Below are positions 1 through 64,000 of a stretch of 64,000 nucleotides of DNA, piece after piece. Position 1 is the stretch's first letter. Every line of letters starts with the position of its first letter. Origin of the DNA: an uncultured Pseudoxanthomonas sp. GTDB lineage: Bacteria > Pseudomonadota > Gammaproteobacteria > Xanthomonadales > Xanthomonadaceae. Below the pieces are notes generated by a model. That model searched no databases, had not been told where the DNA came from, and saw only the letters and a list, made by a program, of their open reading frames with translations. The stretch covers positions 1-64,000 of the forward strand of contig CAMLGZ010000024.1 in assembly GCA_946479745.1 (NCBI GenBank), in the 5' to 3' direction. Made by a program: the position numbers and the translations under genes.

Positions 1-280
1 ACGCGGCATCGACCTTGGCCTCGGCCGTGGCCAGCGGCGAACCGGCTTCCCAGGGGAAGCGGCGCGTGCCCGGACCGAATGGATCGTGGCCGGCGTTGCA
101 AAAGGTATGCCAGTAGCACACCGCAAAGCGCAGATGCTCGGCCATGGTCTTGCCGCCGATGCGCTTGTTGGCGTCGTACACCTTGAAGGCGAGCGGGTTG
201 TTCGAATCGCGGCCTTCGAAGGCGATGCGGCCGATGCCGGGGAAATATTCTTTTGTGCCGATGAAAGGGGAATTGCTCAT
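1..280 (-). CDS. xylA: Xylose isomerase, N-terminal part (cut by window edge)
   Basis: Converts D-xylose to D-xylulose in the cytoplasm. Only the first ~93 residues lie in the window; the reading frame is open to position 1, so the gene continues outside. The N-terminus begins [19 protein letters not shown] and includes [20 protein letters not shown] and [19 protein letters not shown], which are typical of bacterial class II xylose isomerases. The ATG is at 280-278, preceded by a purine-rich stretch (CGGAAGAC). It is the last visible gene of the minus-strand xyloglucan operon, 33 nt after xylulokinase, so xylose released by the upstream alpha-xylosidase is fed straight into the xylulose-5-phosphate route. 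Identity is clear; the catalytic residues lie beyond the window. Confidence 0.93.
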
Positions 281-313
281 GGTCTGTCTTCCGTTCTGTT
301 GTGCGAGTGCGTG

Positions 314-1807
314 CTAGGCCGGGTACAGCGTGCGCACGGCATCGAGGTGTTGCAGGAAACGCGCGTAATGCGTCCGGTATTGGCCGACGCGCGCAGGGTC
401 GGGCCGGGTGGAAAGCGCTGGCTCGACAGCGGCATGCCGCAGCACCAGTTCGGGTAAGGGAGTGCTGTCGCCGCTTCCGCGCTGTTGGGACCACAACGCC
501 TGCAACGCGGCGCCGAACGCGGCGCCTTCGGTCTGGCGGGGGACTTCCACCGGCAGATCGAACACATCGGCGATCATCTGCCGCCAGGCGGCGCTCTTGC
601 CGCCACCACCGGTCAGCACGATGGCATCGAACTCCAGGCCCGCCGCGGCAAGCGCGTCGTAGCCGTATTTCAGTGTGTAAGTCGCGCCCTCCATCGCCGC
701 GCGGTAGAAGTTGGCGGGCGTGGCGTTGAGCGGATCCATGCCCAGCATCGCGCCGCGGGCATCAGGCAGGTTCGGCGTGCGTTCGCCATTGAAGAAAGGC
801 AGCAAGGTCAGGCCGCCGGCGCCCGGCGAAGTCTCATCGATCATGGCTTCGCCTTGGGCGACGTTGAAACCGAACAGCCGTGCGATGGTTTCGGTGGCCA
901 CCGTGCAGTTCATGGTGCAGATCAACGGCAGCCATCCGCCGGAAGAAGAGCAGAACGCAGCCCAGCCGCCGTTCGCATCCACCACCGGGCGGTCGGCGTA
1001 AGCGAACAGGGTTCCGGAAGTGCCCAGGCTCATCGACAGACGGCCGGGCACCACGCAGCCGGTGCCGATGGCGGCCATCATGTTGTCGCCGCCGCCGACG
1101 GCGATGCGGACCCTATGCGGCAATCCGAGCGCGTCGGCGATCGCAGGCAGAATGGCGAAGGTGGTGCCCAGTTCGACCAGCGGCGGCAGGCACTGCGAAA
1201 GATCGCGATCGGGATCGGTGGCGGCCAGCAACTCGGACGACCACTGGCGCGTGCGCACGTCGAGCCAGCCGGTGCCGGAGGCGTCGCCGGCTTCCATGAA
1301 GCGTTCGCCGCTGAGGTAGAAATTGAGATAGTCGTGCGGCAGCAGGATGGTCGCCAGGTCGCGATACACCTCGGGCCGGTGCTGACGCGTCCACGGCAGC
1401 TTGGAAGCGGTATAGCCGGGCAGGACGGGATTGCCTGCGATCTCGATGCAGCGCTGCTCTCCGCCGAGCGCCTGCATGATCTGTCCGCATTCGCGTGCGC
1501 TGCTGGTATCGCACCACAGCTTGACTGGCGCCAGTACTTCGCCATCGCGACCCAGCGGCACGAACCCGTGCTGTTGCCCGGAGACGCCGATGGCGATAAT
1601 GGCGGCGCGGGTTGGCGCATCCAGTTGCGCGAAGCAGGCGTGCACGCCCTCGATCCACCACGAAGCCAGCTGCTCGCGGCTGCCGTCTTCGCCGCTGATG
1701 AGTTCGAGCGGTGCGCTTGAGGTCGCAACGACTTGTTTGGACTCGGCGTCGTAGACGAGCAGCTTGATGCTTTGGGTTCCCGCGTCGATGCCGGCGTACA
1801 GGCTCAT
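314..1807 (-). CDS. xylB: Xylulokinase
   Basis: Phosphorylates D-xylulose to D-xylulose-5-phosphate with ATP; cytoplasmic FGGY-family kinase. The 497 residues match the usual length. Visible motifs are the N-terminal phosphate-binding DAGTQS (residues ~8-13), VSGQQHGFV (~75-83), the conserved GGGDNMMAAIGTG (~238-250) with the Asp expected to be the catalytic base, and the C-terminal ATP-site loop LTGGGGKS. Its ATG overlaps the stop codon of the upstream GH95 gene by 4 nt (ATGA), so translation is probably coupled. XylA follows 33 nt later. Together they complete xylose assimilation after GH31 action on xyloglucan oligosaccharides. Confidence 0.95.
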   Translation of the reverse strand: MSLYAGIDAGTQSIKLLVYDAESKQVVATSSAPLELISGEDGSREQLASWWIEGVHACFAQLDAPTRAAIIAIGVSGQQHGFVPLGRDGEVLAPVKLWCDTSSARECGQIMQALGGEQRCIEIAGNPVLPGYTASKLPWTRQHRPEVYRDLATILLPHDYLNFYLSGERFMEAGDASGTGWLDVRTRQWSSELLAATDPDRDLSQCLPPLVELGTTFAILPAIADALGLPHRVRIAVGGGDNMMAAIGTGCVVPGRLSMSLGTSGTLFAYADRPVVDANGGWAAFCSSSGGWLPLICTMNCTVATETIARLFGFNVAQGEAMIDETSPGAGGLTLLPFFNGERTPNLPDARGAMLGMDPLNATPANFYRAAMEGATYTLKYGYDALAAAGLEFDAIVLTGGGGKSAAWRQMIADVFDLPVEVPRQTEGAAFGAALQALWSQQRGSGDSTPLPELVLRHAAVEPALSTRPDPARVGQYRTHYARFLQHLDAVRTLYPA

Positions 1808-4164
1808 GCCGCCACCAGCTTGCCGTCTTGCAGGCGCATGCGGCGCGATTGGCCCGTTTCCAATTCGATGTCCAGACTCTGTTTTCCCAATACCACGTTG
1901 TAACGACCGCCGCGTGCGCTGGTAAGCGTGGCCGTGGACAGACGTCCCGCTTTCCAGGCCAGATCCATGCCCGCAGCGCCGCGCACTTTAAGACCGCGCA
2001 CGGACCCTTCGCGCCAGGCTTGAGGCAGCGCCGGCAACAGGAAGATCGAACCGCCCCAGCTCTGCAGAAGCATTTCGGTGATGCCGGCGGTGCCGCCGAA
2101 GTTGCCGTCGATCTGGAACGGCGGATGCGCATCGAACAGGTTCGGATAGGTGCGCTGCGGACCCAACAGCATGCGCAGGATCTTCAGCGCATGCTCGCCG
2201 TCGCCCAGCCGCGCCCACAGATTCAAGCGCCAGCCGATGCCCCAGCCGGTGGCGTCGTCGCCACGGATTTCCAGCGACCGTTTGGCAGCCGCAGCGAGTT
2301 TCGGCGTATCGCGCAGGTTGATCTGCGAGCTGGGATGCAAGGCGTAAAGATGCGAAACGTGGCGGTGATGGATCTCCGGCACCTGCATGTCCCAATCTTC
2401 GCGCCATTCCTGCAGCTGGCCCGCATTGCCGATCCGGTCGGCTGGCAGGTGCTCGCGTAGCTGCCGCAACTGCTGTGCGAAACCGGCATCCACGCCCAGC
2501 AGACCGGCAGCCTGAATGCACTGCGCGAACAGATCGCGCAGCAATTGCGAATCCATCGCCGGCCCGGCGCAAAGCGAGGCGCCCTTCGGGTGTATGTTCT
2601 CGGGCGACATCGATGGATTGGTGACCATCTCGTCGGTAGCGGGATCGCGGACCAGCACGGCGGCGAAGAACTCGGCGGCGCCTTTGAACAGCGGATAGAT
2701 CTTGCGCAGATAGGCTTCGTCGCGGCCGTAGTCCCAGCGGTCCCACAACTGTTGCAGCAGCCATGCGCCGCCCATGGGCCACAAGCCCCACTGTGCGCCA
2801 TCGATGGGACCGGTCTGCCGCCACAGGTCGGTGTTGTGGTGCACCACCCAGCCTGGCGCTCCGTACATTTCCCTGGCCCGGCGCGCGCCTTTTTCCGCCA
2901 GATCGAACAGCATGTCCTCCAGCGGCTCCACGCATTCGGGCAATGCATTGGCCTCGCTGGGCCAGTAGTTCATTTCGGTGTTGATGTTGATCGTGTACTT
3001 GCTTTCCCACGGCGGGTCCATCAGGTCGTTCCAGATGCCCTGTAGGTTGGCCGGCTGCGTACCGGGGCGCGAACTTGAGATCAGCAGATAGCGGCCGTAC
3101 TGGTGATAGAGCGCGGCGAGTGCGGGGTCGTTGCCGTCGGCGAAGTGCTCGACGCGTTCGTCGGTGGGCAATCGAACGGCCTCGGTACGGCCCAGGTCGA
3201 TCGAGACGCGACGGAACAGGCGCTGGTGTTCGGCCACATGCGCTGCGCGCAGGCCTTCAAAACCTCGCTGCTGCGCGGCGGCCAGCTGCCGGCGCGTGAT
3301 CGCTTCGGGGTCGCCGCCGACATCGTCGTAGCGGCGATAGCTGGTAGCGGCCGTAATCAGCAGCACCACCTCGTCCGCGCCTTCTATTTCCATGCGCTCG
3401 CCACGCACCTGCAATGAGCCGCCGCGGGGAATGGCACGCACCCGCGTGGCAAATTTCAGCTTGCCCTCGATGCCGTGCCGCGCCGCATTGTGGCCGCGCA
3501 GCAGCAGCGCGCCGTCTTCTGTCGAGACTTCGGTCTGCTGGTCGCTGTCCAGCGATACCCGCAGATCGATGCCGCCGGGACGGTTGGTGGACAAACGCAC
3601 CACGATGCACTGGTCGACCGGCGAGACGAAGGCTTCGCGCGTGTGCGCCGTTTTCCAGGTCTGGAACTGCGTGCGCGTGATCGCCGTATCCAGATCCAGC
3701 TCGCGACGATAGTCGGAGATATCTGGAATATCGCGAAAATCCAGCACCACGTCGGCCAGTGGCTGATAGGGCATCTGCTTGAGCGGCCGCGCCATCATCC
3801 TGGCGTTGGCCAGATCTTCGGCTTGCGCGTATTCGCCGGCGAAGATCAGCCGGCGCACTTCCGGCAACGCCTCCAGCGCGCCGGAAGTGTCGGCTTCGTA
3901 TGGGCCGCCGGCATACAGCGTGTCTTCGTTGAGTTGCAGACGCTCGTGCTCGATGCCGCCCCACACCATCGCGCCTAGGCGCCCGTTGCCCAACGGCAAC
4001 GCCTCGACCCACCGCGTCGCCGGCCGCCGGTACCAGAGCTTGAGCGCATCGCCATCGGCAATGGCTCCGGCATCCGCATGCACGACCGCGGACGGCAGGC
4101 CCGCGATCGCGAGGCCTGCGCCTACTCCCTTGAACAACTCGCGGCGGGTCAGATCGACGCTCAT
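1804..4164 (-). CDS. GH95 alpha-L-fucosidase, Tat-type signal
   Basis: Predicted inverting alpha-1,2-L-fucosidase removing terminal fucose from fucogalactoxyloglucan side chains. The 786-residue protein starts with a twin-arginine-like leader (LTRRELFKG followed by a hydrophobic stretch ending VVHA), so it is probably periplasmic. Family-typical stretches are PLGNGRLGAMVWGGIEHER and LQLNEDTLYAG near the N-terminus, INTEMNYWPSEANAL at ~394 and IDGNFGGTAGITEMLLQSW at ~685; known GH95 enzymes carry catalytic Asn and Asp residues in motifs like the last two. It starts 1 nt after the GH31 stop and overlaps xylB by 4 nt. No fucose catabolic gene is evident in the window, so the fate of released fucose is not shown. 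Confidence 0.9.
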   Translation of the reverse strand: MSVDLTRRELFKGVGAGLAIAGLPSAVVHADAGAIADGDALKLWYRRPATRWVEALPLGNGRLGAMVWGGIEHERLQLNEDTLYAGGPYEADTSGALEALPEVRRLIFAGEYAQAEDLANARMMARPLKQMPYQPLADVVLDFRDIPDISDYRRELDLDTAITRTQFQTWKTAHTREAFVSPVDQCIVVRLSTNRPGGIDLRVSLDSDQQTEVSTEDGALLLRGHNAARHGIEGKLKFATRVRAIPRGGSLQVRGERMEIEGADEVVLLITAATSYRRYDDVGGDPEAITRRQLAAAQQRGFEGLRAAHVAEHQRLFRRVSIDLGRTEAVRLPTDERVEHFADGNDPALAALYHQYGRYLLISSSRPGTQPANLQGIWNDLMDPPWESKYTININTEMNYWPSEANALPECVEPLEDMLFDLAEKGARRAREMYGAPGWVVHHNTDLWRQTGPIDGAQWGLWPMGGAWLLQQLWDRWDYGRDEAYLRKIYPLFKGAAEFFAAVLVRDPATDEMVTNPSMSPENIHPKGASLCAGPAMDSQLLRDLFAQCIQAAGLLGVDAGFAQQLRQLREHLPADRIGNAGQLQEWREDWDMQVPEIHHRHVSHLYALHPSSQINLRDTPKLAAAAKRSLEIRGDDATGWGIGWRLNLWARLGDGEHALKILRMLLGPQRTYPNLFDAHPPFQIDGNFGGTAGITEMLLQSWGGSIFLLPALPQAWREGSVRGLKVRGAAGMDLAWKAGRLSTATLTSARGGRYNVVLGKQSLDIELETGQSRRMRLQDGKLVAA

Positions 4165-4165
4165 G

Positions 4166-7027
4166 TCAGTTCGTCTTGGTCGCCTTCACCGTGATCGCCT
4201 TGCCGTCGTACTGCACGGCGGTATCGGCGGCCGGCTCCAGCGCACCGGCATCGGCACGCGGGCCGCTGACCCAGCGCACGCGGACTTCGCGCTTGGCCTG
4301 CATGCCGGGGAACGCACCCTGGCGCGCACCGATGCTCAGTTCGCCGGTCTTTTCATTCCACTTCAGCGGAATGCGGCTGAACTCGCCCTTCTCGTAGCCG
4401 TAGCCCTTGCCATCGTCTTCGTACAGCGAGAATTCGCCGTCGGCGCCCGTATAGACCACCACGGTCAGCGGCGCGTCCTTCTTCTCGTCGACGTATTGCT
4501 GCACCGGACCGGTCGGCACGATCGCACCGGCACGCACGAACAGCGGCATGCGCTCCAGCGGCGCGGCCGCTTGCAAGGTTTGGCCGCCGTCGTGGCGCTG
4601 GCCGGTGTAGAAGTCGTACCAGGCGCTGCCGGCCGGCAGATAGACCGCACGCTGCGTGGCTTTGAACGCCGTCACCGGAGCCACCAGGAACGCTGGCCCG
4701 AACAGGTACTGGTCGTTGATGTCGCGGACCTTGGCGTCGCCCGGGAAATCCATCGCAAGGCTGCGCATCATGCTGCCATCGTGATGGTAGGTATCGCCGG
4801 CCAGCGTGTAGACGTAGGGCAGCAGGGTGTAACGCAGGCGGTTGTAGTAGGCCATGCTGGCGTAGTACGGCGTGCCTTCCGGCGCGATGTTCCAGATCTC
4901 GCGGTACGGGAACTGGCCGTGCGAGCGGAACAGCGGCACGAACGCGCCGAACTGGTACCAGCGCGTGTTGAGCTCGCGCCATTCCGGCAGATGCGCCGGA
5001 TCCTGGTTCTCATAGCGCTTCTCCACCGCGAAGCCGCCGATATCGAAGGTCCAGTTCGGCAGGCCCGACATCGACAGATTGACGCCGGCGGAAATCTGAT
5101 CGCGCATGTCGTCCCAGCGCGAAACGATATCGCCGCTCCATACCGCCACCGCATTGCGCTGGGTGCCGGCATAGCCTTTGCGCGACAGGATGAACACGCG
5201 CTTGTCCGGATCGGCCGCACGGTCGCCACGGTATACGCCTTGCGTGTGCGGCAGCGGATAGGAATTGAAGAACTCGGTGGACGGGCCCACCGCCGTCGGC
5301 GTGGTGCGCGCTTTGCGCTCGCCGACATCGAGGTTGGAATGCAGATCCGGCTCGTCCGCATCCAGCCACCAGGCGTCGAAGCCCTTGCTGTTGAGCTTCT
5401 CGTTGATCTGCCGCCAGTAGATGGCCTGCGCCTTCTCCGAATACGGATCGTAGAAAGAGTTCAGGTAGCCCGCGCCTATCCAATCCTTCTCGCCCACTTC
5501 CACATTGCGCTTGTACATGAAGCCGGCGGCATCGAGTTCCTTGTAGTTGGCGGTGGTGGGATAGAACTTGGGCCACACCGAGATCATGATCTGCGCGTGC
5601 AGATCGTGGACCTGCTTGACCATGCCGTCGGGATCGGGGAAATGCGTCTTGTCGAAATCGTGCGAACCCCAGGCGTCCTGCGGCCAGTACGACCAGTCGA
5701 GCACGATGTTGTCGATGGGCAGCTGGCGCTTGCGGTATTCGGCCAGCGCGCCGACCAGTTCGTCCTGCGTCTTGTAGCGTTCGCGGCTCTGCCAGAATCC
5801 GTACGCCCATTTCGGCAGCAGCACCGCTTTGCCGGTCAGCTGGCGATAGCCGGCGATGACCCGATCGGCCGCGCCCTTGCCGTCGCCGTCGCCGGATACG
5901 AAGTAGTAGTCGATCATCTGTCCGGCTTCGGACCACAGCGACAAGTCCTTGGCTTCGGCGGCCGGCAAGGGATCGCGATGCAGCAATGCGATGTAGCTGG
6001 GGTCGATCAGTTTCCACTCGATCTTCAGCTTGTGGCGCTGGCCCGGCTGCAGGTCCAACGCGAACTCGTGGTGCCACGGGTTCCAGTTCTGGCGCCAGCG
6101 GTCGATCACCGGCTTGTCGTCGATCCACAGCTTGGCGTACTCGCTGGAATACAGAGAGAAGGTATGGCGGCCCGGGCTGAGCGCTTCGATCTCGCCCTCC
6201 CAGGTCACCTGCATGGGCTGGTCCTTGCTCTTGGCTTCGGCCGGGAAGTTGGCCAGATCCTTGATGTACTGGTAGTTCACCTCGGTTTCGCGGCGCTCGA
6301 CCTTCTGCACGCCGCCGACCGAATAGCGCGCGGTCAGCGCGCCTTCTTCGCCCTTGGCGTCGTACAGCTTCAGGCTTTTCGGCAGCGGCTGCAGGCCGCG
6401 TGGATCGCCCATGCGGGTGATGGCGTTGTTGTCCCACAGCAACCCGTAGTTGCGGCTGGACACCAGGAACGGCACCGCCATGTCCACGTTGTGTTGCAGC
6501 AGTTCGACATCGCGGCCTTTCTGGTTCATCCAGCCTTGCTGATGCTGGCCGAAGCCGTAGATGGCTTCGTCATCGGGCGATTCGAAACGTTGGCGGACGC
6601 TGAGATAAGGCTTGCCTTCCACTTCCAGCGGAGAAAAACTCCTGCCGCCTTCGACCTCGCTCAGGACCGGTTTGCCCTGCTTGTCCAGGAAGCTGACCCG
6701 CCCGCTCTGCAGCGAAATCTCGGCGGTTACTTTGTCCGTGGTCAGGCGCAGCTTGCCGTCGGCGCTGGCGACATCGAACGAGGCGGCCGGTGTTGTGCCG
6801 GCCTCGACCCGCATCAGGCTGGGACTGCGTTTGAAATCGCCGTCGGGATCGGCACTGACCCGGATGATGCCGGCATCCACCACCTGCAGGCGCACTGCAG
6901 CGGCGCCTTTCTCCGAGGGATGCACAATGACGCCGTTGTCGGTCTTCTCATACGTCTGTCCGGCCTTGCCGCCGCAAGCAGCCAGCAAAGCCAGCAACGG
7001 CAGGGTCAGCCCCATTAAATTACGCAT
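4166..7027 (-). CDS. GH31 alpha-xylosidase with inserted PA14 domain, lipoprotein-type signal
   Basis: Predicted to remove alpha-1,6-xylose from the non-reducing end of xyloglucan oligosaccharides. The leader LTLPLLALLAACGG carries a lipobox (LAAC), so the protein is probably a lipoprotein. The N-terminal GH31 sandwich is interrupted by a PA14-like domain (about residues 237-350, with HTFSLYSSEYAKLWIDDKPV and HKLKIEWKL). The (beta/alpha)8 barrel follows, with the nucleophile motif WWLDADEPD near residue 555 and the acid/base region WSGDIVSRW near 630. At 953 residues it is the size of PA14-containing bacterial alpha-xylosidases. The start is supported by GAGAGGAG just upstream. The gene follows GH35 after ~100 nt, the widest gap inside the block, and may have extra transcriptional input there. 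Specificity is assigned from context. Confidence 0.9.
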   Translation of the reverse strand: MRNLMGLTLPLLALLAACGGKAGQTYEKTDNGVIVHPSEKGAAAVRLQVVDAGIIRVSADPDGDFKRSPSLMRVEAGTTPAASFDVASADGKLRLTTDKVTAEISLQSGRVSFLDKQGKPVLSEVEGGRSFSPLEVEGKPYLSVRQRFESPDDEAIYGFGQHQQGWMNQKGRDVELLQHNVDMAVPFLVSSRNYGLLWDNNAITRMGDPRGLQPLPKSLKLYDAKGEEGALTARYSVGGVQKVERRETEVNYQYIKDLANFPAEAKSKDQPMQVTWEGEIEALSPGRHTFSLYSSEYAKLWIDDKPVIDRWRQNWNPWHHEFALDLQPGQRHKLKIEWKLIDPSYIALLHRDPLPAAEAKDLSLWSEAGQMIDYYFVSGDGDGKGAADRVIAGYRQLTGKAVLLPKWAYGFWQSRERYKTQDELVGALAEYRKRQLPIDNIVLDWSYWPQDAWGSHDFDKTHFPDPDGMVKQVHDLHAQIMISVWPKFYPTTANYKELDAAGFMYKRNVEVGEKDWIGAGYLNSFYDPYSEKAQAIYWRQINEKLNSKGFDAWWLDADEPDLHSNLDVGERKARTTPTAVGPSTEFFNSYPLPHTQGVYRGDRAADPDKRVFILSRKGYAGTQRNAVAVWSGDIVSRWDDMRDQISAGVNLSMSGLPNWTFDIGGFAVEKRYENQDPAHLPEWRELNTRWYQFGAFVPLFRSHGQFPYREIWNIAPEGTPYYASMAYYNRLRYTLLPYVYTLAGDTYHHDGSMMRSLAMDFPGDAKVRDINDQYLFGPAFLVAPVTAFKATQRAVYLPAGSAWYDFYTGQRHDGGQTLQAAAPLERMPLFVRAGAIVPTGPVQQYVDEKKDAPLTVVVYTGADGEFSLYEDDGKGYGYEKGEFSRIPLKWNEKTGELSIGARQGAFPGMQAKREVRVRWVSGPRADAGALEPAADTAVQYDGKAITVKATKTN

Positions 7028-7129
7028 CTTCCGCTCCTCTCTTTCGATTCGTGTGGGGCGGGCCCAGGCCCGCCGCTACGGATCCGGCAACGATCGCCGA
7101 ACGCCGTCAGTACCTTTCACCTGCTCAAT

Positions 7130-8851
7130 TCAATACGTCGCCAACTTGACCTTCAACAACTGGTCTGCACTGGAAAAATTCAATCCGTAATCGGTCTGGT
7201 CGCCGTTCCAGACGCGCTGGAACTTCCATTGGTCGTTTTCGTAGGTGCCTTCCTCGACACGGTCGTAGATCTGCCGCGCGGCGACCGCAGGATCGACGGC
7301 GACGATGTTGACGCGTGCGTGGTAAGCGGTGACCAGGAATTCATCGGTGCCGGTTTCCGCGATCAACGCTGCACCCGCCGGCTCCGGATTGCCGGGCGCT
7401 TCGCCCTGGAACCAGAACTGCGGTACGCCATAAGTGATCACGGCATTCCAGCGGTCGTTGAGCTTGATCGTCTGTACCGGCTGTCCGGCCTGCTCGGCGG
7501 TGCCGTGCACCTTGCCCTCGAAGCTCAGTTTGGCCAGCACCCGCGCGGCCGGCCGCACCAGACGATAGTTCAGCGCGAACGGCTCCAGCGATTCCGGCGA
7601 CATGCGCTTGGCTCCCAGCGGCCAGTTGGAATAGCGCGTGTAGTCGATGCCGAACGGCGACCAGCCGATGGCCTGCTGGCCCAATGCCGCGAAGAAATAA
7701 CGCGCGAACATCGTGTCGTTGCCGGTTTCGGCCACCAGCAAGGCGTTGTCGGGGCGCGAGTAACGGTCCAGCACAGTGGTGTACTTGTCGTACTCGCGCA
7801 TGTAGATGTCCGGCGCCAGCAGGTCGATGTTGGGTGCCGCGGCCTTGTAGACGTCCAGCACGTTGTCGGTGGGACCGCCGCTCTCGTATTGTCCGGGCAG
7901 GCCGGGAGTGAACGGATCGCGCAATGCCGCATTCACGTACATCGGCAATGGATACTCGGCCTTACCCGCTGCAGCGACCTGATCGATGTAGTGCGCCACA
8001 TGCCAGGCGTGGAAGAACTCATCGGCATCGTTGCCGAACACCTGCTTCCAGGCGCCGGGCTGTTTGCCCATCTTCCTGATCAGCGCGTCCGGCACCGGCC
8101 CCTCGAAGGCCTTCTGCGCCAGCGGCGAGAAATCGCGCGGCGCCCCGTAGGTGCCCGGCTCGTTCTCCGGCTGCACCATGATGACGGTGCGCTGCGGATC
8201 GGCCTGCTTCAGGTGACGCATCAGCTGCACAAAGGCTTTTTTGTCGGCTTCCAGCGTTTCCGCAGCCAACGGCGACAGAGAGTTCAATGTCTTGCCGTCG
8301 GCGGTAATGACGCGCGGGAAACGCTTGTTGTCCAGCTTGACCCAGGCCGGCGCGTAGTTGGGCCCATTGTTCTTCCAGGTGGCGAACCACAGCAGCACCA
8401 GCCGCACCTCATGCTCGCGCGCCTGGGTCAGCAGCGTATCGACGAAGGAGAAATCGAATTTTCCTTCCTTCGGCTCGACCTGTTCCCAGGCGATCGGCAC
8501 CATTACCGTGTTCGGCTTCAGCACTTCAATGGCGGGCCACACCTTCTCCAGCGCGGCGGGATAGTTGCTGGAGTTGTTCACCTGCGCGCCCATCAGCAGG
8601 AACGGCTTGCCGTCCACCAGCAATGCGTGGCGGCCGTTCTCGCTCACCAGCTTGGGAATAGGCGCTTCGGCGGCGCGCGTCTCTTTCGGCGTATCTTTCC
8701 CACCCCTCGGCGCTGCGGCCTGTGGCGCATCGGCCGTCTGCGGCGCTTCGGATGCCGGCTTGCATGCAGCCAGGATCGCCAGCGCCGCCAGCACGGCGAT
8801 CGATCGCAACAGGCGGAGGGCAGTGGTGCCGTTCGGGGTTCGGGTCGTCAT
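7130..8851 (-). CDS. GH35 beta-galactosidase (DUF5597-type), lipoprotein signal
   Basis: Predicted exo-beta-galactosidase acting on the galactosyl-xylosyl branches of xyloglucan. From the start chosen here it has 573 residues. The leader SIAVLAALAILAAC has a lipobox, implying a periplasmic lipoprotein. The GH35 barrel shows VQPENEPGTYG (acid/base Glu, ~228) and LLVAETGND (nucleophile Glu, ~375). The long C-terminal domain after ~430 is the kind found in the DUF5597 subgroup of GH35. Two longer starts exist at 8911 and 8866. I prefer ATG 8851 because GGAG lies 9 nt upstream. It begins 16 nt after the esterase stop codon and belongs to the same operon. Confidence 0.88.
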   Translation of the reverse strand: MTTRTPNGTTALRLLRSIAVLAALAILAACKPASEAPQTADAPQAAAPRGGKDTPKETRAAEAPIPKLVSENGRHALLVDGKPFLLMGAQVNNSSNYPAALEKVWPAIEVLKPNTVMVPIAWEQVEPKEGKFDFSFVDTLLTQAREHEVRLVLLWFATWKNNGPNYAPAWVKLDNKRFPRVITADGKTLNSLSPLAAETLEADKKAFVQLMRHLKQADPQRTVIMVQPENEPGTYGAPRDFSPLAQKAFEGPVPDALIRKMGKQPGAWKQVFGNDADEFFHAWHVAHYIDQVAAAGKAEYPLPMYVNAALRDPFTPGLPGQYESGGPTDNVLDVYKAAAPNIDLLAPDIYMREYDKYTTVLDRYSRPDNALLVAETGNDTMFARYFFAALGQQAIGWSPFGIDYTRYSNWPLGAKRMSPESLEPFALNYRLVRPAARVLAKLSFEGKVHGTAEQAGQPVQTIKLNDRWNAVITYGVPQFWFQGEAPGNPEPAGAALIAETGTDEFLVTAYHARVNIVAVDPAVAARQIYDRVEEGTYENDQWKFQRVWNGDQTDYGLNFSSADQLLKVKLATY

Positions 8852-8867
8852 CGTGGGGTTCTCCATG

Positions 8868-10802
8868 TCACCAGGCATCGCTGCGGAACGGCGATGCGGG
8901 TAATCCGTCACGGTTGATCAAATCGGCATGTTCGGGGTTGTCGCTCCAGGCGTAGCGCACGGCCTGCGGTTGTGCGACGGCGTCGCTGGTCACCACGACC
9001 GCACCGCCCTGAAGGACAGCGCGAGCCGGATGAAAGCGATGGTCGGCGCCAGCCAGCTCGAAACCCTGCGCCTCATTGCCGCCGCCGCGTGCCGCCAACG
9101 CACTGGTGGACGGATCGAATTCAACCTTGGCCTCGCGTCCCTTGAACTTGGCCGCGCGATACACCGGCCCGGAATACACCAGCGATTCGCCGTAACTCAC
9201 GTGACGCGCGGCCAGCGCCAGACGGTGGCCGACTTGCTGCTTGTCCGTCGGGTGGATGTCGTCCGGATTGCCGACGTCGATAGTCACCGCTTGCGCGGTG
9301 GCTGGCACAGCCAGCGTGTGCGACTGCGATTCGCGCAGCAGCGCCCAGGGACTGCCGGCGCCGGCGCTTTGACCGGGAACATCCGCGCCGGATTTGAAGT
9401 TGGCCAGCTGCACCCACAGGAACGGCAACGCCGGCTGCTTCCAGTCGCCGCGCCATTGCCTGATCATTGCGGCGAACAGATCGCGATAACGGTAAGCATC
9501 GGCCGCAGTCGCATTGGCTTCGCCCTGGTACCAGATCACGCCGCGCACGGGATACGGCTGCAACGGCAGGATCATCTGGTTGAACAGCAGTGCGGGGTAT
9601 TGATTCTTGTCGTCGATCATCGCCAGCGACACCTGCGCCGGACGGAATTTCCACGCGCCGTCCAGTGGCCGCTTCGCCGCGCCTTGAGGTTGCACGAACA
9701 CTTCGCCGGCATCGCCATGAATGCCGCCGCCACCGCCGAAATCCTGCACCCGCACTGCGACCTGATTGATCCCGGCGCGCAGCGCCTGTGGCGGCACCCG
9801 ATATTCGCGCGGCAGGTTGTACTGCATGCGGGTTTCTCCCACCTGCCGGCCATTGACCCAGGTGGTGTCGGTATCGTCGATGCGGCCGACGCCCAGCACG
9901 ATGCCCGCCTTGGCCTCGGCATCGCTCAGGGTGAAGCTGGCGCGATACCAGGCCTCGCCGTCCATGCCGTTGTAGCCGCCGCCTTCCCACAAACCCGGCA
10001 CCGCGATGCGGTCCCAGTCGCGGTCGTCGAAACCGGCCTGGTTCCAGCGCGAAGTATCGACTCCCTTCTGCGGCCAGCGCGCCAGACGCGTGCGGGTTTC
10101 GTTCAACGCGCTTTGGTCGCGCGCCTGCAGTTCGCCCGCTTGCCGTGCGACCGCCTGCGCATCCAATCCCTGCGTGGCGGTATCCATCCAGGCCTCGATG
10201 CGGCTACCACCCCAGGTGCTGTCGATGATTCCGATGGGCACGCCCGTCCTGGCCCGCAGTTCGCGCGCGAAGAAATAACCGACCGCCGAGAACGCACCCA
10301 CCGTCTGTGGCGAAGCCGCTTGCCACTGGCCGCCGGTCAAACGCGCTTCCGGTTTTCCCGACCATGACTTGGGCACTTTGAAATGGCGGATGCGCGTGTC
10401 GTCAGCGCTTGCGATTTCCTGTTCCGCGTTCTTGGCCTGCGCAACCGGCCATTCCATGTTCGACTGGCCCGAAGCCAACCACACGTCGCCGACCAGGACA
10501 TCGCGCACGGTAACGGCATCGCGGCCGTTCTCGCGGATCTTCAGCAGGTAAGGCCCGCCCGCTGCGTGCGCGGGCAGTTCGAGCCGCCACGCGCCATCGC
10601 TTGAGGATCTGGCTTCGGCGTTGCGGCCGTCGAGCGAGACTTCGATCTTCGCGCCCGGCGTGGCCCAGCCCCAGACCGGCAGCGGCTGGTCGCGCTGCAC
10701 CACTGCACCATCGGAAAACAGCAACGGCAGCGTGATCTTCGCCTGCACGGGCTGCACCACCAGCAGCATCAGTCCCAGCCCGACAAAAAGAATGCGTTTC
10801 AC
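8868..10802 (-). CDS. SGNH-type O-acetylesterase (sialate-esterase/CE20-like) with inserted jelly-roll
   Basis: Predicted carbohydrate O-acetylesterase, probably removing acetyl groups from galactosyl units of xyloglucan. The 644 residues begin with a GTG in a 4-nt GTGA overlap with the GH2 stop. The leader VKRILFVGLGLMLLVVQPVQA-like segment looks like a Sec signal; a longer ATG start at 10841 would read through GH2 coding sequence. The serine motif SGQSNMEWP is at ~112 and the Asp-His motif DDIHPTDK at ~515, so the SGNH fold is split. Between them is a galactose-binding-like jelly-roll (AWYRASFTL, WVNGRQVGE, INQVAVRVQDF). This split layout is that described for CE20 acetylxyloglucan esterases. 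Family is firm; the exact substrate is inferred from neighbours. Confidence 0.82.
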   Translation of the reverse strand: MKRILFVGLGLMLLVVQPVQAKITLPLLFSDGAVVQRDQPLPVWGWATPGAKIEVSLDGRNAEARSSSDGAWRLELPAHAAGGPYLLKIRENGRDAVTVRDVLVGDVWLASGQSNMEWPVAQAKNAEQEIASADDTRIRHFKVPKSWSGKPEARLTGGQWQAASPQTVGAFSAVGYFFARELRARTGVPIGIIDSTWGGSRIEAWMDTATQGLDAQAVARQAGELQARDQSALNETRTRLARWPQKGVDTSRWNQAGFDDRDWDRIAVPGLWEGGGYNGMDGEAWYRASFTLSDAEAKAGIVLGVGRIDDTDTTWVNGRQVGETRMQYNLPREYRVPPQALRAGINQVAVRVQDFGGGGGIHGDAGEVFVQPQGAAKRPLDGAWKFRPAQVSLAMIDDKNQYPALLFNQMILPLQPYPVRGVIWYQGEANATAADAYRYRDLFAAMIRQWRGDWKQPALPFLWVQLANFKSGADVPGQSAGAGSPWALLRESQSHTLAVPATAQAVTIDVGNPDDIHPTDKQQVGHRLALAARHVSYGESLVYSGPVYRAAKFKGREAKVEFDPSTSALAARGGGNEAQGFELAGADHRFHPARAVLQGGAVVVTSDAVAQPQAVRYAWSDNPEHADLINRDGLPASPFRSDAW

Positions 10803-12685
10803 CGTCCAACCTCCGCGTAATAGTCGTGGATCACCTGCCAAGCCAACTTGCGTTCGCCGCGCTCGGAAAGCAGGCCTTTGCGGTTATAGCCCGCCTGGAA
10901 CGGGTGCATCCGCACCGGCGAACGGAAGTCCATCATCACCCACGGCGCCGTGCCGCGCAGGAACGGAATCCCCGCCAGCATGCGCAGCTGTTTGCGATAG
11001 AAGCCGGCCTGGAACTCCTCGTTCCAGGCGCTGGCCACATCGTCCGCGCCGTGATGGCCGTAACGCGCCTCGGCGCCGAATTCGGTGATCAGCAGCGGCT
11101 TGCCGAACGGCTTCCACACGGCCTGCTCGGGTTCGACCGGCCAGGGCGTGTACCAACCGAAGTATTCGTTGATGCCGACCACATCGAGCGAGGCGACCAA
11201 CGGATCGGAGACGGTCAACGTGCCGCCGTCGAAACCGGGCCCGTAGAACGCCGCGCTGACCAGCCGGGTCGGATCCAGCTGGCGTGCCCGTTGCGCCAGT
11301 GCCGAGAGCGCCGCATTGCGCGCAGCACCGGGCGAAGTTTCGTTGGCCACGCCCCACACGATGACCGCGGCGCGATTGCGGTCGCGGCCGATCATTTCGG
11401 CCAGCATGGCGTCGAGCTTTTCCTGCATGCCGGCGGCGGCGAAATCGATGCCCTGGTAGACCGGGATCTCCTGCCACAGCAGCAGGCCCATGCGATCGGC
11501 CAGGCGCACCAGATGTTCGCTGTGCGGGTAATGCGCCAGACGCACGAAATTGGCGCCCAGTTGTTTGGCCTGCTCCAGCATGCGCTGCGCGTCGGCTCCG
11601 GAGTGCGCGCGACGGCCGTCGATCTCTTCGTGGAAATTGACGCCGCGCAGGAACAGCGGCTCGCCATTGAGCAGCAGCACATCGCCACGCACGGCGATGC
11701 TGCGGAAACCGATGTCTTCCTCCAGCGACTCTTCCGGCATGGAGACTTGTACGCGGTACAGCTTGGGCCGCGCCGGCGACCACAATGCGAATGGCGCCTC
11801 GAAACGCAGCGGCGCGCGACCGCCGGCGCCGGCTTCAGCGCGCACGTCCACGCCCAGTTCGGGAATGCGCACGCGCACCGGTTGCCGCGGTGCGGTACCG
11901 GCCAGCTGCACCCAGCCGTCCACCTGCCGCAACGAATCCGGCGCCAGTTGCAGGGAATAGTCCTGGATGTAGGTCGGCGGCGTTTCGACCAGATCCACAT
12001 CGCGGGTCAGCCCGCCGTAGTTGAACCAATCGAAACCCTGCGCGGGAATGCCGTCCTTGCGACGTTCGTTGTTGACGTGCACCAGCAGGTGGTTCTCGCC
12101 TGCCTTCACCCGTGCGGTCAATTCGAACTGGAACGGCGTGAATCCGCCTTCGTGGCTGCCGAGTTTCTCGCCGTTGAGGAACACGTCGGCGCGGTAATTG
12201 GCGGCGCCGAAATGGACGAACAGGCGCCGCCCATCGTGGCGGGCGGCATCGTATTCGAACGTCTTGCGATACCACACCGAACCTTCCAGCCAGGTCAGCT
12301 CGGGCCGCTGCGTATTGAAATCGCCCGGCACCTCCAGGGTGACGCTGTCGTCGAAGCCGTATTCGAAGAACTGGGTCTTGCCGGTCGCAGTACGGTCCTT
12401 CCAGACCGCCTTCCACTCACCGATGCCGTCGCCGTAACCGTCCACCAGCGCCTGCCATTTGCCGTTGAGGCTGCGCCGCTCGCGGCTCTGCAGATTGGTC
12501 AACGGCGCGGACGCGGACGTCGCGACGGGCAGGGGATTCTGCGCTTCACTCACGCGATCCTGTGGCCGCGGTGCGTATCCCTGCGCTTTAGCCAGCAACG
12601 GTGCGCATGCCAACGGAAAGCACGCCAGCAACGCGACCGCGAGCCGGCGTAGATGCGAGCTGACAGAGTCAGCGCGGATCGCCAT
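10799..12685 (-). CDS. GH2 beta-galactosidase/beta-glycosidase, secreted
   Basis: Glycoside hydrolase family 2 protein of 628 residues, with an N-terminal sugar-binding jelly-roll (SVWYRKTFEYD, HFGAANYRADVFLNGEKLG), an immunoglobulin-like middle and a TIM barrel. The acid/base motif is VIVWGVANETSP (~447) and the nucleophile motif LLITEFGAEARYG (~535). The leader LRRLAVALLACFPLACAPLL is hydrophobic and contains Cys; the protein is probably exported. The frame is open much further upstream (to 13102), but that extension lies inside GH74 and has no signal sequence. The ATG at 12685, 17 nt inside the end of GH74, gives a normal leader. Beta-galactosidase is the most likely activity, but GH2 covers several specificities. 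Confidence 0.85.
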   Translation of the reverse strand: MAIRADSVSSHLRRLAVALLACFPLACAPLLAKAQGYAPRPQDRVSEAQNPLPVATSASAPLTNLQSRERRSLNGKWQALVDGYGDGIGEWKAVWKDRTATGKTQFFEYGFDDSVTLEVPGDFNTQRPELTWLEGSVWYRKTFEYDAARHDGRRLFVHFGAANYRADVFLNGEKLGSHEGGFTPFQFELTARVKAGENHLLVHVNNERRKDGIPAQGFDWFNYGGLTRDVDLVETPPTYIQDYSLQLAPDSLRQVDGWVQLAGTAPRQPVRVRIPELGVDVRAEAGAGGRAPLRFEAPFALWSPARPKLYRVQVSMPEESLEEDIGFRSIAVRGDVLLLNGEPLFLRGVNFHEEIDGRRAHSGADAQRMLEQAKQLGANFVRLAHYPHSEHLVRLADRMGLLLWQEIPVYQGIDFAAAGMQEKLDAMLAEMIGRDRNRAAVIVWGVANETSPGAARNAALSALAQRARQLDPTRLVSAAFYGPGFDGGTLTVSDPLVASLDVVGINEYFGWYTPWPVEPEQAVWKPFGKPLLITEFGAEARYGHHGADDVASAWNEEFQAGFYRKQLRMLAGIPFLRGTAPWVMMDFRSPVRMHPFQAGYNRKGLLSERGERKLAWQVIHDYYAEVGR

Positions 12686-14930
12686 ATACGATTCCCCGGC
12701 CGCCGGTGGCGAAATACACTCTGCCGTACAAGCGTGGATCGCCGGTAACGCGATAGATCTTGCCGTAGCGATGCGCGTCGTCGTCGATGCGCGCCCAATG
12801 GCGACCATCGTCGTCCGAACGATACAGACCTGTCTTGCCGGCGATCTGTCCGAACAGATACAGCGCTGGCGTGTCGCTGCCTTCCTTCGGCTTTCCCAAT
12901 CCCAGCGAATACGCGTTCTCCACGCCGGGTAATCTCTCCAGCTTGCCTGCCGACCAGCGCAACAGACCGTGCCGGGAGGCGGTGAGATAGACCACTCCGC
13001 TGTGCAGCGGATCGGGATGCACTTCGGGACGGAACCGATCGCCGAATTCTCCCAACCCGCCCTGCACTTGCTTGAATTCAACGCCGCCGTTGCCGCTGAC
13101 ATACAGCTTGCCGGTAAGGCCGTCGAATCCGTAATAGAGGTCTTCGTCCACGCGATCGGCTTCGATTACGACCGTATCCGTCACGCCCCTGACCTTCTGC
13201 CAGCGCCTGCCGAAATCGGCGGTGATCCAGGCACCGGCACTCTTCGGCTGCCAGATGACGCGCTTGCCGTCGGCGGCGAGGGTGATGTGGCCGGCACCCT
13301 CGCCTTCCGGCGGTTCGCTGGCAAACAGTTGCCAACTCTTGCCGCCATCCAGCGAGTACGCCGCGCGCACTTCGTTGTTGTTGCGATCGCGCACCGTACC
13401 GCTACGGACCACGGTCGACGGCGCCTGGCCGGCGTAGGCGATGCTTTCGCCATTGGTCAAACGAGGACCGGCGAACTGCAAGGGCGGCACGGCCAGGTCA
13501 TCGTGGCGGAAGCCGTCGATGTCGCCCACCGCACTGAGCAGGTGCGCGCCTTCCGGCGGGCTGATCAGGTCCAGCGGTACGGTTTCTTCCAGATAAGTGT
13601 TCTTGAACCACCACTGCACGCGGGACGTGCCGTCGTCGAACTCGGTGAGGTTGCGCGAAGCCCAGATGCCGTAGCCGGTCACGAACATCGCTTCGTCGGA
13701 ATTGAACGGATCGATTTCGATATCGGCCATCCAGTGCGGACTGGCGTGCGCCGTCCACGGCGACACGCTGTGGTCGAAATCCGAACGCGGGAACAGCGGC
13801 TGCCAGGTGACGCCGCCATCGGTGCTGCGGAAGATGTCGTCGTGCGGCCCGTAGCGGGTGAAGGTGCTGGCCAGCAGCGTCTTCGGATTCTGCGGATCCA
13901 CCGTTACCGCACCCCAGCCGAAACCGTCTTTCTCGGTATCGGTGGATTGCGGCGCCGGCGTGATGTCGGTCCAGGCGCCGGTGGCGGGAACGTACTTCCA
14001 CACCGCGCCGTCGCTCATCTTGTCCGGACCCGGCAAATCGGCGTAGCTCAAGTAGTAGGTGCCATCGCTGCCGCGGGCCATGTGGTTGGGACGCAATCCG
14101 AGCGGCTGCCCTGCCACCGCTTTCCAGTTGCGGCCGGCGTCGTCGGAGACGTAGAGGCTGGTTTCCTGCGTGGAAACGCCCGCGTAGAGTCGCGGCGTCG
14201 ATTGGCCGGCACCGCCGCTGCCGGCATCGAACTCGACGAACACGATGCCGATCTGCTGGACGCGGTTCCAGCCCTGCGCGCTGGACGCGGGCGAGGTGGC
14301 GATGGCCGGAAAGCTCTCTACCTTCGACCAGCGCGCGCCACGGTCTTCGCTGCGCCACAAACCATCGCGGCGGGTGCCGAACAGCAGCACGCGGCCATCG
14401 TTGGGATCCACCGCCAACCGCTCGCCGTTGCCACGCGACAATTCATTGCCGCCCAGCTTGAACGGCAAGTCGGTACGCAGGAACGTGCGGCCACGATCCT
14501 GCGAACGCAGGATGGCGCCGTTGCCGACCTTCGGATTGGTGTAGGTACCCGCGGCCAGGTAGACACGCTCGGGATCGGAGGGATCGATGGCCAGGCTTTC
14601 GATACCAGTCAGATTGACGTCCTCGGCGCCGATCCAATCGGTCAGCGCCACCCAGCGCTTGCCCGCCGCATCCCAGCGGTAGGCGCCGCCGACATCGGTT
14701 CGCGCGTAGGCAAGTCCCTTCTCGGCAGGATGGAACACCAGGCCGGTGACAAAGCCGCCGCCACCGATGGCCACGTTGTTCCAGCGATAAGCGACCTCGG
14801 CAGCCGGCGAAGCCTGCGCGACGCCCGAGCAAACGAACAGGCACGCCAACAGCGGGCCTGCGAAGAATGCGAACCATCGCCAACCCGTAGCCTTCTGCGG
14901 CATCGTCGGTGCAGACCGGATTGCATGCAT
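12669..14930 (-). CDS. GH74 endo-xyloglucanase, secreted
   Basis: Predicted endo-beta-1,4-glucanase cutting the xyloglucan backbone; the 753-residue product fits a two-propeller GH74 enzyme. A signal peptide (RWFAFFAGPLLACLFVCSG then AQA) is followed by YRWNNVAIGGGGFVTG and YARTDVGGAYRWD, a characteristic GH74 opening that includes a conserved Asp. Several Asp-box turns mark propeller blades: SQDRGRTF, SEDRGARW, SDDAGRNW, STDGGVTW and SLDGGKSW. I chose ATG 14930 because GGAG lies ~10 nt upstream; an upstream ATG at 15074 would precede the signal with ~48 polar residues. It is the first enzyme gene after the receptor and has its own upstream region with two operator-like sites. A second GH74-like gene enters at the right edge of the window. 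Confidence 0.92.
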   Translation of the reverse strand: MHAIRSAPTMPQKATGWRWFAFFAGPLLACLFVCSGVAQASPAAEVAYRWNNVAIGGGGFVTGLVFHPAEKGLAYARTDVGGAYRWDAAGKRWVALTDWIGAEDVNLTGIESLAIDPSDPERVYLAAGTYTNPKVGNGAILRSQDRGRTFLRTDLPFKLGGNELSRGNGERLAVDPNDGRVLLFGTRRDGLWRSEDRGARWSKVESFPAIATSPASSAQGWNRVQQIGIVFVEFDAGSGGAGQSTPRLYAGVSTQETSLYVSDDAGRNWKAVAGQPLGLRPNHMARGSDGTYYLSYADLPGPDKMSDGAVWKYVPATGAWTDITPAPQSTDTEKDGFGWGAVTVDPQNPKTLLASTFTRYGPHDDIFRSTDGGVTWQPLFPRSDFDHSVSPWTAHASPHWMADIEIDPFNSDEAMFVTGYGIWASRNLTEFDDGTSRVQWWFKNTYLEETVPLDLISPPEGAHLLSAVGDIDGFRHDDLAVPPLQFAGPRLTNGESIAYAGQAPSTVVRSGTVRDRNNNEVRAAYSLDGGKSWQLFASEPPEGEGAGHITLAADGKRVIWQPKSAGAWITADFGRRWQKVRGVTDTVVIEADRVDEDLYYGFDGLTGKLYVSGNGGVEFKQVQGGLGEFGDRFRPEVHPDPLHSGVVYLTASRHGLLRWSAGKLERLPGVENAYSLGLGKPKEGSDTPALYLFGQIAGKTGLYRSDDDGRHWARIDDDAHRYGKIYRVTGDPRLYGRVYFATGGRGIVYGDPR

Positions 14931-15167
14931 CGGGAACGATCTCCAGGAAACGGGTGACGCAGGGGACTCGGACGAACCTGCTCTATATGAATGCTCCGGC
15001 GCGATGACACGCCTATCGACCAGGACAATGTTTTTGTCGGCTTGATGTGGCTGCGTGGCCCAGATCTTCGCCACCGCTCGTTCTGAATATCGACACCGAT
15101 CACAACGGCACGACGATCGATGCTTCGCCTAGTTCTCCGGACCTCTTTGGTTGGCTTGAATGTGCGC

Positions 15168-15181
15168 TGTTAGCGCTAACA
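15168..15181. promoter_or_regulatory. LacI-type palindromic operator (xyl-box-like) upstream of GH74
   Basis: TGTTAGCGCTAACA is a perfect 14-bp palindrome, about 240 nt upstream of the GH74 start. It matches, at 13 of 14 positions, the xyl-box I remember for the xylose-responsive LacI regulator of Xanthomonas (TGGTAGCGCTAACA). No LacI gene is in the window, so the regulator would act from elsewhere. Confidence 0.75.
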
Positions 15182-15223
15182 AAAAACAGTGCGTGAGCCG
15201 AGGCCGCAGCATAGGTGGCGGTG

Positions 15224-15261
15224 ACATTCCATACCAATGAAATATTCGTCCTGATCTATAC
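15224..15261 (-). promoter_or_regulatory. Shared 38-nt element upstream of GH74 (site A)
   Basis: On the gene strand the core reads AATATTTCATTGGTATGGA. The + strand 38-mer matches 18734-18771 upstream of the TonB receptor at 30 of 38 positions with no gap. The identical blocks are ACATTCCA, ACCAATGAAATATT and CTATAC. The core is also found at 19824-19847, 26358-26401 and 54466-54509. I infer a binding site for the GbpR-like LysR regulator at 18823-19773. Confidence 0.6.
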
Positions 15262-15421
15262 CACCACCGAATGCTGCGACGCGTCATCCGCGACAACTGC
15301 TTGCACGCAATCGTTACGTTGCGCGCACCGACGCACCGGGTCGCTTCACGCATCCGCGCAAGATCGTTGCAGGTATCGGTGACACGCATTGATCGTGTGC
15401 AGTCTGCTACCCGAATAGCAA

Positions 15422-15447
15422 GGAGGGGAGATAAACGCCTCCCCTCC
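15422..15447 (-). terminator. Hairpin after the TonB receptor gene
   Basis: Perfect 9-bp arms GGAGGGGAG and CTCCCCTCC surround an 8-nt loop. The hairpin begins 11 nt beyond the receptor stop on the minus strand. It lacks a long U-tract, so it may be a partial terminator or 3'-end stabiliser that keeps receptor mRNA more abundant than the downstream enzyme message. Confidence 0.6.
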
Positions 15448-15458
15448 CGCCATCGGAC

Positions 15459-18449
15459 TCAGAACGTCACGCGGAGAGTCGCGGCGTAGCGCGTGTCGTT
15501 GACGTACCAGGAGGTGACGCGCTTGCCGGCGCCGTTCTGGTCCATGATCGTGCGCTGTTCGGCGTTGTTGAGATTGTTCATCTCCAGGCCGAGCTGAATG
15601 TGGTCGTTGAACTTGTAGAAGATCGAACCATCCAGCTGTCCATAAGCGTCGCTATAGACAGGCAGCTTCCAGGTAATGGCTTGGCCGGCGAGGTTGTTGT
15701 TGGTGCCGTTGTAGCCATTGGCCCCCACCGACAGCAGATACTCGCTGCGCCAGTTGTAGGCCAGGCGGATCTGCCAGGGACCCTTCTCGTAGAAGAGAGC
15801 GACGTTATAGGAATTCTTGGACAGGCCATCGGCCGGCAGGTCGCCGAACGTAGAGCCATCGGTGTCGCGCGGCACCGCATCGGTCTCGTCCGGCACCTTG
15901 GTCGAGCTATCGATGTAGGTGTAGTTGGCCGATATTCCCAGACCGTCGAAAGGCGCCGGCAGGAAGTCGAAGAACTGGGTCCAGCCGATTTCCGCACCCT
16001 GGATGCTCGCCGTGCCGATATTGATGGTCTGGGTGACCAGGTATTCGTACTGGTTGCCGTCGGCGCCCGGATAGGGGACCAGTCGCGACTGGTTGCGGAA
16101 ATAGTCCTTGACGTCCTTCTTGAAGAAGTTGACCCAGGCCATGCCGCCCTTGTCCGGATCGAAGTACCACTCCAGCGACAGATCGAACTGGTTGGCCTTC
16201 ATCGGCTCCAGGTAGGGGTTGTCGGTGGAACTGCCGGTGAGATCCAGCCTGTCGATCGGCAACAAAGTAGTGCCCACCGGCGGCGTGTAGCCCTGCTCAA
16301 CGGCGGCGCTCAGCACCTGATAGGCCTGCATGTCGCTGAAAGCCGGCCGGGCGATAGCCTTTGAGGCGGCGAAGCGCAGGATCAGGTTTTCGATGGGCTC
16401 CCAACGCATGTTCAGGCTCGGCAGCACGTCGGTGTAGGAGTTTTCGGCCGAGATGGGCTCCGATTCGCCGGCACCCAGATACGGCGCGAGGAGTTGGTTC
16501 GGATAGATCAGGAACCCACGGGCGGCATTCTCGGTGCGCACCACGCGCACGCCGACGTTGCCGTCGAAACGCTCGTCGTCCAGCCCGAAATTCAACATGA
16601 AATAGCCGCCGGTGGTGGTCTCGCTTTGGACGTTGGTCCACTGCGGATCGGCCAGGTTTCGCGGCGTGATCTGCCCATAACAGCAGGAATAGTACGGAGC
16701 GGCGGCTCCATGCAGGTCCTGATAGCTGGTCGGGAAGCCGAGGGCGGTCCCCAGCACAGGCGCATAGAAGGTGCCCGGCGTGTTGGCGTCGCCGCGATAG
16801 AAGTTGTCGAACGTATTCTGGTGCACCAGGCTGGAATTGACCGTGCTGTTGAGATCGAGTCCCGGCAAAGCGCCGGCCGGCAGCGCCCAACCTTGCATCC
16901 AGGTCTGGAAAATCGGCTGCCAATCGTAGCCGCTGTCGATGGTGGTGGCTTTGCGGTCGGTCAGGCGCACGCCGAACTTGAACGACTTGATGAAGCCGCT
17001 GTCGAAGCTGTGCTTGAGGTCGGCGCGCCAGGCCATTTCCGTTGCCTCGTTGTCGTCGCGATGGTCCATGGTGAAACCCCAATAATAATTGGCGGGGTTG
17101 CCCGTGAACTGCTCATCGATGCCGATGGATGGCAAGCCACCCAGGGTGACGTCGATATAAGGCACGTTGACGCCCAGCGACACCGTGGAATCCAGGCCCT
17201 TGGTGGTGGCCTTGATGTATTGGAAATCGGTCGTCAGCTCGGTGGCGTCGCTGAGCGTCCACTTGGTGCCGAAGGAAAAGTCGGTGGCCTTGGATTTGCG
17301 GTGGGAGGCGCGGATGTCCGTTCCCATGGGGATGCCGCCGGCCTGGGTGAGTCGGCCGGAACGGAAGACGTCGCCGTCAAATTCATAAGGCTGGCTCGCA
17401 TCGAGCGCGACCGTGGTGGGATCGTTCGAGACGAAGATGGCGTCCTCGTTCCAGAGCTCATCGTATTTGCTCTGGAAAGCGGTTGCGTAGAACTCGACGA
17501 CGTCGCTGGGACGCCACTGCAGGGCGACATAGGCGCCATCGCGCTTGCGCTCGAACTGCAGCGTGCGCCAGTCGGCGCCGCGTGGCAGCCAGAGTGCCTC
17601 GTTGACGGAGTCGCCATTCAGGTCGTTGTTGTCGTTCTGAAAGAAAGGCCGCACGAACATGCCGTCGGTGCGGGTAGCCAGTTCCGAATGGGCAATGTCG
17701 ACCAGGATGCCGACTTTGCCGATGCTGGTGTCCCAGGTGTTGCTGTACAGGCCGGAGTAGGAAGGCTTGTAGTCCTTGACGAAATCGCCGTAGTTCTCGC
17801 TGACGCTGCCGCTGATCCTCTGCCCTTCGAAGTCGAAGGGCATGAAGGTACGCAGATCCACGCTGCCGCCCAGGCCGCCCTCGATCATGTCGGCCTTCTG
17901 GTTCTTGTAGACGTCGACGCCGGACATCAGTTCCGATGGCACGTCCTGGAAGCTCAGATTGCGGCCGCCGGAGGCGGAGAAGCTGTCGCGGCCGTTGAGT
18001 TCGGACCGCACCTGGGTCAGGCCACGGACCTGCACACCGCCGCCTTCGGCCGAGAAATGCTCGGGATCGCCCACCGACAGGAACCGATCGATGGTCACGC
18101 CGGGAATGCGCGAAAGCGTCTCGGTAACGCTGCGATCGGGCAACGCGCCGATGTCCTGCGCGGTGACCGAGTCGACGAAGGTGTCCGCGCTGCGCTTGAT
18201 GTCCTGCGCGCGGTAGATGGAACCACGGATGCCGGTGACGACGACGGCGTCCAGATCGACGGCTTCTTTCGGCTGCGGTTTCGGCTGCGGTTTTGGCTGC
18301 GGCTGCGGCTGTGGCTGTGGATCTGGTTGCACCTGCGCATGTGCCTGCGCACTCAGCAAGGCGGCAATGCTCAGCGCGATGAGGGTGTGGGGGAATCGGT
18401 TGCGAGTGGAACTACGGCTTGCCGGAGTACGGCTTTGGCGCGTTGACAT
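15459..18449 (-). CDS. TonB-dependent receptor for xyloglucan oligosaccharides
   Basis: Outer-membrane active transporter of 996 residues. It has a signal peptide (TLIALSIAALLSAQAHAQ) and then an unusual proline-rich linker of alternating Gln-Pro and Lys-Pro (~residues 38-60). The plug follows with DLDAVVVTGIRGS and SVTETLSRIPGVTIDR, then a long beta-barrel ending in TLRVTF with the terminal aromatic residue expected for BAM-dependent assembly. Start ATG 18449 is preceded by GGGAGGG; the frame extends upstream but that part is not signal-like. Being next to GH74, it probably imports xyloglucan oligosaccharides. Its promoter region carries the same two operator types as GH74. Confidence 0.88.
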   Translation of the reverse strand: MSTRQSRTPASRSSTRNRFPHTLIALSIAALLSAQAHAQVQPDPQPQPQPQPKPQPKPQPKEAVDLDAVVVTGIRGSIYRAQDIKRSADTFVDSVTAQDIGALPDRSVTETLSRIPGVTIDRFLSVGDPEHFSAEGGGVQVRGLTQVRSELNGRDSFSASGGRNLSFQDVPSELMSGVDVYKNQKADMIEGGLGGSVDLRTFMPFDFEGQRISGSVSENYGDFVKDYKPSYSGLYSNTWDTSIGKVGILVDIAHSELATRTDGMFVRPFFQNDNNDLNGDSVNEALWLPRGADWRTLQFERKRDGAYVALQWRPSDVVEFYATAFQSKYDELWNEDAIFVSNDPTTVALDASQPYEFDGDVFRSGRLTQAGGIPMGTDIRASHRKSKATDFSFGTKWTLSDATELTTDFQYIKATTKGLDSTVSLGVNVPYIDVTLGGLPSIGIDEQFTGNPANYYWGFTMDHRDDNEATEMAWRADLKHSFDSGFIKSFKFGVRLTDRKATTIDSGYDWQPIFQTWMQGWALPAGALPGLDLNSTVNSSLVHQNTFDNFYRGDANTPGTFYAPVLGTALGFPTSYQDLHGAAAPYYSCCYGQITPRNLADPQWTNVQSETTTGGYFMLNFGLDDERFDGNVGVRVVRTENAARGFLIYPNQLLAPYLGAGESEPISAENSYTDVLPSLNMRWEPIENLILRFAASKAIARPAFSDMQAYQVLSAAVEQGYTPPVGTTLLPIDRLDLTGSSTDNPYLEPMKANQFDLSLEWYFDPDKGGMAWVNFFKKDVKDYFRNQSRLVPYPGADGNQYEYLVTQTINIGTASIQGAEIGWTQFFDFLPAPFDGLGISANYTYIDSSTKVPDETDAVPRDTDGSTFGDLPADGLSKNSYNVALFYEKGPWQIRLAYNWRSEYLLSVGANGYNGTNNNLAGQAITWKLPVYSDAYGQLDGSIFYKFNDHIQLGLEMNNLNNAEQRTIMDQNGAGKRVTSWYVNDTRYAATLRVTF

Positions 18450-18685
18450 GGTTGTTCCCTCCCAGGACACCTTGACGAACGATTGGCTGGTTTTTCGGAC
18501 CCGCGCGCTTTTTTGCGTTCCGGAATCCTGTGCTTGGTTATGTGGTTGCCTGCTTCTGGACGATGCTTCCGGGTCCGACCCCGGCAATTGCCGGTTCCCC
18601 GCGCCTTGTTGTCCCCTGTCCTATCGGGGTGGTCGCGGACACCACTCCACCGGTGCCCAACGCTTGCAGGTCTGTGACGTCCGTC

Positions 18686-18699
18686 TGTTAGCGCTATCA
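18686..18699. promoter_or_regulatory. LacI-type palindromic operator upstream of the TonB receptor
   Basis: TGTTAGCGCTATCA differs from the perfect palindrome at 15168-15181 at one position. It lies ~240 nt upstream of the receptor start, nearly the same distance as for GH74. It is likely bound by the same xylose-responsive LacI-type repressor, encoded outside the window. Confidence 0.7.
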
Positions 18700-18733
18700 C
18701 ATTGCGACCCGACCGCAGGATAGGGCGCTCTCA

Positions 18734-18771
18734 ACATTCCACACCAATGAAATATTGAGCGGCAGCTATAC
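18734..18771 (-). promoter_or_regulatory. Shared 38-nt element upstream of the TonB receptor (site B)
   Basis: The gene-strand core is CTCAATATTTCATTGGTGTG. It matches site A at 30 of 38 positions and shares its core with the sites upstream of the LysR/galactose operon, the carboxylesterase and the GluP-type transporter. It also lies 52 nt beyond the LysR stop (gene order on the minus strand: LysR, then site B, then receptor). Confidence 0.6.
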
Positions 18772-18822
18772 TTTTTTTGAATACAGAATCGAACGCTTCC
18801 GGCATTCAGCCGGTGGAATCGA

Positions 18823-19773
18823 TTACAGGGCCGGGTACAGATGGCGCGCCGTGGCGCGCAGCGCTTCCAGCACGCGTTCGGCGCCGGGAGACAGTTGCTG
18901 GTCGCGGCGGCGGATGATGCCGAAGAACTCCATGCGCACGCCCAGCTCTATCGGCAGGACCTGCATTTGCGCAGTCTGCAGGTACGGCGCCACCGATTCG
19001 GCAGGTAGCGCGGTCAGCAGATCGCTATGCCGCAGCAGATGGATGATGACCGGCAGCGAGGCGGTCTCGATGATGTTCTGCGGCGGCGTCAGGCCATGTT
19101 CCATGAACATCGAATCCAACCGCGTGCGCAGCACGCTGGCGGCAGGCGGCATGATCCAGCCGTATTCGATCAGATCGGCATGGGTCACCACGCCGCGCTG
19201 CGTCAACGGATGCCCGGCTCTTACGATCACCGAATGCGGTTCGTCGGCCAGCGGCTCGAACTCCAGATCGCTCGCTCCTTCCGGCCCCAGGATCCGGCCG
19301 ATCACAATGTCCAGTTGTCCGTCCAGCAGCTTGGCCACCAACGGCCGGCTGTAGTCCATTTCCACGCGAATGAGGATGTCGGGGAAATCGCGTTTCACCG
19401 CAGCGATGGCCTGCGGCACCAGGGTGGTGCCCGGATTGACCACCGTGCCGATTGCCGCCTGGCCCATACGGCCGCTGCGCATGGCCGCGATCTCGTCGTG
19501 AGCGCGGCCGATTTCCGACAAGGCCGAGCGCGCCCGACGGATCAACACCTGGCCATACCAGGTGGGTTCCACCCCGCGCGCATGGCGCTCGAACAGCGGC
19601 ACCCCCAGGATCCCTTCCATTTCCGAGAGCAGTTTGGAAGCCGCTGGCTGGGTCATATTGGCCGCCTCGGCCGCTCGCAGCACCGAGCGCTGTTCATACA
19701 GGTGCAACAGCAGCAACAGATGGCGGGTCTTGAGCCGTGAAGCGTTGAACCAGCTGGTTGACGGTTGGACCAT
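18823..19773 (-). CDS. LysR-family regulator, GbpR-like (galactose)
   Basis: Transcription regulator of 316 residues. The winged helix-turn-helix (SVLRAAEAANMTQPAASKLL, ~30-49) and the periplasmic-binding-protein-like effector domain from ~100 resemble GbpR, known from Agrobacterium as a regulator of a galactose-binding protein gene. ATG 19773 is preceded by GGGAGAG. It is divergent from the galactose oxidation operon, the classical LysR arrangement, and the intergenic region contains a TTTCATTTGTCG element that also occurs near four other promoters in this window. I infer that it senses galactose or a galactonate intermediate. The symbol gbpR is withheld because orthology is unproven. Confidence 0.85.
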   Translation of the reverse strand: MVQPSTSWFNASRLKTRHLLLLLHLYEQRSVLRAAEAANMTQPAASKLLSEMEGILGVPLFERHARGVEPTWYGQVLIRRARSALSEIGRAHDEIAAMRSGRMGQAAIGTVVNPGTTLVPQAIAAVKRDFPDILIRVEMDYSRPLVAKLLDGQLDIVIGRILGPEGASDLEFEPLADEPHSVIVRAGHPLTQRGVVTHADLIEYGWIMPPAASVLRTRLDSMFMEHGLTPPQNIIETASLPVIIHLLRHSDLLTALPAESVAPYLQTAQMQVLPIELGVRMEFFGIIRRRDQQLSPGAERVLEALRATARHLYPAL

Positions 19774-19823
19774 CGGACTCTCCCGGGAGCGTTCAGCAAG
19801 CTATATGCACGGGGAATAGCATA

Positions 19824-19847
19824 TGACGAAAATTTCATTTGTCGTAC
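19824..19847. promoter_or_regulatory. Candidate LysR operator in the divergent region (site E)
   Basis: TGACGAAAATTTCATTTGTC followed by GTAC lies 51 nt upstream of the LysR start. It has partial dyad symmetry (ACGA and TCGT arms) and its AATTTCATTTGTCG core recurs at sites A-D. Its position suits autoregulation of the LysR gene and activation of the divergent galactose operon. Confidence 0.55.
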
Positions 19848-20013
19848 ATAGCTGACCCGGGCAACCCTATGCCACGCTGATCCGGCGTTGCCGTGCCATT
19901 CCGTAGGCACCGCTACGAACAACAGTGGAACCGTTATCACGAGTCGCGCGCGGCACCTTCCGGCACAAGGCGGGGGCGCGGGCACCGAACCATCGCTGCG
20001 GCCGGGAGGGCCT

Positions 20014-20088
20014 ATGGCGCAAACCGATCCAGGCAAGACGCCCTGGCGCCTTTTGCCGCGGCTCCAATCCGCAGGCGTGCGGCGATGA
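20014..20088 (+). CDS. Possible 24-residue leader peptide before the galactose dehydrogenase
   Basis: A small frame encodes MAQTDPGKTPWRLLPRLQSA plus GVRR. It has a strong ribosome site (GGGAGG 4 nt before the ATG) and its TGA overlaps the ATG of the next gene (ATGA at 20085-20088). The following gene has only a weak site of its own, so this peptide may serve to load ribosomes by coupling. It has no recognisable domain. It could also be a chance frame or a remnant of a longer gene. Confidence 0.4.
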   Translation: MAQTDPGKTPWRLLPRLQSAGVRR

Positions 20089-20834
20089 GCGCGCGGCTGC
20101 AAGGCAAGGTAGCGTTGGTCACCGGCGCGGCCAGCGGCATCGGCGCGGCTACCGCGCGCCTGTTCGCGACGCATGGCGCGCAGGTATTCGGCCTGGATCG
20201 CAACCCTTCGCCGGAACGCGCAGACAACCCCACCCATCTGATCGCCGATGTCACCGATGCCGAATCGATCGGCGCTGCGGTGGCGCGGATACTGGACCGG
20301 CACGGCCGCATCGACGTACTGGTGAACAACGCCGGCGCCGATGTGTTTTCCGAGCCGCTGTCGTTGAGCGATGCCGATTGGGAACACTGCCTGTCGTTGA
20401 ACCTCAAAGGCGCCTGGAACATGGCGCGCGCCGTGCTGCCGTCGATGCTGGAACAGGGCGCCGGCTCCATCGTCAACATCGCCTCGGTGCATGGCCACAA
20501 GATCATTCCCGGTGCGTTCCCCTACCCGGTCGCCAAACACGGTCTGATCGGCCTGACGCGCTCGCTGGGCATCGAATACGCCGCACGCGGCATCCGCGTC
20601 AATTCCATTTCGCCCGGCCTGATCCTGGTCCCGCGCATCGAAGCGTGGTTCGCTTCGCAGCCCGACCCGGAAGCCGCGCGCCGCGCACAGACCGAACTGC
20701 TGCCGCCCAAACGCATCGGCACGCCGGAAGAAGTCGCGCACACCGCGTTGTTCCTGGCCAGCGACGAAGCGCGCTTCATCAACGCCACCGACATCCTCAT
20801 CGATGGCGGCCGTTCGCAGCTCTACCACGAGTGA
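20085..20834 (+). CDS. SDR-family sugar dehydrogenase (likely D-galactose 1-dehydrogenase)
   Basis: NAD(P)-dependent short-chain dehydrogenase of 249 residues. The Rossmann motif is TGAASGIG (~13-20), with NNAG (~80), the catalytic Ser in NIASVHGHK and the YPVAKHG Tyr-Lys pair near 146. Placed first in an operon with galactonate dehydratase, KDGal kinase and KDPGal aldolase, it most likely oxidises D-galactose to galactonolactone. L-fucose or L-arabinose dehydrogenase activity is an alternative, since SDR enzymes of these pathways look alike. The ATG overlaps the small upstream frame, and the frame is also open further 5' without a good start. Confidence 0.82.
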   Translation: MSARLQGKVALVTGAASGIGAATARLFATHGAQVFGLDRNPSPERADNPTHLIADVTDAESIGAAVARILDRHGRIDVLVNNAGADVFSEPLSLSDADWEHCLSLNLKGAWNMARAVLPSMLEQGAGSIVNIASVHGHKIIPGAFPYPVAKHGLIGLTRSLGIEYAARGIRVNSISPGLILVPRIEAWFASQPDPEAARRAQTELLPPKRIGTPEEVAHTALFLASDEARFINATDILIDGGRSQLYHE

Positions 20835-20850
20835 GGCGACCGACCCGCAG

Positions 20851-21480
20851 ATGAGCACCGAGACCGCCACTTCTCCTTTTCGCCTGCCGCTGATCGCTAT
20901 CCTGCGCGGCATCCACGCGCATGAAGCGCCCGCGCATGTGCTGGCGCTGGTGGAAGAAGGCTACGACGCCATCGAGATCCCGCTCAATTCGCCGGACTGG
21001 GCCAGCAGCATCGGCACCGCCGTTCGCGAAGCAGGCCGCAACGTCTGGATAGGCGGCGGCACGGTGCTGCGCGAACACGATGTCGACGTTCTGCACGGAC
21101 TGGGCGCGCGCTTCATCGTCACACCCAACACCAATCCGGCGGTGATACGCCACGCGGTGCAGCTTGGGCTGCAGGTGGTGGCGGGTTTCGCCACTCCCAC
21201 CGAAGCCTTCGCCGCGCTCGATGCCGGTGCGCAGATGCTCAAGCTTTTTCCCGCTTCCACTTACGGAACGCAGCATGTACGCGCCTTGCGCGCCGTGCTG
21301 CCTCCGGTCCCGCTGTTCGTCGTCGGTGGCGTCACGCCCCTTACCCTTGCCGATTTCCTCTCCGCCGGCAGCGTGGGTGCGGGCATCGGCGGCGAGCTCT
21401 ACAAACCAGGCCAAGCGGTCGAGCGCACGCGTCAGGGCGCGCGCGCTTTCAAGCAGGCCTATCTGGAATCCATGCCATGA
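20851..21480 (+). CDS. dgoA: 2-dehydro-3-deoxy-6-phosphogalactonate aldolase
   Basis: Splits KDPGal into pyruvate and glyceraldehyde-3-phosphate, the last step of the De Ley-Doudoroff route. The 209 residues belong to the KDPG/KDPGal aldolase family: [10 protein letters not shown] at the N-terminus, catalytic Glu in [10 protein letters not shown] (~43), and the Schiff-base Lys in [11 protein letters not shown] (~131). [14 protein letters not shown] fits the phosphate-binding region. The start is placed 16 nt after the SDR stop; an in-frame ATG at 20803 would overlap SDR and add 16 residues not typical of the family. The stop overlaps the next gene (ATGA). Confidence 0.9.
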
Positions 21481-22625
21481 AGATCGTGCGCCTGAGCACC
21501 TACCACGCCGCACCGCGATGGTTGTTTTTGAAGATAGAGACCGACGAAGGCATCAGCGGCTGGGGCGAACCGGTCATCGAAGGCCGCGCGCAGACGGTGG
21601 AAGCCGCCGTGCATGAATTGTCCGACTACCTGATCGGCAAGGATCCCTCACGCATCAACGATCTTTGGCAGACGCTTTATCGCGGCGGCTTCTATCGCGG
21701 CGGCCCGATCCTGATGAGCGCCATCGCCGGCATCGACCAGGCCTTGTGGGACATCAAGGGCAAAGCCCTGGGCGTGCCGGTGTACGAGTTGCTGGGCGGC
21801 CGCGTGCGCGACCGCATGAAAACCTACCGCTGGGTAGGCGGCGACCGGCCGGCCGACATCATCGCGCAGATCAAGTCCTACCAGGCCCTGGGCTTCGATA
21901 CCTTCAAGTTCAACGGCACCGAGGAACTGAAGCTGATCGACAGCCCGCGCAATATCGATGCGGCCGTAGCCAAGGTCGCAGAGATACGCGAAGCGTTCGG
22001 CAACACCATCGACTTCGGCGTGGACTTCCATGGCCGCGTCAGCGTGCCGATGGCGCGCGTGCTGCTGCACGAACTGGAACCGCATCGCCCGCTGTTCGTC
22101 GAAGAACCGGTGCTGCCCGAGCATGCCGAACACTATCAGCGCCTGGCCGATTCCACCTCCATTCCGCTGGCCGCCGGCGAACGCATGTACTCGCGCTTCG
22201 AATTCAAATCGGTGCTGGCCGGCGGCGGCCTGTCGATCCTGCAACCGGACCTTTCCCATGCCGGCGGCATCACCGAATGCTTCAAGATCGCTGCCATGGC
22301 CGAAGCCTACGATGTCGGCTTCGCGCCGCATTGCCCACTGGGTCCCGTCGCGCTCGCCGCCTGCTTGCAGATCGATTTCGTCGCCCACAATGCGGTGCTG
22401 CAGGAACAGAGCATCGGCATCCATTACAACGGCGACGCCGACCTGCTGGACTACGTGCTCAACAAAGAAGACTTCAGCTGCATCGATGGCAGCATCGCAG
22501 CGCTGCCCAAACCCGGCCTTGGCGTGGAGATCGACGAGCAACGGCTGATCCAGGCCAGCCGCAACCCCCCGGCCTGGCGCAATCCTGTCTGGCGCCACGC
22601 CGACGGCAGCGTAGCGGAGTGGTGA
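21477..22625 (+). CDS. dgoD: D-galactonate dehydratase
   Basis: Enolase-superfamily dehydratase of 382 residues converting D-galactonate to 2-keto-3-deoxygalactonate. Visible landmarks are [20 protein letters not shown], the metal-binding DFGVDFHGR and [11 protein letters not shown], the third Glu in [12 protein letters not shown], and the catalytic His in FAPHCPLGP. The sequence agrees with the well-known DgoD subgroup. It is translationally coupled to the aldolase (ATGA overlap) and followed at 4 nt by the lactonase gene. Confidence in reaction type is high because kinase and aldolase of the same pathway flank it. Confidence 0.93.
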
Positions 22626-22629
22626 TGCG

Positions 22630-23553
22630 GTGAACGCCTACGTCGACCTGGATCGCGTCGTTCCCAGCCTGGTCGTGGATAGTCGCTGTGCGCTGGGAGA
22701 AAGCGTGCTCTGGTGCGAACGGCGCGCCGCGTTGTTCTGGACCGACATCGATGCCTCGCATTTGTGGATGCATCGGCCGTATGGACGCGCGACCCGGCAT
22801 TGGGCCTTGCCGGACCGCCTGGGTTCGCTGGCGCTGTGCCAAACCGGCCAGTTGCTGTTGGGGCTGGCCAAGGGTCTGTACCTGGCCGATCCCGACAGCG
22901 CGGAGGAAGGAACCCTGGTGCTGGAAAAACTGGCCGATGTGGAGGCCGACAACGCCGAAACCCGCATCAACGACGGCCGCAGCGACCGCAACGGAAATTT
23001 CGTCTTCGGCACCAAGAGCGAGCGTGCGGACGGCGCCCCCATCGGAGCGTTCTACCAGTACTCGGGCCAGCACGGTCTGCGCCGGTTGGACCTGCCCGCC
23101 GCCGCCATTCCCAACTCGATCTGCTTCAGCGCCGATGGCCGCAGTATGTACTACTGCGATTCGGTCCAGCCGCAGATCCTGTGCTGCGACTATGACTCCA
23201 GCGCCGCGGAGGTGTCGGGTTCGCGCGTGTTCGCCGAAGTAGACGCCGTCGGCGCATCGCCCGATGGTTCCATCATCGATGCCGACGGCTATTTGTGGAA
23301 CGCGCAGTGGGGCGCCAGTCGCATCGTGCGCTATCGCAGCGATGGCCAGGTAGACCGGGTGATGCCGCTACCGGTGAAAAACCCTTCCTGCTGCACCATC
23401 GGCGGCGCGGCCTACGACCGTCTGTACGTCAGCAGCGCACGTGTCGACAACAGCGTCCAGGAGTTGGCGCGCACACCCGGTGCCGGAGGAATCTGGCAGA
23501 TCCCGCTGCCGCGCGCGCTGGGCCTGCCGGAAAGCCGGATAGAGCTTGCATGA
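22630..23553 (+). CDS. SMP-30/gluconolaconase-family sugar lactonase
   Basis: Six-bladed beta-propeller lactonase of 307 residues, predicted to open galactonolactone to galactonate. Family signatures include LGESVLWCERRAALFWTDI at the N-terminus (first metal-binding Glu), RINDGRSDRNGNFVFGT (metal-binding Asn and Asp), and SIIDADGYLWNAQWGASRIV. The start is GTG at 22630 (NAYVDLDRV follows). The stop overlaps the kinase ATG. It links the dehydrogenase and dehydratase steps, completing a full five-enzyme galactose oxidation operon. Confidence 0.9.
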   Translation: MNAYVDLDRVVPSLVVDSRCALGESVLWCERRAALFWTDIDASHLWMHRPYGRATRHWALPDRLGSLALCQTGQLLLGLAKGLYLADPDSAEEGTLVLEKLADVEADNAETRINDGRSDRNGNFVFGTKSERADGAPIGAFYQYSGQHGLRRLDLPAAAIPNSICFSADGRSMYYCDSVQPQILCCDYDSSAAEVSGSRVFAEVDAVGASPDGSIIDADGYLWNAQWGASRIVRYRSDGQVDRVMPLPVKNPSCCTIGGAAYDRLYVSSARVDNSVQELARTPGAGGIWQIPLPRALGLPESRIELA

Positions 23554-24449
23554 TCGCTATCGACTGGGGCAGCAGCAGCCTGCGCGCGTACCGCCTGGAC
23601 GGCGCCGGCGTGGTGATGGAGCAGAAGCGCAGCGATCGCGGCGTACTGGCGTGCGACGGAAATTTCGCAGCGACGCTCGCTCCGCTGATCGCGTCCTGGA
23701 ACGATGCGGACATCATGTTGTGCGGAATGATCGGCAGCCGCAGCGGTTGGTTCGAGCAGCCTTACCAGGATTGTCCGACCGGCATCGATGAGTTGGCGGC
23801 GGCGATGGTGCCGGTGCAGGTGCCGGAATTTCCGCAGCGCAGGCTGTGGTTCGTGCCCGGAGTCGCGGACCGGAATTCGACGGAAGTGCCCGATGTCATG
23901 CGCGGCGAGGAAACCCAGGCATGCGCGCTGCTCGATCTGCTACACCAGGGCACTCATGTTCTGTGCCTGCCCGGCACGCATAGCAAGTGGATCACCGTGC
24001 GCGACGGAAAAATCGTCGCCATCGCCACCGCCATGACCGGAGAAACCTACGCGGTCATGCGCCGGCATAGCATACTGGGCAAGCTGATGGGCGAGGACGA
24101 CTTGCGCTTCGACGCTTATGCCTTCGATGCCGGCCTGCGCCGCAGCGCCGACGCCGGCGGACTGTTGCACCACTTGTTCGGCGTACGCACGCTGGGACTG
24201 TTCGACCGATTCTCCGAAGCCGCTCTTCCTTCGTATTTGTCGGGCCTGCTGATCGGGCACGAAGTACGCGCCTCCGGATTGTTCTCGCGGACTCCGCGCC
24301 CCGCACAAGTGCACCTGATCGGCAACGATCGTTTGATCGACGCCTACGCCAGGGTGCTGGTGGCCTTGGGAGTCGGCGTGCAACGGCATTCCGAAAGCCT
24401 GGCGGCCCACGGAATGCATCGCCTGTCGCGGCCTCTGATACCCGCGTAG
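23550..24449 (+). CDS. dgoK: 2-dehydro-3-deoxygalactonokinase
   Basis: Phosphorylates 2-keto-3-deoxygalactonate to KDPGal. The 299 residues show AIDWGSSSLRAYRLDG (phosphate-binding loop), LCGMIGSRSGWFEQPYQDCP and HVLCLPGTHSKWITV, the hallmark segments of DgoK. ATG 23550 overlaps the lactonase stop by 4 nt; the frame is open further upstream inside the lactonase gene but only as a shadow. It is the last gene of the galactose operon and faces the convergent carboxylesterase 51 nt away. I saw no clear intrinsic terminator between them. Confidence 0.93.
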   Translation: MIAIDWGSSSLRAYRLDGAGVVMEQKRSDRGVLACDGNFAATLAPLIASWNDADIMLCGMIGSRSGWFEQPYQDCPTGIDELAAAMVPVQVPEFPQRRLWFVPGVADRNSTEVPDVMRGEETQACALLDLLHQGTHVLCLPGTHSKWITVRDGKIVAIATAMTGETYAVMRRHSILGKLMGEDDLRFDAYAFDAGLRRSADAGGLLHHLFGVRTLGLFDRFSEAALPSYLSGLLIGHEVRASGLFSRTPRPAQVHLIGNDRLIDAYARVLVALGVGVQRHSESLAAHGMHRLSRPLIPA

Positions 24450-24500
24450 GAACGCTGGCCTGGCGAAGATTTTCAGCGGTGATCGCTGCGCCGGCGACAG

Positions 24501-26048
24501 TCAGTGCTCAGCGAGCGAATCGAAGTCCGGCAACGCGCCCCGTTCGCGTACCTCGGCGGCCGTTCCCAGGCGCCTGACATTGCCCTTGGTGCCGTCGAAA
24601 GCGGGCCAGGCGGCGAGGCCTTCGCCATTCGGGTCGCCGGTCTTGGCGAAATTGGTCCAATAGCCCACCAGCTCGCGGGCGAGCTGCCGATCGTCGGAGC
24701 TCCAGGCACGCGGATCCTGGTCAAGCTGATCGAACATGTAGCGGATTTCGGCACCGTGGCCGGCCCCGCAACCGTAGCTGCACGGTGTCGCGGGTTCGGC
24801 GGGCGAATGAACGAAATAATAGACATAGGGCTTGCTCGAGCGCGCCTGCGTCTGCATATCCGCCCAGCGCCACATCCGCCATCCCCAATAATCGCTCGTG
24901 AAGCGGAAAATGGACGCCCGCGCTTCCGCATCGTTCGCGGCGGGATACTCCGCCAGCACCCTGGCCGACGGCGCGTGTCCGAGCAACCGGGCGAGCAACG
25001 CGCTATGGCCGGCGGCAGTAAAATCGGAGGTGGCGAGGATTTCCGGCGCAAGGTCCCTACCCTCGTCCGCATTCCACCCGACCAGGATCGGCACGTCGTT
25101 CTGGCGATGGTTGCGGTACGTCGTCTGCATATCCTCGTTCAGCAGATGATTGTCGACGATCGTCCGCGGCGCCCAGTTTTTGCGGATCAGCGTGTCCGCA
25201 TCGATCGCGCGCAGATCCGCCAGATGCCCGGCCCCCAGCCCGTGCGCGAACGCCGCCCCTTCGGCTTCTGCCCGCGTCCGATCGAATCTCGAATGCTCGC
25301 TGGGATCGAGCGGAAGTCCGGCATTGCCGCTTTGGGCAATGGCGCGCTGGAACAGGCCCTTGGCCAACGGCGAGGCGACCAGCATCGCCACCGACACCGC
25401 GCCTGCGGATTCGCCCATGACGGTGACACGACTGGGATCTCCACCGAAGGCCGCGATATTGCGCTGGACCCAACGCAGCGCGGCGATCTGGTCCAGTATC
25501 CCCTGGTTGCCGGAAGCCTTGGCTGGCGACTCCGCGCTCAGCTCCGGATGGGTGAAGAAGCCGAATATCCCCAAGCGGTAATTGAGCGTCACGACGATCA
25601 CGTCCTGCCGCGTCAGCCGGCTTCCGTCCGTGCCCGATTGCGCGCCCGACCCGCCGAAAAAACCACCGCCGTGTATCCACACCATCACCGGCAGTTTGCG
25701 CGCTCGCGCCGGTGCCCAGATGTTGAGATAGAGGCAATCCTCGCTCTGCGGTTCCGATATCCAGGGGACGGTCTGCCGACAGACAGGCGAGAAAGCGCGC
25801 GCCTCCCGTGTTCCGGTCCACGGCTGAAGCGGTTGCGGCGCCCGCCAGCGTAGCTCGCCGACCGGCGGCGCGGCATAAGGCACACCGAAGAAACGCGTGA
25901 TCCCATCGGTCTGCGTGCCGGCAATCAAGCCGCCCTCGATCCTGACGGCAGGCGGATGCGGAGCCGGCGTGCGGGCGCTACCCGGGGCCGACGAGAGGCA
26001 CAGCATCAATGTTGCGGTAATGAGCAATGGACATAGGCATAGACGCAT
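24501..26048 (-). CDS. Secreted type-B carboxylesterase
   Basis: Alpha/beta-hydrolase of the carboxylesterase type-B family, 515 residues. A signal peptide (LCLCPLLITATLMLCLSSA) is followed by IAGTQTDGITRFFGVPYA, the EDCLYLNIWAP signature, an oxyanion GGGFFGG, the nucleophile elbow GESAGAVSVAM and a catalytic His region GCGAGHGAEIRYMF. Start ATG 26048 follows GGGGAA. The substrate is not evident. A regulatory element 309 nt upstream is nearly identical to one before the GluP-type transporter, so it probably belongs to the galactose/xyloglucan response and may de-esterify plant polysaccharides. Confidence 0.85.
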   Translation of the reverse strand: MRLCLCPLLITATLMLCLSSAPGSARTPAPHPPAVRIEGGLIAGTQTDGITRFFGVPYAAPPVGELRWRAPQPLQPWTGTREARAFSPVCRQTVPWISEPQSEDCLYLNIWAPARARKLPVMVWIHGGGFFGGSGAQSGTDGSRLTRQDVIVVTLNYRLGIFGFFTHPELSAESPAKASGNQGILDQIAALRWVQRNIAAFGGDPSRVTVMGESAGAVSVAMLVASPLAKGLFQRAIAQSGNAGLPLDPSEHSRFDRTRAEAEGAAFAHGLGAGHLADLRAIDADTLIRKNWAPRTIVDNHLLNEDMQTTYRNHRQNDVPILVGWNADEGRDLAPEILATSDFTAAGHSALLARLLGHAPSARVLAEYPAANDAEARASIFRFTSDYWGWRMWRWADMQTQARSSKPYVYYFVHSPAEPATPCSYGCGAGHGAEIRYMFDQLDQDPRAWSSDDRQLARELVGYWTNFAKTGDPNGEGLAAWPAFDGTKGNVRRLGTAAEVRERGALPDFDSLAEH

Positions 26049-26488
26049 TCTTGTTCCCCATGGTGCCAGTCCCGACGATAGCGAGGCATGGTATCTGACC
26101 CGCGTTTTCTGGCCACACGTTACGCCGCGGCGCGAGCCGACAAGCGCACAACGGACGGTCATCGGTCGGCACACGTCGGCAGCATGTCGAGGCAGGCGAC
26201 GGGTGGCAGTACGGATCGCTTCATTCTGACGGCCGTCCCGGAGCGGAATTTTCGGGTGTATCGAATCGGCGGCGCAATCGGCCGTGCTTCCGCCACAGGG
26301 AGATGGACGCGGCAATGTTCATCTGCCCGCACGGAGCTTCACCGAATCCCTCTTGCACGACAAATGAAGTATTGAGTACCTGCCATTCCGTAAGCGAATA
26401 GATGCAGCCGGCTGGATTCATGCGCCTCGACTCGTGCAACGAGCACTTTGACGGCGAGCCGGACTGCAAGATCAGCCCGCGCACAGGT
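26049..26488. other. Non-coding region upstream of the carboxylesterase
   Basis: About 440 nt without a convincing gene, between two minus-strand genes. It contains the 44-nt element at 26358-26401. The rest shows no recognisable motif. Confidence 0.5.
26358..26401 (-). promoter_or_regulatory. 44-nt regulatory element upstream of the carboxylesterase (site C)
   Basis: On the gene strand it runs CGCTTACGGAATGGCAGG, four variable bases, then TCAATACTTCATTTGTCG. It matches the element at 54466-54509 upstream of the GluP-type transporter at 38 of 44 positions, in the same orientation to its gene. The 3' half shares the core of sites A, B and E. Confidence 0.65.
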
Positions 26489-27130
26489 TCAACTTTCCGG
26501 AATTGTTGCGGCAGCGAAGGGTGCGAGCGCCCTCCAACCAAGGTTCGCATAAAGGTTGCGGCCGTCTGCTGTCGCGACCAGAAGCTGCGGACTTGCAAGG
26601 GACTTTCTTGCCGTTCCAAGAGCGATCATCACCGCGACACCCAATCCTTTCCGCCTGTGATCCTGCGCTGTTTCGATTCGATCATAGATGAAGACATCTG
26701 CGGTTTCTGCCGCGCATCCGCTTGCGGCCAGATCGCCACCCGGGGCGATGATGCAAGCTCGGGTGACGGGCCCGGCTTTATGAAGATCCATCCTGTATCC
26801 CATCGGCAGAGGCTTTGCATCGAGGGTTTCCGCTGCCGCCATCATGAAATAATTCGATGGCTGAATCTCCCAGCGCGCCGGCACCGCATCCCGCAGCTCC
26901 TCGTCAGAGCCGCACAGCTTCAAGTAATGTCGTGGAGCCGTAATGTCGCGTGCGATTGCGCGCAATCCCTCGCATAACCGTGGGAACACCCAGCGTTTCA
27001 CTTCCTTTTCCGAGTGGGTATCTACCCGGAAGCCTTCGCGATCTGGAACAGGGGGCGGGGAACTTCGAGCGATGGAATGCGCTGCCTGCCAGGCGAAGAG
27101 GAGCTTTGGATCGACGTAAGAAAGGGTCAT
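26489..27130 (-). CDS. GNAT-like N-acetyltransferase
   Basis: Small protein of 213 residues from ATG 27130 (an in-frame ATG at 27181 would add 17). The C-terminal half has ADVFIYDRIETAQDHRRKGL and GVAVMIALGTARKSLASPQL, matching the acetyl-CoA-binding region of GNAT proteins (R/Q-x-x-G-x-G/A), then NLYANLGWRALAPF typical of the last strands. Substrate is unknown. Neither start has a strong ribosome site. Base composition is less G/C-rich than the sugar operons, consistent with an accessory gene. Confidence 0.65.
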   Translation of the reverse strand: MTLSYVDPKLLFAWQAAHSIARSSPPPVPDREGFRVDTHSEKEVKRWVFPRLCEGLRAIARDITAPRHYLKLCGSDEELRDAVPARWEIQPSNYFMMAAAETLDAKPLPMGYRMDLHKAGPVTRACIIAPGGDLAASGCAAETADVFIYDRIETAQDHRRKGLGVAVMIALGTARKSLASPQLLVATADGRNLYANLGWRALAPFAAATIPES

Positions 27131-27565
27131 AGCTGATCGTCCGTGGTGCTCATTGGGGGGCACATTCTCCGGCGACTTCACTGGTGCGCCGTGCGACTCT
27201 CAGCCGCGATGCCTCCGTGGCTTTCAACTAAAGCATTGTCCTGTCTCAGCAGCTAAGACCATAGCTATGAGGCAGGACGAAAGGAAGGCTCAAGCAGACC
27301 ACGGAAAGAAGAACGCTCCACATATCCACCTCAGTTCATGACCCACCTCGACATCTTGCATCTACCTTTAATGAGGTCCTCTTTGGGTTGGAAGCGCCCC
27401 CGGGGTCGAATGGTTTAGCGATGCTACGGTCGAATGGTCATGAACATTGGCAACGGCGTTTTCCGGGGGAAAGTTTCAATCTTCACAGTGGCTATAAACC
27501 AACTTCAGTAACGTCGCCTGGCGGGATGGACACGCGGAAGACTCCTTGGACCCAGCGAGAATCCT
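27131..27565. other. Intergenic region without recognised features
   Basis: About 435 nt between a minus-strand GNAT gene and a plus-strand DUF1579-like gene. It probably holds divergent promoters. I saw no repeat, hairpin or coding signal I can defend. Confidence 0.4.
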
Positions 27566-28114
27566 ATGTCGACCAAATCACAATTCATAGCGGCGCTTCA
27601 CGCCGAAAAACCGGCGCAAGACCACGCCGATGCGCTCAACTTGTATGCCTTTCTCATAGGGAGTTGGCGCGCCGACGTTCTCACCTATGACGGCGCTCCC
27701 GCCCCGCATCGTGGCAGCGCCGAGATACATGCTGGCTGGGTATTGGAGGGGCGAGCGGTCCAGGACGTGTGGATGATCCCGCAGAGCGATTTGCGAAAAC
27801 CGGATATGCCGTCGTTGCCCGTCGCCGGAAACTGGTATGGCTCCACCATGAGAGTCTATGATTCCAACCTCGATGCGTGGCGCATTTTCTGGATGGATCC
27901 CGCAACGCAATATTTTGCGCTTCAGATCGGCCGCCGACAGGGCGACCGCATCGTTCAGGTGAGCGACGAAGAGAAAGGGACGCGGGGACGCTGGAGCTTC
28001 AGCGACATCACAGAGGACTCCTTTCACTGGCGCGGGGAACAATCTACCGATGGTGGATCGACGTGGACACTGCTCGTGGAAGTCCTCGCGCATCGCACCT
28101 CGGCGGGATCCTGA
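27566..28114 (+). CDS. DUF1579-like hypothetical protein
   Basis: A 182-residue cytoplasmic protein without signal or membrane segment. LNLYAFLIGSWRADVLTYDG, AEIHAGWVLEGRAVQDVWMI, GSTMRVYDSNLDAWRIFWMD and WTLLVEVLAHR resemble the DUF1579/lipocalin-like barrel family, whose members begin with a 'G-x-W-x-x-x' strand. A weak ribosome site (GCGAGA) precedes the ATG. No function can be assigned. It stands alone, followed by the convergent LysR gene. Confidence 0.6.
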   Translation: MSTKSQFIAALHAEKPAQDHADALNLYAFLIGSWRADVLTYDGAPAPHRGSAEIHAGWVLEGRAVQDVWMIPQSDLRKPDMPSLPVAGNWYGSTMRVYDSNLDAWRIFWMDPATQYFALQIGRRQGDRIVQVSDEEKGTRGRWSFSDITEDSFHWRGEQSTDGGSTWTLLVEVLAHRTSAGS

Positions 28115-28246
28115 GACGTAGCTCGGCCAGGGCACAGCATTTCGATTTTCCGCGGCTCCGCGCAGCCTTACCAGGGCTACCTGTTGCTTGCCCTCAAAGT
28201 GACACAGCGCGTGTTGCGCCATCGGTTATAGGCGAGAGCACCGAAG

Positions 28247-29146
28247 CTATTCCTCGATGTAAGCCGACAACTCATCCGGCGTGCCATTGGGGAATGACTT
28301 TTTGAAGAACTCGAGAAATGCGGACACGCGTGCGTTCAACAGTCGCCGCGACGGGTACAGCGTCCACAGCTCAATATCCGGCCCCTCCACATCCCCCCAT
28401 TTGACCAGCGTTCCCGCAGCGAGATCGCGAGCCACGAGCGACACCGGGAGGCGTGCGGCACCTACTCCCAAGCGGGTCGCATCCCGAATCATGATGAGGG
28501 AAGAGAGTCGAAGCACAGGATCTACGCTGATGCGAGACTGCCCTTCGACAGTTGCGAATTCCCACGCGCTCTGATCGCCCGATCTTCCCACCACAACCGG
28601 AACCGCCAGCCCGTTTGCCGGCTTGCCCAGGGCTGGGCTCGCCACGACGACCAGCCTATCCCGCAGGAAGATGCGTCCCACCAGCGTTTCGTCCGGGTTG
28701 GGGTTGACCCGGATGACCAGGTCGTAACCCTCTTCAACCATATCGACGGCACGGTCCTCCGTCGTCACCTCCAAGCGAACTTCCGGATATTGCAGTGCGA
28801 ACTCCGCGGCCAGCTTGCCCATGGCCATATGCGAGAAAAGCAAAGGCGCGCTGATCCTCAGCTTTCCTCGCGGCGTTCCGCCTCCCGAGGCAATGGCGGC
28901 CGCCGTCTCTTCCAGTTCGGTAAGCAAAGCCGCAGTCCGCTCGAACAGCGCCTTGCCTTCCTCGGTGAGTTTCAATGCGTGGGCGCCGCGCTCGAACAGT
29001 CGGAGATCGAGGGAGGCCTCCAACTCCGCAACGCGGCGGGAGAGCGTCGCCTTCGGTCGATCCGCAGCCCGGGCCGCCCTGCCGAATCCGCCATGCCGGG
29101 CCACCAGATTGAAATCAGCAAGAGCCACCAGGTCCATGTGTTCCAC
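28247..29146 (-). CDS. LysR-family transcription regulator
   Basis: A 299-residue regulator with an N-terminal helix-turn-helix (GGFGRAARAADRPKATLSRR) and an effector domain (RGKLRISAPLLFSHMAMGKL onward) of the DsdA/CrgA-like LysR subgroup. A second in-frame ATG at 29137 would shorten it by 3 residues. It is divergent from the NmrA-type gene at 29238 with a 91-nt gap. This arrangement usually means that the regulator controls the neighbour, often in response to a redox-active or electrophilic compound. Confidence 0.88.
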   Translation of the reverse strand: MEHMDLVALADFNLVARHGGFGRAARAADRPKATLSRRVAELEASLDLRLFERGAHALKLTEEGKALFERTAALLTELEETAAAIASGGGTPRGKLRISAPLLFSHMAMGKLAAEFALQYPEVRLEVTTEDRAVDMVEEGYDLVIRVNPNPDETLVGRIFLRDRLVVVASPALGKPANGLAVPVVVGRSGDQSAWEFATVEGQSRISVDPVLRLSSLIMIRDATRLGVGAARLPVSLVARDLAAGTLVKWGDVEGPDIELWTLYPSRRLLNARVSAFLEFFKKSFPNGTPDELSAYIEE

Positions 29147-29237
29147 CAGTGAGACAGGTGGTCCAATAATAACGGCTATCGTGCCGCCCGTGAATCACCC
29201 AGGATGCGCTCACCCCAACCCATCCCGAGTGTTTCCC

Positions 29238-30107
29238 ATGACCATCCTAGTAACCGGCGCCACCGGCAATGTCGGCCGCCAAGTCGTCCAGCAGCTCATC
29301 AACCGGGGCGCCGATGTGCGCGCTTTGGTCCGCAATCCTGAAACCGCCAACCTGCCTGCAAGCGTCCGGGTCGTGCAGGGCGACCTGCTGGACGTGGACT
29401 CGCTGCGCAGCGCGCTCGACGGCATTTCCACGTTGTTCCTGCTCAATGCCGTAGTCCCCGATGAGTTCACCCAGGCACTGATCGCGCTCAACCTGGCTCG
29501 CGAAGCAGGTATCGAGCGGATCGTCTACCTTTCGGTGATCCATAGCGATCTGTACTCGAACGTTCCCCACTTCGCCGGCAAATACGGTGTGGAGCGAATG
29601 ATCGAGCAGATGGGCCTCAACGCCACCATCCTGCGGCCGGCCTACTTCATGGACAACGAAATCACGATCAAGGACGTGGTAGTCGGATATGGCGTGTATC
29701 CCATGCCGATAGGCAGCAAGGGGTTGGCCATGATCGACGCCCGCGACATCGGCGAGATCGCGGCTATCGAACTGCTTCGCCGTGAGCGAGCTGCTGAACC
29801 GCTGCCGTTGGAGAAGATCAACCTGGTCGGGCCCGACACGCTGACCGGCGCGGATGCTGCCGGCATCTGGTCCGACGTCCTGGGTCGCGAGGTCGCCTAT
29901 GGCGGCGACGACACCAAACGCTTTGAAGAAAACCTTCGACAGTTCATGCCGGGCTGGATGGCTTACGACATGCGACTGATGAGCGAGCGATTCCTGAGCG
30001 AGGGCATGGTCCCGGAGTCAGGCGATGTGGAACGACTGACCACGCTCCTGGCGCGTCCGCTGCGTACCTATCGCGACTTTGTCTCGGAGATTTCGGCCGC
30101 CGCGTGA
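29238..30107 (+). CDS. NmrA-type NAD(P)-binding protein (atypical SDR)
   Basis: A 289-residue single-domain Rossmann protein. It opens TILVTGATGNVGRQVVQQL with the GxxGxxG motif of atypical SDR/NmrA proteins, followed by RALVRNPETANLPASVRVVQ and GDLLDVDSLRSALDGIST. It lacks a clear YxxxK dyad, like many quinone oxidoreductase or redox-sensor members such as QorB and NmrA. It is likely regulated by the divergent LysR protein. The frame is open far upstream across the LysR gene, but ATG 29238 places the glycine motif correctly at the N-terminus. Confidence 0.82.
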   Translation: MTILVTGATGNVGRQVVQQLINRGADVRALVRNPETANLPASVRVVQGDLLDVDSLRSALDGISTLFLLNAVVPDEFTQALIALNLAREAGIERIVYLSVIHSDLYSNVPHFAGKYGVERMIEQMGLNATILRPAYFMDNEITIKDVVVGYGVYPMPIGSKGLAMIDARDIGEIAAIELLRRERAAEPLPLEKINLVGPDTLTGADAAGIWSDVLGREVAYGGDDTKRFEENLRQFMPGWMAYDMRLMSERFLSEGMVPESGDVERLTTLLARPLRTYRDFVSEISAAA

Positions 30108-30560
30108 AGGACGATCCGGTTCACTCAAGTATCGCGAGAATCCGACTTGATCTGTTCCACCGCCACCGTTCCGGTCGGTTCGGATGGCGAGCAAGCGTAA
30201 CCGGGTAAGCGGAGCGCGCCAGCGAACTGCTCGCCGAGAGGCGGCTCTGATTCCCAATCGATCCAGCCAACAAGCGAGAGCTCCTCTCAGGAGGAGCCTC
30301 GCTCCGAAGTCCTGATCCTGTGTCTGCCAATGTCAGCGTTGGTGACTGGTCCGCGGTGACGTCCGCTATCGGCCAGAACAAAATTTTAAGTGCTTGTTTG
30401 ATGGGCATTCACCGTCAGCATTCAAGCAGGTTTGATGAAGAGGATTGCATTCCTGTAGGATTGATCTCGACGTTTTTTGCTTCAACGCTGGCTAGGGCAC
30501 CGGGCCAACGTGTTACATCCCTCCGGCGGGCGCTGCCAACCAGTCAATGGAGGGCAACCC
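30108..30560. other. Intergenic region with a strong hairpin
   Basis: About 450 nt with no convincing gene. It contains a stable inverted repeat at 30274-30302 and the ribosome site of the downstream serine hydrolase. The part near 30360-30480 is more A/T-rich and may hold the promoter. Confidence 0.45.
30274..30302 (+). terminator. Inverted repeat, possible terminator
   Basis: Arms GCGAGAGCTCCTC and GAGGAGCCTCGC pair over 12 bp with one bulged base and a TCAG tetraloop. It lies ~165 nt after the NmrA-type gene. There is no U-run, so termination would be weak or the hairpin has another role. Confidence 0.4.
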
Positions 30561-32096
30561 GTGCCTGTAATCAATCGCCGCCAACTGCTGCTTGGCAGCC
30601 TCTCGCTTCCCTTGCTCACCTTGCCGTCCGCCGGACGCACGCAAGTCCGGACTCCGCGTGCCTCCTTCGAATCGCTTCTGCGGCCCACGGTCCATTCCGG
30701 GGGCGAACGCTGGGAACTCATCCGACGCATGTCCCACTACAACGTGCCGGGCGTGGTCGTGGCGATCCTGCGCGACGGACAGGCGATAAACCTGAAAGGC
30801 TACGGCTCAAGACTGGCCGGACATGATTTTCCGGTGGGGCCGGACACCCTGTTTTCCGTCGGCTCGGTGAGCAAGATCGCGACTGCGGCGCTTTGCCTGA
30901 AACTCGTCGCGCTGGGCAAGCTCGATCTCGATCAAGGCGTCAGTCGCTGGCTGCGCCGCTGGCGTCTTCCGCAAGGACGGGAAGGCGATACCAGCGACAT
31001 CACTCTGCGAATGCTGCTCTCGCACACCGCCGGCTTCAATGTCCATGGGTTCAAGGATGTGGAACCGTCCGCGCCGTTGCCGTCCCTTCTGCAAACGTTG
31101 AACGGCACACCCCCCGCGCTGAACAAACCGTTGGAACGGATCGACCGGGCAGGAAGCCGGTCCCGTTATTCGGGTGGCGGCTACATGGTGGCGCAGGCCG
31201 TCATCGAAGATTCGATGGGGCAAAGCTTCGACGCGTTGGCACGTCGGTATCTGTTCGCCCCTCTGCGCATGAGCCGTAGCCGGTTCGATGCAGCCCCTCC
31301 GGTCGCTACGGTCGATATCGCCCACGCTCATGACGGTTCCGGCACTCCCGTGGCGCTTCCCCGTGGATGGCAGAGCTTTCCCGAACTCGCGCCCTCCGGG
31401 TTGTGGACTTCAGCCCAAGATCTCGCCCGGCTGGTCGAAGCGCTCTGCGCGAGCTATCGCAAGTCCGGAGGTTTTCTGCCGCAAGCACTGGCGATAGACA
31501 TGATGACCGTGGTTTCCCCCGGCACGTTCGGCCTAGGGCCACGCCTGGCCGGCGAAGGCAGCGCGCGCATCTTCCATCATGCCGGGGCGAACGACAGTTA
31601 CAAAGCCTATATCGAGGGCAACCTGGACAGCGGCGATGGTCTGGTGATCGTCACCAATGGCGCCAATGGCGACGTCCTGGGCGATGAGATACGCAACGCC
31701 GTGTCCGACTCGCTGCAGTGGCCTGGCGACTGGTCGTTGAAAATCAGTCCATTCGCTGCCGCGGATTTGCTCGACGGATTCGTCGGCGCCTACAAGCGGC
31801 GAACGGGCCAGAGTTCGGAGCTGATGGGGATTCTGGACACCATCTTCGATATCGAGGATCTAACTGTGCTTCGTACTCCCGATGGCCTGGAACTGCAGGT
31901 CAAGGGCAAGCGCAGGTCGCTCAAGCCGGTGAGCAGCAACCGATTCGTAGCGCCCGACTCCTACATTCCGGCCGGAACATTGCAGATCGCATTCAATCGC
32001 GGGGCGATGCGCGACGTGCAGAGCCTGACGATCGTCGCGGGGGGCGGTGTTCTTGTCTTCGACAAGTTGTCCGCGCGAGGTCAGGGACCGCATTGA
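30561..32096 (+). CDS. Exported serine hydrolase of the class C beta-lactamase family
   Basis: Penicillin-binding-protein-like serine hydrolase, 511 residues. The start is GTG 30561, preceded by a perfect GGAGGG, and the leader INRRQLLLGSLSLPLLTLPS is a signal with a twin arginine. The SxxK motif is in LFSVGSVSKIATAAL, and YSGGGYMVAQAV supplies the Tyr of the YxN-like motif; HHAGANDSYKAYIE corresponds to the third (HxG-like) motif. A C-terminal extension of ~130 residues follows the catalytic domain. These enzymes are esterases or D-amino-peptidases as often as beta-lactamases. Context gives no substrate. Confidence 0.82.
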   Translation: MPVINRRQLLLGSLSLPLLTLPSAGRTQVRTPRASFESLLRPTVHSGGERWELIRRMSHYNVPGVVVAILRDGQAINLKGYGSRLAGHDFPVGPDTLFSVGSVSKIATAALCLKLVALGKLDLDQGVSRWLRRWRLPQGREGDTSDITLRMLLSHTAGFNVHGFKDVEPSAPLPSLLQTLNGTPPALNKPLERIDRAGSRSRYSGGGYMVAQAVIEDSMGQSFDALARRYLFAPLRMSRSRFDAAPPVATVDIAHAHDGSGTPVALPRGWQSFPELAPSGLWTSAQDLARLVEALCASYRKSGGFLPQALAIDMMTVVSPGTFGLGPRLAGEGSARIFHHAGANDSYKAYIEGNLDSGDGLVIVTNGANGDVLGDEIRNAVSDSLQWPGDWSLKISPFAAADLLDGFVGAYKRRTGQSSELMGILDTIFDIEDLTVLRTPDGLELQVKGKRRSLKPVSSNRFVAPDSYIPAGTLQIAFNRGAMRDVQSLTIVAGGGVLVFDKLSARGQGPH

Positions 32097-32116
32097 CACG
32101 CTTGTCCCCTTACACC

Positions 32117-32142
32117 TGTCCGCTTTCGGCCAGAAGCGGACA
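32117..32142. repeat. Intergenic palindromic repeat, copy 1
   Basis: Perfect 9-bp arms TGTCCGCTT and AAGCGGACA flank TCGGCCAG. It lies 20 nt after the serine hydrolase stop. Related copies are at 33161-33186 and 33991-34016. The element is a dispersed intergenic palindrome, and may double as a 3'-end hairpin here. Confidence 0.75.
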
Positions 32143-32201
32143 TTGCCAACGTCGTACTCAGCGGCACGCCGTACACCCCCTGCGAATTTTGGACGTTCGG
32201 C

Positions 32202-32632
32202 TCAGTCGCTCCGCGACACGCGGCTGGCGACGTACTTCCACACCGTGTAGCCAAGGATGATCGTGGCGCTGGCGCCGACAACAGCCAGCGAGCCGACCAT
32301 GATGAGATCCCGCGGCGCGAATGCCCATAGCGCGGCCCACGCAAGGAATGCCAGCGTCATGGTCCAACCGCCGACGCGCACCACCGCCTGCGCAACGTCG
32401 CGTGATGGATGGAGCGGGGCGGCGGTCCGTACAGCATCTTCGGCATGGCATTGCCGAAGGCAGCGAGGGCGAGACCGATGATGATGCCGATCGCACGCTC
32501 GACCAGTTCTCCGTCAATCAATCCCTGCTTGCGGGCCAGGGAAAGCAGCAGGCCAGCCCCGATCATTACGGCCGCTAGCTTGAGGGAGAAGAGGATGTGT
32601 TTTTTGACTTGGGAATTGGGGTTCTCGTTCAT
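32202..32632 (-). pseudogene. Small membrane protein gene with a frameshift, downstream of ArsR regulator
   Basis: The first frame (start 32632) gives HILFSLKLAAVMIGAGLLLS, a second hydrophobic stretch RAIGIIIGLALAAFGNAMPK and MLYGPPPRSIHHA. It then reads an unlikely basic tail to a stop. From about 32400 a second frame continues as VRVGGWTMTLAFLAWAALWA and LIMVGSLAVVGASATIILG, two more membrane helices. A single missing base near 32398-32404 would join them into one four-helix protein of ~143 residues. Its start overlaps the ArsR stop (ATGA), like regulator-immunity pairs of the SdpR/SdpI type. It could be a real lesion, a sequencing error or two peptides. Confidence 0.6.
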
Positions 32633-32958
32633 TCGTCGATTCCTTCAAGGGTTTCTTTGGGCTTCGCCTCGCCGGAGTCCGCTGACGCGCGCGCGCCAGT
32701 GCCGATGCCGAATAACTGGGTGAAGCCCAGCAACGCGTCCTCCAGCACCGACAACTTCAACTGATAGACGACGCTCGTGCCGATCTTGTTGGACTCGATC
32801 AGATCAGCCTCGCGCAGCACCGCAAAATGCGCGGACATGGTCGGTCGCGATACCGGGAAATGTTCCGATAGCTCCCCAGCGGTCATTGGACGCTGGCGGA
32901 GCAACTCCAGCACCTTGCGGCGGGTAGGGTCGGCCAGGGCTTTGAAAACGGTGTTCAT
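32629..32958 (-). CDS. ArsR/SdpR-type winged-helix repressor
   Basis: A 109-residue regulator. MNTVFKALADPTRRKVLELL and AGELSEHFPVSRPTMSAHFA followed by VLREADLIESNKIGTSVVYQ form the typical ArsR winged helix; no metal-binding Cys pair is visible, which fits the SdpR-like autorepressor subgroup. It is cotranscribed with the membrane gene through a 4-nt overlap. Directly upstream is a perfect 14-bp A/T palindrome that is probably its own operator. Confidence 0.88.
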   Translation of the reverse strand: MNTVFKALADPTRRKVLELLRQRPMTAGELSEHFPVSRPTMSAHFAVLREADLIESNKIGTSVVYQLKLSVLEDALLGFTQLFGIGTGARASADSGEAKPKETLEGIDE

Positions 32959-32964
32959 TGTTGG

Positions 32965-32978
32965 TATTTAGCTAAATA
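32965..32978. promoter_or_regulatory. ArsR-type operator palindrome
   Basis: TATTTAGCTAAATA is a perfect palindrome 6 nt upstream of the ArsR-type start codon, followed by the related half ATCTAAATAT. The position next to the start codon fits repression of its own operon. Confidence 0.7.
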
Positions 32979-33475
32979 TCTAAATATAAGTCAAGCGAAA
33001 AACAAATGGTCGGCTAAGTCATTGTTAATACATGGCAAAACGCCGCGTTCACGAGGTCAGGACTTCGCCTGCCGCGAGCAGCGAGTTGATATCTTGCGCC
33101 AAGTGTCCGCTTCGGGTCGGAAGCTGCCACTCGCTACTACATGGGTACCTGAAATATCGATGTCCGCTTCCGGCCAATAGCGGACATTGGATCAGCAAGC
33201 CGACGGGATTGCGCCCAAGAAGAACTCTGGCGAGGTGGACGCTGCCTCTGCTTTGCGTGATAGCGCGGGGTCGAGATAACGATCAAATGCTCGCTAAAGG
33301 CCCGCCGCCGACGGTGCCATCCACCAAGCGGAGGGTCATGGCAGATTGCCGCACCGCTCGCGATGCCCGTCTTCAGATGTAGGTAGCGGTATATCGCATC
33401 GGCATCGAACCGCGCGTTCAGTGGCGCGACGCAATGCTCCCGTTTTTTCCGTCGCGAACACACCTGCGTCGACAG
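32979..33475. other. Intergenic region containing palindrome copy 2
   Basis: About 500 nt with no defendable gene. Apart from the palindromic repeat at 33161-33186 I see no motif. Short frames that run across the repeat are translation artefacts. Confidence 0.5.
33161..33186. repeat. Intergenic palindromic repeat, copy 2
   Basis: TGTCCGCT and AGCGGACA arms with the internal TCCGGCCAAT. Same family as 32117-32142; the conserved internal GGCCA shows that it is a homologous element, not only a chance hairpin. Confidence 0.7.
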
Positions 33476-33961
33476 CTAATCCGACTTCGGTTGCGGGCGC
33501 GAAACCTGCAGGCCCGCCGCCTGCGCCGCCCGGGTTCCGCATCCGGCATCGAACTCCGACGACGCACCGGAAACGCCAACCCCGCCGATCGCCGTGCCGT
33601 CACGGGTAAAGAGCGGCACGCCGCCTTCCATGGTGGCGATCATCGGTGCGGCCGGCGTGTTCCATGTGGCGGTGTCGCGCGTCGAACTCCGGTAGACCGC
33701 CGCCGAGCGCCCCTTCCACTGCGCCAGGGCAGCGGCAGCTGGCGAGGCGCCATGGTTGGAGAAGCTCACCAGCTCGCCACTGCCGTCGAAAACCGCGACA
33801 GCGACCGCATGGCCGGCCTGTCCGGCATTGGCCAGGCAATGGTCGCGGATGGCGTCCGCTGTCTTGAAGTCGAGGAACGGCCGCATCGTCTGCGCCTGCG
33901 ATCCCGCGCCTACCAACAAGGTGGCCATAGCAATAAGTCCGGCAGAAACCATCGATGTCAT
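33476..33961 (-). CDS. GlcG/HbpS-like (DUF336) exported protein
   Basis: A 161-residue protein with a signal peptide (MVSAGLIAMATLLVGAGSQA). The mature part has GHAVAVAVFDGSGELVSFSN, TATWNTPAAPM and GGVPLFTRDGTAIGGVGVSG, the conserved segments of the GlcG/HbpS heme-degrading-like family. ATG 33961 is preceded by CAGGAGAGC. The molecular role of exported single-domain members is not settled; heme or cobalamin-related binding has been described for relatives. It lies downstream of mqo on the same strand, separated by palindrome copy 3. Confidence 0.8.
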   Translation of the reverse strand: MTSMVSAGLIAMATLLVGAGSQAQTMRPFLDFKTADAIRDHCLANAGQAGHAVAVAVFDGSGELVSFSNHGASPAAAALAQWKGRSAAVYRSSTRDTATWNTPAAPMIATMEGGVPLFTRDGTAIGGVGVSGASSEFDAGCGTRAAQAAGLQVSRPQPKSD

Positions 33962-33990
33962 GCTGCTCTCCTGTTGTTGGTCCGGGGTGA

Positions 33991-34016
33991 TGCCCGCTTT
34001 CGGCCAAGAGCGGAAC
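33991..34016. repeat. Intergenic palindromic repeat, copy 3 (degenerate)
   Basis: TGCCCGCTTTCGGCCAAGAG followed by CGGAACA is a diverged copy of the element at 32117-32142 and 33161-33186, with the internal TTTCGGCCA intact. It lies between mqo and the GlcG-like gene. Confidence 0.65.
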
Positions 34017-34087
34017 ATCGAGGCCGAGCAAGTCAGCTGGGGCGAGCGCCATGTTCCGCGGCCGTCCCAACCACTCGCTTGGCGGGC

Positions 34088-35806
34088 TTACAGCTCCTGC
34101 ATCTCGCTGTTGGTATTGTCGCGCTTGTCGGTCGGGATCGCTTCCGGCTGCGGCTGGACCGCGGGCTCGGCGGCAGGCGAAGGTTGCAGGTTTGCTCCGG
34201 GTTGCTCGGGCACCTCCACATACGGCAGATGCAATGCGTCGCTGGTCATGCGGCGGATCTGGTTGGTTAGCGCCGCGCTCTTGTTCAGTTCCTCGCCGTA
34301 GCTAGGCACAATCTCCTTCAGGCGCGTCTTCCAGCCCGCTTCCAACTCCTTCGGGAAAGCCTTGGCTAACACGCTGAGCATGATCGACGGCGAGGTCGAT
34401 GCACCCGGCGAGGCGCCCAGCAGGGCAGCGATGCTGCCGTCCTTGCCGGTCACGATCTCGGTGCCGAACTGCAAGCTGGTCTTGCCGGTTTCCGGGTCGC
34501 GCTTGATGATCTGCACACGCTGGCCGGCGGTGATCAGCCTCCAATCCTCACGCTTTGCCTGCGGATAATATTTGACCAATTCGGCCTGGCGATCTGCGTC
34601 GGTCAGTTCGGCCTGCTGCAGCAAGTATTTGACCAGGTCCAGGTTCTCCTCACCCACCTTCATCATGCCGGCCACATTGTCGTGATTGACGGACGAATAG
34701 AGATCGAACCAGGAGCCTTCCTTCAGAAACCTGGTGCTGTACAGCGCGAACGGCCCGAACAACACGACGGGCTTGCCTTCCAGCTTGCGCGCGTCGATAT
34801 GTGGCACCGACATCGGCGGCGAGCCGGTCTCGGCCATGCCATAGACTTTGACTTTGTGACGCTCGGCGATGGCCGGCTTCTGGAATGCCAGGAACTGGCC
34901 ACCTATCGGGAAGCCGGCGTAGTTCTTCGATTCGGGGATGCCCGATATCTGCAGCAGCTTCAGCGATGCGCCGCCGGCGCCAACGAACACGAAGCGCGTT
35001 TTGATTGTTCTTTCTTTGCCATTTTTGAGGTCTTCGACCGTGACATTCCAAGTCTTGTCCTCGTTCTGGCGCAAAGCGGTGACTTCGTGCTGCAGCCGGA
35101 GATGGAAGTTCGGGTTGCGCTGCAGGGAGGCCGTCAGCTGGTTGGTGATCACACCGAAGTTCACGTCCGTGCCCAGCGGCATATAGGTGGCGGCCACTTT
35201 CTGCGACAGATCACGGCCTTCCATGACCAGCGGGGCCCACTTGCGGATCTGTTCCGGATCGGTGCTGTACTGCATGCCGTAGAACAGAGGGTTTTTGATC
35301 AGCGCTTCCTGGCGCTTGCGCAGGAACTCGATGTTCTTATCGCCCCATACGAAACTCATGTGCGGCGTGGAATTGATGAAGTCCGACGGTTGGCGCAGCC
35401 GTCCTTGTTTGACCTCGTGTGCCCAGAACTGGCGCGAGACCTCGAACTGTTCGGCGATGCCGACCGCGCGCTTGGTCTCCACCGTGCCGTCGGGCAGCTC
35501 GGGCGTGTAGTTCAGCTCGGCAAAGGCCGAGTGGCCGGTGCCGGCGTTGTTCCAGCCGTTGGAACTCTCCAGGCCCACGCCATCCAAGCGCTCAAACAGC
35601 TCTACGTTCCAGTCCGGTTGAAGTTCCTGCAGATAGGTAGCCAGCGTGACGCTCATGATGCCGCCGCCTATCAGCACCGCATCGACAGGCTTATCGTTGT
35701 CGGCCTTGGGCGCCGAGCCCTCATAGAGCGGCCAGTACAGGAACAATGCGCCTGATACAGCCAGTATCAGCACACAGCCAACCATGATTTTAAGCAGCTT
35801 CTTCAT
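34088..35806 (-). CDS. mqo: Malate:quinone oxidoreductase
   Basis: Membrane-associated FAD enzyme oxidising malate to oxaloacetate with quinone as acceptor. From ATG 35806 it has 572 residues, with an N-terminal membrane anchor ([19 protein letters not shown]). Next come the FAD-binding [20 protein letters not shown] and the family segment [20 protein letters not shown]. The sequences [15 protein letters not shown] and [16 protein letters not shown] also match Mqo. The C-terminus after ~530 is a proline/alanine-rich tail of unknown use. The anchored form is known in some gammaproteobacteria. It is an unrelated housekeeping function in this neighbourhood. Confidence 0.93.
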
Positions 35807-36044
35807 AGGGAGATGCCTTGCCATCGAAGGGGGAGAAAATCGTCTGGGGGATGCGCCCGAACTCTATCGAAGGGTGGACTTTGCAGGCGCCAAGGCCAAC
35901 AGCACGGTCGGCCAAGAACCGTCCGGATGATAGCTCAGCCGGTCTTGCGCATCGCGTGAGGCCACTTCGTGCTGCAGGGTCCGCTCGCCGGTCATGCCGG
36001 TTCATGCAAGCGCCGCCCCGACGGATCGAAGGCAAAACTCGGGA

Positions 36045-36665
36045 TCAGGATCGCGCAAAGAGCTCTACTGCAGCGACAGTGCGATGCTCATCCGAACGCG
36101 TAGGGATCTCCAGATCAGGATCCCCTGCTATCAGAAGTACAAACTGGGAGGCTGCAAGAGCAGCGTCGTTCGCGTGGCAGCGATCAGCGAATACTTTCTG
36201 CAGAAAGCATAGATGCGTGCTATATCGTTGGTGCCACCGTTCAAGATGGATTGTCGGCAGTAGACTGGAGCGCGCCACCATCTGATCGAACGCAAGTGAC
36301 GCGGGATGCCTGGCTTGGCGAAGCAGTTCGCGCGCCGCATGATTCAGTTGCAAGCGAAGGGTTTTACCTCGCATGTACTCGAGCGTTGGCGGGGGCACTG
36401 CATCCAGCCAGTATTCGATGACAGCCTCAAGCAGGGCGGCCTTCCCCCGGAAGTAGGCATATAGGGTCGGCTTGGCTACCCCTGCCCTTTCCGCAACCAT
36501 ACGCATATTGGCGCGGTCGTATCCGACTTCGGCGAACACGTTGCCGGCAGCATGGATAATTCCGTTCCGCTGGTCCTGGCGGTGACTATGCCACCTGTAG
36601 CGATGCGAGCTTTCAGCAGTCATCGGCGTGCAGGATGCAAGGCGCATCGCGCGCTCATGCGGCAT
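36045..36665 (-). CDS. TetR-family regulator at the end of the efflux operon
   Basis: A 206-residue TetR regulator. The DNA-binding part has IIHAAGNVFAEVGYDRANMR and MVAERAGVAKPTLYAYFRGK. The start at 36665 overlaps the last 11 nt of the RND pump gene, with AAGGA close upstream; ATG 36623 is possible but has no ribosome site. The position suggests cotranscription with the pump. A second, unrelated TetR gene heads the operon. Confidence 0.8.
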   Translation of the reverse strand: MPHERAMRLASCTPMTAESSHRYRWHSHRQDQRNGIIHAAGNVFAEVGYDRANMRMVAERAGVAKPTLYAYFRGKAALLEAVIEYWLDAVPPPTLEYMRGKTLRLQLNHAARELLRQARHPASLAFDQMVARSSLLPTIHLERWHQRYSTHLCFLQKVFADRCHANDAALAASQFVLLIAGDPDLEIPTRSDEHRTVAAVELFARS

Positions 36666-39600
36666 GTCCTTCGGCGGGCGGATCCTTGCCTTCGGGCTTG
36701 ATCTTGAACCAGATGGAATACATGGCCGGCAGGAACACCAGGGTCAGAACGGTTCCCGCAAGGGTGCCGCCGATCAGTGTGTAAGCCAGCGTCCCCCAGA
36801 ACACGGAATGGGTCAGCGGTATGAAGGCCAGGATCGCCGCCATAGCGGTCAATATGACCGGCCGGGCACGCTGTACCGTGGCTTCGACGACGGCGTGGAA
36901 CGGGGCTAGCCCTTCCTTTACATTGTGGTCAATCTGCCCGATCAGGATCAGCGTGTTCCGCATCAGGATGCCGGACAACGCAATCAGCCCGACGAGCGCA
37001 TTGATTCCGAACGGCTGTTGGAAGACAAGCAGGGTCGGCACTACGCCGATCAGACCCAATGGACTGGTCAGGAACACCATCACCATTGCGGAGAACGAGC
37101 GCACCTGCAAGATCAGAATCAGCAATGTGGCCGCCAGCATGATGGGGAATAACGGCAACATCGCGGTCGTCGCCTTGCCAGACTCTTCTATGGAGCCGGC
37201 CTGGTCTATGCGATAGCCGCGCGGAAGCTTGTCAACGATGGGCTTGAGCTGTTGGGTAATGGCCGATGACACGTCCGGCGGCTGCAGGCCGTCGCCGATA
37301 TCGCCCCGCACTGTGATGGTCGGCACTCGATCGCGACGGCGCATGATCGGTTCCTCCATGCGCACGTCGACCTCGCCCACCTGCGACAGAGGGATGCGCT
37401 GGCCGTTTGCGCCAGCGAGGGTGAAATCGGTTATTCGTGCGGGGTCGAGTCGGATCTCGCCTGCCGAACGCGCGACGACTTGCACCGAACGGATATCCTC
37501 ACGCACAGTGGTGACAGGCACGCCACTCAGCAGAAACTGGAGTTGTTGCGCCACCTCGCTGGAGCTCAGCCCTACGGCCTGCAAGCGGTCCTGCTGCAAG
37601 GTGAAATGCAGCGCGGGAGTGCGCACGCCCCAGTCCGTGTTGACCGTGCGCATCATTGGGCTGGCATCCATGACCTGCCGCACCTCGGCCGCGATTTTGC
37701 GTAACGTTGCAGGATCAGGACCACTGACTCGATAGGCCACTGGAAATGGCGAGTAAGGGCCGAAAACCAGCTGCGTGACGCGCACTCGCGCCTCCGGCGC
37801 CAGACCGGCAGCGACAGCCTGCCGCAGGCGGTGTTTCAGTGCATCACGCTCATCCTGGCTGTCTGTTCGAACCACCACCTTGGCAAATGACGGATCGGGC
37901 ATTTCTGGACCCACTGAGAAGAAGAACCGTGGCGCGCCTTGGCCAACGTAGGCGGTGACGATCCTGGCTTCCTTCTGTTTGCTCAGCCAAGCTTCGACCT
38001 TCGCTGTCGCCAGACTCGTCTGGCTGATCGAGGTGCCATAAGGCATCTGCACTTCGACCAGCACTTCGGGTCGGTCTGAGATGGGGAAGAATTGCTTCTT
38101 CACTACGGCCATCCCGAGTATGGCCAGTACAAACAAGCCCACTACCGATCCGGCCGCCAGCCACTTGCGAGCGATGACGCGCCCTAGGATCTGCCGAAAG
38201 CGGTTGTAGCGGGGCGTGTCATACATCGCACCGTGCCCACCCTCGACCTTTTTCATGTCGGGCAACATCTTGACGCCCAGGTAGGGCGTGAAGACCACGG
38301 CGACCACCCACGACGCGATGAGCGCGGTGCCGACGATCCAGAACATATTGCCGGTGTATTCGCCTGCACTGGAACGGGCAAAGCCATTGGGCATGAAGCC
38401 GACAGCGGTGACCAGCGTGCCCGACAGCATCGGCGCGGCCGTGTGGCTCCAGGCATACGCGGACGCTTTGACGCGGCTGTACCCTTCTTCCATTTTCACC
38501 ACCATCATTTCGATGGCAATGATGGCGTCGTCCACCAGCAAGCCCAGCGCCAGAATGAGGGATCCCAAGGTGATCCGATCGAAGTTCTTGCCGGTTGCGA
38601 GCATCACGACGAAGACCGCCGCCAGCGTCAGCGGCACGGCCGCCGCAACGACCAGGCCCACACGCCAGCCCATGCTGACGAAGCACACCAGCATGACGAC
38701 CAGCAATGCAACGAAGAACTTGACCATGAATTCATCGACTGAGGAGTCGATATTGACGGCCTGGTCCGTGACCTTCGTCAGACTCATGCCCAAGGGTAGT
38801 TCGGCACCAATCGCTTCGACTTCTTTCTTGAGTGCTTCACCCAAGTCGAGCCCGTTCCAGCCCTCGCGCATGACCACACCCAGCAACAGGGCAGGCTCAC
38901 CCCCGCTTCGGATAATGAAGGTCTTCGGATCCTCATAGCCTCGCTCAACCATGGCAATGTCCGACAACTTCAAGGTTCGACCTTGCGCCACAATGGGCGT
39001 GTCGCGGATTTTCTGCAGTTCGTCGAATGCACCGTCCAGACGGATGAAGACTTCCGGCCCCTTCGTTTCTACCGAACCGGCCGGCGTCAGCGCGTTCTGG
39101 GTGTTGAGAGCTGCAAATACCTGCTGCGGGCTGATGCCGAGAGTTGCCAATCGTTCGTGTGAGAACTCCACATAGATCTTTTCGGGCTGTTCGCCGACGA
39201 TATTGACCTTCTTGACACCTGGCACGTGCAGGAGCTGCTGGCGGAACCGCTCCGCATCGCGAACCAGCAGGCGTTGCGGTTCGCCCTTCGCCTTCAGCGC
39301 GTACAGAGCGAAGGTGACGTCTGCATACTCGTCGTTGACCATCGGGCCAATCACGCCTGCCGGCAAATTCCTTGTCTCATCTCCGACTTTCTTGCGTGCC
39401 TGATAGAACTCGTCCTGCACCTTCGCGGGAGGAGTACTGTCGAGCAAGGTCAGTGTCGTGAACGCCAATCCAGGCCTGGTGTAGGTTTCGCTGCGGTCAT
39501 ACCAACGAAGCTCTTGCAATCGCTTCTCGATCTTCTCGGCGACCTGGTCCTGCATCTCCTGCGCTGTGGCGCCGGGCCACGCGGTAATGATGGTCATCAC

Positions 39601-39744
39601 CTTGACTGTGAAGCCCGGGTCCTCGGCTCGGCCCAGTTTGAAGAATGCGGCCAGTCCGGCCACTGAGACCAGGAAAATCAGGAATAACGTGATGGAGCGC
39701 TCGCGAACGGCAAGCGCCGACAGATTGAAACGACCTTCGCTCAC
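36655..39744 (-). CDS. RND-family efflux pump inner-membrane subunit
   Basis: Proton-driven AcrB/HAE-type transporter of 1029 residues. The first transmembrane segment (SITLFLIFLVSVAGLAAFF) is followed by a large periplasmic porter part. The TM4 region contains GSLILALGLLVDDAIIAIEM, with the Asp-Asp pair of the proton relay. NDEYADVTFALYALKAKG and the repeat after ~520 complete the two-fold layout. Translation is coupled to the fusion protein gene by an ATGA overlap. No outer-membrane channel gene is present, so it probably borrows a TolC-type protein. Substrates are unknown; multidrug efflux is the family norm. Confidence 0.92.
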   Translation of the reverse strand: MSEGRFNLSALAVRERSITLFLIFLVSVAGLAAFFKLGRAEDPGFTVKVMTIITAWPGATAQEMQDQVAEKIEKRLQELRWYDRSETYTRPGLAFTTLTLLDSTPPAKVQDEFYQARKKVGDETRNLPAGVIGPMVNDEYADVTFALYALKAKGEPQRLLVRDAERFRQQLLHVPGVKKVNIVGEQPEKIYVEFSHERLATLGISPQQVFAALNTQNALTPAGSVETKGPEVFIRLDGAFDELQKIRDTPIVAQGRTLKLSDIAMVERGYEDPKTFIIRSGGEPALLLGVVMREGWNGLDLGEALKKEVEAIGAELPLGMSLTKVTDQAVNIDSSVDEFMVKFFVALLVVMLVCFVSMGWRVGLVVAAAVPLTLAAVFVVMLATGKNFDRITLGSLILALGLLVDDAIIAIEMMVVKMEEGYSRVKASAYAWSHTAAPMLSGTLVTAVGFMPNGFARSSAGEYTGNMFWIVGTALIASWVVAVVFTPYLGVKMLPDMKKVEGGHGAMYDTPRYNRFRQILGRVIARKWLAAGSVVGLFVLAILGMAVVKKQFFPISDRPEVLVEVQMPYGTSISQTSLATAKVEAWLSKQKEARIVTAYVGQGAPRFFFSVGPEMPDPSFAKVVVRTDSQDERDALKHRLRQAVAAGLAPEARVRVTQLVFGPYSPFPVAYRVSGPDPATLRKIAAEVRQVMDASPMMRTVNTDWGVRTPALHFTLQQDRLQAVGLSSSEVAQQLQFLLSGVPVTTVREDIRSVQVVARSAGEIRLDPARITDFTLAGANGQRIPLSQVGEVDVRMEEPIMRRRDRVPTITVRGDIGDGLQPPDVSSAITQQLKPIVDKLPRGYRIDQAGSIEESGKATTAMLPLFPIMLAATLLILILQVRSFSAMVMVFLTSPLGLIGVVPTLLVFQQPFGINALVGLIALSGILMRNTLILIGQIDHNVKEGLAPFHAVVEATVQRARPVILTAMAAILAFIPLTHSVFWGTLAYTLIGGTLAGTVLTLVFLPAMYSIWFKIKPEGKDPPAEGHAA

Positions 39745-40853
39745 GGGCTGGATCCTCCGGTCGCTGCACCGGCGTCTTGGCCGGCTCGCACCGGCTCGCC
39801 TTCGCGTAACAGATGCGCGCCCAGTGCGACGATCCTGTCGCCTTGCTTGAGCTGACCTGTTATGCGTGCGGAGTCGTCATCCAGGCGCTGGACCACCACC
39901 GCCCGCCAACTCACTTTCGCCGGCTGGCCATTGATGACCCACACGCCCGGCCCTTTCCCCGCATCGAACAGGGAACCGATGGGTACCTGCACGCCAGCTT
40001 GTGTGGAAGGTGATCCATCCGCAATTTCGATGGTGACGGTGGTGCCCAATGGCGCATTCGCCAGCGCGCCCTCGAGTACATATCGCGCCTCGAAAGTGCG
40101 GGTCAGTCGATCCGCGGAATCCGAGAGTTGCCGCAACGTCGCCGGCACGGACATACCGTCATTGCCGAACAGTGTGGCCTGGCCAGTGGAGCCGACTGCG
40201 GGGCGCAGAGTCTCCGGCAACTGAATGACCGCTTCGCGACGCCCGGCTTGGGCGATCCGAACCACGACCTGCCCGGCAGCGACTACTTGGCCAGGCTCGG
40301 CCAACGCCTCGATCACCACGCCATCGGCATCTGCTAGGAGCGTTGAGTAACGGTTCGCATTTAGGGCGACTTCAGCCTGAGCTGAGGCCGCGCTGAGCTG
40401 GGCCTTCGCAGAGTCTGCGGCGGCCTTGCTCTGATCGTAGGCGGATGCTGATATCGCACCAGTCCCCAGCAGGGCGCGATAGCGCGCTTCGTCTCCGATC
40501 GCCTGCTGTGCCAGCGCGCGCGCGGCGGCGACCGCTTCCCGCTGCGCATGAGCGGCGAGCTTCAGATCGACCGGATCGATGCGCAAGAGCGGCTGACCCC
40601 GTTTGACGGTCTGCCCTGTATCCACGAGCCGTTCCAGCACCTTGCCGGAAACACGGAAGCCCAGGTCGCTCTGAACCCGGGCGGCTACGGTCCCGGTGAA
40701 GGAGCGTGACGCAGAAGGTGCACCCTGGACGATGGCAACGCGTACCAACGGTGCTTCGGTCCGGGGATCGGATGGCGGTTTTCCGCCGCATGCGGCCAGC
40801 ACAAGCGGCAGTGCACAGAGGGCGGTAGAGGCAACGAAGCGGCGCAGGAGCAT
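39741..40853 (-). CDS. RND efflux periplasmic adaptor (membrane fusion lipoprotein)
   Basis: HlyD/AcrA-type adaptor of 370 residues. The leader ends LVLAACGGK (lipobox), so it is anchored in the inner membrane. The barrel-sandwich half RVSGKVLERLVDTGQTVKRG and the second half GVVIEALAEPGQVVAAGQVV flank an alpha-hairpin rich in Ala, Gln and Lys (~100-165). It lies directly before the pump gene (4-nt overlap) and 92 nt after the TetR gene. Confidence 0.9.
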   Translation of the reverse strand: MLLRRFVASTALCALPLVLAACGGKPPSDPRTEAPLVRVAIVQGAPSASRSFTGTVAARVQSDLGFRVSGKVLERLVDTGQTVKRGQPLLRIDPVDLKLAAHAQREAVAAARALAQQAIGDEARYRALLGTGAISASAYDQSKAAADSAKAQLSAASAQAEVALNANRYSTLLADADGVVIEALAEPGQVVAAGQVVVRIAQAGRREAVIQLPETLRPAVGSTGQATLFGNDGMSVPATLRQLSDSADRLTRTFEARYVLEGALANAPLGTTVTIEIADGSPSTQAGVQVPIGSLFDAGKGPGVWVINGQPAKVSWRAVVVQRLDDDSARITGQLKQGDRIVALGAHLLREGEPVRAGQDAGAATGGSSP

Positions 40854-40897
40854 AAGAGGCCCATCGACGAATTGGTCAGGCCTCGCATCTTGAACCT

Positions 40898-40923
40898 AGT
40901 GACCATATTAGTCAATAGTCACT
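40898..40923. promoter_or_regulatory. TetR-type operator between regulator and efflux genes
   Basis: Arms AGTGAC and GTCACT flank CATATTAGTCAATA, just upstream of the adaptor gene and after the TetR gene. The inner TTAGTC also occurs in the inverted repeat at 41603-41624 upstream of the TetR gene, so both are probably bound by that TetR protein. Confidence 0.6.
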
Positions 40924-40945
40924 ATCTCTGAATTGTGGAGCTAAA

Positions 40946-41563
40946 TTATGGCGACAGGCTGCGGAGTACCAGACCGGACAACTTCGCCGGCGCCTCGTCC
41001 GTGTATTCAAAGCTGTGCTGCAGGAGCAGGGGGTTGAGATAAGGGCGCATGACCAGGTAAATCGCCATCGAGGTTTCATCAATCGGCGTTTTGCGCTCGA
41101 AATCCCCTGTCAGCCTGCCTTCCTGCAAGATGTCCTGGAGCAATTTCTGAATGCGTTCTTCATAGGCAACCACGGCCTGCCAGCGCTCGCTGGCCGCTGA
41201 ACTGGCGATTTCGTAAAGCTTACGATCCCGGAAAAACAGACGCATGCTGGCCTCTACCGCAGTTTTGAACATCCGCCGCAGCTTCTCGGGTGGTCGTTCA
41301 GTTTCGTCAACGGCTGCCCTGATCTCGGTTTCGATCTCGCGCAGGCAGTTCGCGCAGATCATCTCGCCAATAGCCTGCTTGGACGGGAAGAACTTGTAGA
41401 TGTAGGCCTTGGAAAAGCCAATGGCCTTGGCCAGATCGGAGACGGCGGTCTTCTCGTAGCCATACCGGCTGAAGTGCTCGGTGGCCGCGGTAACGATCTG
41501 ATCGCGCACCTCATGATCGGCCGGACCGCGGGCCGAAACGGGATAAGTGGTGGTTTTTTTCAT
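40946..41563 (-). CDS. TetR-family repressor of the efflux operon
   Basis: A 205-residue TetR regulator with the helix-turn-helix IVTAATEHFSRYGYEKTAVS and DLAKAIGFSKAYIYKFFPSK. TetR genes directly upstream of adaptor-pump pairs commonly repress them. Matching inverted repeats upstream of both the regulator (41603-41624) and the adaptor (40898-40923) support this. The C-terminal half is presumably the ligand-binding domain. Confidence 0.86.
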   Translation of the reverse strand: MKKTTTYPVSARGPADHEVRDQIVTAATEHFSRYGYEKTAVSDLAKAIGFSKAYIYKFFPSKQAIGEMICANCLREIETEIRAAVDETERPPEKLRRMFKTAVEASMRLFFRDRKLYEIASSAASERWQAVVAYEERIQKLLQDILQEGRLTGDFERKTPIDETSMAIYLVMRPYLNPLLLQHSFEYTDEAPAKLSGLVLRSLSP

Positions 41564-41917
41564 GGTTGGAGCTTACCTTTTGCTCCGCAGACATACAACG
41601 AATGACTATTTCATATATTAGTCACTTCATTTCCGGTTCAAGTCTGGAAGAAGTGCGTGCCTCGCAAACGCACCCTGCATGTTCATTGTCGTAAGCGGCA
41701 TAACGGCTGAAGTGACGGCCCCGACTCGCCCCTCAACGCGCGCGCCGGGTTCGAGATCCCGATTTCGGATCAGGCTTCGTGATGTCCGCGATTGGCTTGC
41801 GGATTCAATCGATCGACGCAACAGAGATAGCCCGCCACGGCGTAATGAGCCTGTCGCTGCGCTCTTCGCCAGCTCGCAAGCGCCATCGCTGCGTCTCCCG
41901 CTGTTATGGAACGATTG
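41564..41917. other. Intergenic region upstream of the efflux regulator
   Basis: About 350 nt between the TetR gene and the Gfo/Idh/MocA gene on the same strand. It contains the operator-like repeat at 41603-41624; I see nothing else of note. Confidence 0.5.
41603..41624. promoter_or_regulatory. TetR-type operator upstream of the efflux repressor
   Basis: TGACTA and TAGTCA arms are separated by TTTCATATAT, 40 nt upstream of the TetR start. It is related to the repeat at 40898-40923 (common TTAGTCA half). The A/T-rich spacer is a likely -10 region. Confidence 0.6.
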
Positions 41918-43075
41918 CTACGAGGCGACGGGCACCCAGGCCGCACCTTGTCGCGCGCTGGCCACCGCGGCCTCGATGAAGGCCATGCCGGCGACGCCGT
42001 CGTCGATGCCGGGAAGATCGAGATCATCCGGCGGCGGCTCGCCAGCGACTTCCGCGGCGATCGCACGGAAAGCTTCGCGGTACAGGTTGGCGAAGGCCTC
42101 CAGATAGCCTTCCGGATGCCCGGCCGGTATCCGCGTGACGCGTTGCGCGACTTCGCCGACATAGCCGTTGCCGCGGCGCAGGATTTCGCGCGGGCGGTCC
42201 GGGTATTTGACGATCAACTCGTTGGGATGTTCCTGCTGCCACTCCAGCGAGGCCTCGCTGCCGTACACGCGCAGGCTCAAGCCGTTCTCTTCGCCCACCG
42301 CGATCTGCGAGCTGTGCAGCACGCCGCGCGCGCCGCCTTCGAAGCGCAGCAGCAGATTGCCGTCATCGTCCAGGCGCCGGCCGGGCACGAAGGTGGTGAG
42401 TTCTGCGCACAGTTCGGCAATGCGCAAGCCGGTGACGTAGCGCGCCAGGTTTTCCGCGTGCGTGCCGATGTCGCCCATGCACCCGGCCGCGCCGCTGCGC
42501 GCCGGGTCGGTGCGCCACGAGGCCTGCTTGTGGCCGCTGCTTTCGATATCGCTCGCCAGCCACCCTTGCGAATACTCCACCACCACCTTGCGCAGCGCGC
42601 CGAGTGCACCGCCACGCACCAGCGCGCGCGCCTGTTTCACCATCGCATTGCCGGTGTAGTTGTGGGTCAGCACGAACACCTTTCCGCTGCGCGCGACCGT
42701 CTCGCGCAAGGCACGCGCCTCGGCCAGCGTCAACGTGACCGGCTTGTCGCAGACCACGTTGAAGCCGTGCTCCAGGAACAGCGTCGCGGCCGGGAAATGC
42801 TGGTCGTTCGGGGTGACGATCACCACGAAGTCCAGCCGTTCGCCGGACGGGCGCGCCGCCTCGGCAACCGCCATGTCGCGATAGCTGCCGTACGCGCGTT
42901 CGGCGGACACGAACAGGTCGGCCGCCGAATCGCGCGAGCGCTGCGGATCCGATGAGAACGCGCCGGCGACGAGTTCGGCCTGCCCGTCCATCTGCGCGGC
43001 AATCCGGTGCACGGCACCGATGAATGCGCCACGCCCGCCGCCGACCATACCGAAGCGCAGCTTGCGTCCGGTCAC
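41918..43075 (-). CDS. Gfo/Idh/MocA-family oxidoreductase
   Basis: Cytoplasmic NAD(P)-dependent sugar dehydrogenase of 385 residues. [20 protein letters not shown] is the nucleotide-binding fold, [20 protein letters not shown] holds the conserved EKP-like Lys motif (here DKP), and [16 protein letters not shown] includes the Asp-x-x-x-His active-site motif. The start is GTG 43075 in a 4-nt GTGA overlap with the TIM-barrel gene. This pairing is found in pathways that interconvert sugars and 3-keto or inosose-type intermediates. I infer that it reduces or oxidises a 3-keto sugar imported from the periplasmic modules next door. Confidence 0.82.
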
Positions 43076-44124
43076 GCCATCCCCCCGCGCCCGCGGCCCT
43101 CGAAAGCCGCGTCGAACGCCACCGCGCTGGGCGGAAAATCGAGCTGGCGCACGAAGGCCGCAGCCTCGGTGGCGCCGTGCACGCGATCCATGCGCGCGTC
43201 CTCCCATTCCACCGACAGCGGGCCGCGATAACCGATGTCGTTCAACGCAACGATGATGTCCTGGAAGCGAACGTCGCCACGCCCGACCGAGCGGAAGTCC
43301 CAATTGCGGCGTGCGTCGCCGAAGTCGGTATGGCCGCCGAACACGCCCACGCTGCCGTCGCCGCGCCCCCACCACACGTCCTTCATGTGGACGTTGAAGA
43401 TGCGCTCGCCGAAGGTGCGCAGGAAACGGATGTAATCCACACCCTGGTAGGCGAAGTGCGAGGGATCGAAATTGAAGCCGAAGCGCGGGTGGTGATCGAC
43501 CGCTTCCAGTGCGCGCTGCGCGCTGGCGATGTCGAACGCGATCTCGGTGGGATGCACTTCCAGGGCGAAGTTCACGTTGAACGCGTCGAAGGCGTCGAGA
43601 ATCGGCCGCCAGCGCCGCGCGAAATCATCGAAGCCCTGCTGCAGGTAGGCTTGCGAAGTCGGCGGGAAGGCGTAGACCGCGTGCCAGATCGACGAGCCGG
43701 TGAAGCCGGTGACCGTCGCCGGGGAACCGATCGCCGCCGCGCCCGGCCGCGCATCGAAGAACGCGCGCGCGGCTTTGGCCGTGTCGATCATCCGCGCGGC
43801 GGCGCGCTGGCGTACGCCTTCCGGCTCGCCGTCGCCCCAGATCTCGGGCGGCAGGATCGCGCGATGACGCTCGTCGATCAGGTCGCAGACCGCCTGCCCG
43901 ACCAGATGGTTGGCGATTGCGTGACAGCTCAATCCCTGCGCTTGCAGCACGCCCCAGCGCTGATGCACGTAGTCCGGCGAAGCCAGCGCACGTTCGACAT
44001 CGAAGTGATCGCCCCAGCACGCCAGTTCCAGACCGTCGTAGCCCATGGCAACGGTCTGCTTGGCGAGTTCGTCGAGCGAGAGGTCGGCCCATTGCCCGGT
44101 GAAGAGCACGACAGGACGTGGCAT
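43072..44124 (-). CDS. Sugar phosphate isomerase/epimerase-like TIM barrel, cytoplasmic
   Basis: A 350-residue AP_endonuc_2/xylose-isomerase-like barrel without export signal. Metal-ligand motifs are [13 protein letters not shown] (Glu), [13 protein letters not shown] (Asp, His), [12 protein letters not shown] (His) and [11 protein letters not shown] (Glu). Such proteins include hexose epimerases and 3-keto-glycoside lyase subunits. It forms a two-gene unit with the Gfo/Idh/MocA dehydrogenase. GGAG is upstream of the ATG. Activity on 3-keto sugars is inferred from the adjacent GMC and DUF1080 genes. Confidence 0.82.
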
Positions 44125-44264
44125 ATGCGAAGACTCCTGAATTGTCAGGCCCTGCTCCGCGATGGAGCTGAGCGTTGGAACGTAAAGATCACTAGTTCTT
44201 GTGTCTCGCTTGGGTCGTCAGGAAATATGGTTGAGATCCAGGCAATAGCATGCAGAGCGTCATG

Positions 44265-45290
44265 TCAGAGGATCTTGATTTCCTTCAGCCATCCGAGTGC
44301 ATCAACAGTCCACCTGTCAGTGTCTTTGCCTTGCTTCTTGACTCCAAAAGCATGACCGCCGGTTTGATAGAGCATGAGCTTCACGTTTACTCCAGCCTTC
44401 TTCAATTCTCTTTCATACACTTTCGAATAATGAACCGGATCGACCGGATCGTCTTCGGCGTGTATGAGCAGAGTTGGTGGTATGTCCGTTGATATCTCAA
44501 TGTCGGTATTCAGCTCTTGTGCTGCAATTGCTGTTGGAGTTTTGTTTTTGTGCTCCATCGTCAAGTGCCCTGGATAGACAGGTATCGCGAAGTCGGGGCG
44601 ACTGCTCACTTGATCGATTTCATCAATGGGGTCATATGCGCGCTTTTTAAAAGCTGTGCTGGAAAGAACGGCCAAATTCCCACCAGCCGAAAACCCCATA
44701 ACGCCAATTTTATCCGGATCTATATTGTATTTCTTTGAGTTGTATCGAACGATGGAAATCGTCCTTTGAGCGTCTTGCAGCGCCATTGGAATATCCGGCG
44801 TATCGTGCTTGCGGGTTTTTGCGTTCCAATTACACCCGGAATTGGGAACTCGATACTTCAAAAGTATGCAGGTGACGCCCGCGTCGGTCAGCCACTTGCA
44901 TACATCTGCACCGTTGAATCCGATCGTGCTTTTCCGGCCAATCGCAACGCCTTTGTAGCCACCCCCTGGAAAGACGACAATGGCCGCTCGAGCGGAATAA
45001 TTTTTGGGGGCGTAAAGTAGAAATGCAGGATGGGTAATGACGAGCTGAGGGTTGTTTCTAGCTTCCTCGTCATTGGCGATTATCTTGATCCCCTCCTCCA
45101 AAACTTTGGATCCTTCCGGCCATAGCGGTACTTCCTGTGAATAACTCGGCGCAAGCGAAGAATCCGCAGAGGTGCCTCCCGATTGCGTCTGCCTGCCAAT
45201 GGCGCTGTCTATCGAAGGTCGTTCGCCGCTTGAGGCAAAAATGACCAGTAGAAAGACAACGTTCAGAGTGGGGAGACGGAAGGGATACAT
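44265..45290 (-). CDS. Exported alpha/beta-hydrolase, acetylxylan-esterase-like; A/T-rich gene
   Basis: A 341-residue hydrolase of the BD-FAE/esterase type. The signal-like leader LPTLNVVFLLVIFASSG is followed by EVPLWPEGSK, AAIVVFPGGGYKGVAIGRKS (oxyanion), GVMGFSAGGNLAVLSS (nucleophile Ser), LLIHAEDDPVDP (Asp) and TGGHAFGVKKQG (His). This pattern matches carbohydrate acetylesterases often found beside glycan-degrading genes. It stands out by composition: sampled lines are 35-47% G+C, against ~65-75% in the neighbours, with codons such as AAT, AAA and TTT common. Recent horizontal acquisition is likely. It has AGGA before the ATG. Confidence 0.85.
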   Translation of the reverse strand: MYPFRLPTLNVVFLLVIFASSGERPSIDSAIGRQTQSGGTSADSSLAPSYSQEVPLWPEGSKVLEEGIKIIANDEEARNNPQLVITHPAFLLYAPKNYSARAAIVVFPGGGYKGVAIGRKSTIGFNGADVCKWLTDAGVTCILLKYRVPNSGCNWNAKTRKHDTPDIPMALQDAQRTISIVRYNSKKYNIDPDKIGVMGFSAGGNLAVLSSTAFKKRAYDPIDEIDQVSSRPDFAIPVYPGHLTMEHKNKTPTAIAAQELNTDIEISTDIPPTLLIHAEDDPVDPVHYSKVYERELKKAGVNVKLMLYQTGGHAFGVKKQGKDTDRWTVDALGWLKEIKIL

Positions 45291-45357
45291 CTTGCGTTGC
45301 GTCCTTGGACGTGTGTAATTTTGAGGGCTTATCAGCAGGACCTAACTAGGGACCTGA

Positions 45358-46542
45358 TCATGCATCGACGCGTTCGATGCGATAGCCGCCGCGGGCGCGG
45401 TCGACCCAATGGACGACGCCGAAGATCAATGCGATCGCGATCGGCAGCACCGCCCATACCGGCAACACGTGCGCGGCGCCGTAGGTATTGTTGATCCAGC
45501 CCATGACCGGGCCAGCCACCGCGGTCGAGAACGCGCCGGCGGCGCCGACCGCCGCCAGCGCCAGCGCACCGCCGCGGGGGAAGCGCTCGGAGGTCAGCCC
45601 CAGCATCGTCGGCCACCAGAACGCGGTGCCCACCGCGAGCAATGCCGCGGCGGCGAACGCCAGTACCGGCGTATCGGCACGCCCGAACAGCCACAACCCG
45701 AGCGCCGCGATCGGCGCCGTCACCGCGATCAGCGTCACCGGCGAGAGCCGATGCGCAAGGCCCCCGCCGAACTGTCGCAGCGCGTACATGATGCCGTTGA
45801 TCCACACCAGCAGCAGTACGCCGGCCTGCAGCGTACTGTGCATGACCTCGTTGAAGATGTTGCTGACCCATTGCCCCGGGCCGAGCTCGGTGGCAGCGGT
45901 CAACCACATGCAGGCGAACACCACCAGGAACAGCGGGCGCTTGAGTTCGCTGTACATGGCAGCGGTGGAAACGCCCGCCGCCTTGCGTTCGGTGTCGGGA
46001 AAACGCTGGGCGAAGAACATCGCCGCGTAGATCGCCGACGGCACCAGCATCAACAGCATCTTGGCCTGCCAGCCCAGGCCGAGCTGGGTGAAGCCGAAGG
46101 CGAGTACGCCGCCGATTACGATGCCGCCCGGGAACCAGGCATGCAGCTTGACCAGCCGTGCGGTCTTGTTTTCGCGATACAGCGTGGCGATGAGCGGATT
46201 GATGCCGGCCTCGACGAAGCCATTGGCGATGCCGATGACCACGGTGGCCGCGAACAGCATGGTGAAATCGGTGGCGAACACGGTGAGCAGCACGCCTGCG
46301 ATATGCCCCACTGCCGCCAGTTTCAACAGCCGCCCCATGCCCAGCAGATCGCACAGTGTGCCGCCGAACAGGATCGACAGGCCGAAGCCCCAGAACGCGG
46401 CGCCGCTGATCCAGCCCAACTGGATCTTGTCGAGCCCGAACGCGAGCTCCAACTCGCCCATGATGTCGCCGCGGATGGCGAAGGACATCGCGGTGGCCAA
46501 CAGAGCGATGCAACTGGCGACAAACAGGCGCTGCGGGTTCAT
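45358..46542 (-). CDS. MFS transporter, probably sugar or keto-sugar uptake
   Basis: A 394-residue, 12-helix major facilitator protein. IQLGWISGAAFWGFGLSILF and GGTLCDLLGMGRLL show the first-loop GxxxD/R region. PVMGWINNTYGAAHVLPVWA lies in the C-terminal half. It follows the DUF1080 gene by 27 nt, in an operon with GMC, small subunit and TIM barrel genes. I infer that it carries the product of the periplasmic oxidation and cleavage system to the cytoplasmic dehydrogenase. A ribosome site (GCGGAG) precedes the ATG. Confidence 0.85.
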   Translation of the reverse strand: MNPQRLFVASCIALLATAMSFAIRGDIMGELELAFGLDKIQLGWISGAAFWGFGLSILFGGTLCDLLGMGRLLKLAAVGHIAGVLLTVFATDFTMLFAATVVIGIANGFVEAGINPLIATLYRENKTARLVKLHAWFPGGIVIGGVLAFGFTQLGLGWQAKMLLMLVPSAIYAAMFFAQRFPDTERKAAGVSTAAMYSELKRPLFLVVFACMWLTAATELGPGQWVSNIFNEVMHSTLQAGVLLLVWINGIMYALRQFGGGLAHRLSPVTLIAVTAPIAALGLWLFGRADTPVLAFAAAALLAVGTAFWWPTMLGLTSERFPRGGALALAAVGAAGAFSTAVAGPVMGWINNTYGAAHVLPVWAVLPIAIALIFGVVHWVDRARGGYRIERVDA

Positions 46543-46569
46543 AGGTTTCTCCGCGGAGGGATCAATGCT

Positions 46570-47256
46570 TCAGGGCAACACACGAATCTTGATGTTGCGG
46601 TAACGCACTTCGCTGTCCGGATCGTGCGCCTGCAGCGCGAAGGTGCCCGAGGATAGCACCCGGCCACTCATGTCGGCCGGCCGCTCCGGTTGCTTCGGCT
46701 GCGTGTAGTCGACGATCGGTTTGTCGTCGACGAAGGTGCGGATGCGGCGACCCTCGACGCGGATGCGCAGTGTGAACCAGACATCGTCCTTGGCCGGTGC
46801 CTGATAGTTGTCCTTGACCGCATACAGGCCGCCGGTGCGCTTGGGATCGCTCTGGCTGTTGTTGACCTGCACTTCATAGCCTTTGGCCGGCCAACCCTCG
46901 TCCTGCCAGGCGGTATGGAAGTAGACGCCGGAATTGGCGCCAGGGCTGGTCATGACTTCGAGCTGCAATTCGAAGTTGCGGAAATCGTGACGATCCACTG
47001 CGCCAACGTAGTACAGATGCGAACGCGGACCCCGCACCACGATCGCGCCGTCGTGCACGCTGAACGAACCCGGCGCCTCGCTGGCACGCCAGCCGTCCAG
47101 CGTCTTGCCGTCGAACAACGACTGCCAGTCGTGGCGTGCCTGTTCTGCAGCGGCATGTTCTGTAGTTGCCTGTTCCATGGCTGCATGTTCTGCAGCGTGC
47201 GCGCTCATGCCACTGGCCAGTGCCAGCAGGCAGGCGCCGAGTAAACGAATGTACAT
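46570..47256 (-). CDS. DUF1080 (3-keto-disaccharide hydrolase family) protein, exported, module 1
   Basis: A 228-residue protein with a signal peptide (LGACLLALASGMSAHA) and GGAGG before ATG 47256; the longer open frame upstream is not protein-like. After the signal is an Ala/Glu/His/Gln microrepeat (AEHAAMEQATTEHAAAEQA). The mature domain is the DUF1080 jelly-roll: WQSLFDGKTLDGWRASEAPG, NSGVYFHTAWQDE, KGYEVQVNNSQSD, VWFTLRIRVEG. DUF1080 proteins include hydrolases and lyases of 3-keto-glycosides made by GMC-type dehydrogenases. Its place in the GMC operon supports that role. Confidence 0.85.
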   Translation of the reverse strand: MYIRLLGACLLALASGMSAHAAEHAAMEQATTEHAAAEQARHDWQSLFDGKTLDGWRASEAPGSFSVHDGAIVVRGPRSHLYYVGAVDRHDFRNFELQLEVMTSPGANSGVYFHTAWQDEGWPAKGYEVQVNNSQSDPKRTGGLYAVKDNYQAPAKDDVWFTLRIRVEGRRIRTFVDDKPIVDYTQPKQPERPADMSGRVLSSGTFALQAHDPDSEVRYRNIKIRVLP

Positions 47257-47380
47257 GCGATAGGTCCTCCAGGTAGACCGGCGCACCGCCGGCATGGATC
47301 GGCACGATGCCGCAGTCGGCGTGAGTGTCATGCTCATTGCGGCCCCGCTCATGGCGGCACGCGACGCGTGACCGGCGGCA

Positions 47381-48004
47381 TCAGCCCACTCCCACGAGTT
47401 TGAGCACTTCCGAAGGCGGACCGTCGAAACTAGCCAATGGCACGTTGCCGACATAGCCCAGGTATTGCCGGCCTTGCGGCGATGTGCAGAACCCGCCGAT
47501 AGTCAGGTCGCGGTAACGGGCGAAGAATTCCGCGGCCTGTTTGAATTCGGCGCGTGCCTTGGGCAGATAGCAGATGTCGTCGCAGATCGCGCCGCGCTGG
47601 CTCGCGCTCGACTCGCCGAAGCTGCGCGAAAAGCGCTGCTCCGCCTGCGCATCCAGCCAGTCGAATCCGGCCAGGATCTGCTTGCGGTCGGCGACCTGCT
47701 GCGGATATGGCGCGCTGACCCATTCGTTGATGAAATCCACCACACCGACCGCGACTGCGCCCGGCGCACCCGCATCGGCCGGAACGATCAGGTCGCACAG
47801 CGCGGCAGCGATGCGCCGCTGCCGTTCGTCCAGCGTCAGCGGCCAGATCGAACCGGGTCCGTAGACTTTCAGCAGGTCCGGGTCGGTGCCGTAGCCCACG
47901 CCCGAAGGCAGCTTGGGCAGCTGCTCGGAACTGCAACCGGTCAGTTGCATCAACGGCAGCGCGGCAGCGCTCAACATCCACTTCAGCGAAGTGCGGCGGT
48001 CCAT
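47381..48004 (-). CDS. Gluconate 2-dehydrogenase subunit 3-like Tat lipoprotein, module 1
   Basis: Small subunit partner of the GMC oxidoreductase, 207 residues. The leader MDRRTSLKWMLSAAALPLMQ has twin arginines, followed by LTGCSS with a lipobox, so the GMC partner (no signal of its own) is probably exported as a hitchhiker complex. LTLDERQRRIAAALCDLIVP and GVVDFINEWVSAPYPQQ are subunit-3 family features. Its ATG shares one base with the GMC stop (TGATG), so both are made together. The reaction of the complex is probably C3 oxidation of glycosides. Confidence 0.87.
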   Translation of the reverse strand: MDRRTSLKWMLSAAALPLMQLTGCSSEQLPKLPSGVGYGTDPDLLKVYGPGSIWPLTLDERQRRIAAALCDLIVPADAGAPGAVAVGVVDFINEWVSAPYPQQVADRKQILAGFDWLDAQAEQRFSRSFGESSASQRGAICDDICYLPKARAEFKQAAEFFARYRDLTIGGFCTSPQGRQYLGYVGNVPLASFDGPPSEVLKLVGVG

Positions 48005-49809
48005 CAAAGCTCCTTGCGGCGCATGCGCGCCAGCATATGGTCGGAGGCGCGCCAGGCCAGCGCCATGATCGTCAGCGTCGGGTTCTTGTCGGCATTGGAG
48101 GCGAAGACTGCACCGTCGGTGATGTAGAGATTGTCCACATCCCAGGTGCGGCACCACCGATCCGTGACCGAGGTCTTCGGATCGGCGCCCATGATCGCGC
48201 CGCCCAGTTCATGGATGATCGAACCGCCGGGGTCGATGGCCTTGGCGCCGTCGGTTTCCACCTTGCCCTGCACGCGCCCGCCCATCGCCTCGATGATTTC
48301 GGCGAAGGTGCGTTGCATGTGCGCGGCCTGGCGTGTCTCGTGTTCGGACCACTGCCAGTGGAAGCGCAGCACCGGGATGCCCCACTTGTCCTTCACCTGC
48401 GGGTCGATCTCGCAGTACGAATGCTCGTTCGGAATCATCTCGCCGCGGCCGGCGAAGCCGACGAAGGAACCGTAGTAGCGACGCACGTCTTCCTTGAACT
48501 TCTGCCCGTAGCTGCCGCCGGTGAGCCATTCCAGCCCGGCCCCGGTATTCAGGCCGGGCATGCGCCGGCCGCCGCCGAACTCGATGTGGTAGCCGCGTGC
48601 GAAACCGAGCTTGCCCGCCAGTTGCTCCTGATAGAGCCACCACGGCGAATACATGTGACCGCCGTCGGCGCCATCCTCGTTGTGCAGCGGCAGGTTCTCC
48701 AGCAACGGCACCTGCCCGGTCAGGTCGGTGCCGACGGTGTCCATCAGATAGCGGCCGACCTTGCCGCTGGAGTTGGCCAGACCGTCGGGAAACGACGTGG
48801 ATTTGGAGTTGAGCAGGATCCGCGCCGTTTCACAGGCGCTGGCCGCGAGTACCACCACGCGCGCGGAGGCTGCGAATTCCTTGCCGCTGGTCCTGTCGAT
48901 GAAGCGCACGCCGTCGGCCTTGCCGTTCGCGCCCAGCATCACCTCGCGCACCATGGCATCGCAGACGATGTCCAGCCGGCCGGTCGCCAGCGCCGGCGGC
49001 AGATGCACGGTGGTCGACTGGTAGTTGGCTCCGGTCGAGCAGCCGCGACCGCAGGGCGTCGCCCACCAGCAGGCTGCGCGGCGCAGCATCGACTCGCGCA
49101 GGATGCGCTGCGCCTCCGGGTTGCCCGGATGCAGCTTGGCCGGCAGGTTGTCCGCATCCAGGCGCCGGGTCAGCACCGCGCGGTGGCCGGCAACCACGGG
49201 AACGCCCAGGCGCCCGGCGCGCTGCTGCACCAGCAGGTCGCTGACCCTGGGCTTGGGCGGCGGCAGCAATATGCCGGCAGGCGAATCGGGCGTGTTCTCC
49301 AGGCCGTCGTTGTCGCCGTACACGCCGATCAGCATCTCGACCTTGTCGTAGTACGGCGCCACATCGGCGTAGCCGATCGGCCAGTCGAAACCCAGGCCGT
49401 CGCGGCTGTAGGGCTTGAAATCGTAGGCGCCGTTGCGCAGCGAGATCCGGCCCCAGTGATTGGTGCGGCCGCCGAGCATGCGCGCGCGCCACCAGTCGAA
49501 CCGGCCGGCATGATCCTCGCGCGCGTTGACGTAGGGCTCGCCGGGCACCTGCCAGCCGCCGTCGATGGTGGCGTCGTAGAAACCGAACGCCTTTTCCGGT
49601 GTCGAGGTACCGCGCAGCGGCGCCTGGTCCGGGGTCTGGAACATCGGGGTTTCGCTCGCCGGCGTGTAGTTGCGCCCGGCTTCCAGCATCAGCACCCTGG
49701 CACCTTCCATGCACAGCGTGTAGGCGGTCTGGCCACCGGCGGCGCCGGAGCCCACCACGATCACGTCATACGATTGTTTTTTGATGTCGCCCGCAGTTAT
49801 GAAAGCCAC
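48004..49809 (-). CDS. GMC-family FAD oxidoreductase, module 1 (probable glycoside 3-dehydrogenase)
   Basis: A 601-residue flavoenzyme. The FAD fold is VIVVGSGAAGGQTAYTL at ~16-32. MLGGRTNHWGRISLRNGAYD is a conserved GMC segment, and the C-terminal active-site region contains IIHELGGAIMGADPKTSVTD (His) and ASNADKNPTLTIMALAWRAS (Asn). It starts with GTG 49809, 4 nt after the TIM-barrel stop, and couples to the small subunit gene. With that subunit it resembles LacA/LacB-type glucoside 3-dehydrogenases. Substrate specificity is not visible. Confidence 0.87.
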   Translation of the reverse strand: MAFITAGDIKKQSYDVIVVGSGAAGGQTAYTLCMEGARVLMLEAGRNYTPASETPMFQTPDQAPLRGTSTPEKAFGFYDATIDGGWQVPGEPYVNAREDHAGRFDWWRARMLGGRTNHWGRISLRNGAYDFKPYSRDGLGFDWPIGYADVAPYYDKVEMLIGVYGDNDGLENTPDSPAGILLPPPKPRVSDLLVQQRAGRLGVPVVAGHRAVLTRRLDADNLPAKLHPGNPEAQRILRESMLRRAACWWATPCGRGCSTGANYQSTTVHLPPALATGRLDIVCDAMVREVMLGANGKADGVRFIDRTSGKEFAASARVVVLAASACETARILLNSKSTSFPDGLANSSGKVGRYLMDTVGTDLTGQVPLLENLPLHNEDGADGGHMYSPWWLYQEQLAGKLGFARGYHIEFGGGRRMPGLNTGAGLEWLTGGSYGQKFKEDVRRYYGSFVGFAGRGEMIPNEHSYCEIDPQVKDKWGIPVLRFHWQWSEHETRQAAHMQRTFAEIIEAMGGRVQGKVETDGAKAIDPGGSIIHELGGAIMGADPKTSVTDRWCRTWDVDNLYITDGAVFASNADKNPTLTIMALAWRASDHMLARMRRKEL

Positions 49810-49813
49810 GGCG

Positions 49814-50734
49814 TCACGCTTTCAGATGGCGAAGATAATCGAAACTCAGCTTCACGCTTTCCAACGGCGCCCGTTCGAAATTCTCCTGCTCCACGAAGTA
49901 ATGGCGGATGCGCTGCGGATCCATGGCCGCGAACAGTTTTGGCCAGTCCACGCGGCCATTGCCGACCTCGGTGGTCTGGGTATCGACGCGATCGACAACC
50001 GTTTTCGCATCCTTGCGCACGTCCTTGATGTGCAGGGACGAAATCCGATCCGCATGGCGCGTGAGGAGCCGTAGCGGATCGGCGCCGGCAGCGGTGACCC
50101 AGCCGATGTCGAGTTCCATCGTCACAAGCCTGGCATCGGTCAGCCGCAGCAGTTCGTCATATGCCGTCACGCCGTCGTAGGAGCGGAACTCCATGTTGTG
50201 GTTGTGGTAGCCGCAGGCGATGCCCGCCTTGTGCGTGAGCTCGCCGATGCGGTTCAGCTGCTCCGCATTCCATTTCCAGTCGTCCAGGGTCATGCCGGCC
50301 GCCAGCGCGTTGCCGTCCTTGAAACGCTCATCGGCGGTCGACGGAAACGAGATCACGAGGTACCGCGAGCCGATTGCCTGCGCGTAGTCGATGCGTTGCT
50401 GCAGGTCCTTCTGCGCATCGGCCATGCCGCAGTGCATGCTGGGAGCGGCCAGGTCGTTGTCCCGAAGCATGGCCCGCACTTCGGCGGCGGACTGCTTCGG
50501 CACGCCTGCGAACTCGATCTCGCCATAGCCGATCGCGCTAACTGCCTTCAAGGCGGCCGCAAGGTCCTTCGCGACCTCGTCCCGGATCGTCCACAACTGC
50601 AGCCCGACCGGCTTGTTCAAAGGCCCGAGCTTTTTTGGGAGCATGGGGTGCGGTGTCGCGGCAAAAGCATTGAGGGAAGTCATCGCGGCAAGCGCCATTG
50701 AGCTGTGTTGAAGAAACGCACGTCGGGTCAACAT
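49814..50734 (-). CDS. Tat-exported sugar phosphate isomerase/epimerase-like TIM barrel
   Basis: A 306-residue xylose-isomerase-like barrel that begins with a clear twin-arginine signal (MLTRRAFLQHSSMALAAMTS). Metal motifs include IACGYHNHNMEFRSYDGVTA, VTMELDIGWVTAAGADPLRL, ISSLHIKDVRKDAK and HYFVEQENFERAPLESVKLS. Export via Tat means the barrel folds with its metal before secretion and works in the periplasm, unlike the paralogue at 43072-44124. It is the first gene of the minus-strand 3-keto-glycoside module and begins 30 nt from a tandem repeat array. A periplasmic 3-keto-glycoside lyase or epimerase role is inferred. Confidence 0.84.
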   Translation of the reverse strand: MLTRRAFLQHSSMALAAMTSLNAFAATPHPMLPKKLGPLNKPVGLQLWTIRDEVAKDLAAALKAVSAIGYGEIEFAGVPKQSAAEVRAMLRDNDLAAPSMHCGMADAQKDLQQRIDYAQAIGSRYLVISFPSTADERFKDGNALAAGMTLDDWKWNAEQLNRIGELTHKAGIACGYHNHNMEFRSYDGVTAYDELLRLTDARLVTMELDIGWVTAAGADPLRLLTRHADRISSLHIKDVRKDAKTVVDRVDTQTTEVGNGRVDWPKLFAAMDPQRIRHYFVEQENFERAPLESVKLSFDYLRHLKA

Positions 50735-50763
50735 TGTGTTCCCTTGCCCCTTTAGGGTTGCCT

Positions 50764-50829
50764 CTATATAAGAAAGTATCCGGACCTATATAAGAAAGTA
50801 TCCGGACCTATATAGGAAAATACCCGGAC
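50764..50829. repeat. Three tandem 22-bp repeats between divergent GMC modules
   Basis: Units at 50764-50785, 50786-50807 and 50808-50829. The first two are identical and begin CTATATAAGAAAGTATC; the third differs at three positions (CTATATAGGAAAATACC). Every unit ends CGGAC. The array lies between the divergent starts at 50734 and 50969. The 22-bp spacing places copies on one face of the helix, and TATATA could serve as overlapping promoters. I infer an operator array for one regulator controlling both modules. Confidence 0.85.
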
Positions 50830-50968
50830 CGAACTCAACGAACAATGCTGCATCGCGACAACGCATTCGCGTCGTCCATCGCTCGAGAGTCTCCTCGACC
50901 GGCGTCTCGATGTTACCGTCTTTTTCGCGGTAGAGTCCGTGATCAAGTTGGCTTGAGGAAGCGCAAGT

Positions 50969-52654
50969 ATGGCGGCCGAGAACAATTCCTTTGACGCAAT
51001 CGTGGTCGGCACCGGCATCAGCGGGGGGTGGGCCGCAAAAGAGCTGACCGAGAAGGGATTGAAAACCCTGGTGCTCGATCGCGGGCGGATGGTGGAGCAT
51101 GGCGAGTACCCCACCGCGAACCTGCAGCTCTGGGAACTTCCCTACGGCGGCCGTCCCACGCAACAGGATATCGAGAAGCAATCGGTCGCCAAACGCGGCG
51201 GCGTGCTCTCGCAAGCGACCAAGCACTGGTTCGTCAACGATATCGATCATCCCTACATCGAGAAGAAACCTTTCGCCTGGGTGCGCGGCTATCACGTCGG
51301 CGGCCGTTCCATCATGTGGGGCAGGCAGTCGTACCGCTGGAGTCCGATGGACTTCGAGGCGAATGCGAAAGAAGGCGTCGCCGTGGACTGGCCCCTCCGC
51401 TACGAGGAGCTCGCGCCGTGGTACGACCACGTGGAGAGTTTCATCGGCGTGAGTGGCCAGGCGGAAGGCTACGAGCAACTGCCGGACGGCAAGTTCCTGC
51501 CGCCGATGGCGTTGAATTGCGTCGAACTGCACCTCAAGCAGGCGCTTGCCGACAAGCTGGGCCGCGCAATGACCATCGGCAGGACCGCCAATCTCACCGC
51601 GCCGCTCGCGCACAGCCCGCAGCGCGGCACCTGCCAGTATCGCAATCTGTGCTGGCGCGGTTGTCCGTTCGGGGCGTACTTCAGCAGCAACTCCAGCACG
51701 CTGCCTGCGGCGGAGAAGACCGGAAACATGACGCTGCGTCCCAATTCGATCGTCTACGAGCTCATCCATGACGCGAAGAACGACCGGGCCAGCGGCGTGC
51801 GCGTACTGGATGCGGAAACCAACGAGCAGATGGAATTCCACGCCAAGGTGATCTTCCTGTGCGCGTCCACGTTCGGTTCCACGCAGATCCTGATGAATTC
51901 CGTCTCCAGCCGGTTTCCGGAGGGTTTCGGCAACGACAGCGGCGAGCTCGGCTGCAACATCATGGACCATCACCTGGGCGTCGGCGCCTCCGCGGTCGTC
52001 GAAGGCTTCGAAGACCAGTACTACAGCGGCCAGCGGCCCAACGGCATCTATATTCCGCGATTCGTCAATATCGGCAAAGACAAGCGCTCCTACCTGCGCG
52101 GTTTCGGTTACCAGGGCGGCGCGGGCCGGGCAGGATGGACCCGGCTGCTCGAAGATTCCACGCTGGGCGCGGATCTGAAGACGAAGGCCGCACAGCCCGG
52201 GCCGTGGGGCGTGGGGTTGGGCGGTTTCGGCGAAACCCTTCCCTATCACGACAATCGCGTCACGATCGATCGCACCCGCAAGGACAAGCATGGGCTGCCC
52301 GTGCTGGCGTTCGATGCGGCGATGCGCGAGAACGAACTGAAGATGCGCCAGGACATGGCGGCCGAGGCCGCAACGATGCTGGAAGCCGCGGGATACAAGA
52401 ATGTCCATTCGTACGATGGCGGCGACGAGCTGGGCATGGGCATCCATGAGATGGGCACCGCGCGCATGGGGCGGGATCCGGAAACCTCCGTGCTCAACGC
52501 CTGGAACCAGGTGCACGCCTGCAAGAACGTGTATGTCACCGATGGTTCCTGCATGACCTCCTCGGCGTGCCAGAACCCCTCGCTCACGTACATGGCGTTG
52601 ACAGCGCGCGCCGCGGACCACGCCGTCCAGGAACTGAAGCGGATGAACCTATGA
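50969..52654 (+). CDS. GMC-family FAD oxidoreductase, module 2
   Basis: A 561-residue flavoenzyme, second copy of the GMC type. SFDAIVVGTGISGGWAAKEL is the FAD fold; YHVGGRSIMWGRQSYRWSPM and CQYRNLCWRGCPFGAYFSSN are conserved landmarks; the C-terminus has GMGIHEMGTARMGRDPETSV (His) and SSACQNPSLTYMALTARAAD (Asn). It has no signal peptide; export would rely on the Tat lipoprotein encoded next (4-nt overlap). GAGGAAG precedes the ATG. The two GMC proteins are clearly diverged, suggesting different substrates. Confidence 0.88.
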   Translation: MAAENNSFDAIVVGTGISGGWAAKELTEKGLKTLVLDRGRMVEHGEYPTANLQLWELPYGGRPTQQDIEKQSVAKRGGVLSQATKHWFVNDIDHPYIEKKPFAWVRGYHVGGRSIMWGRQSYRWSPMDFEANAKEGVAVDWPLRYEELAPWYDHVESFIGVSGQAEGYEQLPDGKFLPPMALNCVELHLKQALADKLGRAMTIGRTANLTAPLAHSPQRGTCQYRNLCWRGCPFGAYFSSNSSTLPAAEKTGNMTLRPNSIVYELIHDAKNDRASGVRVLDAETNEQMEFHAKVIFLCASTFGSTQILMNSVSSRFPEGFGNDSGELGCNIMDHHLGVGASAVVEGFEDQYYSGQRPNGIYIPRFVNIGKDKRSYLRGFGYQGGAGRAGWTRLLEDSTLGADLKTKAAQPGPWGVGLGGFGETLPYHDNRVTIDRTRKDKHGLPVLAFDAAMRENELKMRQDMAAEAATMLEAAGYKNVHSYDGGDELGMGIHEMGTARMGRDPETSVLNAWNQVHACKNVYVTDGSCMTSSACQNPSLTYMALTARAADHAVQELKRMNL

Positions 52655-53286
52655 AGACCGACCTCAACCGCCGCGAAGCGATACGCCGCGTCGCCTTGCT
52701 GATGGGCGGCGCCGTTTCGGCGCCGGCTATCCTTGGCGTGCTCGCTGGCTGCTCGGCCGAGCCGGGCACGGATAAGGATGCCGAATGGAAGCCCACATTC
52801 CTCACCCAGGCGCAGGTCGGGCTGGTGGCGGAAGTCGCCGAGATCATGATTCCCCGCACCGATACTCCGGGCGCGAAGGATGTCGGTATTCCGGCCTTCA
52901 TAGACAAGATGTTGAAGGATGCCTATCCGAAAGAGGAGCAGGCGCGCTTCGTCGCGGGACTCGTGGACTTCGAAACCCGGGCCAAGCGCGAACACGGGCG
53001 CACCTTCCTTGAGCTGGAACCGGCGCTGCGCGCGGCGCTGGTGAAACAGGTGCATGACCCGGCGGTCGAGGTGGATCGAGCGTCGGACCTTCCCGTCGCC
53101 GAGCGGGGCCGTCCTTTCATCCTCATGACTAAAGAGCTCACGTTGCTCGGCTATTTCATGTCCGAACCCGGCGCCACGGAGGTGTTGCAGTACCGCCCGG
53201 TTCCGGGTGCGTATCACGCGTGCGTTCCGCTGAAGCAGGCAGGGAAAGGCAAGACTTGGGCCACCGAGGTCAGCTACCGATTCTGA
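52651..53286 (+). CDS. Gluconate 2-dehydrogenase subunit 3-like Tat lipoprotein, module 2
   Basis: A 211-residue small subunit. The leader NRREAIRRVALLMGGAVSAP carries twin arginines, followed by LGVLAGCSAE with a lipobox. VGLVAEVAEIMIPRTDTPGA and FIDKMLKDAYPKEEQARF fit the subunit-3 family. Its ATG overlaps the GMC stop (ATGA). It likely anchors and co-exports the module 2 GMC enzyme and passes electrons to the respiratory chain. It is the counterpart of 47381-48004. Confidence 0.87.
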   Translation: MKTDLNRREAIRRVALLMGGAVSAPAILGVLAGCSAEPGTDKDAEWKPTFLTQAQVGLVAEVAEIMIPRTDTPGAKDVGIPAFIDKMLKDAYPKEEQARFVAGLVDFETRAKREHGRTFLELEPALRAALVKQVHDPAVEVDRASDLPVAERGRPFILMTKELTLLGYFMSEPGATEVLQYRPVPGAYHACVPLKQAGKGKTWATEVSYRF

Positions 53287-53343
53287 TCCCCAATGGGCAG
53301 CAGCGGCCAGCGCAGCAGCCTCACATATCGACAGGACTGATGG

Positions 53344-54252
53344 ATGAATTCGAATTCCAGACTCATCGCGCGATCCGGCTGCTGCGCGCTCCTTCTCGCC
53401 TCGCTGTTCGCGGGCGAGGTGGCGGCGGACACTCCTGCCGAGAAGGAGGAATGGATCGCGCTGTTCAACGGCCGCGATCTCGACGGGTGGACACCGAAGA
53501 TCGCCGGTCACGCGTTGGGGGACAACTTCGCAAACACATTCCGTGTCGAAGACGGGCTGCTCAAGGTGCGCTACGACCGGTACGAGTCCTTCGGCAAGAA
53601 GTTCGGCCACCTCTTCTACAAGGATCCGTTTTCCTACTATCGCCTGGTGGTGGAATACCGCTTCGTCGGTGAGCAGGCGCCGCATGGCCCCGGGGACTGG
53701 GCCTTGCGCAACAGCGGCGCGATGCTGCATTCGCCGCATCCGCGCACGATGGGGCGCGATCAGGACTTTCCCATTTCCATCGAGGTGCAGTTCCTCGGCG
53801 GCCTGAGCGACGGCAAGGCGCGCTCGACCATGAACCTGTGCACGCCGGGAACGGAGGTCGTGTATCAGGGTTCGATCTATCCCGAGCATTGCCTCAACTC
53901 CGCTTCCAAGACCTTCGACGGCGACCAGTGGGTCCGCGCCGAGGTGCTGGTACTGGGCAGCGGACAGATCACCCATTTCGTCAATGGCGAGGAAGTGCTG
54001 GAGTATGCGTTGCCTCAGTTCGGCGGTGGCGCCGTGTCGGATTTCGATCCCGCCGCCAAGCCTGATGGGAAACTGATCGAAGGCGGCTACATTTCGCTGC
54101 AGAGCGAATCGCATCCGATCGACTTCCGCAAGGTGGAACTGCTCAACCTTGCCGGCTGCATGGACCGCAGCGCAAGCAATTACAAGCGCTACCACGTCAA
54201 ATCGGTGCCTGAAAGCTGTGTCTATGCGAAAGGCTCGAAACCCGAAAAATAG
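53344..54252 (+). CDS. DUF1080 (3-keto-disaccharide hydrolase family) protein, exported, module 2
   Basis: A 302-residue exported protein with leader LIARSGCCALLLASLFAGEV. WIALFNGRDLDGWTPKIAGH opens the DUF1080 domain; LVVEYRFVGEQAPHGPGDWA, MLHSPHPRTMGRDQDFPISI and EVQFLGGLSDG continue it. The Glu in SIEVQFLGG aligns in position with that in YEVQVNN of the module 1 protein. The C-terminal ~40 residues, with a Cys in NLAGCMDRSASNYKRY, are an extra. It lies 57 nt after the small subunit in the same operon. The two DUF1080 proteins differ in length and probably in substrate. Confidence 0.85.
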   Translation: MNSNSRLIARSGCCALLLASLFAGEVAADTPAEKEEWIALFNGRDLDGWTPKIAGHALGDNFANTFRVEDGLLKVRYDRYESFGKKFGHLFYKDPFSYYRLVVEYRFVGEQAPHGPGDWALRNSGAMLHSPHPRTMGRDQDFPISIEVQFLGGLSDGKARSTMNLCTPGTEVVYQGSIYPEHCLNSASKTFDGDQWVRAEVLVLGSGQITHFVNGEEVLEYALPQFGGGAVSDFDPAAKPDGKLIEGGYISLQSESHPIDFRKVELLNLAGCMDRSASNYKRYHVKSVPESCVYAKGSKPEK

Positions 54253-54667
54253 CACCGGCATTGTTCATGAACTGCTGATCCGTGGTGGCGACGCCGCAAG
54301 TCCGGTACGGTTCTCAGCCGGCATCCTGGCTCACTGCAGTTCGTTACCCGGGATCGCGGTCGACGGCGCCCGATGGGTCGACTGCGCTGAAACCCTCTTC
54401 TGCACGTATGGGCTTGAACACCTCTGGAATCCGGAGCGATTCATTCGAGAGAGCACTCCGTCCTCCTATCCGCTTACGGAATGGCAGGCGTTCAATATTT
54501 CATTGGTCGAATCGGGTCGGTCAGGGGAAGCTTGACGCAGACATCCCGACTTCTGACGCTTGCCGCGCCGCCGTCCCATTGCTCCTCGCAATCGGTCGCC
54601 ATCCGCAAGAACATCCAGACGGATAGCCCCGGGAATCGGCGATAGAAGTTTTCCGGAGGAGAGAAGC
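54253..54667. other. Promoter region of the GluP-type transporter
   Basis: About 415 nt without a credible gene, holding the 44-nt element at 54466-54509 and the transporter's ribosome site (CCGGAGGAGA). Confidence 0.6.
54466..54509 (+). promoter_or_regulatory. 44-nt regulatory element upstream of the hexose transporter (site D)
   Basis: CGCTTACGGAATGGCAGG, four variable bases, then TCAATATTTCATTGGTCG. It is 38/44 identical to site C upstream of the carboxylesterase and has the same orientation to its gene. It lies 158 nt before the transporter start. The 3' half contains the core shared with sites A, B and E. Confidence 0.68.
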
Positions 54668-55975
54668 ATGGCCTTGCCCCCCGCATCGACGGCCGGAAAC
54701 GGCGCGTCCGCTGCTTCAGCCACCCAGCGATCAGCGCTGGCACTGCTTGCCAGCCTGTTCTTCATGTGGGGTTTCATCACCGTCATCAACAACACGCTGC
54801 TGCCGCATCTGCGCTCGGTGTTCGAGCTGAGCTACATGCAGACGACTTTGATCGAGTCGGTGTGGTTCATTGCGTACTTCTTTGCGTCCCTGCCTGCTGC
54901 GAAGCTGATCGAGCGTATCGGTTACAAGCGATCGATGGTGGTCGGGCTTTTGATCATGGCCGCGGGCGCATTGCTGATGATCCCTGCGGCCCGTATCCCG
55001 TCTTATGGGGTGGTGCTCACGGCACTGTTCGTCATCGCCTCGGGCATCACCCTGTTACAGGTAGCAGCCAATCCTTACGTAGCCGTTCTGGGTCCGCCGC
55101 AGACCGCTTCGGCGCGGCTGAACCTGGTACAGGCATTCAATTCCATGGGAACGACATTCGCTCCCCTGTTCGGCGGTTACCTGATTCTGAGTCGCAGCGC
55201 ATCGGGTAACGTCGAGGCTGGCGCGGCGGCGCTATCGTTCGAGCAACGGATGGCCGACGCGCAGTCGGTGCAGCTGCCTTACCTCATTGTCGCCGTGGTC
55301 CTGGTGATCCTTGCGGTTGTTATCGCGCGGTACAAACTACCCGATCTGAATACCTCGGCCCGCAGGCACGATGCGTTGGAACGCAAACGTCACTCCCTAT
55401 GGCGCCATCGCAATCTCGTATTGGGCATCCCGGCGATCTTCATCTACCTGATCGCCGAAATAGGCGTCAGCAATCTGTTCATCAATTTCGTATCGATGCC
55501 GGAGATCGGCGGGCTTACCCATACGCAGGCATCGCATTATCTGTTCCTGCTGTGGGGCGGCATGATGGTCGGCCGCTTTGTCGGCAGTCAGTTGATGCGC
55601 AAATTCGCAGCCGAGAAAGTGCTTGCCTGGTCGAGTATCGGCGCATTCGTCGTGATGACCTTGACCGTGGTGACCAGTGGTCCGCTGGCCATGTGGAGCC
55701 TCATCTCGGTCGGGCTGTTCCATTCGATCATGTTCCCCACCATCTTTACGCTCGGCATCCGGGGTCTTGGGCCGTTGACCGAGGAAGGCTCGGGATTATT
55801 GATCATGGCCATTGCCGGCGGCGCGCTCGTCGTCGTGCAAGGACAGCTTGCCGATGCTTTCGGGCTGCAGATGTCGTTCATTCTCACTGCGGTGTGCGAG
55901 CTCTACGTGCTGTTCTATGCGGTTTGGGGGTGCACGCCGACCCATGCCGAACGCGAGCAGTCGCTCAGTTCGTGA
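54668..55975 (+). CDS. FHS-family sugar:H+ symporter, GluP-like (glucose/galactose; fucose possible)
   Basis: A 12-helix FHS-family MFS transporter of 435 residues. ALALLASLFFMWGFITVINN and TLLPHLRSVFELSYMQTTLI are the family N-terminus; GITLLQVAANPYVAVLGPPQ and LNLVQAFNSMGTTFAPLFGG are strongly conserved in GluP and FucP. ATG 54668 has GGAGGAGA upstream. Its promoter shares the 44-nt element with the carboxylesterase and the core with the galactose operon, which favours galactose as substrate. L-fucose import remains possible since GH95 releases fucose. Confidence 0.88.
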   Translation: MALPPASTAGNGASAASATQRSALALLASLFFMWGFITVINNTLLPHLRSVFELSYMQTTLIESVWFIAYFFASLPAAKLIERIGYKRSMVVGLLIMAAGALLMIPAARIPSYGVVLTALFVIASGITLLQVAANPYVAVLGPPQTASARLNLVQAFNSMGTTFAPLFGGYLILSRSASGNVEAGAAALSFEQRMADAQSVQLPYLIVAVVLVILAVVIARYKLPDLNTSARRHDALERKRHSLWRHRNLVLGIPAIFIYLIAEIGVSNLFINFVSMPEIGGLTHTQASHYLFLLWGGMMVGRFVGSQLMRKFAAEKVLAWSSIGAFVVMTLTVVTSGPLAMWSLISVGLFHSIMFPTIFTLGIRGLGPLTEEGSGLLIMAIAGGALVVVQGQLADAFGLQMSFILTAVCELYVLFYAVWGCTPTHAEREQSLSS

Positions 55976-56037
55976 CGCTGCGTATGGGTTTCCAGAACCA
56001 GGAAAGGCGACAGGCAACATCACGACAAGATCGGCCG

Positions 56038-57375
56038 TCAGGGCACGGCGCCTGACGGCGGCGCCGGAGATCGGCCAAGCAACTCTTGCAGCAGGGGCTG
56101 CATCTCACGCTGCCAGATCGCGTAGCCTTTCGCGTTCGGGTGCAGCAGGTCGGGCATCACGTCCTTCGACAGCGTGCCGTCGGGGTCGGTCAGCGCGGCG
56201 TTGATATTCAGAAAGTACACGCTGCGCGCGTCGGCCTCGCTGGCGATGATGCGGTTGACGCGTTCGTTGATGGCGCGCAGGGGGTCGGCCGATTGTTCGC
56301 CGCGCGGGAAGACGGCGAGCAGCAGCACCTTGGTGTCCGGCGAGCGCTGGCGGATTTCGTCGATCAGACGCTTGATGCCGGCTGCCGTGGTCGCGGGGTC
56401 CTCGGCACGGTGGCCGGTGTTGTTGGTACCGATCATCAGCACCACTACTTTGGGCGCGAGTCCGTCGAGCTCGCCGTGCTGCAATCGCCACAACACGTTT
56501 TCGGTGCGGTCACCGCCAAAGCCAAGGTCCAGCGCGTGGTATCCGGCGTAGTGGCGCTGCCAGACTTCGCGACCTTCCTTCTCCCAGCCCTGAGTGATGG
56601 AATCGCCGATGAAGACGAGCTCGGGGCCGTAGCCGGCCGCCACGAGCTTTCGCGCCTCCGCCAGCTTCTCTTCATGGCGCGGCAACCACCAGTCAATGGC
56701 CCACGATTCGTTCAACATCGACGGCGTGACCGATTCGGTGCGGTAGTCGGGGCAATCCACGTTGGGTTTGCCGTCGCGCACGAAGCGGACGTTGGCCACG
56801 CTGGCGCGGCCGCGGCCGTTGCCTTCGAGTTGGAACGGCGACTTGACCTTGGAGAAGTCCGCGCCCTCCCGCACGAAGCAGGCCATCGCCAGCGATATGT
56901 GCTGCCGGCCCTTACCGGCATGCGCGCGCGCCTGCGTCACCAGGTTCACGTTGCGCTCGCAGCCTTTGCCGCAGTCGAGCTTGACCTTGATGCCGCCCTG
57001 GGCCATGTCGGCGACGTCCAGATCCAGCTCGAGCGTGCCATCGAGATAGGGACGCAGGTCCAGCGGCTGCGGACTCTCGATGCGCAGCGTGGCAAGCCAG
57101 AGGTCTTTCCACTCGAACTGCAGCGTGTTGCGGCGACCGCCGCGCCCTTCGGCGCTGGCGCTCAAGTGGCTGTCGCGCGCGTACTCCGCCGTGGGCCGCG
57201 GCGCGACCACGCTGCTGCCGGTCAGTTCGGCCTGGCCCTCCCAGTGGCCGACGGTGATGCGCCAGGCCGAAGCGGGTGCGGGAAGAATGACGAGATCGGT
57301 GCCGGCTTTGGCCCGGGCGTCGGCGGCACAGACAACGAGTGACGCGGCGAACAGCAGTTTGGCGATGTGGTTCAT
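56038..57375 (-). CDS. Exported SGNH/GDSL hydrolase with N-terminal binding domain
   Basis: A 445-residue two-domain protein. A signal peptide (AKLLFAASLVVCAADARA) leads to a beta-rich domain (~30-210) resembling the ExoP/galactose-binding-like module. The SGNH esterase domain has LVFIGDSITQGWEKEG (Ser), GFGGDRTENVLWRL (Gly), VVLMIGTNNTGHRAEDP (Asn) and DLLHPNAKGYAIW (Asp-His). It probably removes acetyl groups from plant polysaccharide. It lies 138 nt downstream of galM on the same strand; no clear ribosome site was seen, so the start is less certain. Confidence 0.82.
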   Translation of the reverse strand: MNHIAKLLFAASLVVCAADARAKAGTDLVILPAPASAWRITVGHWEGQAELTGSSVVAPRPTAEYARDSHLSASAEGRGGRRNTLQFEWKDLWLATLRIESPQPLDLRPYLDGTLELDLDVADMAQGGIKVKLDCGKGCERNVNLVTQARAHAGKGRQHISLAMACFVREGADFSKVKSPFQLEGNGRGRASVANVRFVRDGKPNVDCPDYRTESVTPSMLNESWAIDWWLPRHEEKLAEARKLVAAGYGPELVFIGDSITQGWEKEGREVWQRHYAGYHALDLGFGGDRTENVLWRLQHGELDGLAPKVVVLMIGTNNTGHRAEDPATTAAGIKRLIDEIRQRSPDTKVLLLAVFPRGEQSADPLRAINERVNRIIASEADARSVYFLNINAALTDPDGTLSKDVMPDLLHPNAKGYAIWQREMQPLLQELLGRSPAPPSGAVP

Positions 57376-57513
57376 GGGAAGGTGGGAGAGGATCGACGGA
57401 TGGGGGCGAGGTTCAATGAGATGCGCGCAGCACGACGATCGGTTTCGGCAGCAACGCCGGCGCCGAGGAATGGGACGGAGAAGGCTGGGTGATTTAACTG
57501 CCTCCGTCCCTCT

Positions 57514-58547
57514 TCAGGCATCGCGCTCCACCTTGTATTCGATGCGATTCAGGTAGGTCGCTCCCGGCCGCAGGATGGCATCGGGAAACCCGGGGCGGTT
57601 GGGCGCGTCCGGATAGGCCGTCGGCTCCAGGCAAATGCCCCGGCCCAACTGCGGATACTCGAGTTGGTTGCCATCGTAAATCTGCAACCCCGGCTGGTTG
57701 CTGCTCAGGGTCAGGCGGATGCGACTGTGCGGCGAGAACAGCACGGCGCCGGCTCGGTGATCGGACGTCGCCAGGTAATGGTCGTAACCGCCCGCCAGGT
57801 CGAGCTGCGGGTGGTAGCCGGCATCCTCCAGGACGCGGCCATGGCGAAAGTCGAAAGGCGTTCCCGTGACCGATGCGATCTCGCCGGTCGGCAACAACGC
57901 ACTGTCCGCGACCGGAAGGTAGCGGTCGGCCGAAACCTGCAGCCATTGCGCTGACGCGGGAATGGAAGCATCGCCGGCCAGGTTGAAATAGGCGTGGTTG
58001 GTCAGATTCATTGGCGTGGCCGCATCGGTGCTGGCTTGCAGCGTGAGGATCAGCCGCTCGTCGTCGATGCAGAACTCCGCGCGCACCTCGACATTGCCAG
58101 GATAGCCCTCTTCGCCATCCGGCGAGTGGTATCCCAGGCAGAGCCGGTCTTCGCTCGCTGAAAGGACGCGCCAGTGCCGACGTCCGAAGCCAAGCGTGCC
58201 GCCGTGCAGGTGGTGGGGGGATTGGTTGGCACTGAGTTGATGGCGCGTGCCGTTCAGGGTCAACGCGGCGCCGGCGATACGGTTGGCGTAGCGCCCGGCG
58301 ATGACGCCGAGGTAGGCGCTATCGCAAAGATAGGCGTCCACGTCGTCGAAACCCAGGATCAGCTCGGTGCGCTTGCCCGTCGCATCGACATGGCTGAGGC
58401 TGCGCAGGATCGCGCCGTAATCCAGGATCTGCGCACGCAGCCGACCGGTTCCGATGTCGATGGCGTGGATCGGCGTCCCATCCGCTGCTGCTCCCACTCT
58501 CCGTTGCGCCATCGCTGTTCCTGGTTTCAGTCCGTCAGCCGCTGTCA

Positions 58548-58548
<1 letters not shown>
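57514..58548 (-). CDS. galM: Aldose 1-epimerase (mutarotase)
   Basis: Interconverts alpha and beta anomers of galactose and related sugars. The 344 residues show LSANQSPHHLHGGTLGFGRR (His), MNLTNHAYFNLAG (catalytic His), PVADSALLPTGEIASVTGTP, and LQIYDGNQLEYPQLGRGICL with the catalytic-side Glu following in EPTAYPD. No signal peptide is evident. ATG 58548 shares one base with the esterase stop (TGATG); an alternative start is 58512. It prepares galactose released by GH42/GH97 for the galactose dehydrogenase or the transporter. Confidence 0.92.
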
Positions 58549-59543
<995 letters not shown>

Positions 59544-61607
59544 TTACCGCTTCTCCAGCAGGTCGACGCCGAGCGGCTCCAGGCGCAACGTGCCCGACCA
59601 GCGCTTCCCGGAAAGCACGCCGTGCATCGCGTCGTCGATTGCCACGTTCTTGGCCTCACCGGTGGTATTGACGTACAGCACCCTGCCGTCGACCTCGCGC
59701 GCGTACACGCCGTCGGGCGTCTTCGGCCCGGGCTCGATACCCAGGCTTGCGTACAACTGCCGATACAGCGGCGCCATGATCTGCGGCTGCGCCGGCGTGG
59801 CGACGTAGATCGCGCGTCCCTTGCCGAACCTGTTGAGTGTGATCGAGGGCGGTGCGCCTTCGACGTTCGTGAGGCGCGCCAGTACTTCCGCCGTCGAGGG
59901 TTCGAGCACTTCGTAGTAACCGATGTCGCCCGTGATTTCTTTGCCATTGATCTTGGTCGCTACCGCACCGGCGTTGTAGAACTCATTGGTACGCAGACCG
60001 AAGACGTCGATCAGTCGTCCGGGAAGCGGCGTGTCGTACCACTGGTTGTTTTCGTTCACCTTGGCCGAATACGCGGTCATGATGACGGTGCCGCCTTCGG
60101 CGACGAAGCTGCGCAAATTGTCGGCCGCCGCTTTATCCAGCAGGTAGAGGCCCGGCACGATCACCAGCGAATACCGGCTAAGGTCTTCGTGGCCGATATT
60201 GATGACGGCGATGTCGATATTGTCCTTGAACAGAGGCTCGTAGGCGTTGTGCGCCTGTTTGAGGTACGCCGTATTGATGTACTGCTTGACCGTGTTCGAC
60301 GGTCCCTTCGGTTCGGAAGCGATGACGTTGTCGAACGAATAGGCGATGGCCACCTTCGGTTGGGTCATCCGCGGGAAGCCCAGCTTCTCCAGCCTGGAGA
60401 ATTCCTGCGCGATGGTGGCGAATTCACCGAGCTTCCACGAGGGCCGGTCGTCGTGATCGACAAGCCCGAACAACGCCTGCTCTTCACCGCCGTGATGACT
60501 GTGATAAGTCCACGCCAGTGCGGCCTGCGCGCCGATCAGCAGCCCGAAATGCGCCCACATACGCGCGCGGCCTTTGGTGCCGTAATACCCGCCGCCGCCG
60601 GCGGTGAATTCGTTGAACCAGATCGGGGTCGACAGGCCGCCCTTCGTCATCGTCGCTTCGAAGGCCGCGCCGAGCGGCTCGCCGGGATAGAAGCCCATCG
60701 CGCCGTAACTCACGTAATCGCGGTAGGTCGACAGATAATCGAAACCCTTGCGCCCGGCGCTGTCCCAGAGGTTGGAGATGGCCGGCTTGTCGGGCGTGTT
60801 TTTCCCGCGGATCGCTTCCAGGTCCCGCAGCGTGCCGATGGTCACCTCGGACCAGTAGCGCCGCAGATCGAGTTGGCGCTCGAAGGGTCCGGGACCGTCC
60901 GCGTACGGCAGCCGGACCTCGTCCCAGGTGTTGAGGTGGCGCGACCAGCGCTGCGTGGCCCAGGCCTTGTTCAGGGCCTCGATGCTGCCGTATTTTTTCT
61001 TCAACCAGCCGATGAAGCGCAGACGGTCCGCTTCGGAGTACGAGATGAAGCCGTTGCCGATTTCGTTGTTGTAGCCGATCGCGAACAGCGCCGGATGCTT
61101 GGCGTAGCGCCTGGTCAGCGTGTCGGCCATGCGTGCGAGCAGGCGCTTGTAGTCCGGGTCGCTGATGTTGTCCATGTAGCGCTCGGCCGCGTCGAGCTGC
61201 ACGCCGTTCTGGGTAACGATGTCGACGCCCGGGTACTTGTGGTGCAGCCATATCGGCGCCGGCTGGCCGGGGATGTCGAGAATGACCTTGATGCCGGCGG
61301 CATGCATCTGATCCATGATCCAGTCGAAGGTCTCGAACTCGAACCGGCCTTCGGCGGGCTCGAAGTAATCCCACGACAGGTCGCCCATGCGCACGACTTT
61401 GAAACCGGCCTGCTTCATGCGTGCGATATCGCGCGTCACCTGCTCGCGGCTGCGATCGACGGATTGATAGTTCGTGCCTACGAACAGTTGCCCGGCGCCG
61501 GGCCAGTCAGGGTGGTTCTCGGCGCTTTGTGCGAGGGCCGCGCCGCCACAGAACGGCGCGAGGGACAGCATCCAGGCGACGACCGTTTTGCGGAACTTCG
61601 CGTTCAT
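59544..61607 (-). CDS. GH42 beta-galactosidase, exported
   Basis: A 687-residue GH42 enzyme with a signal peptide (VVAWMLSLAPFCGGAALA). The barrel shows MGDLSWDYFEPAEGRFEFE, the acid/base motif AIGYNNEIGNGF (~181) and the nucleophile motif TPIWFNEFTAGGGGYYG (~331). A trimerisation-like domain (from ~400) and a C-terminal beta domain follow. Export is unusual for GH42, many members of which are cytoplasmic. ATGA overlap with GH97. It probably cleaves beta-galactosyl ends of oligosaccharides in the periplasm. Confidence 0.9.
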   Translation of the reverse strand: MNAKFRKTVVAWMLSLAPFCGGAALAQSAENHPDWPGAGQLFVGTNYQSVDRSREQVTRDIARMKQAGFKVVRMGDLSWDYFEPAEGRFEFETFDWIMDQMHAAGIKVILDIPGQPAPIWLHHKYPGVDIVTQNGVQLDAAERYMDNISDPDYKRLLARMADTLTRRYAKHPALFAIGYNNEIGNGFISYSEADRLRFIGWLKKKYGSIEALNKAWATQRWSRHLNTWDEVRLPYADGPGPFERQLDLRRYWSEVTIGTLRDLEAIRGKNTPDKPAISNLWDSAGRKGFDYLSTYRDYVSYGAMGFYPGEPLGAAFEATMTKGGLSTPIWFNEFTAGGGGYYGTKGRARMWAHFGLLIGAQAALAWTYHSHHGGEEQALFGLVDHDDRPSWKLGEFATIAQEFSRLEKLGFPRMTQPKVAIAYSFDNVIASEPKGPSNTVKQYINTAYLKQAHNAYEPLFKDNIDIAVINIGHEDLSRYSLVIVPGLYLLDKAAADNLRSFVAEGGTVIMTAYSAKVNENNQWYDTPLPGRLIDVFGLRTNEFYNAGAVATKINGKEITGDIGYYEVLEPSTAEVLARLTNVEGAPPSITLNRFGKGRAIYVATPAQPQIMAPLYRQLYASLGIEPGPKTPDGVYAREVDGRVLYVNTTGEAKNVAIDDAMHGVLSGKRWSGTLRLEPLGVDLLEKR

Positions 61608-63517
61608 TGATTCGCAGGTTCCAGTGTCACGGCAGCGCCGCCAGCAGGCGACAAACGCAAGGCGAGCACATCGCGCGCAGTCACGATGCGCTCGCTGCGC
61701 CGTACTTCATCGGGCGCCTTACCGTCTTCCCACACCGTCGCGCGGTAATTGCCCGCAGGCAGGAAACTCAACGGCACTTGCGTGGTCCGGGCCTCGTCGG
61801 CGGTCATCGCGCCGACGTACCAGTCCGCGCCCGAGCGCCGCGCCAGTGCGATGTCGCGCCCGGGCTCGCCTGAGAGAAAGCGCGTTTCGTCCCAGGTGGT
61901 GGGTACGCGCCGCACGAACTCGAAGCCCTCCGCGCCCCGGTATGCCTCGGGAGCGTCGGACACCATCTGCAAGGGACTGTCGTAGACCACGTACATCGCC
62001 AGTGCCTGGCCGCGGGTGGTCTGGGTCAGCGGCATCACGGCGCGCACCTCGAACTTGGCCGGCGCGACGTGGCGGAAGCCGCCCGGCGTGTAGTCCATCG
62101 GGCCTGCGAGCATGCGCGTGTACGGCAGCATCAGGTTGTGCCGCGGGGTGACGCGCTTGTCCATCTTGTTCCATTCGGCGCCCAGCACGCCTTCCTGGGT
62201 GATGTAGTTGGGATAGCTGCGCTGCAGCCCGGCCGGCACGTAGGCGCCGTGCAGGTCCAGCAGCAGGTGGCGTTGGGCGGTCGCGGCGGCGAGGCGCTGG
62301 TAGAAGGCGACCATCTGCTGGTCGTCGCGGTCCATGAAGTCGACCTTGACGCCCTTGATGCCCCAGCGCGCGTAGGTGTCGAGCACTTCGTCCATGCGCG
62401 GCTCCAGGTGCTGCCAGTGCACCCACAGCAGCAGGCCGACGCCCTTGTCGGCGGCGTAGCGCACCAGCGCCGGCATGTCGATGCCGGTGGCGGCGCGGGT
62501 GATGTCGGTCTCCGGCCGCGCCTCGCAGCAGGGGCCGGCGCCGAGGGACCAGCCGGCGTCGATCAGGTAGTAGGGAAAACCGGACTCCGCCGCGAAGTCG
62601 ATGAAGCGACGGTAGGTGGCCGTGTCCGGTTTCACGCCTTCCAGCGGCCCGGACCACCAGTCCCACGCGGCCTTGCCGGGCTTGACCCAACTGAAGTCGC
62701 CTTCCGCAGCCGGGTTGAGATTGCCGATCAGGTGCGAGGCGATCATGTCGCCCGGCCGGTTGCCCAACATCACCACGCGCCAGGCGGTACGCAGGCCGCC
62801 GTCGGAGACGAAAGCCGGCCCGGGCCGCTTCGGCACCGATGACAGCCGCACGCGCAGCGCGTCGCCTTCGCGCCGCAGCGAAGCGCCGGTATAGCCCTGC
62901 AAGTACGCCTGGGTGATCGCGAACGAGGCCTTGCCCGACGCAGCCGTACATACCAATGGCACGTCGTAGGACTTGTCCGGCAACAGTTTCGAAACCGCCA
63001 GCCGTTCGAACAGCATCTCGTGCGAGCCGTTGACTTCGGTTGCCAGGCACTGCGGATCGCCGGCGAGCACGAAAGCCGTGCGCTCGTCTTTCAACCGCAC
63101 CGGCGCCGGATCGTCGATGCGATAGCGAAATGCGACGCCGTCGTCGTAGGCACGCACGTCGAGGATGAGCCGGCGCGCGTTCGCACCCGTTTCGCGGAAC
63201 GTCAGCGTGGTGCCGCGGTAATGGTCGCGCGCCACCGATGCCTTGGTCGCGATCAGCGGGATTTCGCGGTCCACCTCGATGTCTTCGCGACGCTCGAGCG
63301 TCAGGGCGCCGAACGCGGGCGCGCCATCGAGTTCCAGCCCCAGCGGAGAAGCGGCGACGACGGTTTCCCCGCGCCACAGCACCGAGAAGCGGCTGGCATC
63401 GTCCTCGATGCGGATCTCCGCCTGGCCGGCCGGCGACGGAATCGCCACCTGCCCCGCGACGGCCGAACCTGCCGCCAACGCCCAGACCGCAACAACCATT
63501 CCCGCGAGTGCTTTCAT
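61604..63517 (-). CDS. GH97 glycosidase, probably retaining alpha-galactosidase, exported
   Basis: A 637-residue GH97 protein. The signal peptide (MVVAVWALAAGSAVAG) is followed by the N-terminal sandwich domain, then the barrel with AWDWWSGPLEGVKPD, FPYYLIDAGWS, VGLLLWVHWQHLEP, GIKGVKVDFMDRDDQQMV (~390) and YITQEGVLGAEWN (~440). The Asp in KVDFM is where retaining GH97 alpha-galactosidases have their nucleophile, while inverting SusB-type enzymes use Glu bases. ATG 63517 shares one base with the stop of the GH74-like gene; a longer frame to 63559 overlaps that gene. Confidence 0.88.
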   Translation of the reverse strand: MKALAGMVVAVWALAAGSAVAGQVAIPSPAGQAEIRIEDDASRFSVLWRGETVVAASPLGLELDGAPAFGALTLERREDIEVDREIPLIATKASVARDHYRGTTLTFRETGANARRLILDVRAYDDGVAFRYRIDDPAPVRLKDERTAFVLAGDPQCLATEVNGSHEMLFERLAVSKLLPDKSYDVPLVCTAASGKASFAITQAYLQGYTGASLRREGDALRVRLSSVPKRPGPAFVSDGGLRTAWRVVMLGNRPGDMIASHLIGNLNPAAEGDFSWVKPGKAAWDWWSGPLEGVKPDTATYRRFIDFAAESGFPYYLIDAGWSLGAGPCCEARPETDITRAATGIDMPALVRYAADKGVGLLLWVHWQHLEPRMDEVLDTYARWGIKGVKVDFMDRDDQQMVAFYQRLAAATAQRHLLLDLHGAYVPAGLQRSYPNYITQEGVLGAEWNKMDKRVTPRHNLMLPYTRMLAGPMDYTPGGFRHVAPAKFEVRAVMPLTQTTRGQALAMYVVYDSPLQMVSDAPEAYRGAEGFEFVRRVPTTWDETRFLSGEPGRDIALARRSGADWYVGAMTADEARTTQVPLSFLPAGNYRATVWEDGKAPDEVRRSERIVTARDVLALRLSPAGGAAVTLEPANQ

Positions 63518-64000
63518 CAGCGTTCCCTCTTGTAGAAATAGAGCCGGTCGCGCGACCACGGCCGCTGTGACGTACTGCTGGATCCTGTCTGCACGCGCAC
63601 TGCGGCGCGCTCCTGCGATACCTGCGATACCTGCGGCGCGGTCACGTACAACAGGCCGCGGCCGGTGCCGCTCACGTAGATGCGTCCGTAGATGTTCTGA
63701 TCGGCCGCCATCACGCCGATGCCGCCGAACTGATGCGCGTCATCGTTGAAGCGAGCCCAGGTGACGCCGGCGTCCTCGGAGCGGTACACGCCCCACACGC
63801 CGTTCACCACGCCCACCACGTAGACCGCGGCCGAGTACGCCGCACCAGGCGCTGCCTTGCCCAATGCCACCAAGGTGGCGCCTTGAACGTCAGGCCACGG
63901 GTTGCTGCCCATGATCGACGCAAACTGGCTCAGCTTCGTCCAGGTCGCTCCCGAATCCACCGAGCGATACACGGCGTTTCCGTCGGCCAGCCAGAGCTCG
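63517..64000 (-). CDS. GH74-like protein, C-terminal part (cut by window edge)
   Basis: The frame is open to the window edge, so only the last ~160 residues are seen. AVYRSVDSGATWTKLSQFA and GVYRSEDAGVTWARFNDDAH contain Asp-box turns, and GRIYVSGTGRGLLYV is the conserved end of GH74 propellers. An extra ~30-residue polar tail follows. The same ending (WARIDDDAHRYGKI, then GRVYFATGGRGIVYG) occurs in the full GH74 at 12669-14930. It heads the visible part of the GH97-GH42-esterase-galM operon and shares a base with the GH97 start. Confidence 0.85.
   Translation of the reverse strand, partial: ELWLADGNAVYRSVDSGATWTKLSQFASIMGSNPWPDVQGATLVALGKAAPGAAYSAAVYVVGVVNGVWGVYRSEDAGVTWARFNDDAHQFGGIGVMAADQNIYGRIYVSGTGRGLLYVTAPQVSQVSQERAAVRVQTGSSSTSQRPWSRDRLYFYKRER

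What the first reader, a model, noticed from the sequence alone, without database searches (positions are those of the whole stretch)
41918..54252. Dual divergent periplasmic 3-keto-glycoside system
Seen: two modules each with GMC oxidoreductase, Tat lipoprotein small subunit and exported DUF1080 protein, transcribed away from a shared repeat array. They are joined by an exported TIM barrel, a cytoplasmic TIM barrel, a Gfo/Idh/MocA dehydrogenase, an MFS carrier and an esterase. Known: GMC/subunit-3 complexes oxidise C3 of glycosides, and DUF1080 and TIM-barrel proteins cleave 3-keto-glycosides. Inference: a complete oxidative glycan-cleavage pathway from periplasm to cytoplasm, next to a hydrolytic xyloglucan/galactoside system. 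The divergence of paralogues suggests two substrate classes (for example two anomers or two aglycone types).
Basis: partly seen in the sequence, partly recalled or inferred. Interest (0 to 1): 0.75.

Follow-up and report, generated by a model that had tools for sequence, protein, structure and literature searches.

The report
Twin-dehydrogenase glycoside-splitting gene cluster
A 12-kb gene block in a relative of Xanthomonas carries two different enzyme pairs that probably oxidise sugars attached to other molecules outside the inner membrane, so that partner enzymes can snap the sugar off without ordinary hydrolysis; the chemistry is known, the double design is a new variant.

Summary

They differ at the FAD-linking position: His in 88 of 89 GMCa-type proteins, in none of 19 GMCb-type. 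No cytochrome c gene lies in the block.

A second Lysobacteraceae group also pairs GMCa-type and GMCb-type enzymes, in another layout, with an eliminase-DUF1080 fusion protein.

Substrates and division of labour are untested. New variant of a known kind; moderate interest.

The parts
41900..54282 (.). the whole conserved block (three modules: A = TIMp-GMCa-SUBa-DUFa, B = GMCb-SUBb-DUFb, C = MFS-TIMc-GFO)
   Evidence: blastn block edges against L148, L151, L152, L153; synteny
41918..43075 (-). GFO: cytoplasmic Gfo/Idh/MocA oxidoreductase, proposed 3-keto-sugar reductase
   Evidence: Pfam PF01408/PF22725/PF02894; PDB 3v5n E 4e-121, named only 'Oxidoreductase'; no NCBIfam cut-off reached
43072..44124 (-). 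TIMc: cytoplasmic TIM barrel, proposed 2-hydroxy-3-keto-glycal hydratase
   Evidence: PF01261; PDB 8ro4 '2-hydroxy-3-keto-glucal hydratase' E 2.8e-38 over 8-338; best hit 2zds, of no known pathway, E 4.7e-118
44265..45290 (-). esterase (BD-FAE/Abhydrolase_3): foreign insert, not part of the unit
   Evidence: GC 0.497 and absent in L001, L002, L004, L013; alignment break 44139-45358
45358..46542 (-). MFS carrier, proposed importer of the released keto-sugar
   Evidence: PF07690; 94-97% identical and syntenic in L001, L002, L004, L013
46570..47256 (-). DUFa: exported DUF1080 (PF06439) protein
   Evidence: PF06439 E 5.3e-44; PDB DUF1080 hits incl. 8rr2; start 47256
47381..48004 (-). SUBa: Tat lipoprotein hitchhiker subunit (PF13618)
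   Evidence: PF13618 E 8.2e-22; start 48004, twin-arginine segment and lipobox by reading
48004..49809 (-). GMCa: GMC oxidoreductase with a His at the FAD-linking position, 3Fe-4S-type Cys motif, His/Asn pair
   Evidence: Pfam; motifs GGRTNHWG 113, CWWATPCGRGC 247, His 533, Asn 576; tree
49814..50734 (-). TIMp: Tat-exported TIM barrel, proposed 3-keto-beta-glycoside 1,2-lyase (beta-eliminase)
50764..50830 (.). 3 x 22-bp tandem array, window only
   Evidence: TRF, pattern search 3 matches with 0 expected, absent in seven aligned relatives
50831..50968 (.). rest of the divergent control region, with bases conserved in all eight aligned regions (cores ATG.TGC, ACAAC and CGCG.TAGAGT)
   Evidence: alignment A3; function not tested
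50969..52654 (+). GMCb: GMC oxidoreductase with Met at the FAD-linking position, 3Fe-4S-type Cys motif, His/Asn pair
   Evidence: Pfam; Cys aligned to fructose dehydrogenase; GGRSIMWG 111, CQYRNLCWRGC 222, His 493, Asn 536; 92% relative P0124 labelled 'glucoside 3-dehydrogenase (cytochrome c) catalytic subunit' by JGI
52651..53286 (+). SUBb: Tat lipoprotein hitchhiker subunit (PF13618)
   Evidence: PF13618 E 1.2e-33; start 52651
53344..54252 (+). DUFb: exported, divergent DUF1080 protein with a C-terminal GC..NY..C.Y tail
   Evidence: PF06439 E 3.7e-32; PDB best only E 0.0051; tail pattern in 99 of the best 120 homologues

Best explanation
The block is a self-contained, non-hydrolytic glycoside-utilisation locus. 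(1) Inferred: two GMC/hitchhiker pairs are exported folded by Tat, anchored by their lipoprotein subunits, and oxidise the C3 hydroxyl of a glycoside's sugar in the periplasm; electrons pass from FAD to a 3Fe-4S cluster to a cytochrome c encoded elsewhere. (2) Strongly supported by sequence and fold: TIMp, in the periplasm, removes the aglycone from 3-keto-beta-glycosides by metal-assisted beta-elimination, giving a 2-hydroxy-3-keto-glycal. Inferred: the DUF1080 proteins do the same job on other 3-keto-glycosides, probably alpha anomers or other leaving groups. (3) Inferred: the MFS carrier brings the product in. (4) Supported by sequence: TIMc adds water to give the 3-keto-sugar. (5) Inferred: GFO reduces it to the free sugar. 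The two dehydrogenase modules are old lineages brought together, not a recent duplication; the predicted difference in flavin attachment and the different DUF1080 partners suggest two substrate ranges or working conditions, not a spare copy.
Confidence: 0.75

Rival explanations
1. Only one GMC pair serves the glycoside pathway (GMCb, with module C). GMCa/SUBa oxidises something else, such as a cyclitol or pseudo-sugar, and was joined to the block for another purpose.
For: GMCa relatives (70-74% identical) in nine Opitutae loci sit beside ebo-type genes (TatD, UbiA, DHQ-synthase-like, TIM barrel, phosphodiesterase), and Verrucomicrobiota loci seldom have DUF1080 near (6 of 41). Lysobacter M2-1 (G006) keeps GMCb with TIMc, MFS and GFO and without module A beside them.
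Against: In Pseudomonadota GMCa is near DUF1080 in 31 of 39 loci. It is preceded by the eliminase TIMp and followed by SUBa and DUFa in the window and in L001, L002, L004, L005 and L013 (an extra DUF1080 gene lies between SUBa and DUFa in L004 and L013). M2-1 looks like a reduced form: a 63-bp match to the TIMp start is left beside GMCb, and it still has GMCa-SUBa-DUFa elsewhere.
Confidence: 0.15
2. A cyclitol (inositol-type) catabolic locus: GMCs oxidise inositols, the TIM barrels are IolE-like dehydratases, GFO is an inositol dehydrogenase.
For: NCBIfam lists myo-inosose-2 dehydratase as the best model for both TIM barrels and inositol 2-dehydrogenase among those for GFO.
Confidence: 0.05
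3. The two modules are redundant: same substrates, different expression or redox conditions.
For: Both GMCs carry the same Cys and His/Asn motifs; one cytoplasmic arm lies with both in the block.
Against: 31-36% identity, different FAD-linking residue, strongly diverged DUF1080 partners, and the same two types are paired in a second cluster layout.
Confidence: 0.25

Closest known systems
Agrobacterium tumefaciens GlycDH-OGE-HYD-Gfo operon (PMC10628242; abstract, passages and sections 6, 7, 8, 11, 14 read)
   Same: oxidation, beta-elimination, hydration, reduction; a flavin C3 dehydrogenase (a Tat-pathway signal protein is named with the Rhizobium enzyme), two TIM barrels, one Gfo oxidoreductase
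   Different: here two GMC/hitchhiker pairs, two DUF1080 proteins, an MFS carrier, and an eliminase with a Tat-like signal
Caulobacter crescentus lacABC plus DUF1080 CCNA_01705 (PMC9007349; passages read)
   Same: membrane-bound periplasmic 3-dehydrogenase with a DUF1080 protein proposed to cut the 3-keto product
   Different: one dehydrogenase with three known components; no cytochrome gene in our block; LacA sequence not compared here
3-keto-beta-glucopyranoside-1,2-lyases AL1 and BT1 (PDB 8tcd, 8tct; titles seen; the paper is not held)
   Different: genetic setting: as recalled, those lyases go with Gfo-type dehydrogenases; TIMp sits with GMC-type ones
Burkholderia cepacia FAD glucose dehydrogenase (PMC6719666; abstract, sections 3.1 and 3.2, passages read)
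   Same: GMC catalytic subunit plus Tat hitchhiker, C-x5-C-x3-C, His/Asn pair; GMCa has the FAD-linking His
   Different: BcGDH oxidises the first hydroxyl of glucose and has a three-haem subunit; GMCb has Met at the FAD-linking position; neither protein here has the second Cys that makes the inter-subunit disulfide (by reading)
Single-GMCb clusters of other Lysobacteraceae (L144, L145, L146, L154)
   Same: TIMc-like, TIMp-like, DUF1080 and GMCb-like (58-60%) genes, with GFO-like and MFS genes seen in some
   Different: one GMC pair, and a cytochrome c gene in each of the four

Membership tests
3-keto-O-glycoside beta-eliminase (AtOGE/AL1 type) | TIM barrel with the metal and catalytic residues of AtOGE | tested here: met
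   7 of 7 residues covered by the alignment identical; the eighth (E233, TIMp E282 by offset) lies outside the local alignment but is invariant in A2
3-keto-O-glycoside beta-eliminase (AtOGE/AL1 type) | closest solved folds are such lyases | tested here: met
3-keto-O-glycoside beta-eliminase (AtOGE/AL1 type) | eliminates 3-keto-beta-glucosides | not testable with these tools
   needs enzyme assay
2-hydroxy-3-keto-glucal hydratase (AtHYD type) | sequence relation over the whole barrel | tested here: met
   8ro4, E 2.8e-38, residues 8-338
2-hydroxy-3-keto-glucal hydratase (AtHYD type) | hydratase active-site residues | not tested
   no held paper lists them
DET-type FAD dehydrogenase complex (GMC + hitchhiker + cytochrome) | GMC subunit with His/Asn pair and C-x5-C-x3-C cluster site | tested here: met
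   both window proteins (His/Asn pattern in 87 of 89 GMCa-type and 18 of 19 GMCb-type locus proteins); Cys alignment to fructose dehydrogenase
DET-type FAD dehydrogenase complex (GMC + hitchhiker + cytochrome) | PF13618 Tat hitchhiker next to it | tested here: met
   twin-arginine segment by reading
DET-type FAD dehydrogenase complex (GMC + hitchhiker + cytochrome) | cytochrome c subunit in the locus | tested here: not met
   no CxxCH in any picked window gene, only in one low-scoring 91-aa frame antisense to GFO; no cytochrome profile hit in the window; the rest of the genome is not held
Glucoside 3-dehydrogenase (EC 1.1.99.13, LacA type) | C3 regioselectivity on glycosides | not testable with these tools
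   only a database label on a 92% relative (P0124)
3-keto-disaccharide hydrolase/lyase (DUF1080, PF06439) | PF06439 above the curated cut-off | tested here: met
   DUFa 151 bits, DUFb 112.3 bits, cut-off 26.8
3-keto-disaccharide hydrolase/lyase (DUF1080, PF06439) | fold of solved DUF1080 proteins (DUFb) | tested here: inconclusive
Inositol catabolism (IolE/IolG) | NCBIfam curated cut-offs | tested here: not met
   TIMp 78 and TIMc 42.2 of 290 bits; GFO 55.6 of 355

The most novel reading that the evidence does not exclude
The block is a transferable 'both-anomer' unit: one C3 dehydrogenase type paired with a beta-specific eliminase (TIMp) and the other with alpha-acting DUF1080 lyases, so that nearly any glucosyl or galactosyl linkage can be stripped in the periplasm by one short pathway. 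Lysobacteraceae assembled the two-dehydrogenase design twice from the same two GMC lineages, once as this divergent block and once as a convergent cluster in which eliminase and DUF1080 became a single two-domain protein.
Probability: 0.3. Interest if true: 0.6.

Novelty: new variant of a known kind. Interest (0 to 1): 0.42.

Why it matters
Oxidation-driven glycoside cleavage is a recently recognised alternative to hydrolysis. This block is a compact natural case with two C3 dehydrogenases that do not look interchangeable and two unrelated cleavage folds in one unit, and there is a sister group in which the two cleavage folds are fused. It makes a clear question testable: does the choice of dehydrogenase, or of lyase, set which anomer and aglycone are used? 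It also gives a simple sequence mark (His or Met at the FAD-linking site) that separates the two dehydrogenase lineages.

Tried and rejected
Rejected: the repeat array as a conserved operator. Rejected: the esterase as a pathway enzyme. Rejected: local gene duplication as origin of the two modules. Rejected: tight linkage to the neighbouring hydrolase genes.

Horizontal transfer of the block is only suggestive. Between genera GMCa, MFS and TIMc are more alike than GyrB (Pseudoxanthomonas CF125 against Luteimonas: 92.7, 93.4 and 91.8% against 84.4%), but GMCb only slightly (87.9%). Within Pseudoxanthomonas the excess is small or missing (CF125 against P. sacheonensis: GMCa 96.8, GMCb 98.4, GyrB 98.8%; CF125 against P. 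wuyuanensis: GMCa 94.3, GMCb 88.2, GyrB 92.4%) (cluster proteins, GyrB). The GyrB column is wrong (antisense frames were picked); one search replaces it. A test with window genes as a yardstick failed: malate:quinone oxidoreductase was found in 1 of 8 genomes only, and an efflux pump gave 81-88% in five of eight.

The DUFb fold comparison was inconclusive. DUF1080 metal-site residues were not compared, because no held paper lists them. NCBIfam named none of the ten proteins above a cut-off. Genome searches scored at most three candidates a genome, so further copies may be missed. Of the six genomes with the more distant GMCa type I fetched the region of five (not G169). Homologue counts rest on the best 120 of 8000 scored proteins.

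Literature: the two papers that I recall as most relevant (Nasseri 2024 Nature; Kastner 2024 Angew. Chem.) and the Caulobacter lacABC paper are not held; the alpha preference of a DUF1080 lyase is recalled from one of them. Searches listed no paper that, by title and start of abstract, describes this block in Lysobacteraceae; one listed 20 of 91 and 114 listed 5 of 756. The three papers with both DUF1080 and Xanthomonas concern xanthan or GapMind. Reports outside the held library cannot be excluded.
Full report
What is there. The region holds eleven genes, confirmed by ORF and Pfam analysis. Reading away from the 234-bp gap between TIMp and GMCb, the minus strand gives TIMp (exported TIM barrel), GMCa, SUBa (PF13618), DUFa (PF06439), an MFS carrier, an esterase, TIMc (cytoplasmic TIM barrel) and GFO; the plus strand gives GMCb, SUBb and DUFb. 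GMCa/SUBa and GMCb/SUBb overlap by one and four bases, and TIMc/GFO by four, as in translationally coupled operons. Signals were judged by eye only.

The unit and its edges. Of 80 loci fetched with GMCa (the best 80 of 260), four hold the full order DUFb-SUBb-GMCb | TIMp-GMCa-SUBa-DUFa-MFS-TIMc-GFO: Pseudoxanthomonas CF125, P. sacheonensis, P. wuyuanensis and Luteimonas suaedae. Nucleotide alignment shows one block, window 41900-54282, with sharp ends; the flanks differ from the window's, and only the two sister species share theirs. Two breaks are specific to the window: 44139-45358 (the esterase, GC 0.497, absent in four relatives) and about 50752-50835 (the repeat array). P. wuyuanensis has a different insert at the esterase place, and P. 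wuyuanensis and Luteimonas carry an extra DUF1080 gene between SUBa and DUFa.

Other genomes carry reduced forms. Lysobacter M2-1 has GMCb and SUBb with TIMc, MFS, GFO and another DUF1080 gene, a 63-bp match to the TIMp start beside GMCb, a 169-bp match to the DUFb end, and GMCa-SUBa-DUFa on another contig. Xanthomonas AmX2 has both GMC genes, but TIMp is reduced to its signal segment plus the C-terminal end, DUFb is broken (52 of 187 profile positions matched in the genome search, two frames in the locus), and the cytoplasmic arm is gone from the locus save a 170-bp GFO piece. Lysobacter ISL-50 has module A and GMCb-SUBb, without DUFb and without arm C. G312 has module A only. I read this as an ancestral full block that was later trimmed; that is an inference.

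Distribution. In 395 genomes drawn from the family, GMCb orthologues (88% or more) occur in 7 and GMCa orthologues (80% or more) in 8. A more distant GMCb type (58-61%) occurs in about 80. A more distant GMCa type (51-61% by segment) occurs in 6, each about 2-2.5 kb from a 58-60% GMCb type, in convergent order. So 12 of the 14 GMCa-type loci of this set lie within 5 kb of a GMCb-type gene, in two different layouts; the exceptions are G006 and G312. At most three candidates a genome were scored. Among the 73 loci from outside Lysobacteraceae only one, L011, has a GMCb-type gene in the fetched stretch, though many of these contigs are short. The tree (64 rows, a sample of the GMCa set) puts the distant GMCa type beside all other GMCa rows (100/98 support for its own clade, 99/98 for the others) and its partner GMCb type with the single-cluster type (99/100), apart from the window's GMCb. 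The two pairings therefore probably arose separately. The tree warns of long branches between the GMCa and GMCb halves and is rooted at the midpoint only.

GMC enzymes. GMCa and GMCb types are 31-36% identical. Their nearest solved relatives are fructose and glucose dehydrogenases of the hitchhiker type. All three GMCb cluster cysteines align with cysteines of fructose dehydrogenase, and the C-x5-C-x3-C spacing equals BcGDH Cys212, 218, 222, the 3Fe-4S ligands (PMC6719666 section 3.2). It is present in 89 of 89 GMCa-type and 19 of 19 GMCb-type ORFs counted (the second copies L148-L153 of loci fetched twice were left out, while L006 and L143, the same gene, both count) and in 119 of 120 GMCb homologues. 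A His/Asn motif pair is found in 87 of 89 and 18 of 19. The loop that in BcGDH carries His105, reported as covalently bound to FAD (section 3.1), has His in 88 of 89 GMCa-type proteins (one not matched by the pattern) and in 0 of 19 GMCb-type proteins (15 Met, 3 Leu, 1 Val); of 120 GMCb homologues 88 have Met, 25 another residue that is not His, and 7 were not matched. That this position equals His105 rests on the shared H-W-A-A-S stretch: fructose dehydrogenase, and the residue order (His105, Ala107, Ala108, Ser109) given in PMC6719666. Prediction: covalent FAD in GMCa, non-covalent in GMCb.

Cytoplasmic arm. TIMc is related over its whole length to the solved 2-hydroxy-3-keto-glucal hydratase 8ro4 (E 2.8e-38), although the Streptomyces protein 2zds, of no known pathway, is much closer (E 4.7e-118). 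GFO's best solved relatives are named only as oxidoreductases. In A. tumefaciens the corresponding enzymes are reported to give 3-keto-glucose (preliminary evidence) and then glucose. The MFS step is inferred from synteny.

What argues against. No cytochrome c gene is in the block. Each of the four single clusters with a 58-60% GMCb type has one (L144, L145, L146, L154); the five convergent clusters have none, nor do two loci with 47-50% GMCb types (L147, and L155 of 7.7 kb only). GMCa relatives in Verrucomicrobiota rarely neighbour DUF1080 (6 of 41 loci, against 31 of 39 in Pseudomonadota, or 24 of 32 without the seven Lysobacteraceae loci), and 9 of 41 are followed by ebo-type genes, so the family may oxidise cyclitol-like or other compounds there. 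The counts include short contigs.

Verdict. The chemistry is of a known kind, and one enzyme (TIMp) is assigned with good confidence. The two-dehydrogenase block and its parallel in a second layout are a new variant as far as the listings of the held literature show. Which glycosides it serves is open.

Noticed in passing
L136:5401-7011 and the corresponding genes of L137, L138, L139, L140: Natural fusion of an OGE-like TIM barrel with a DUF1080 domain beside a GMCa-type gene, in 5 of 5 fetched loci.
   Followed up: partly
L065:7516-15730, L070:10001-18220 and seven other Opitutae loci: GMCa-SUBa relatives are followed by ebo-type genes (TatD, UbiA, DHQ-synthase-like, TIM barrel, phosphodiesterase) in 9 of 41 Verrucomicrobiota loci. 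The name rests on the gene order described in a passage of PMC9235831; the TIM barrel is under the Pfam cut-off and the small first gene has no Pfam hit. Two ebo papers searched for GMC and gluconate had neither word. This may name an oxidising step for the unknown ebo metabolite.
   Followed up: partly
L152:1916-2370: In Luteimonas suaedae the block begins about 100 bp after the 3' end of the tmRNA gene, a place where islands often insert (the last point recalled).
   Followed up: no
L013, between the MFS and TIMc genes: P. wuyuanensis has an insert of about 0.5 kb that reads like a Nudix hydrolase (motif recalled) at the place where the window has its esterase.
   Followed up: no
L144, L145, L146, L154: Single-GMCb clusters of other Lysobacteraceae carry a small cytochrome c gene near the TIMp-like gene; the double clusters do not.
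   Followed up: partly
P0067, P0086, P0095: Long relatives of DUFb run on into an esterase-like segment, then into what looks like a shifted frame (by reading, domain not tested).
   Followed up: no
window 314-18587 and 54665-63559: Hydrolase genes on both sides: GH95, GH31, GH35/42-like with DUF5597, SASA, GH2, BNR-repeat protein and TonB receptor far left (about 23 kb from the block); MFS, GDSL esterase, aldose epimerase, esterase, GH42 and GH97 directly right.
   Followed up: partly
window 36045-41563: What reads like an RND efflux operon with two TetR genes (TetR by Pfam; the pump by reading) lies directly left of the block; it is not beside the block in the relatives examined.
   Followed up: no
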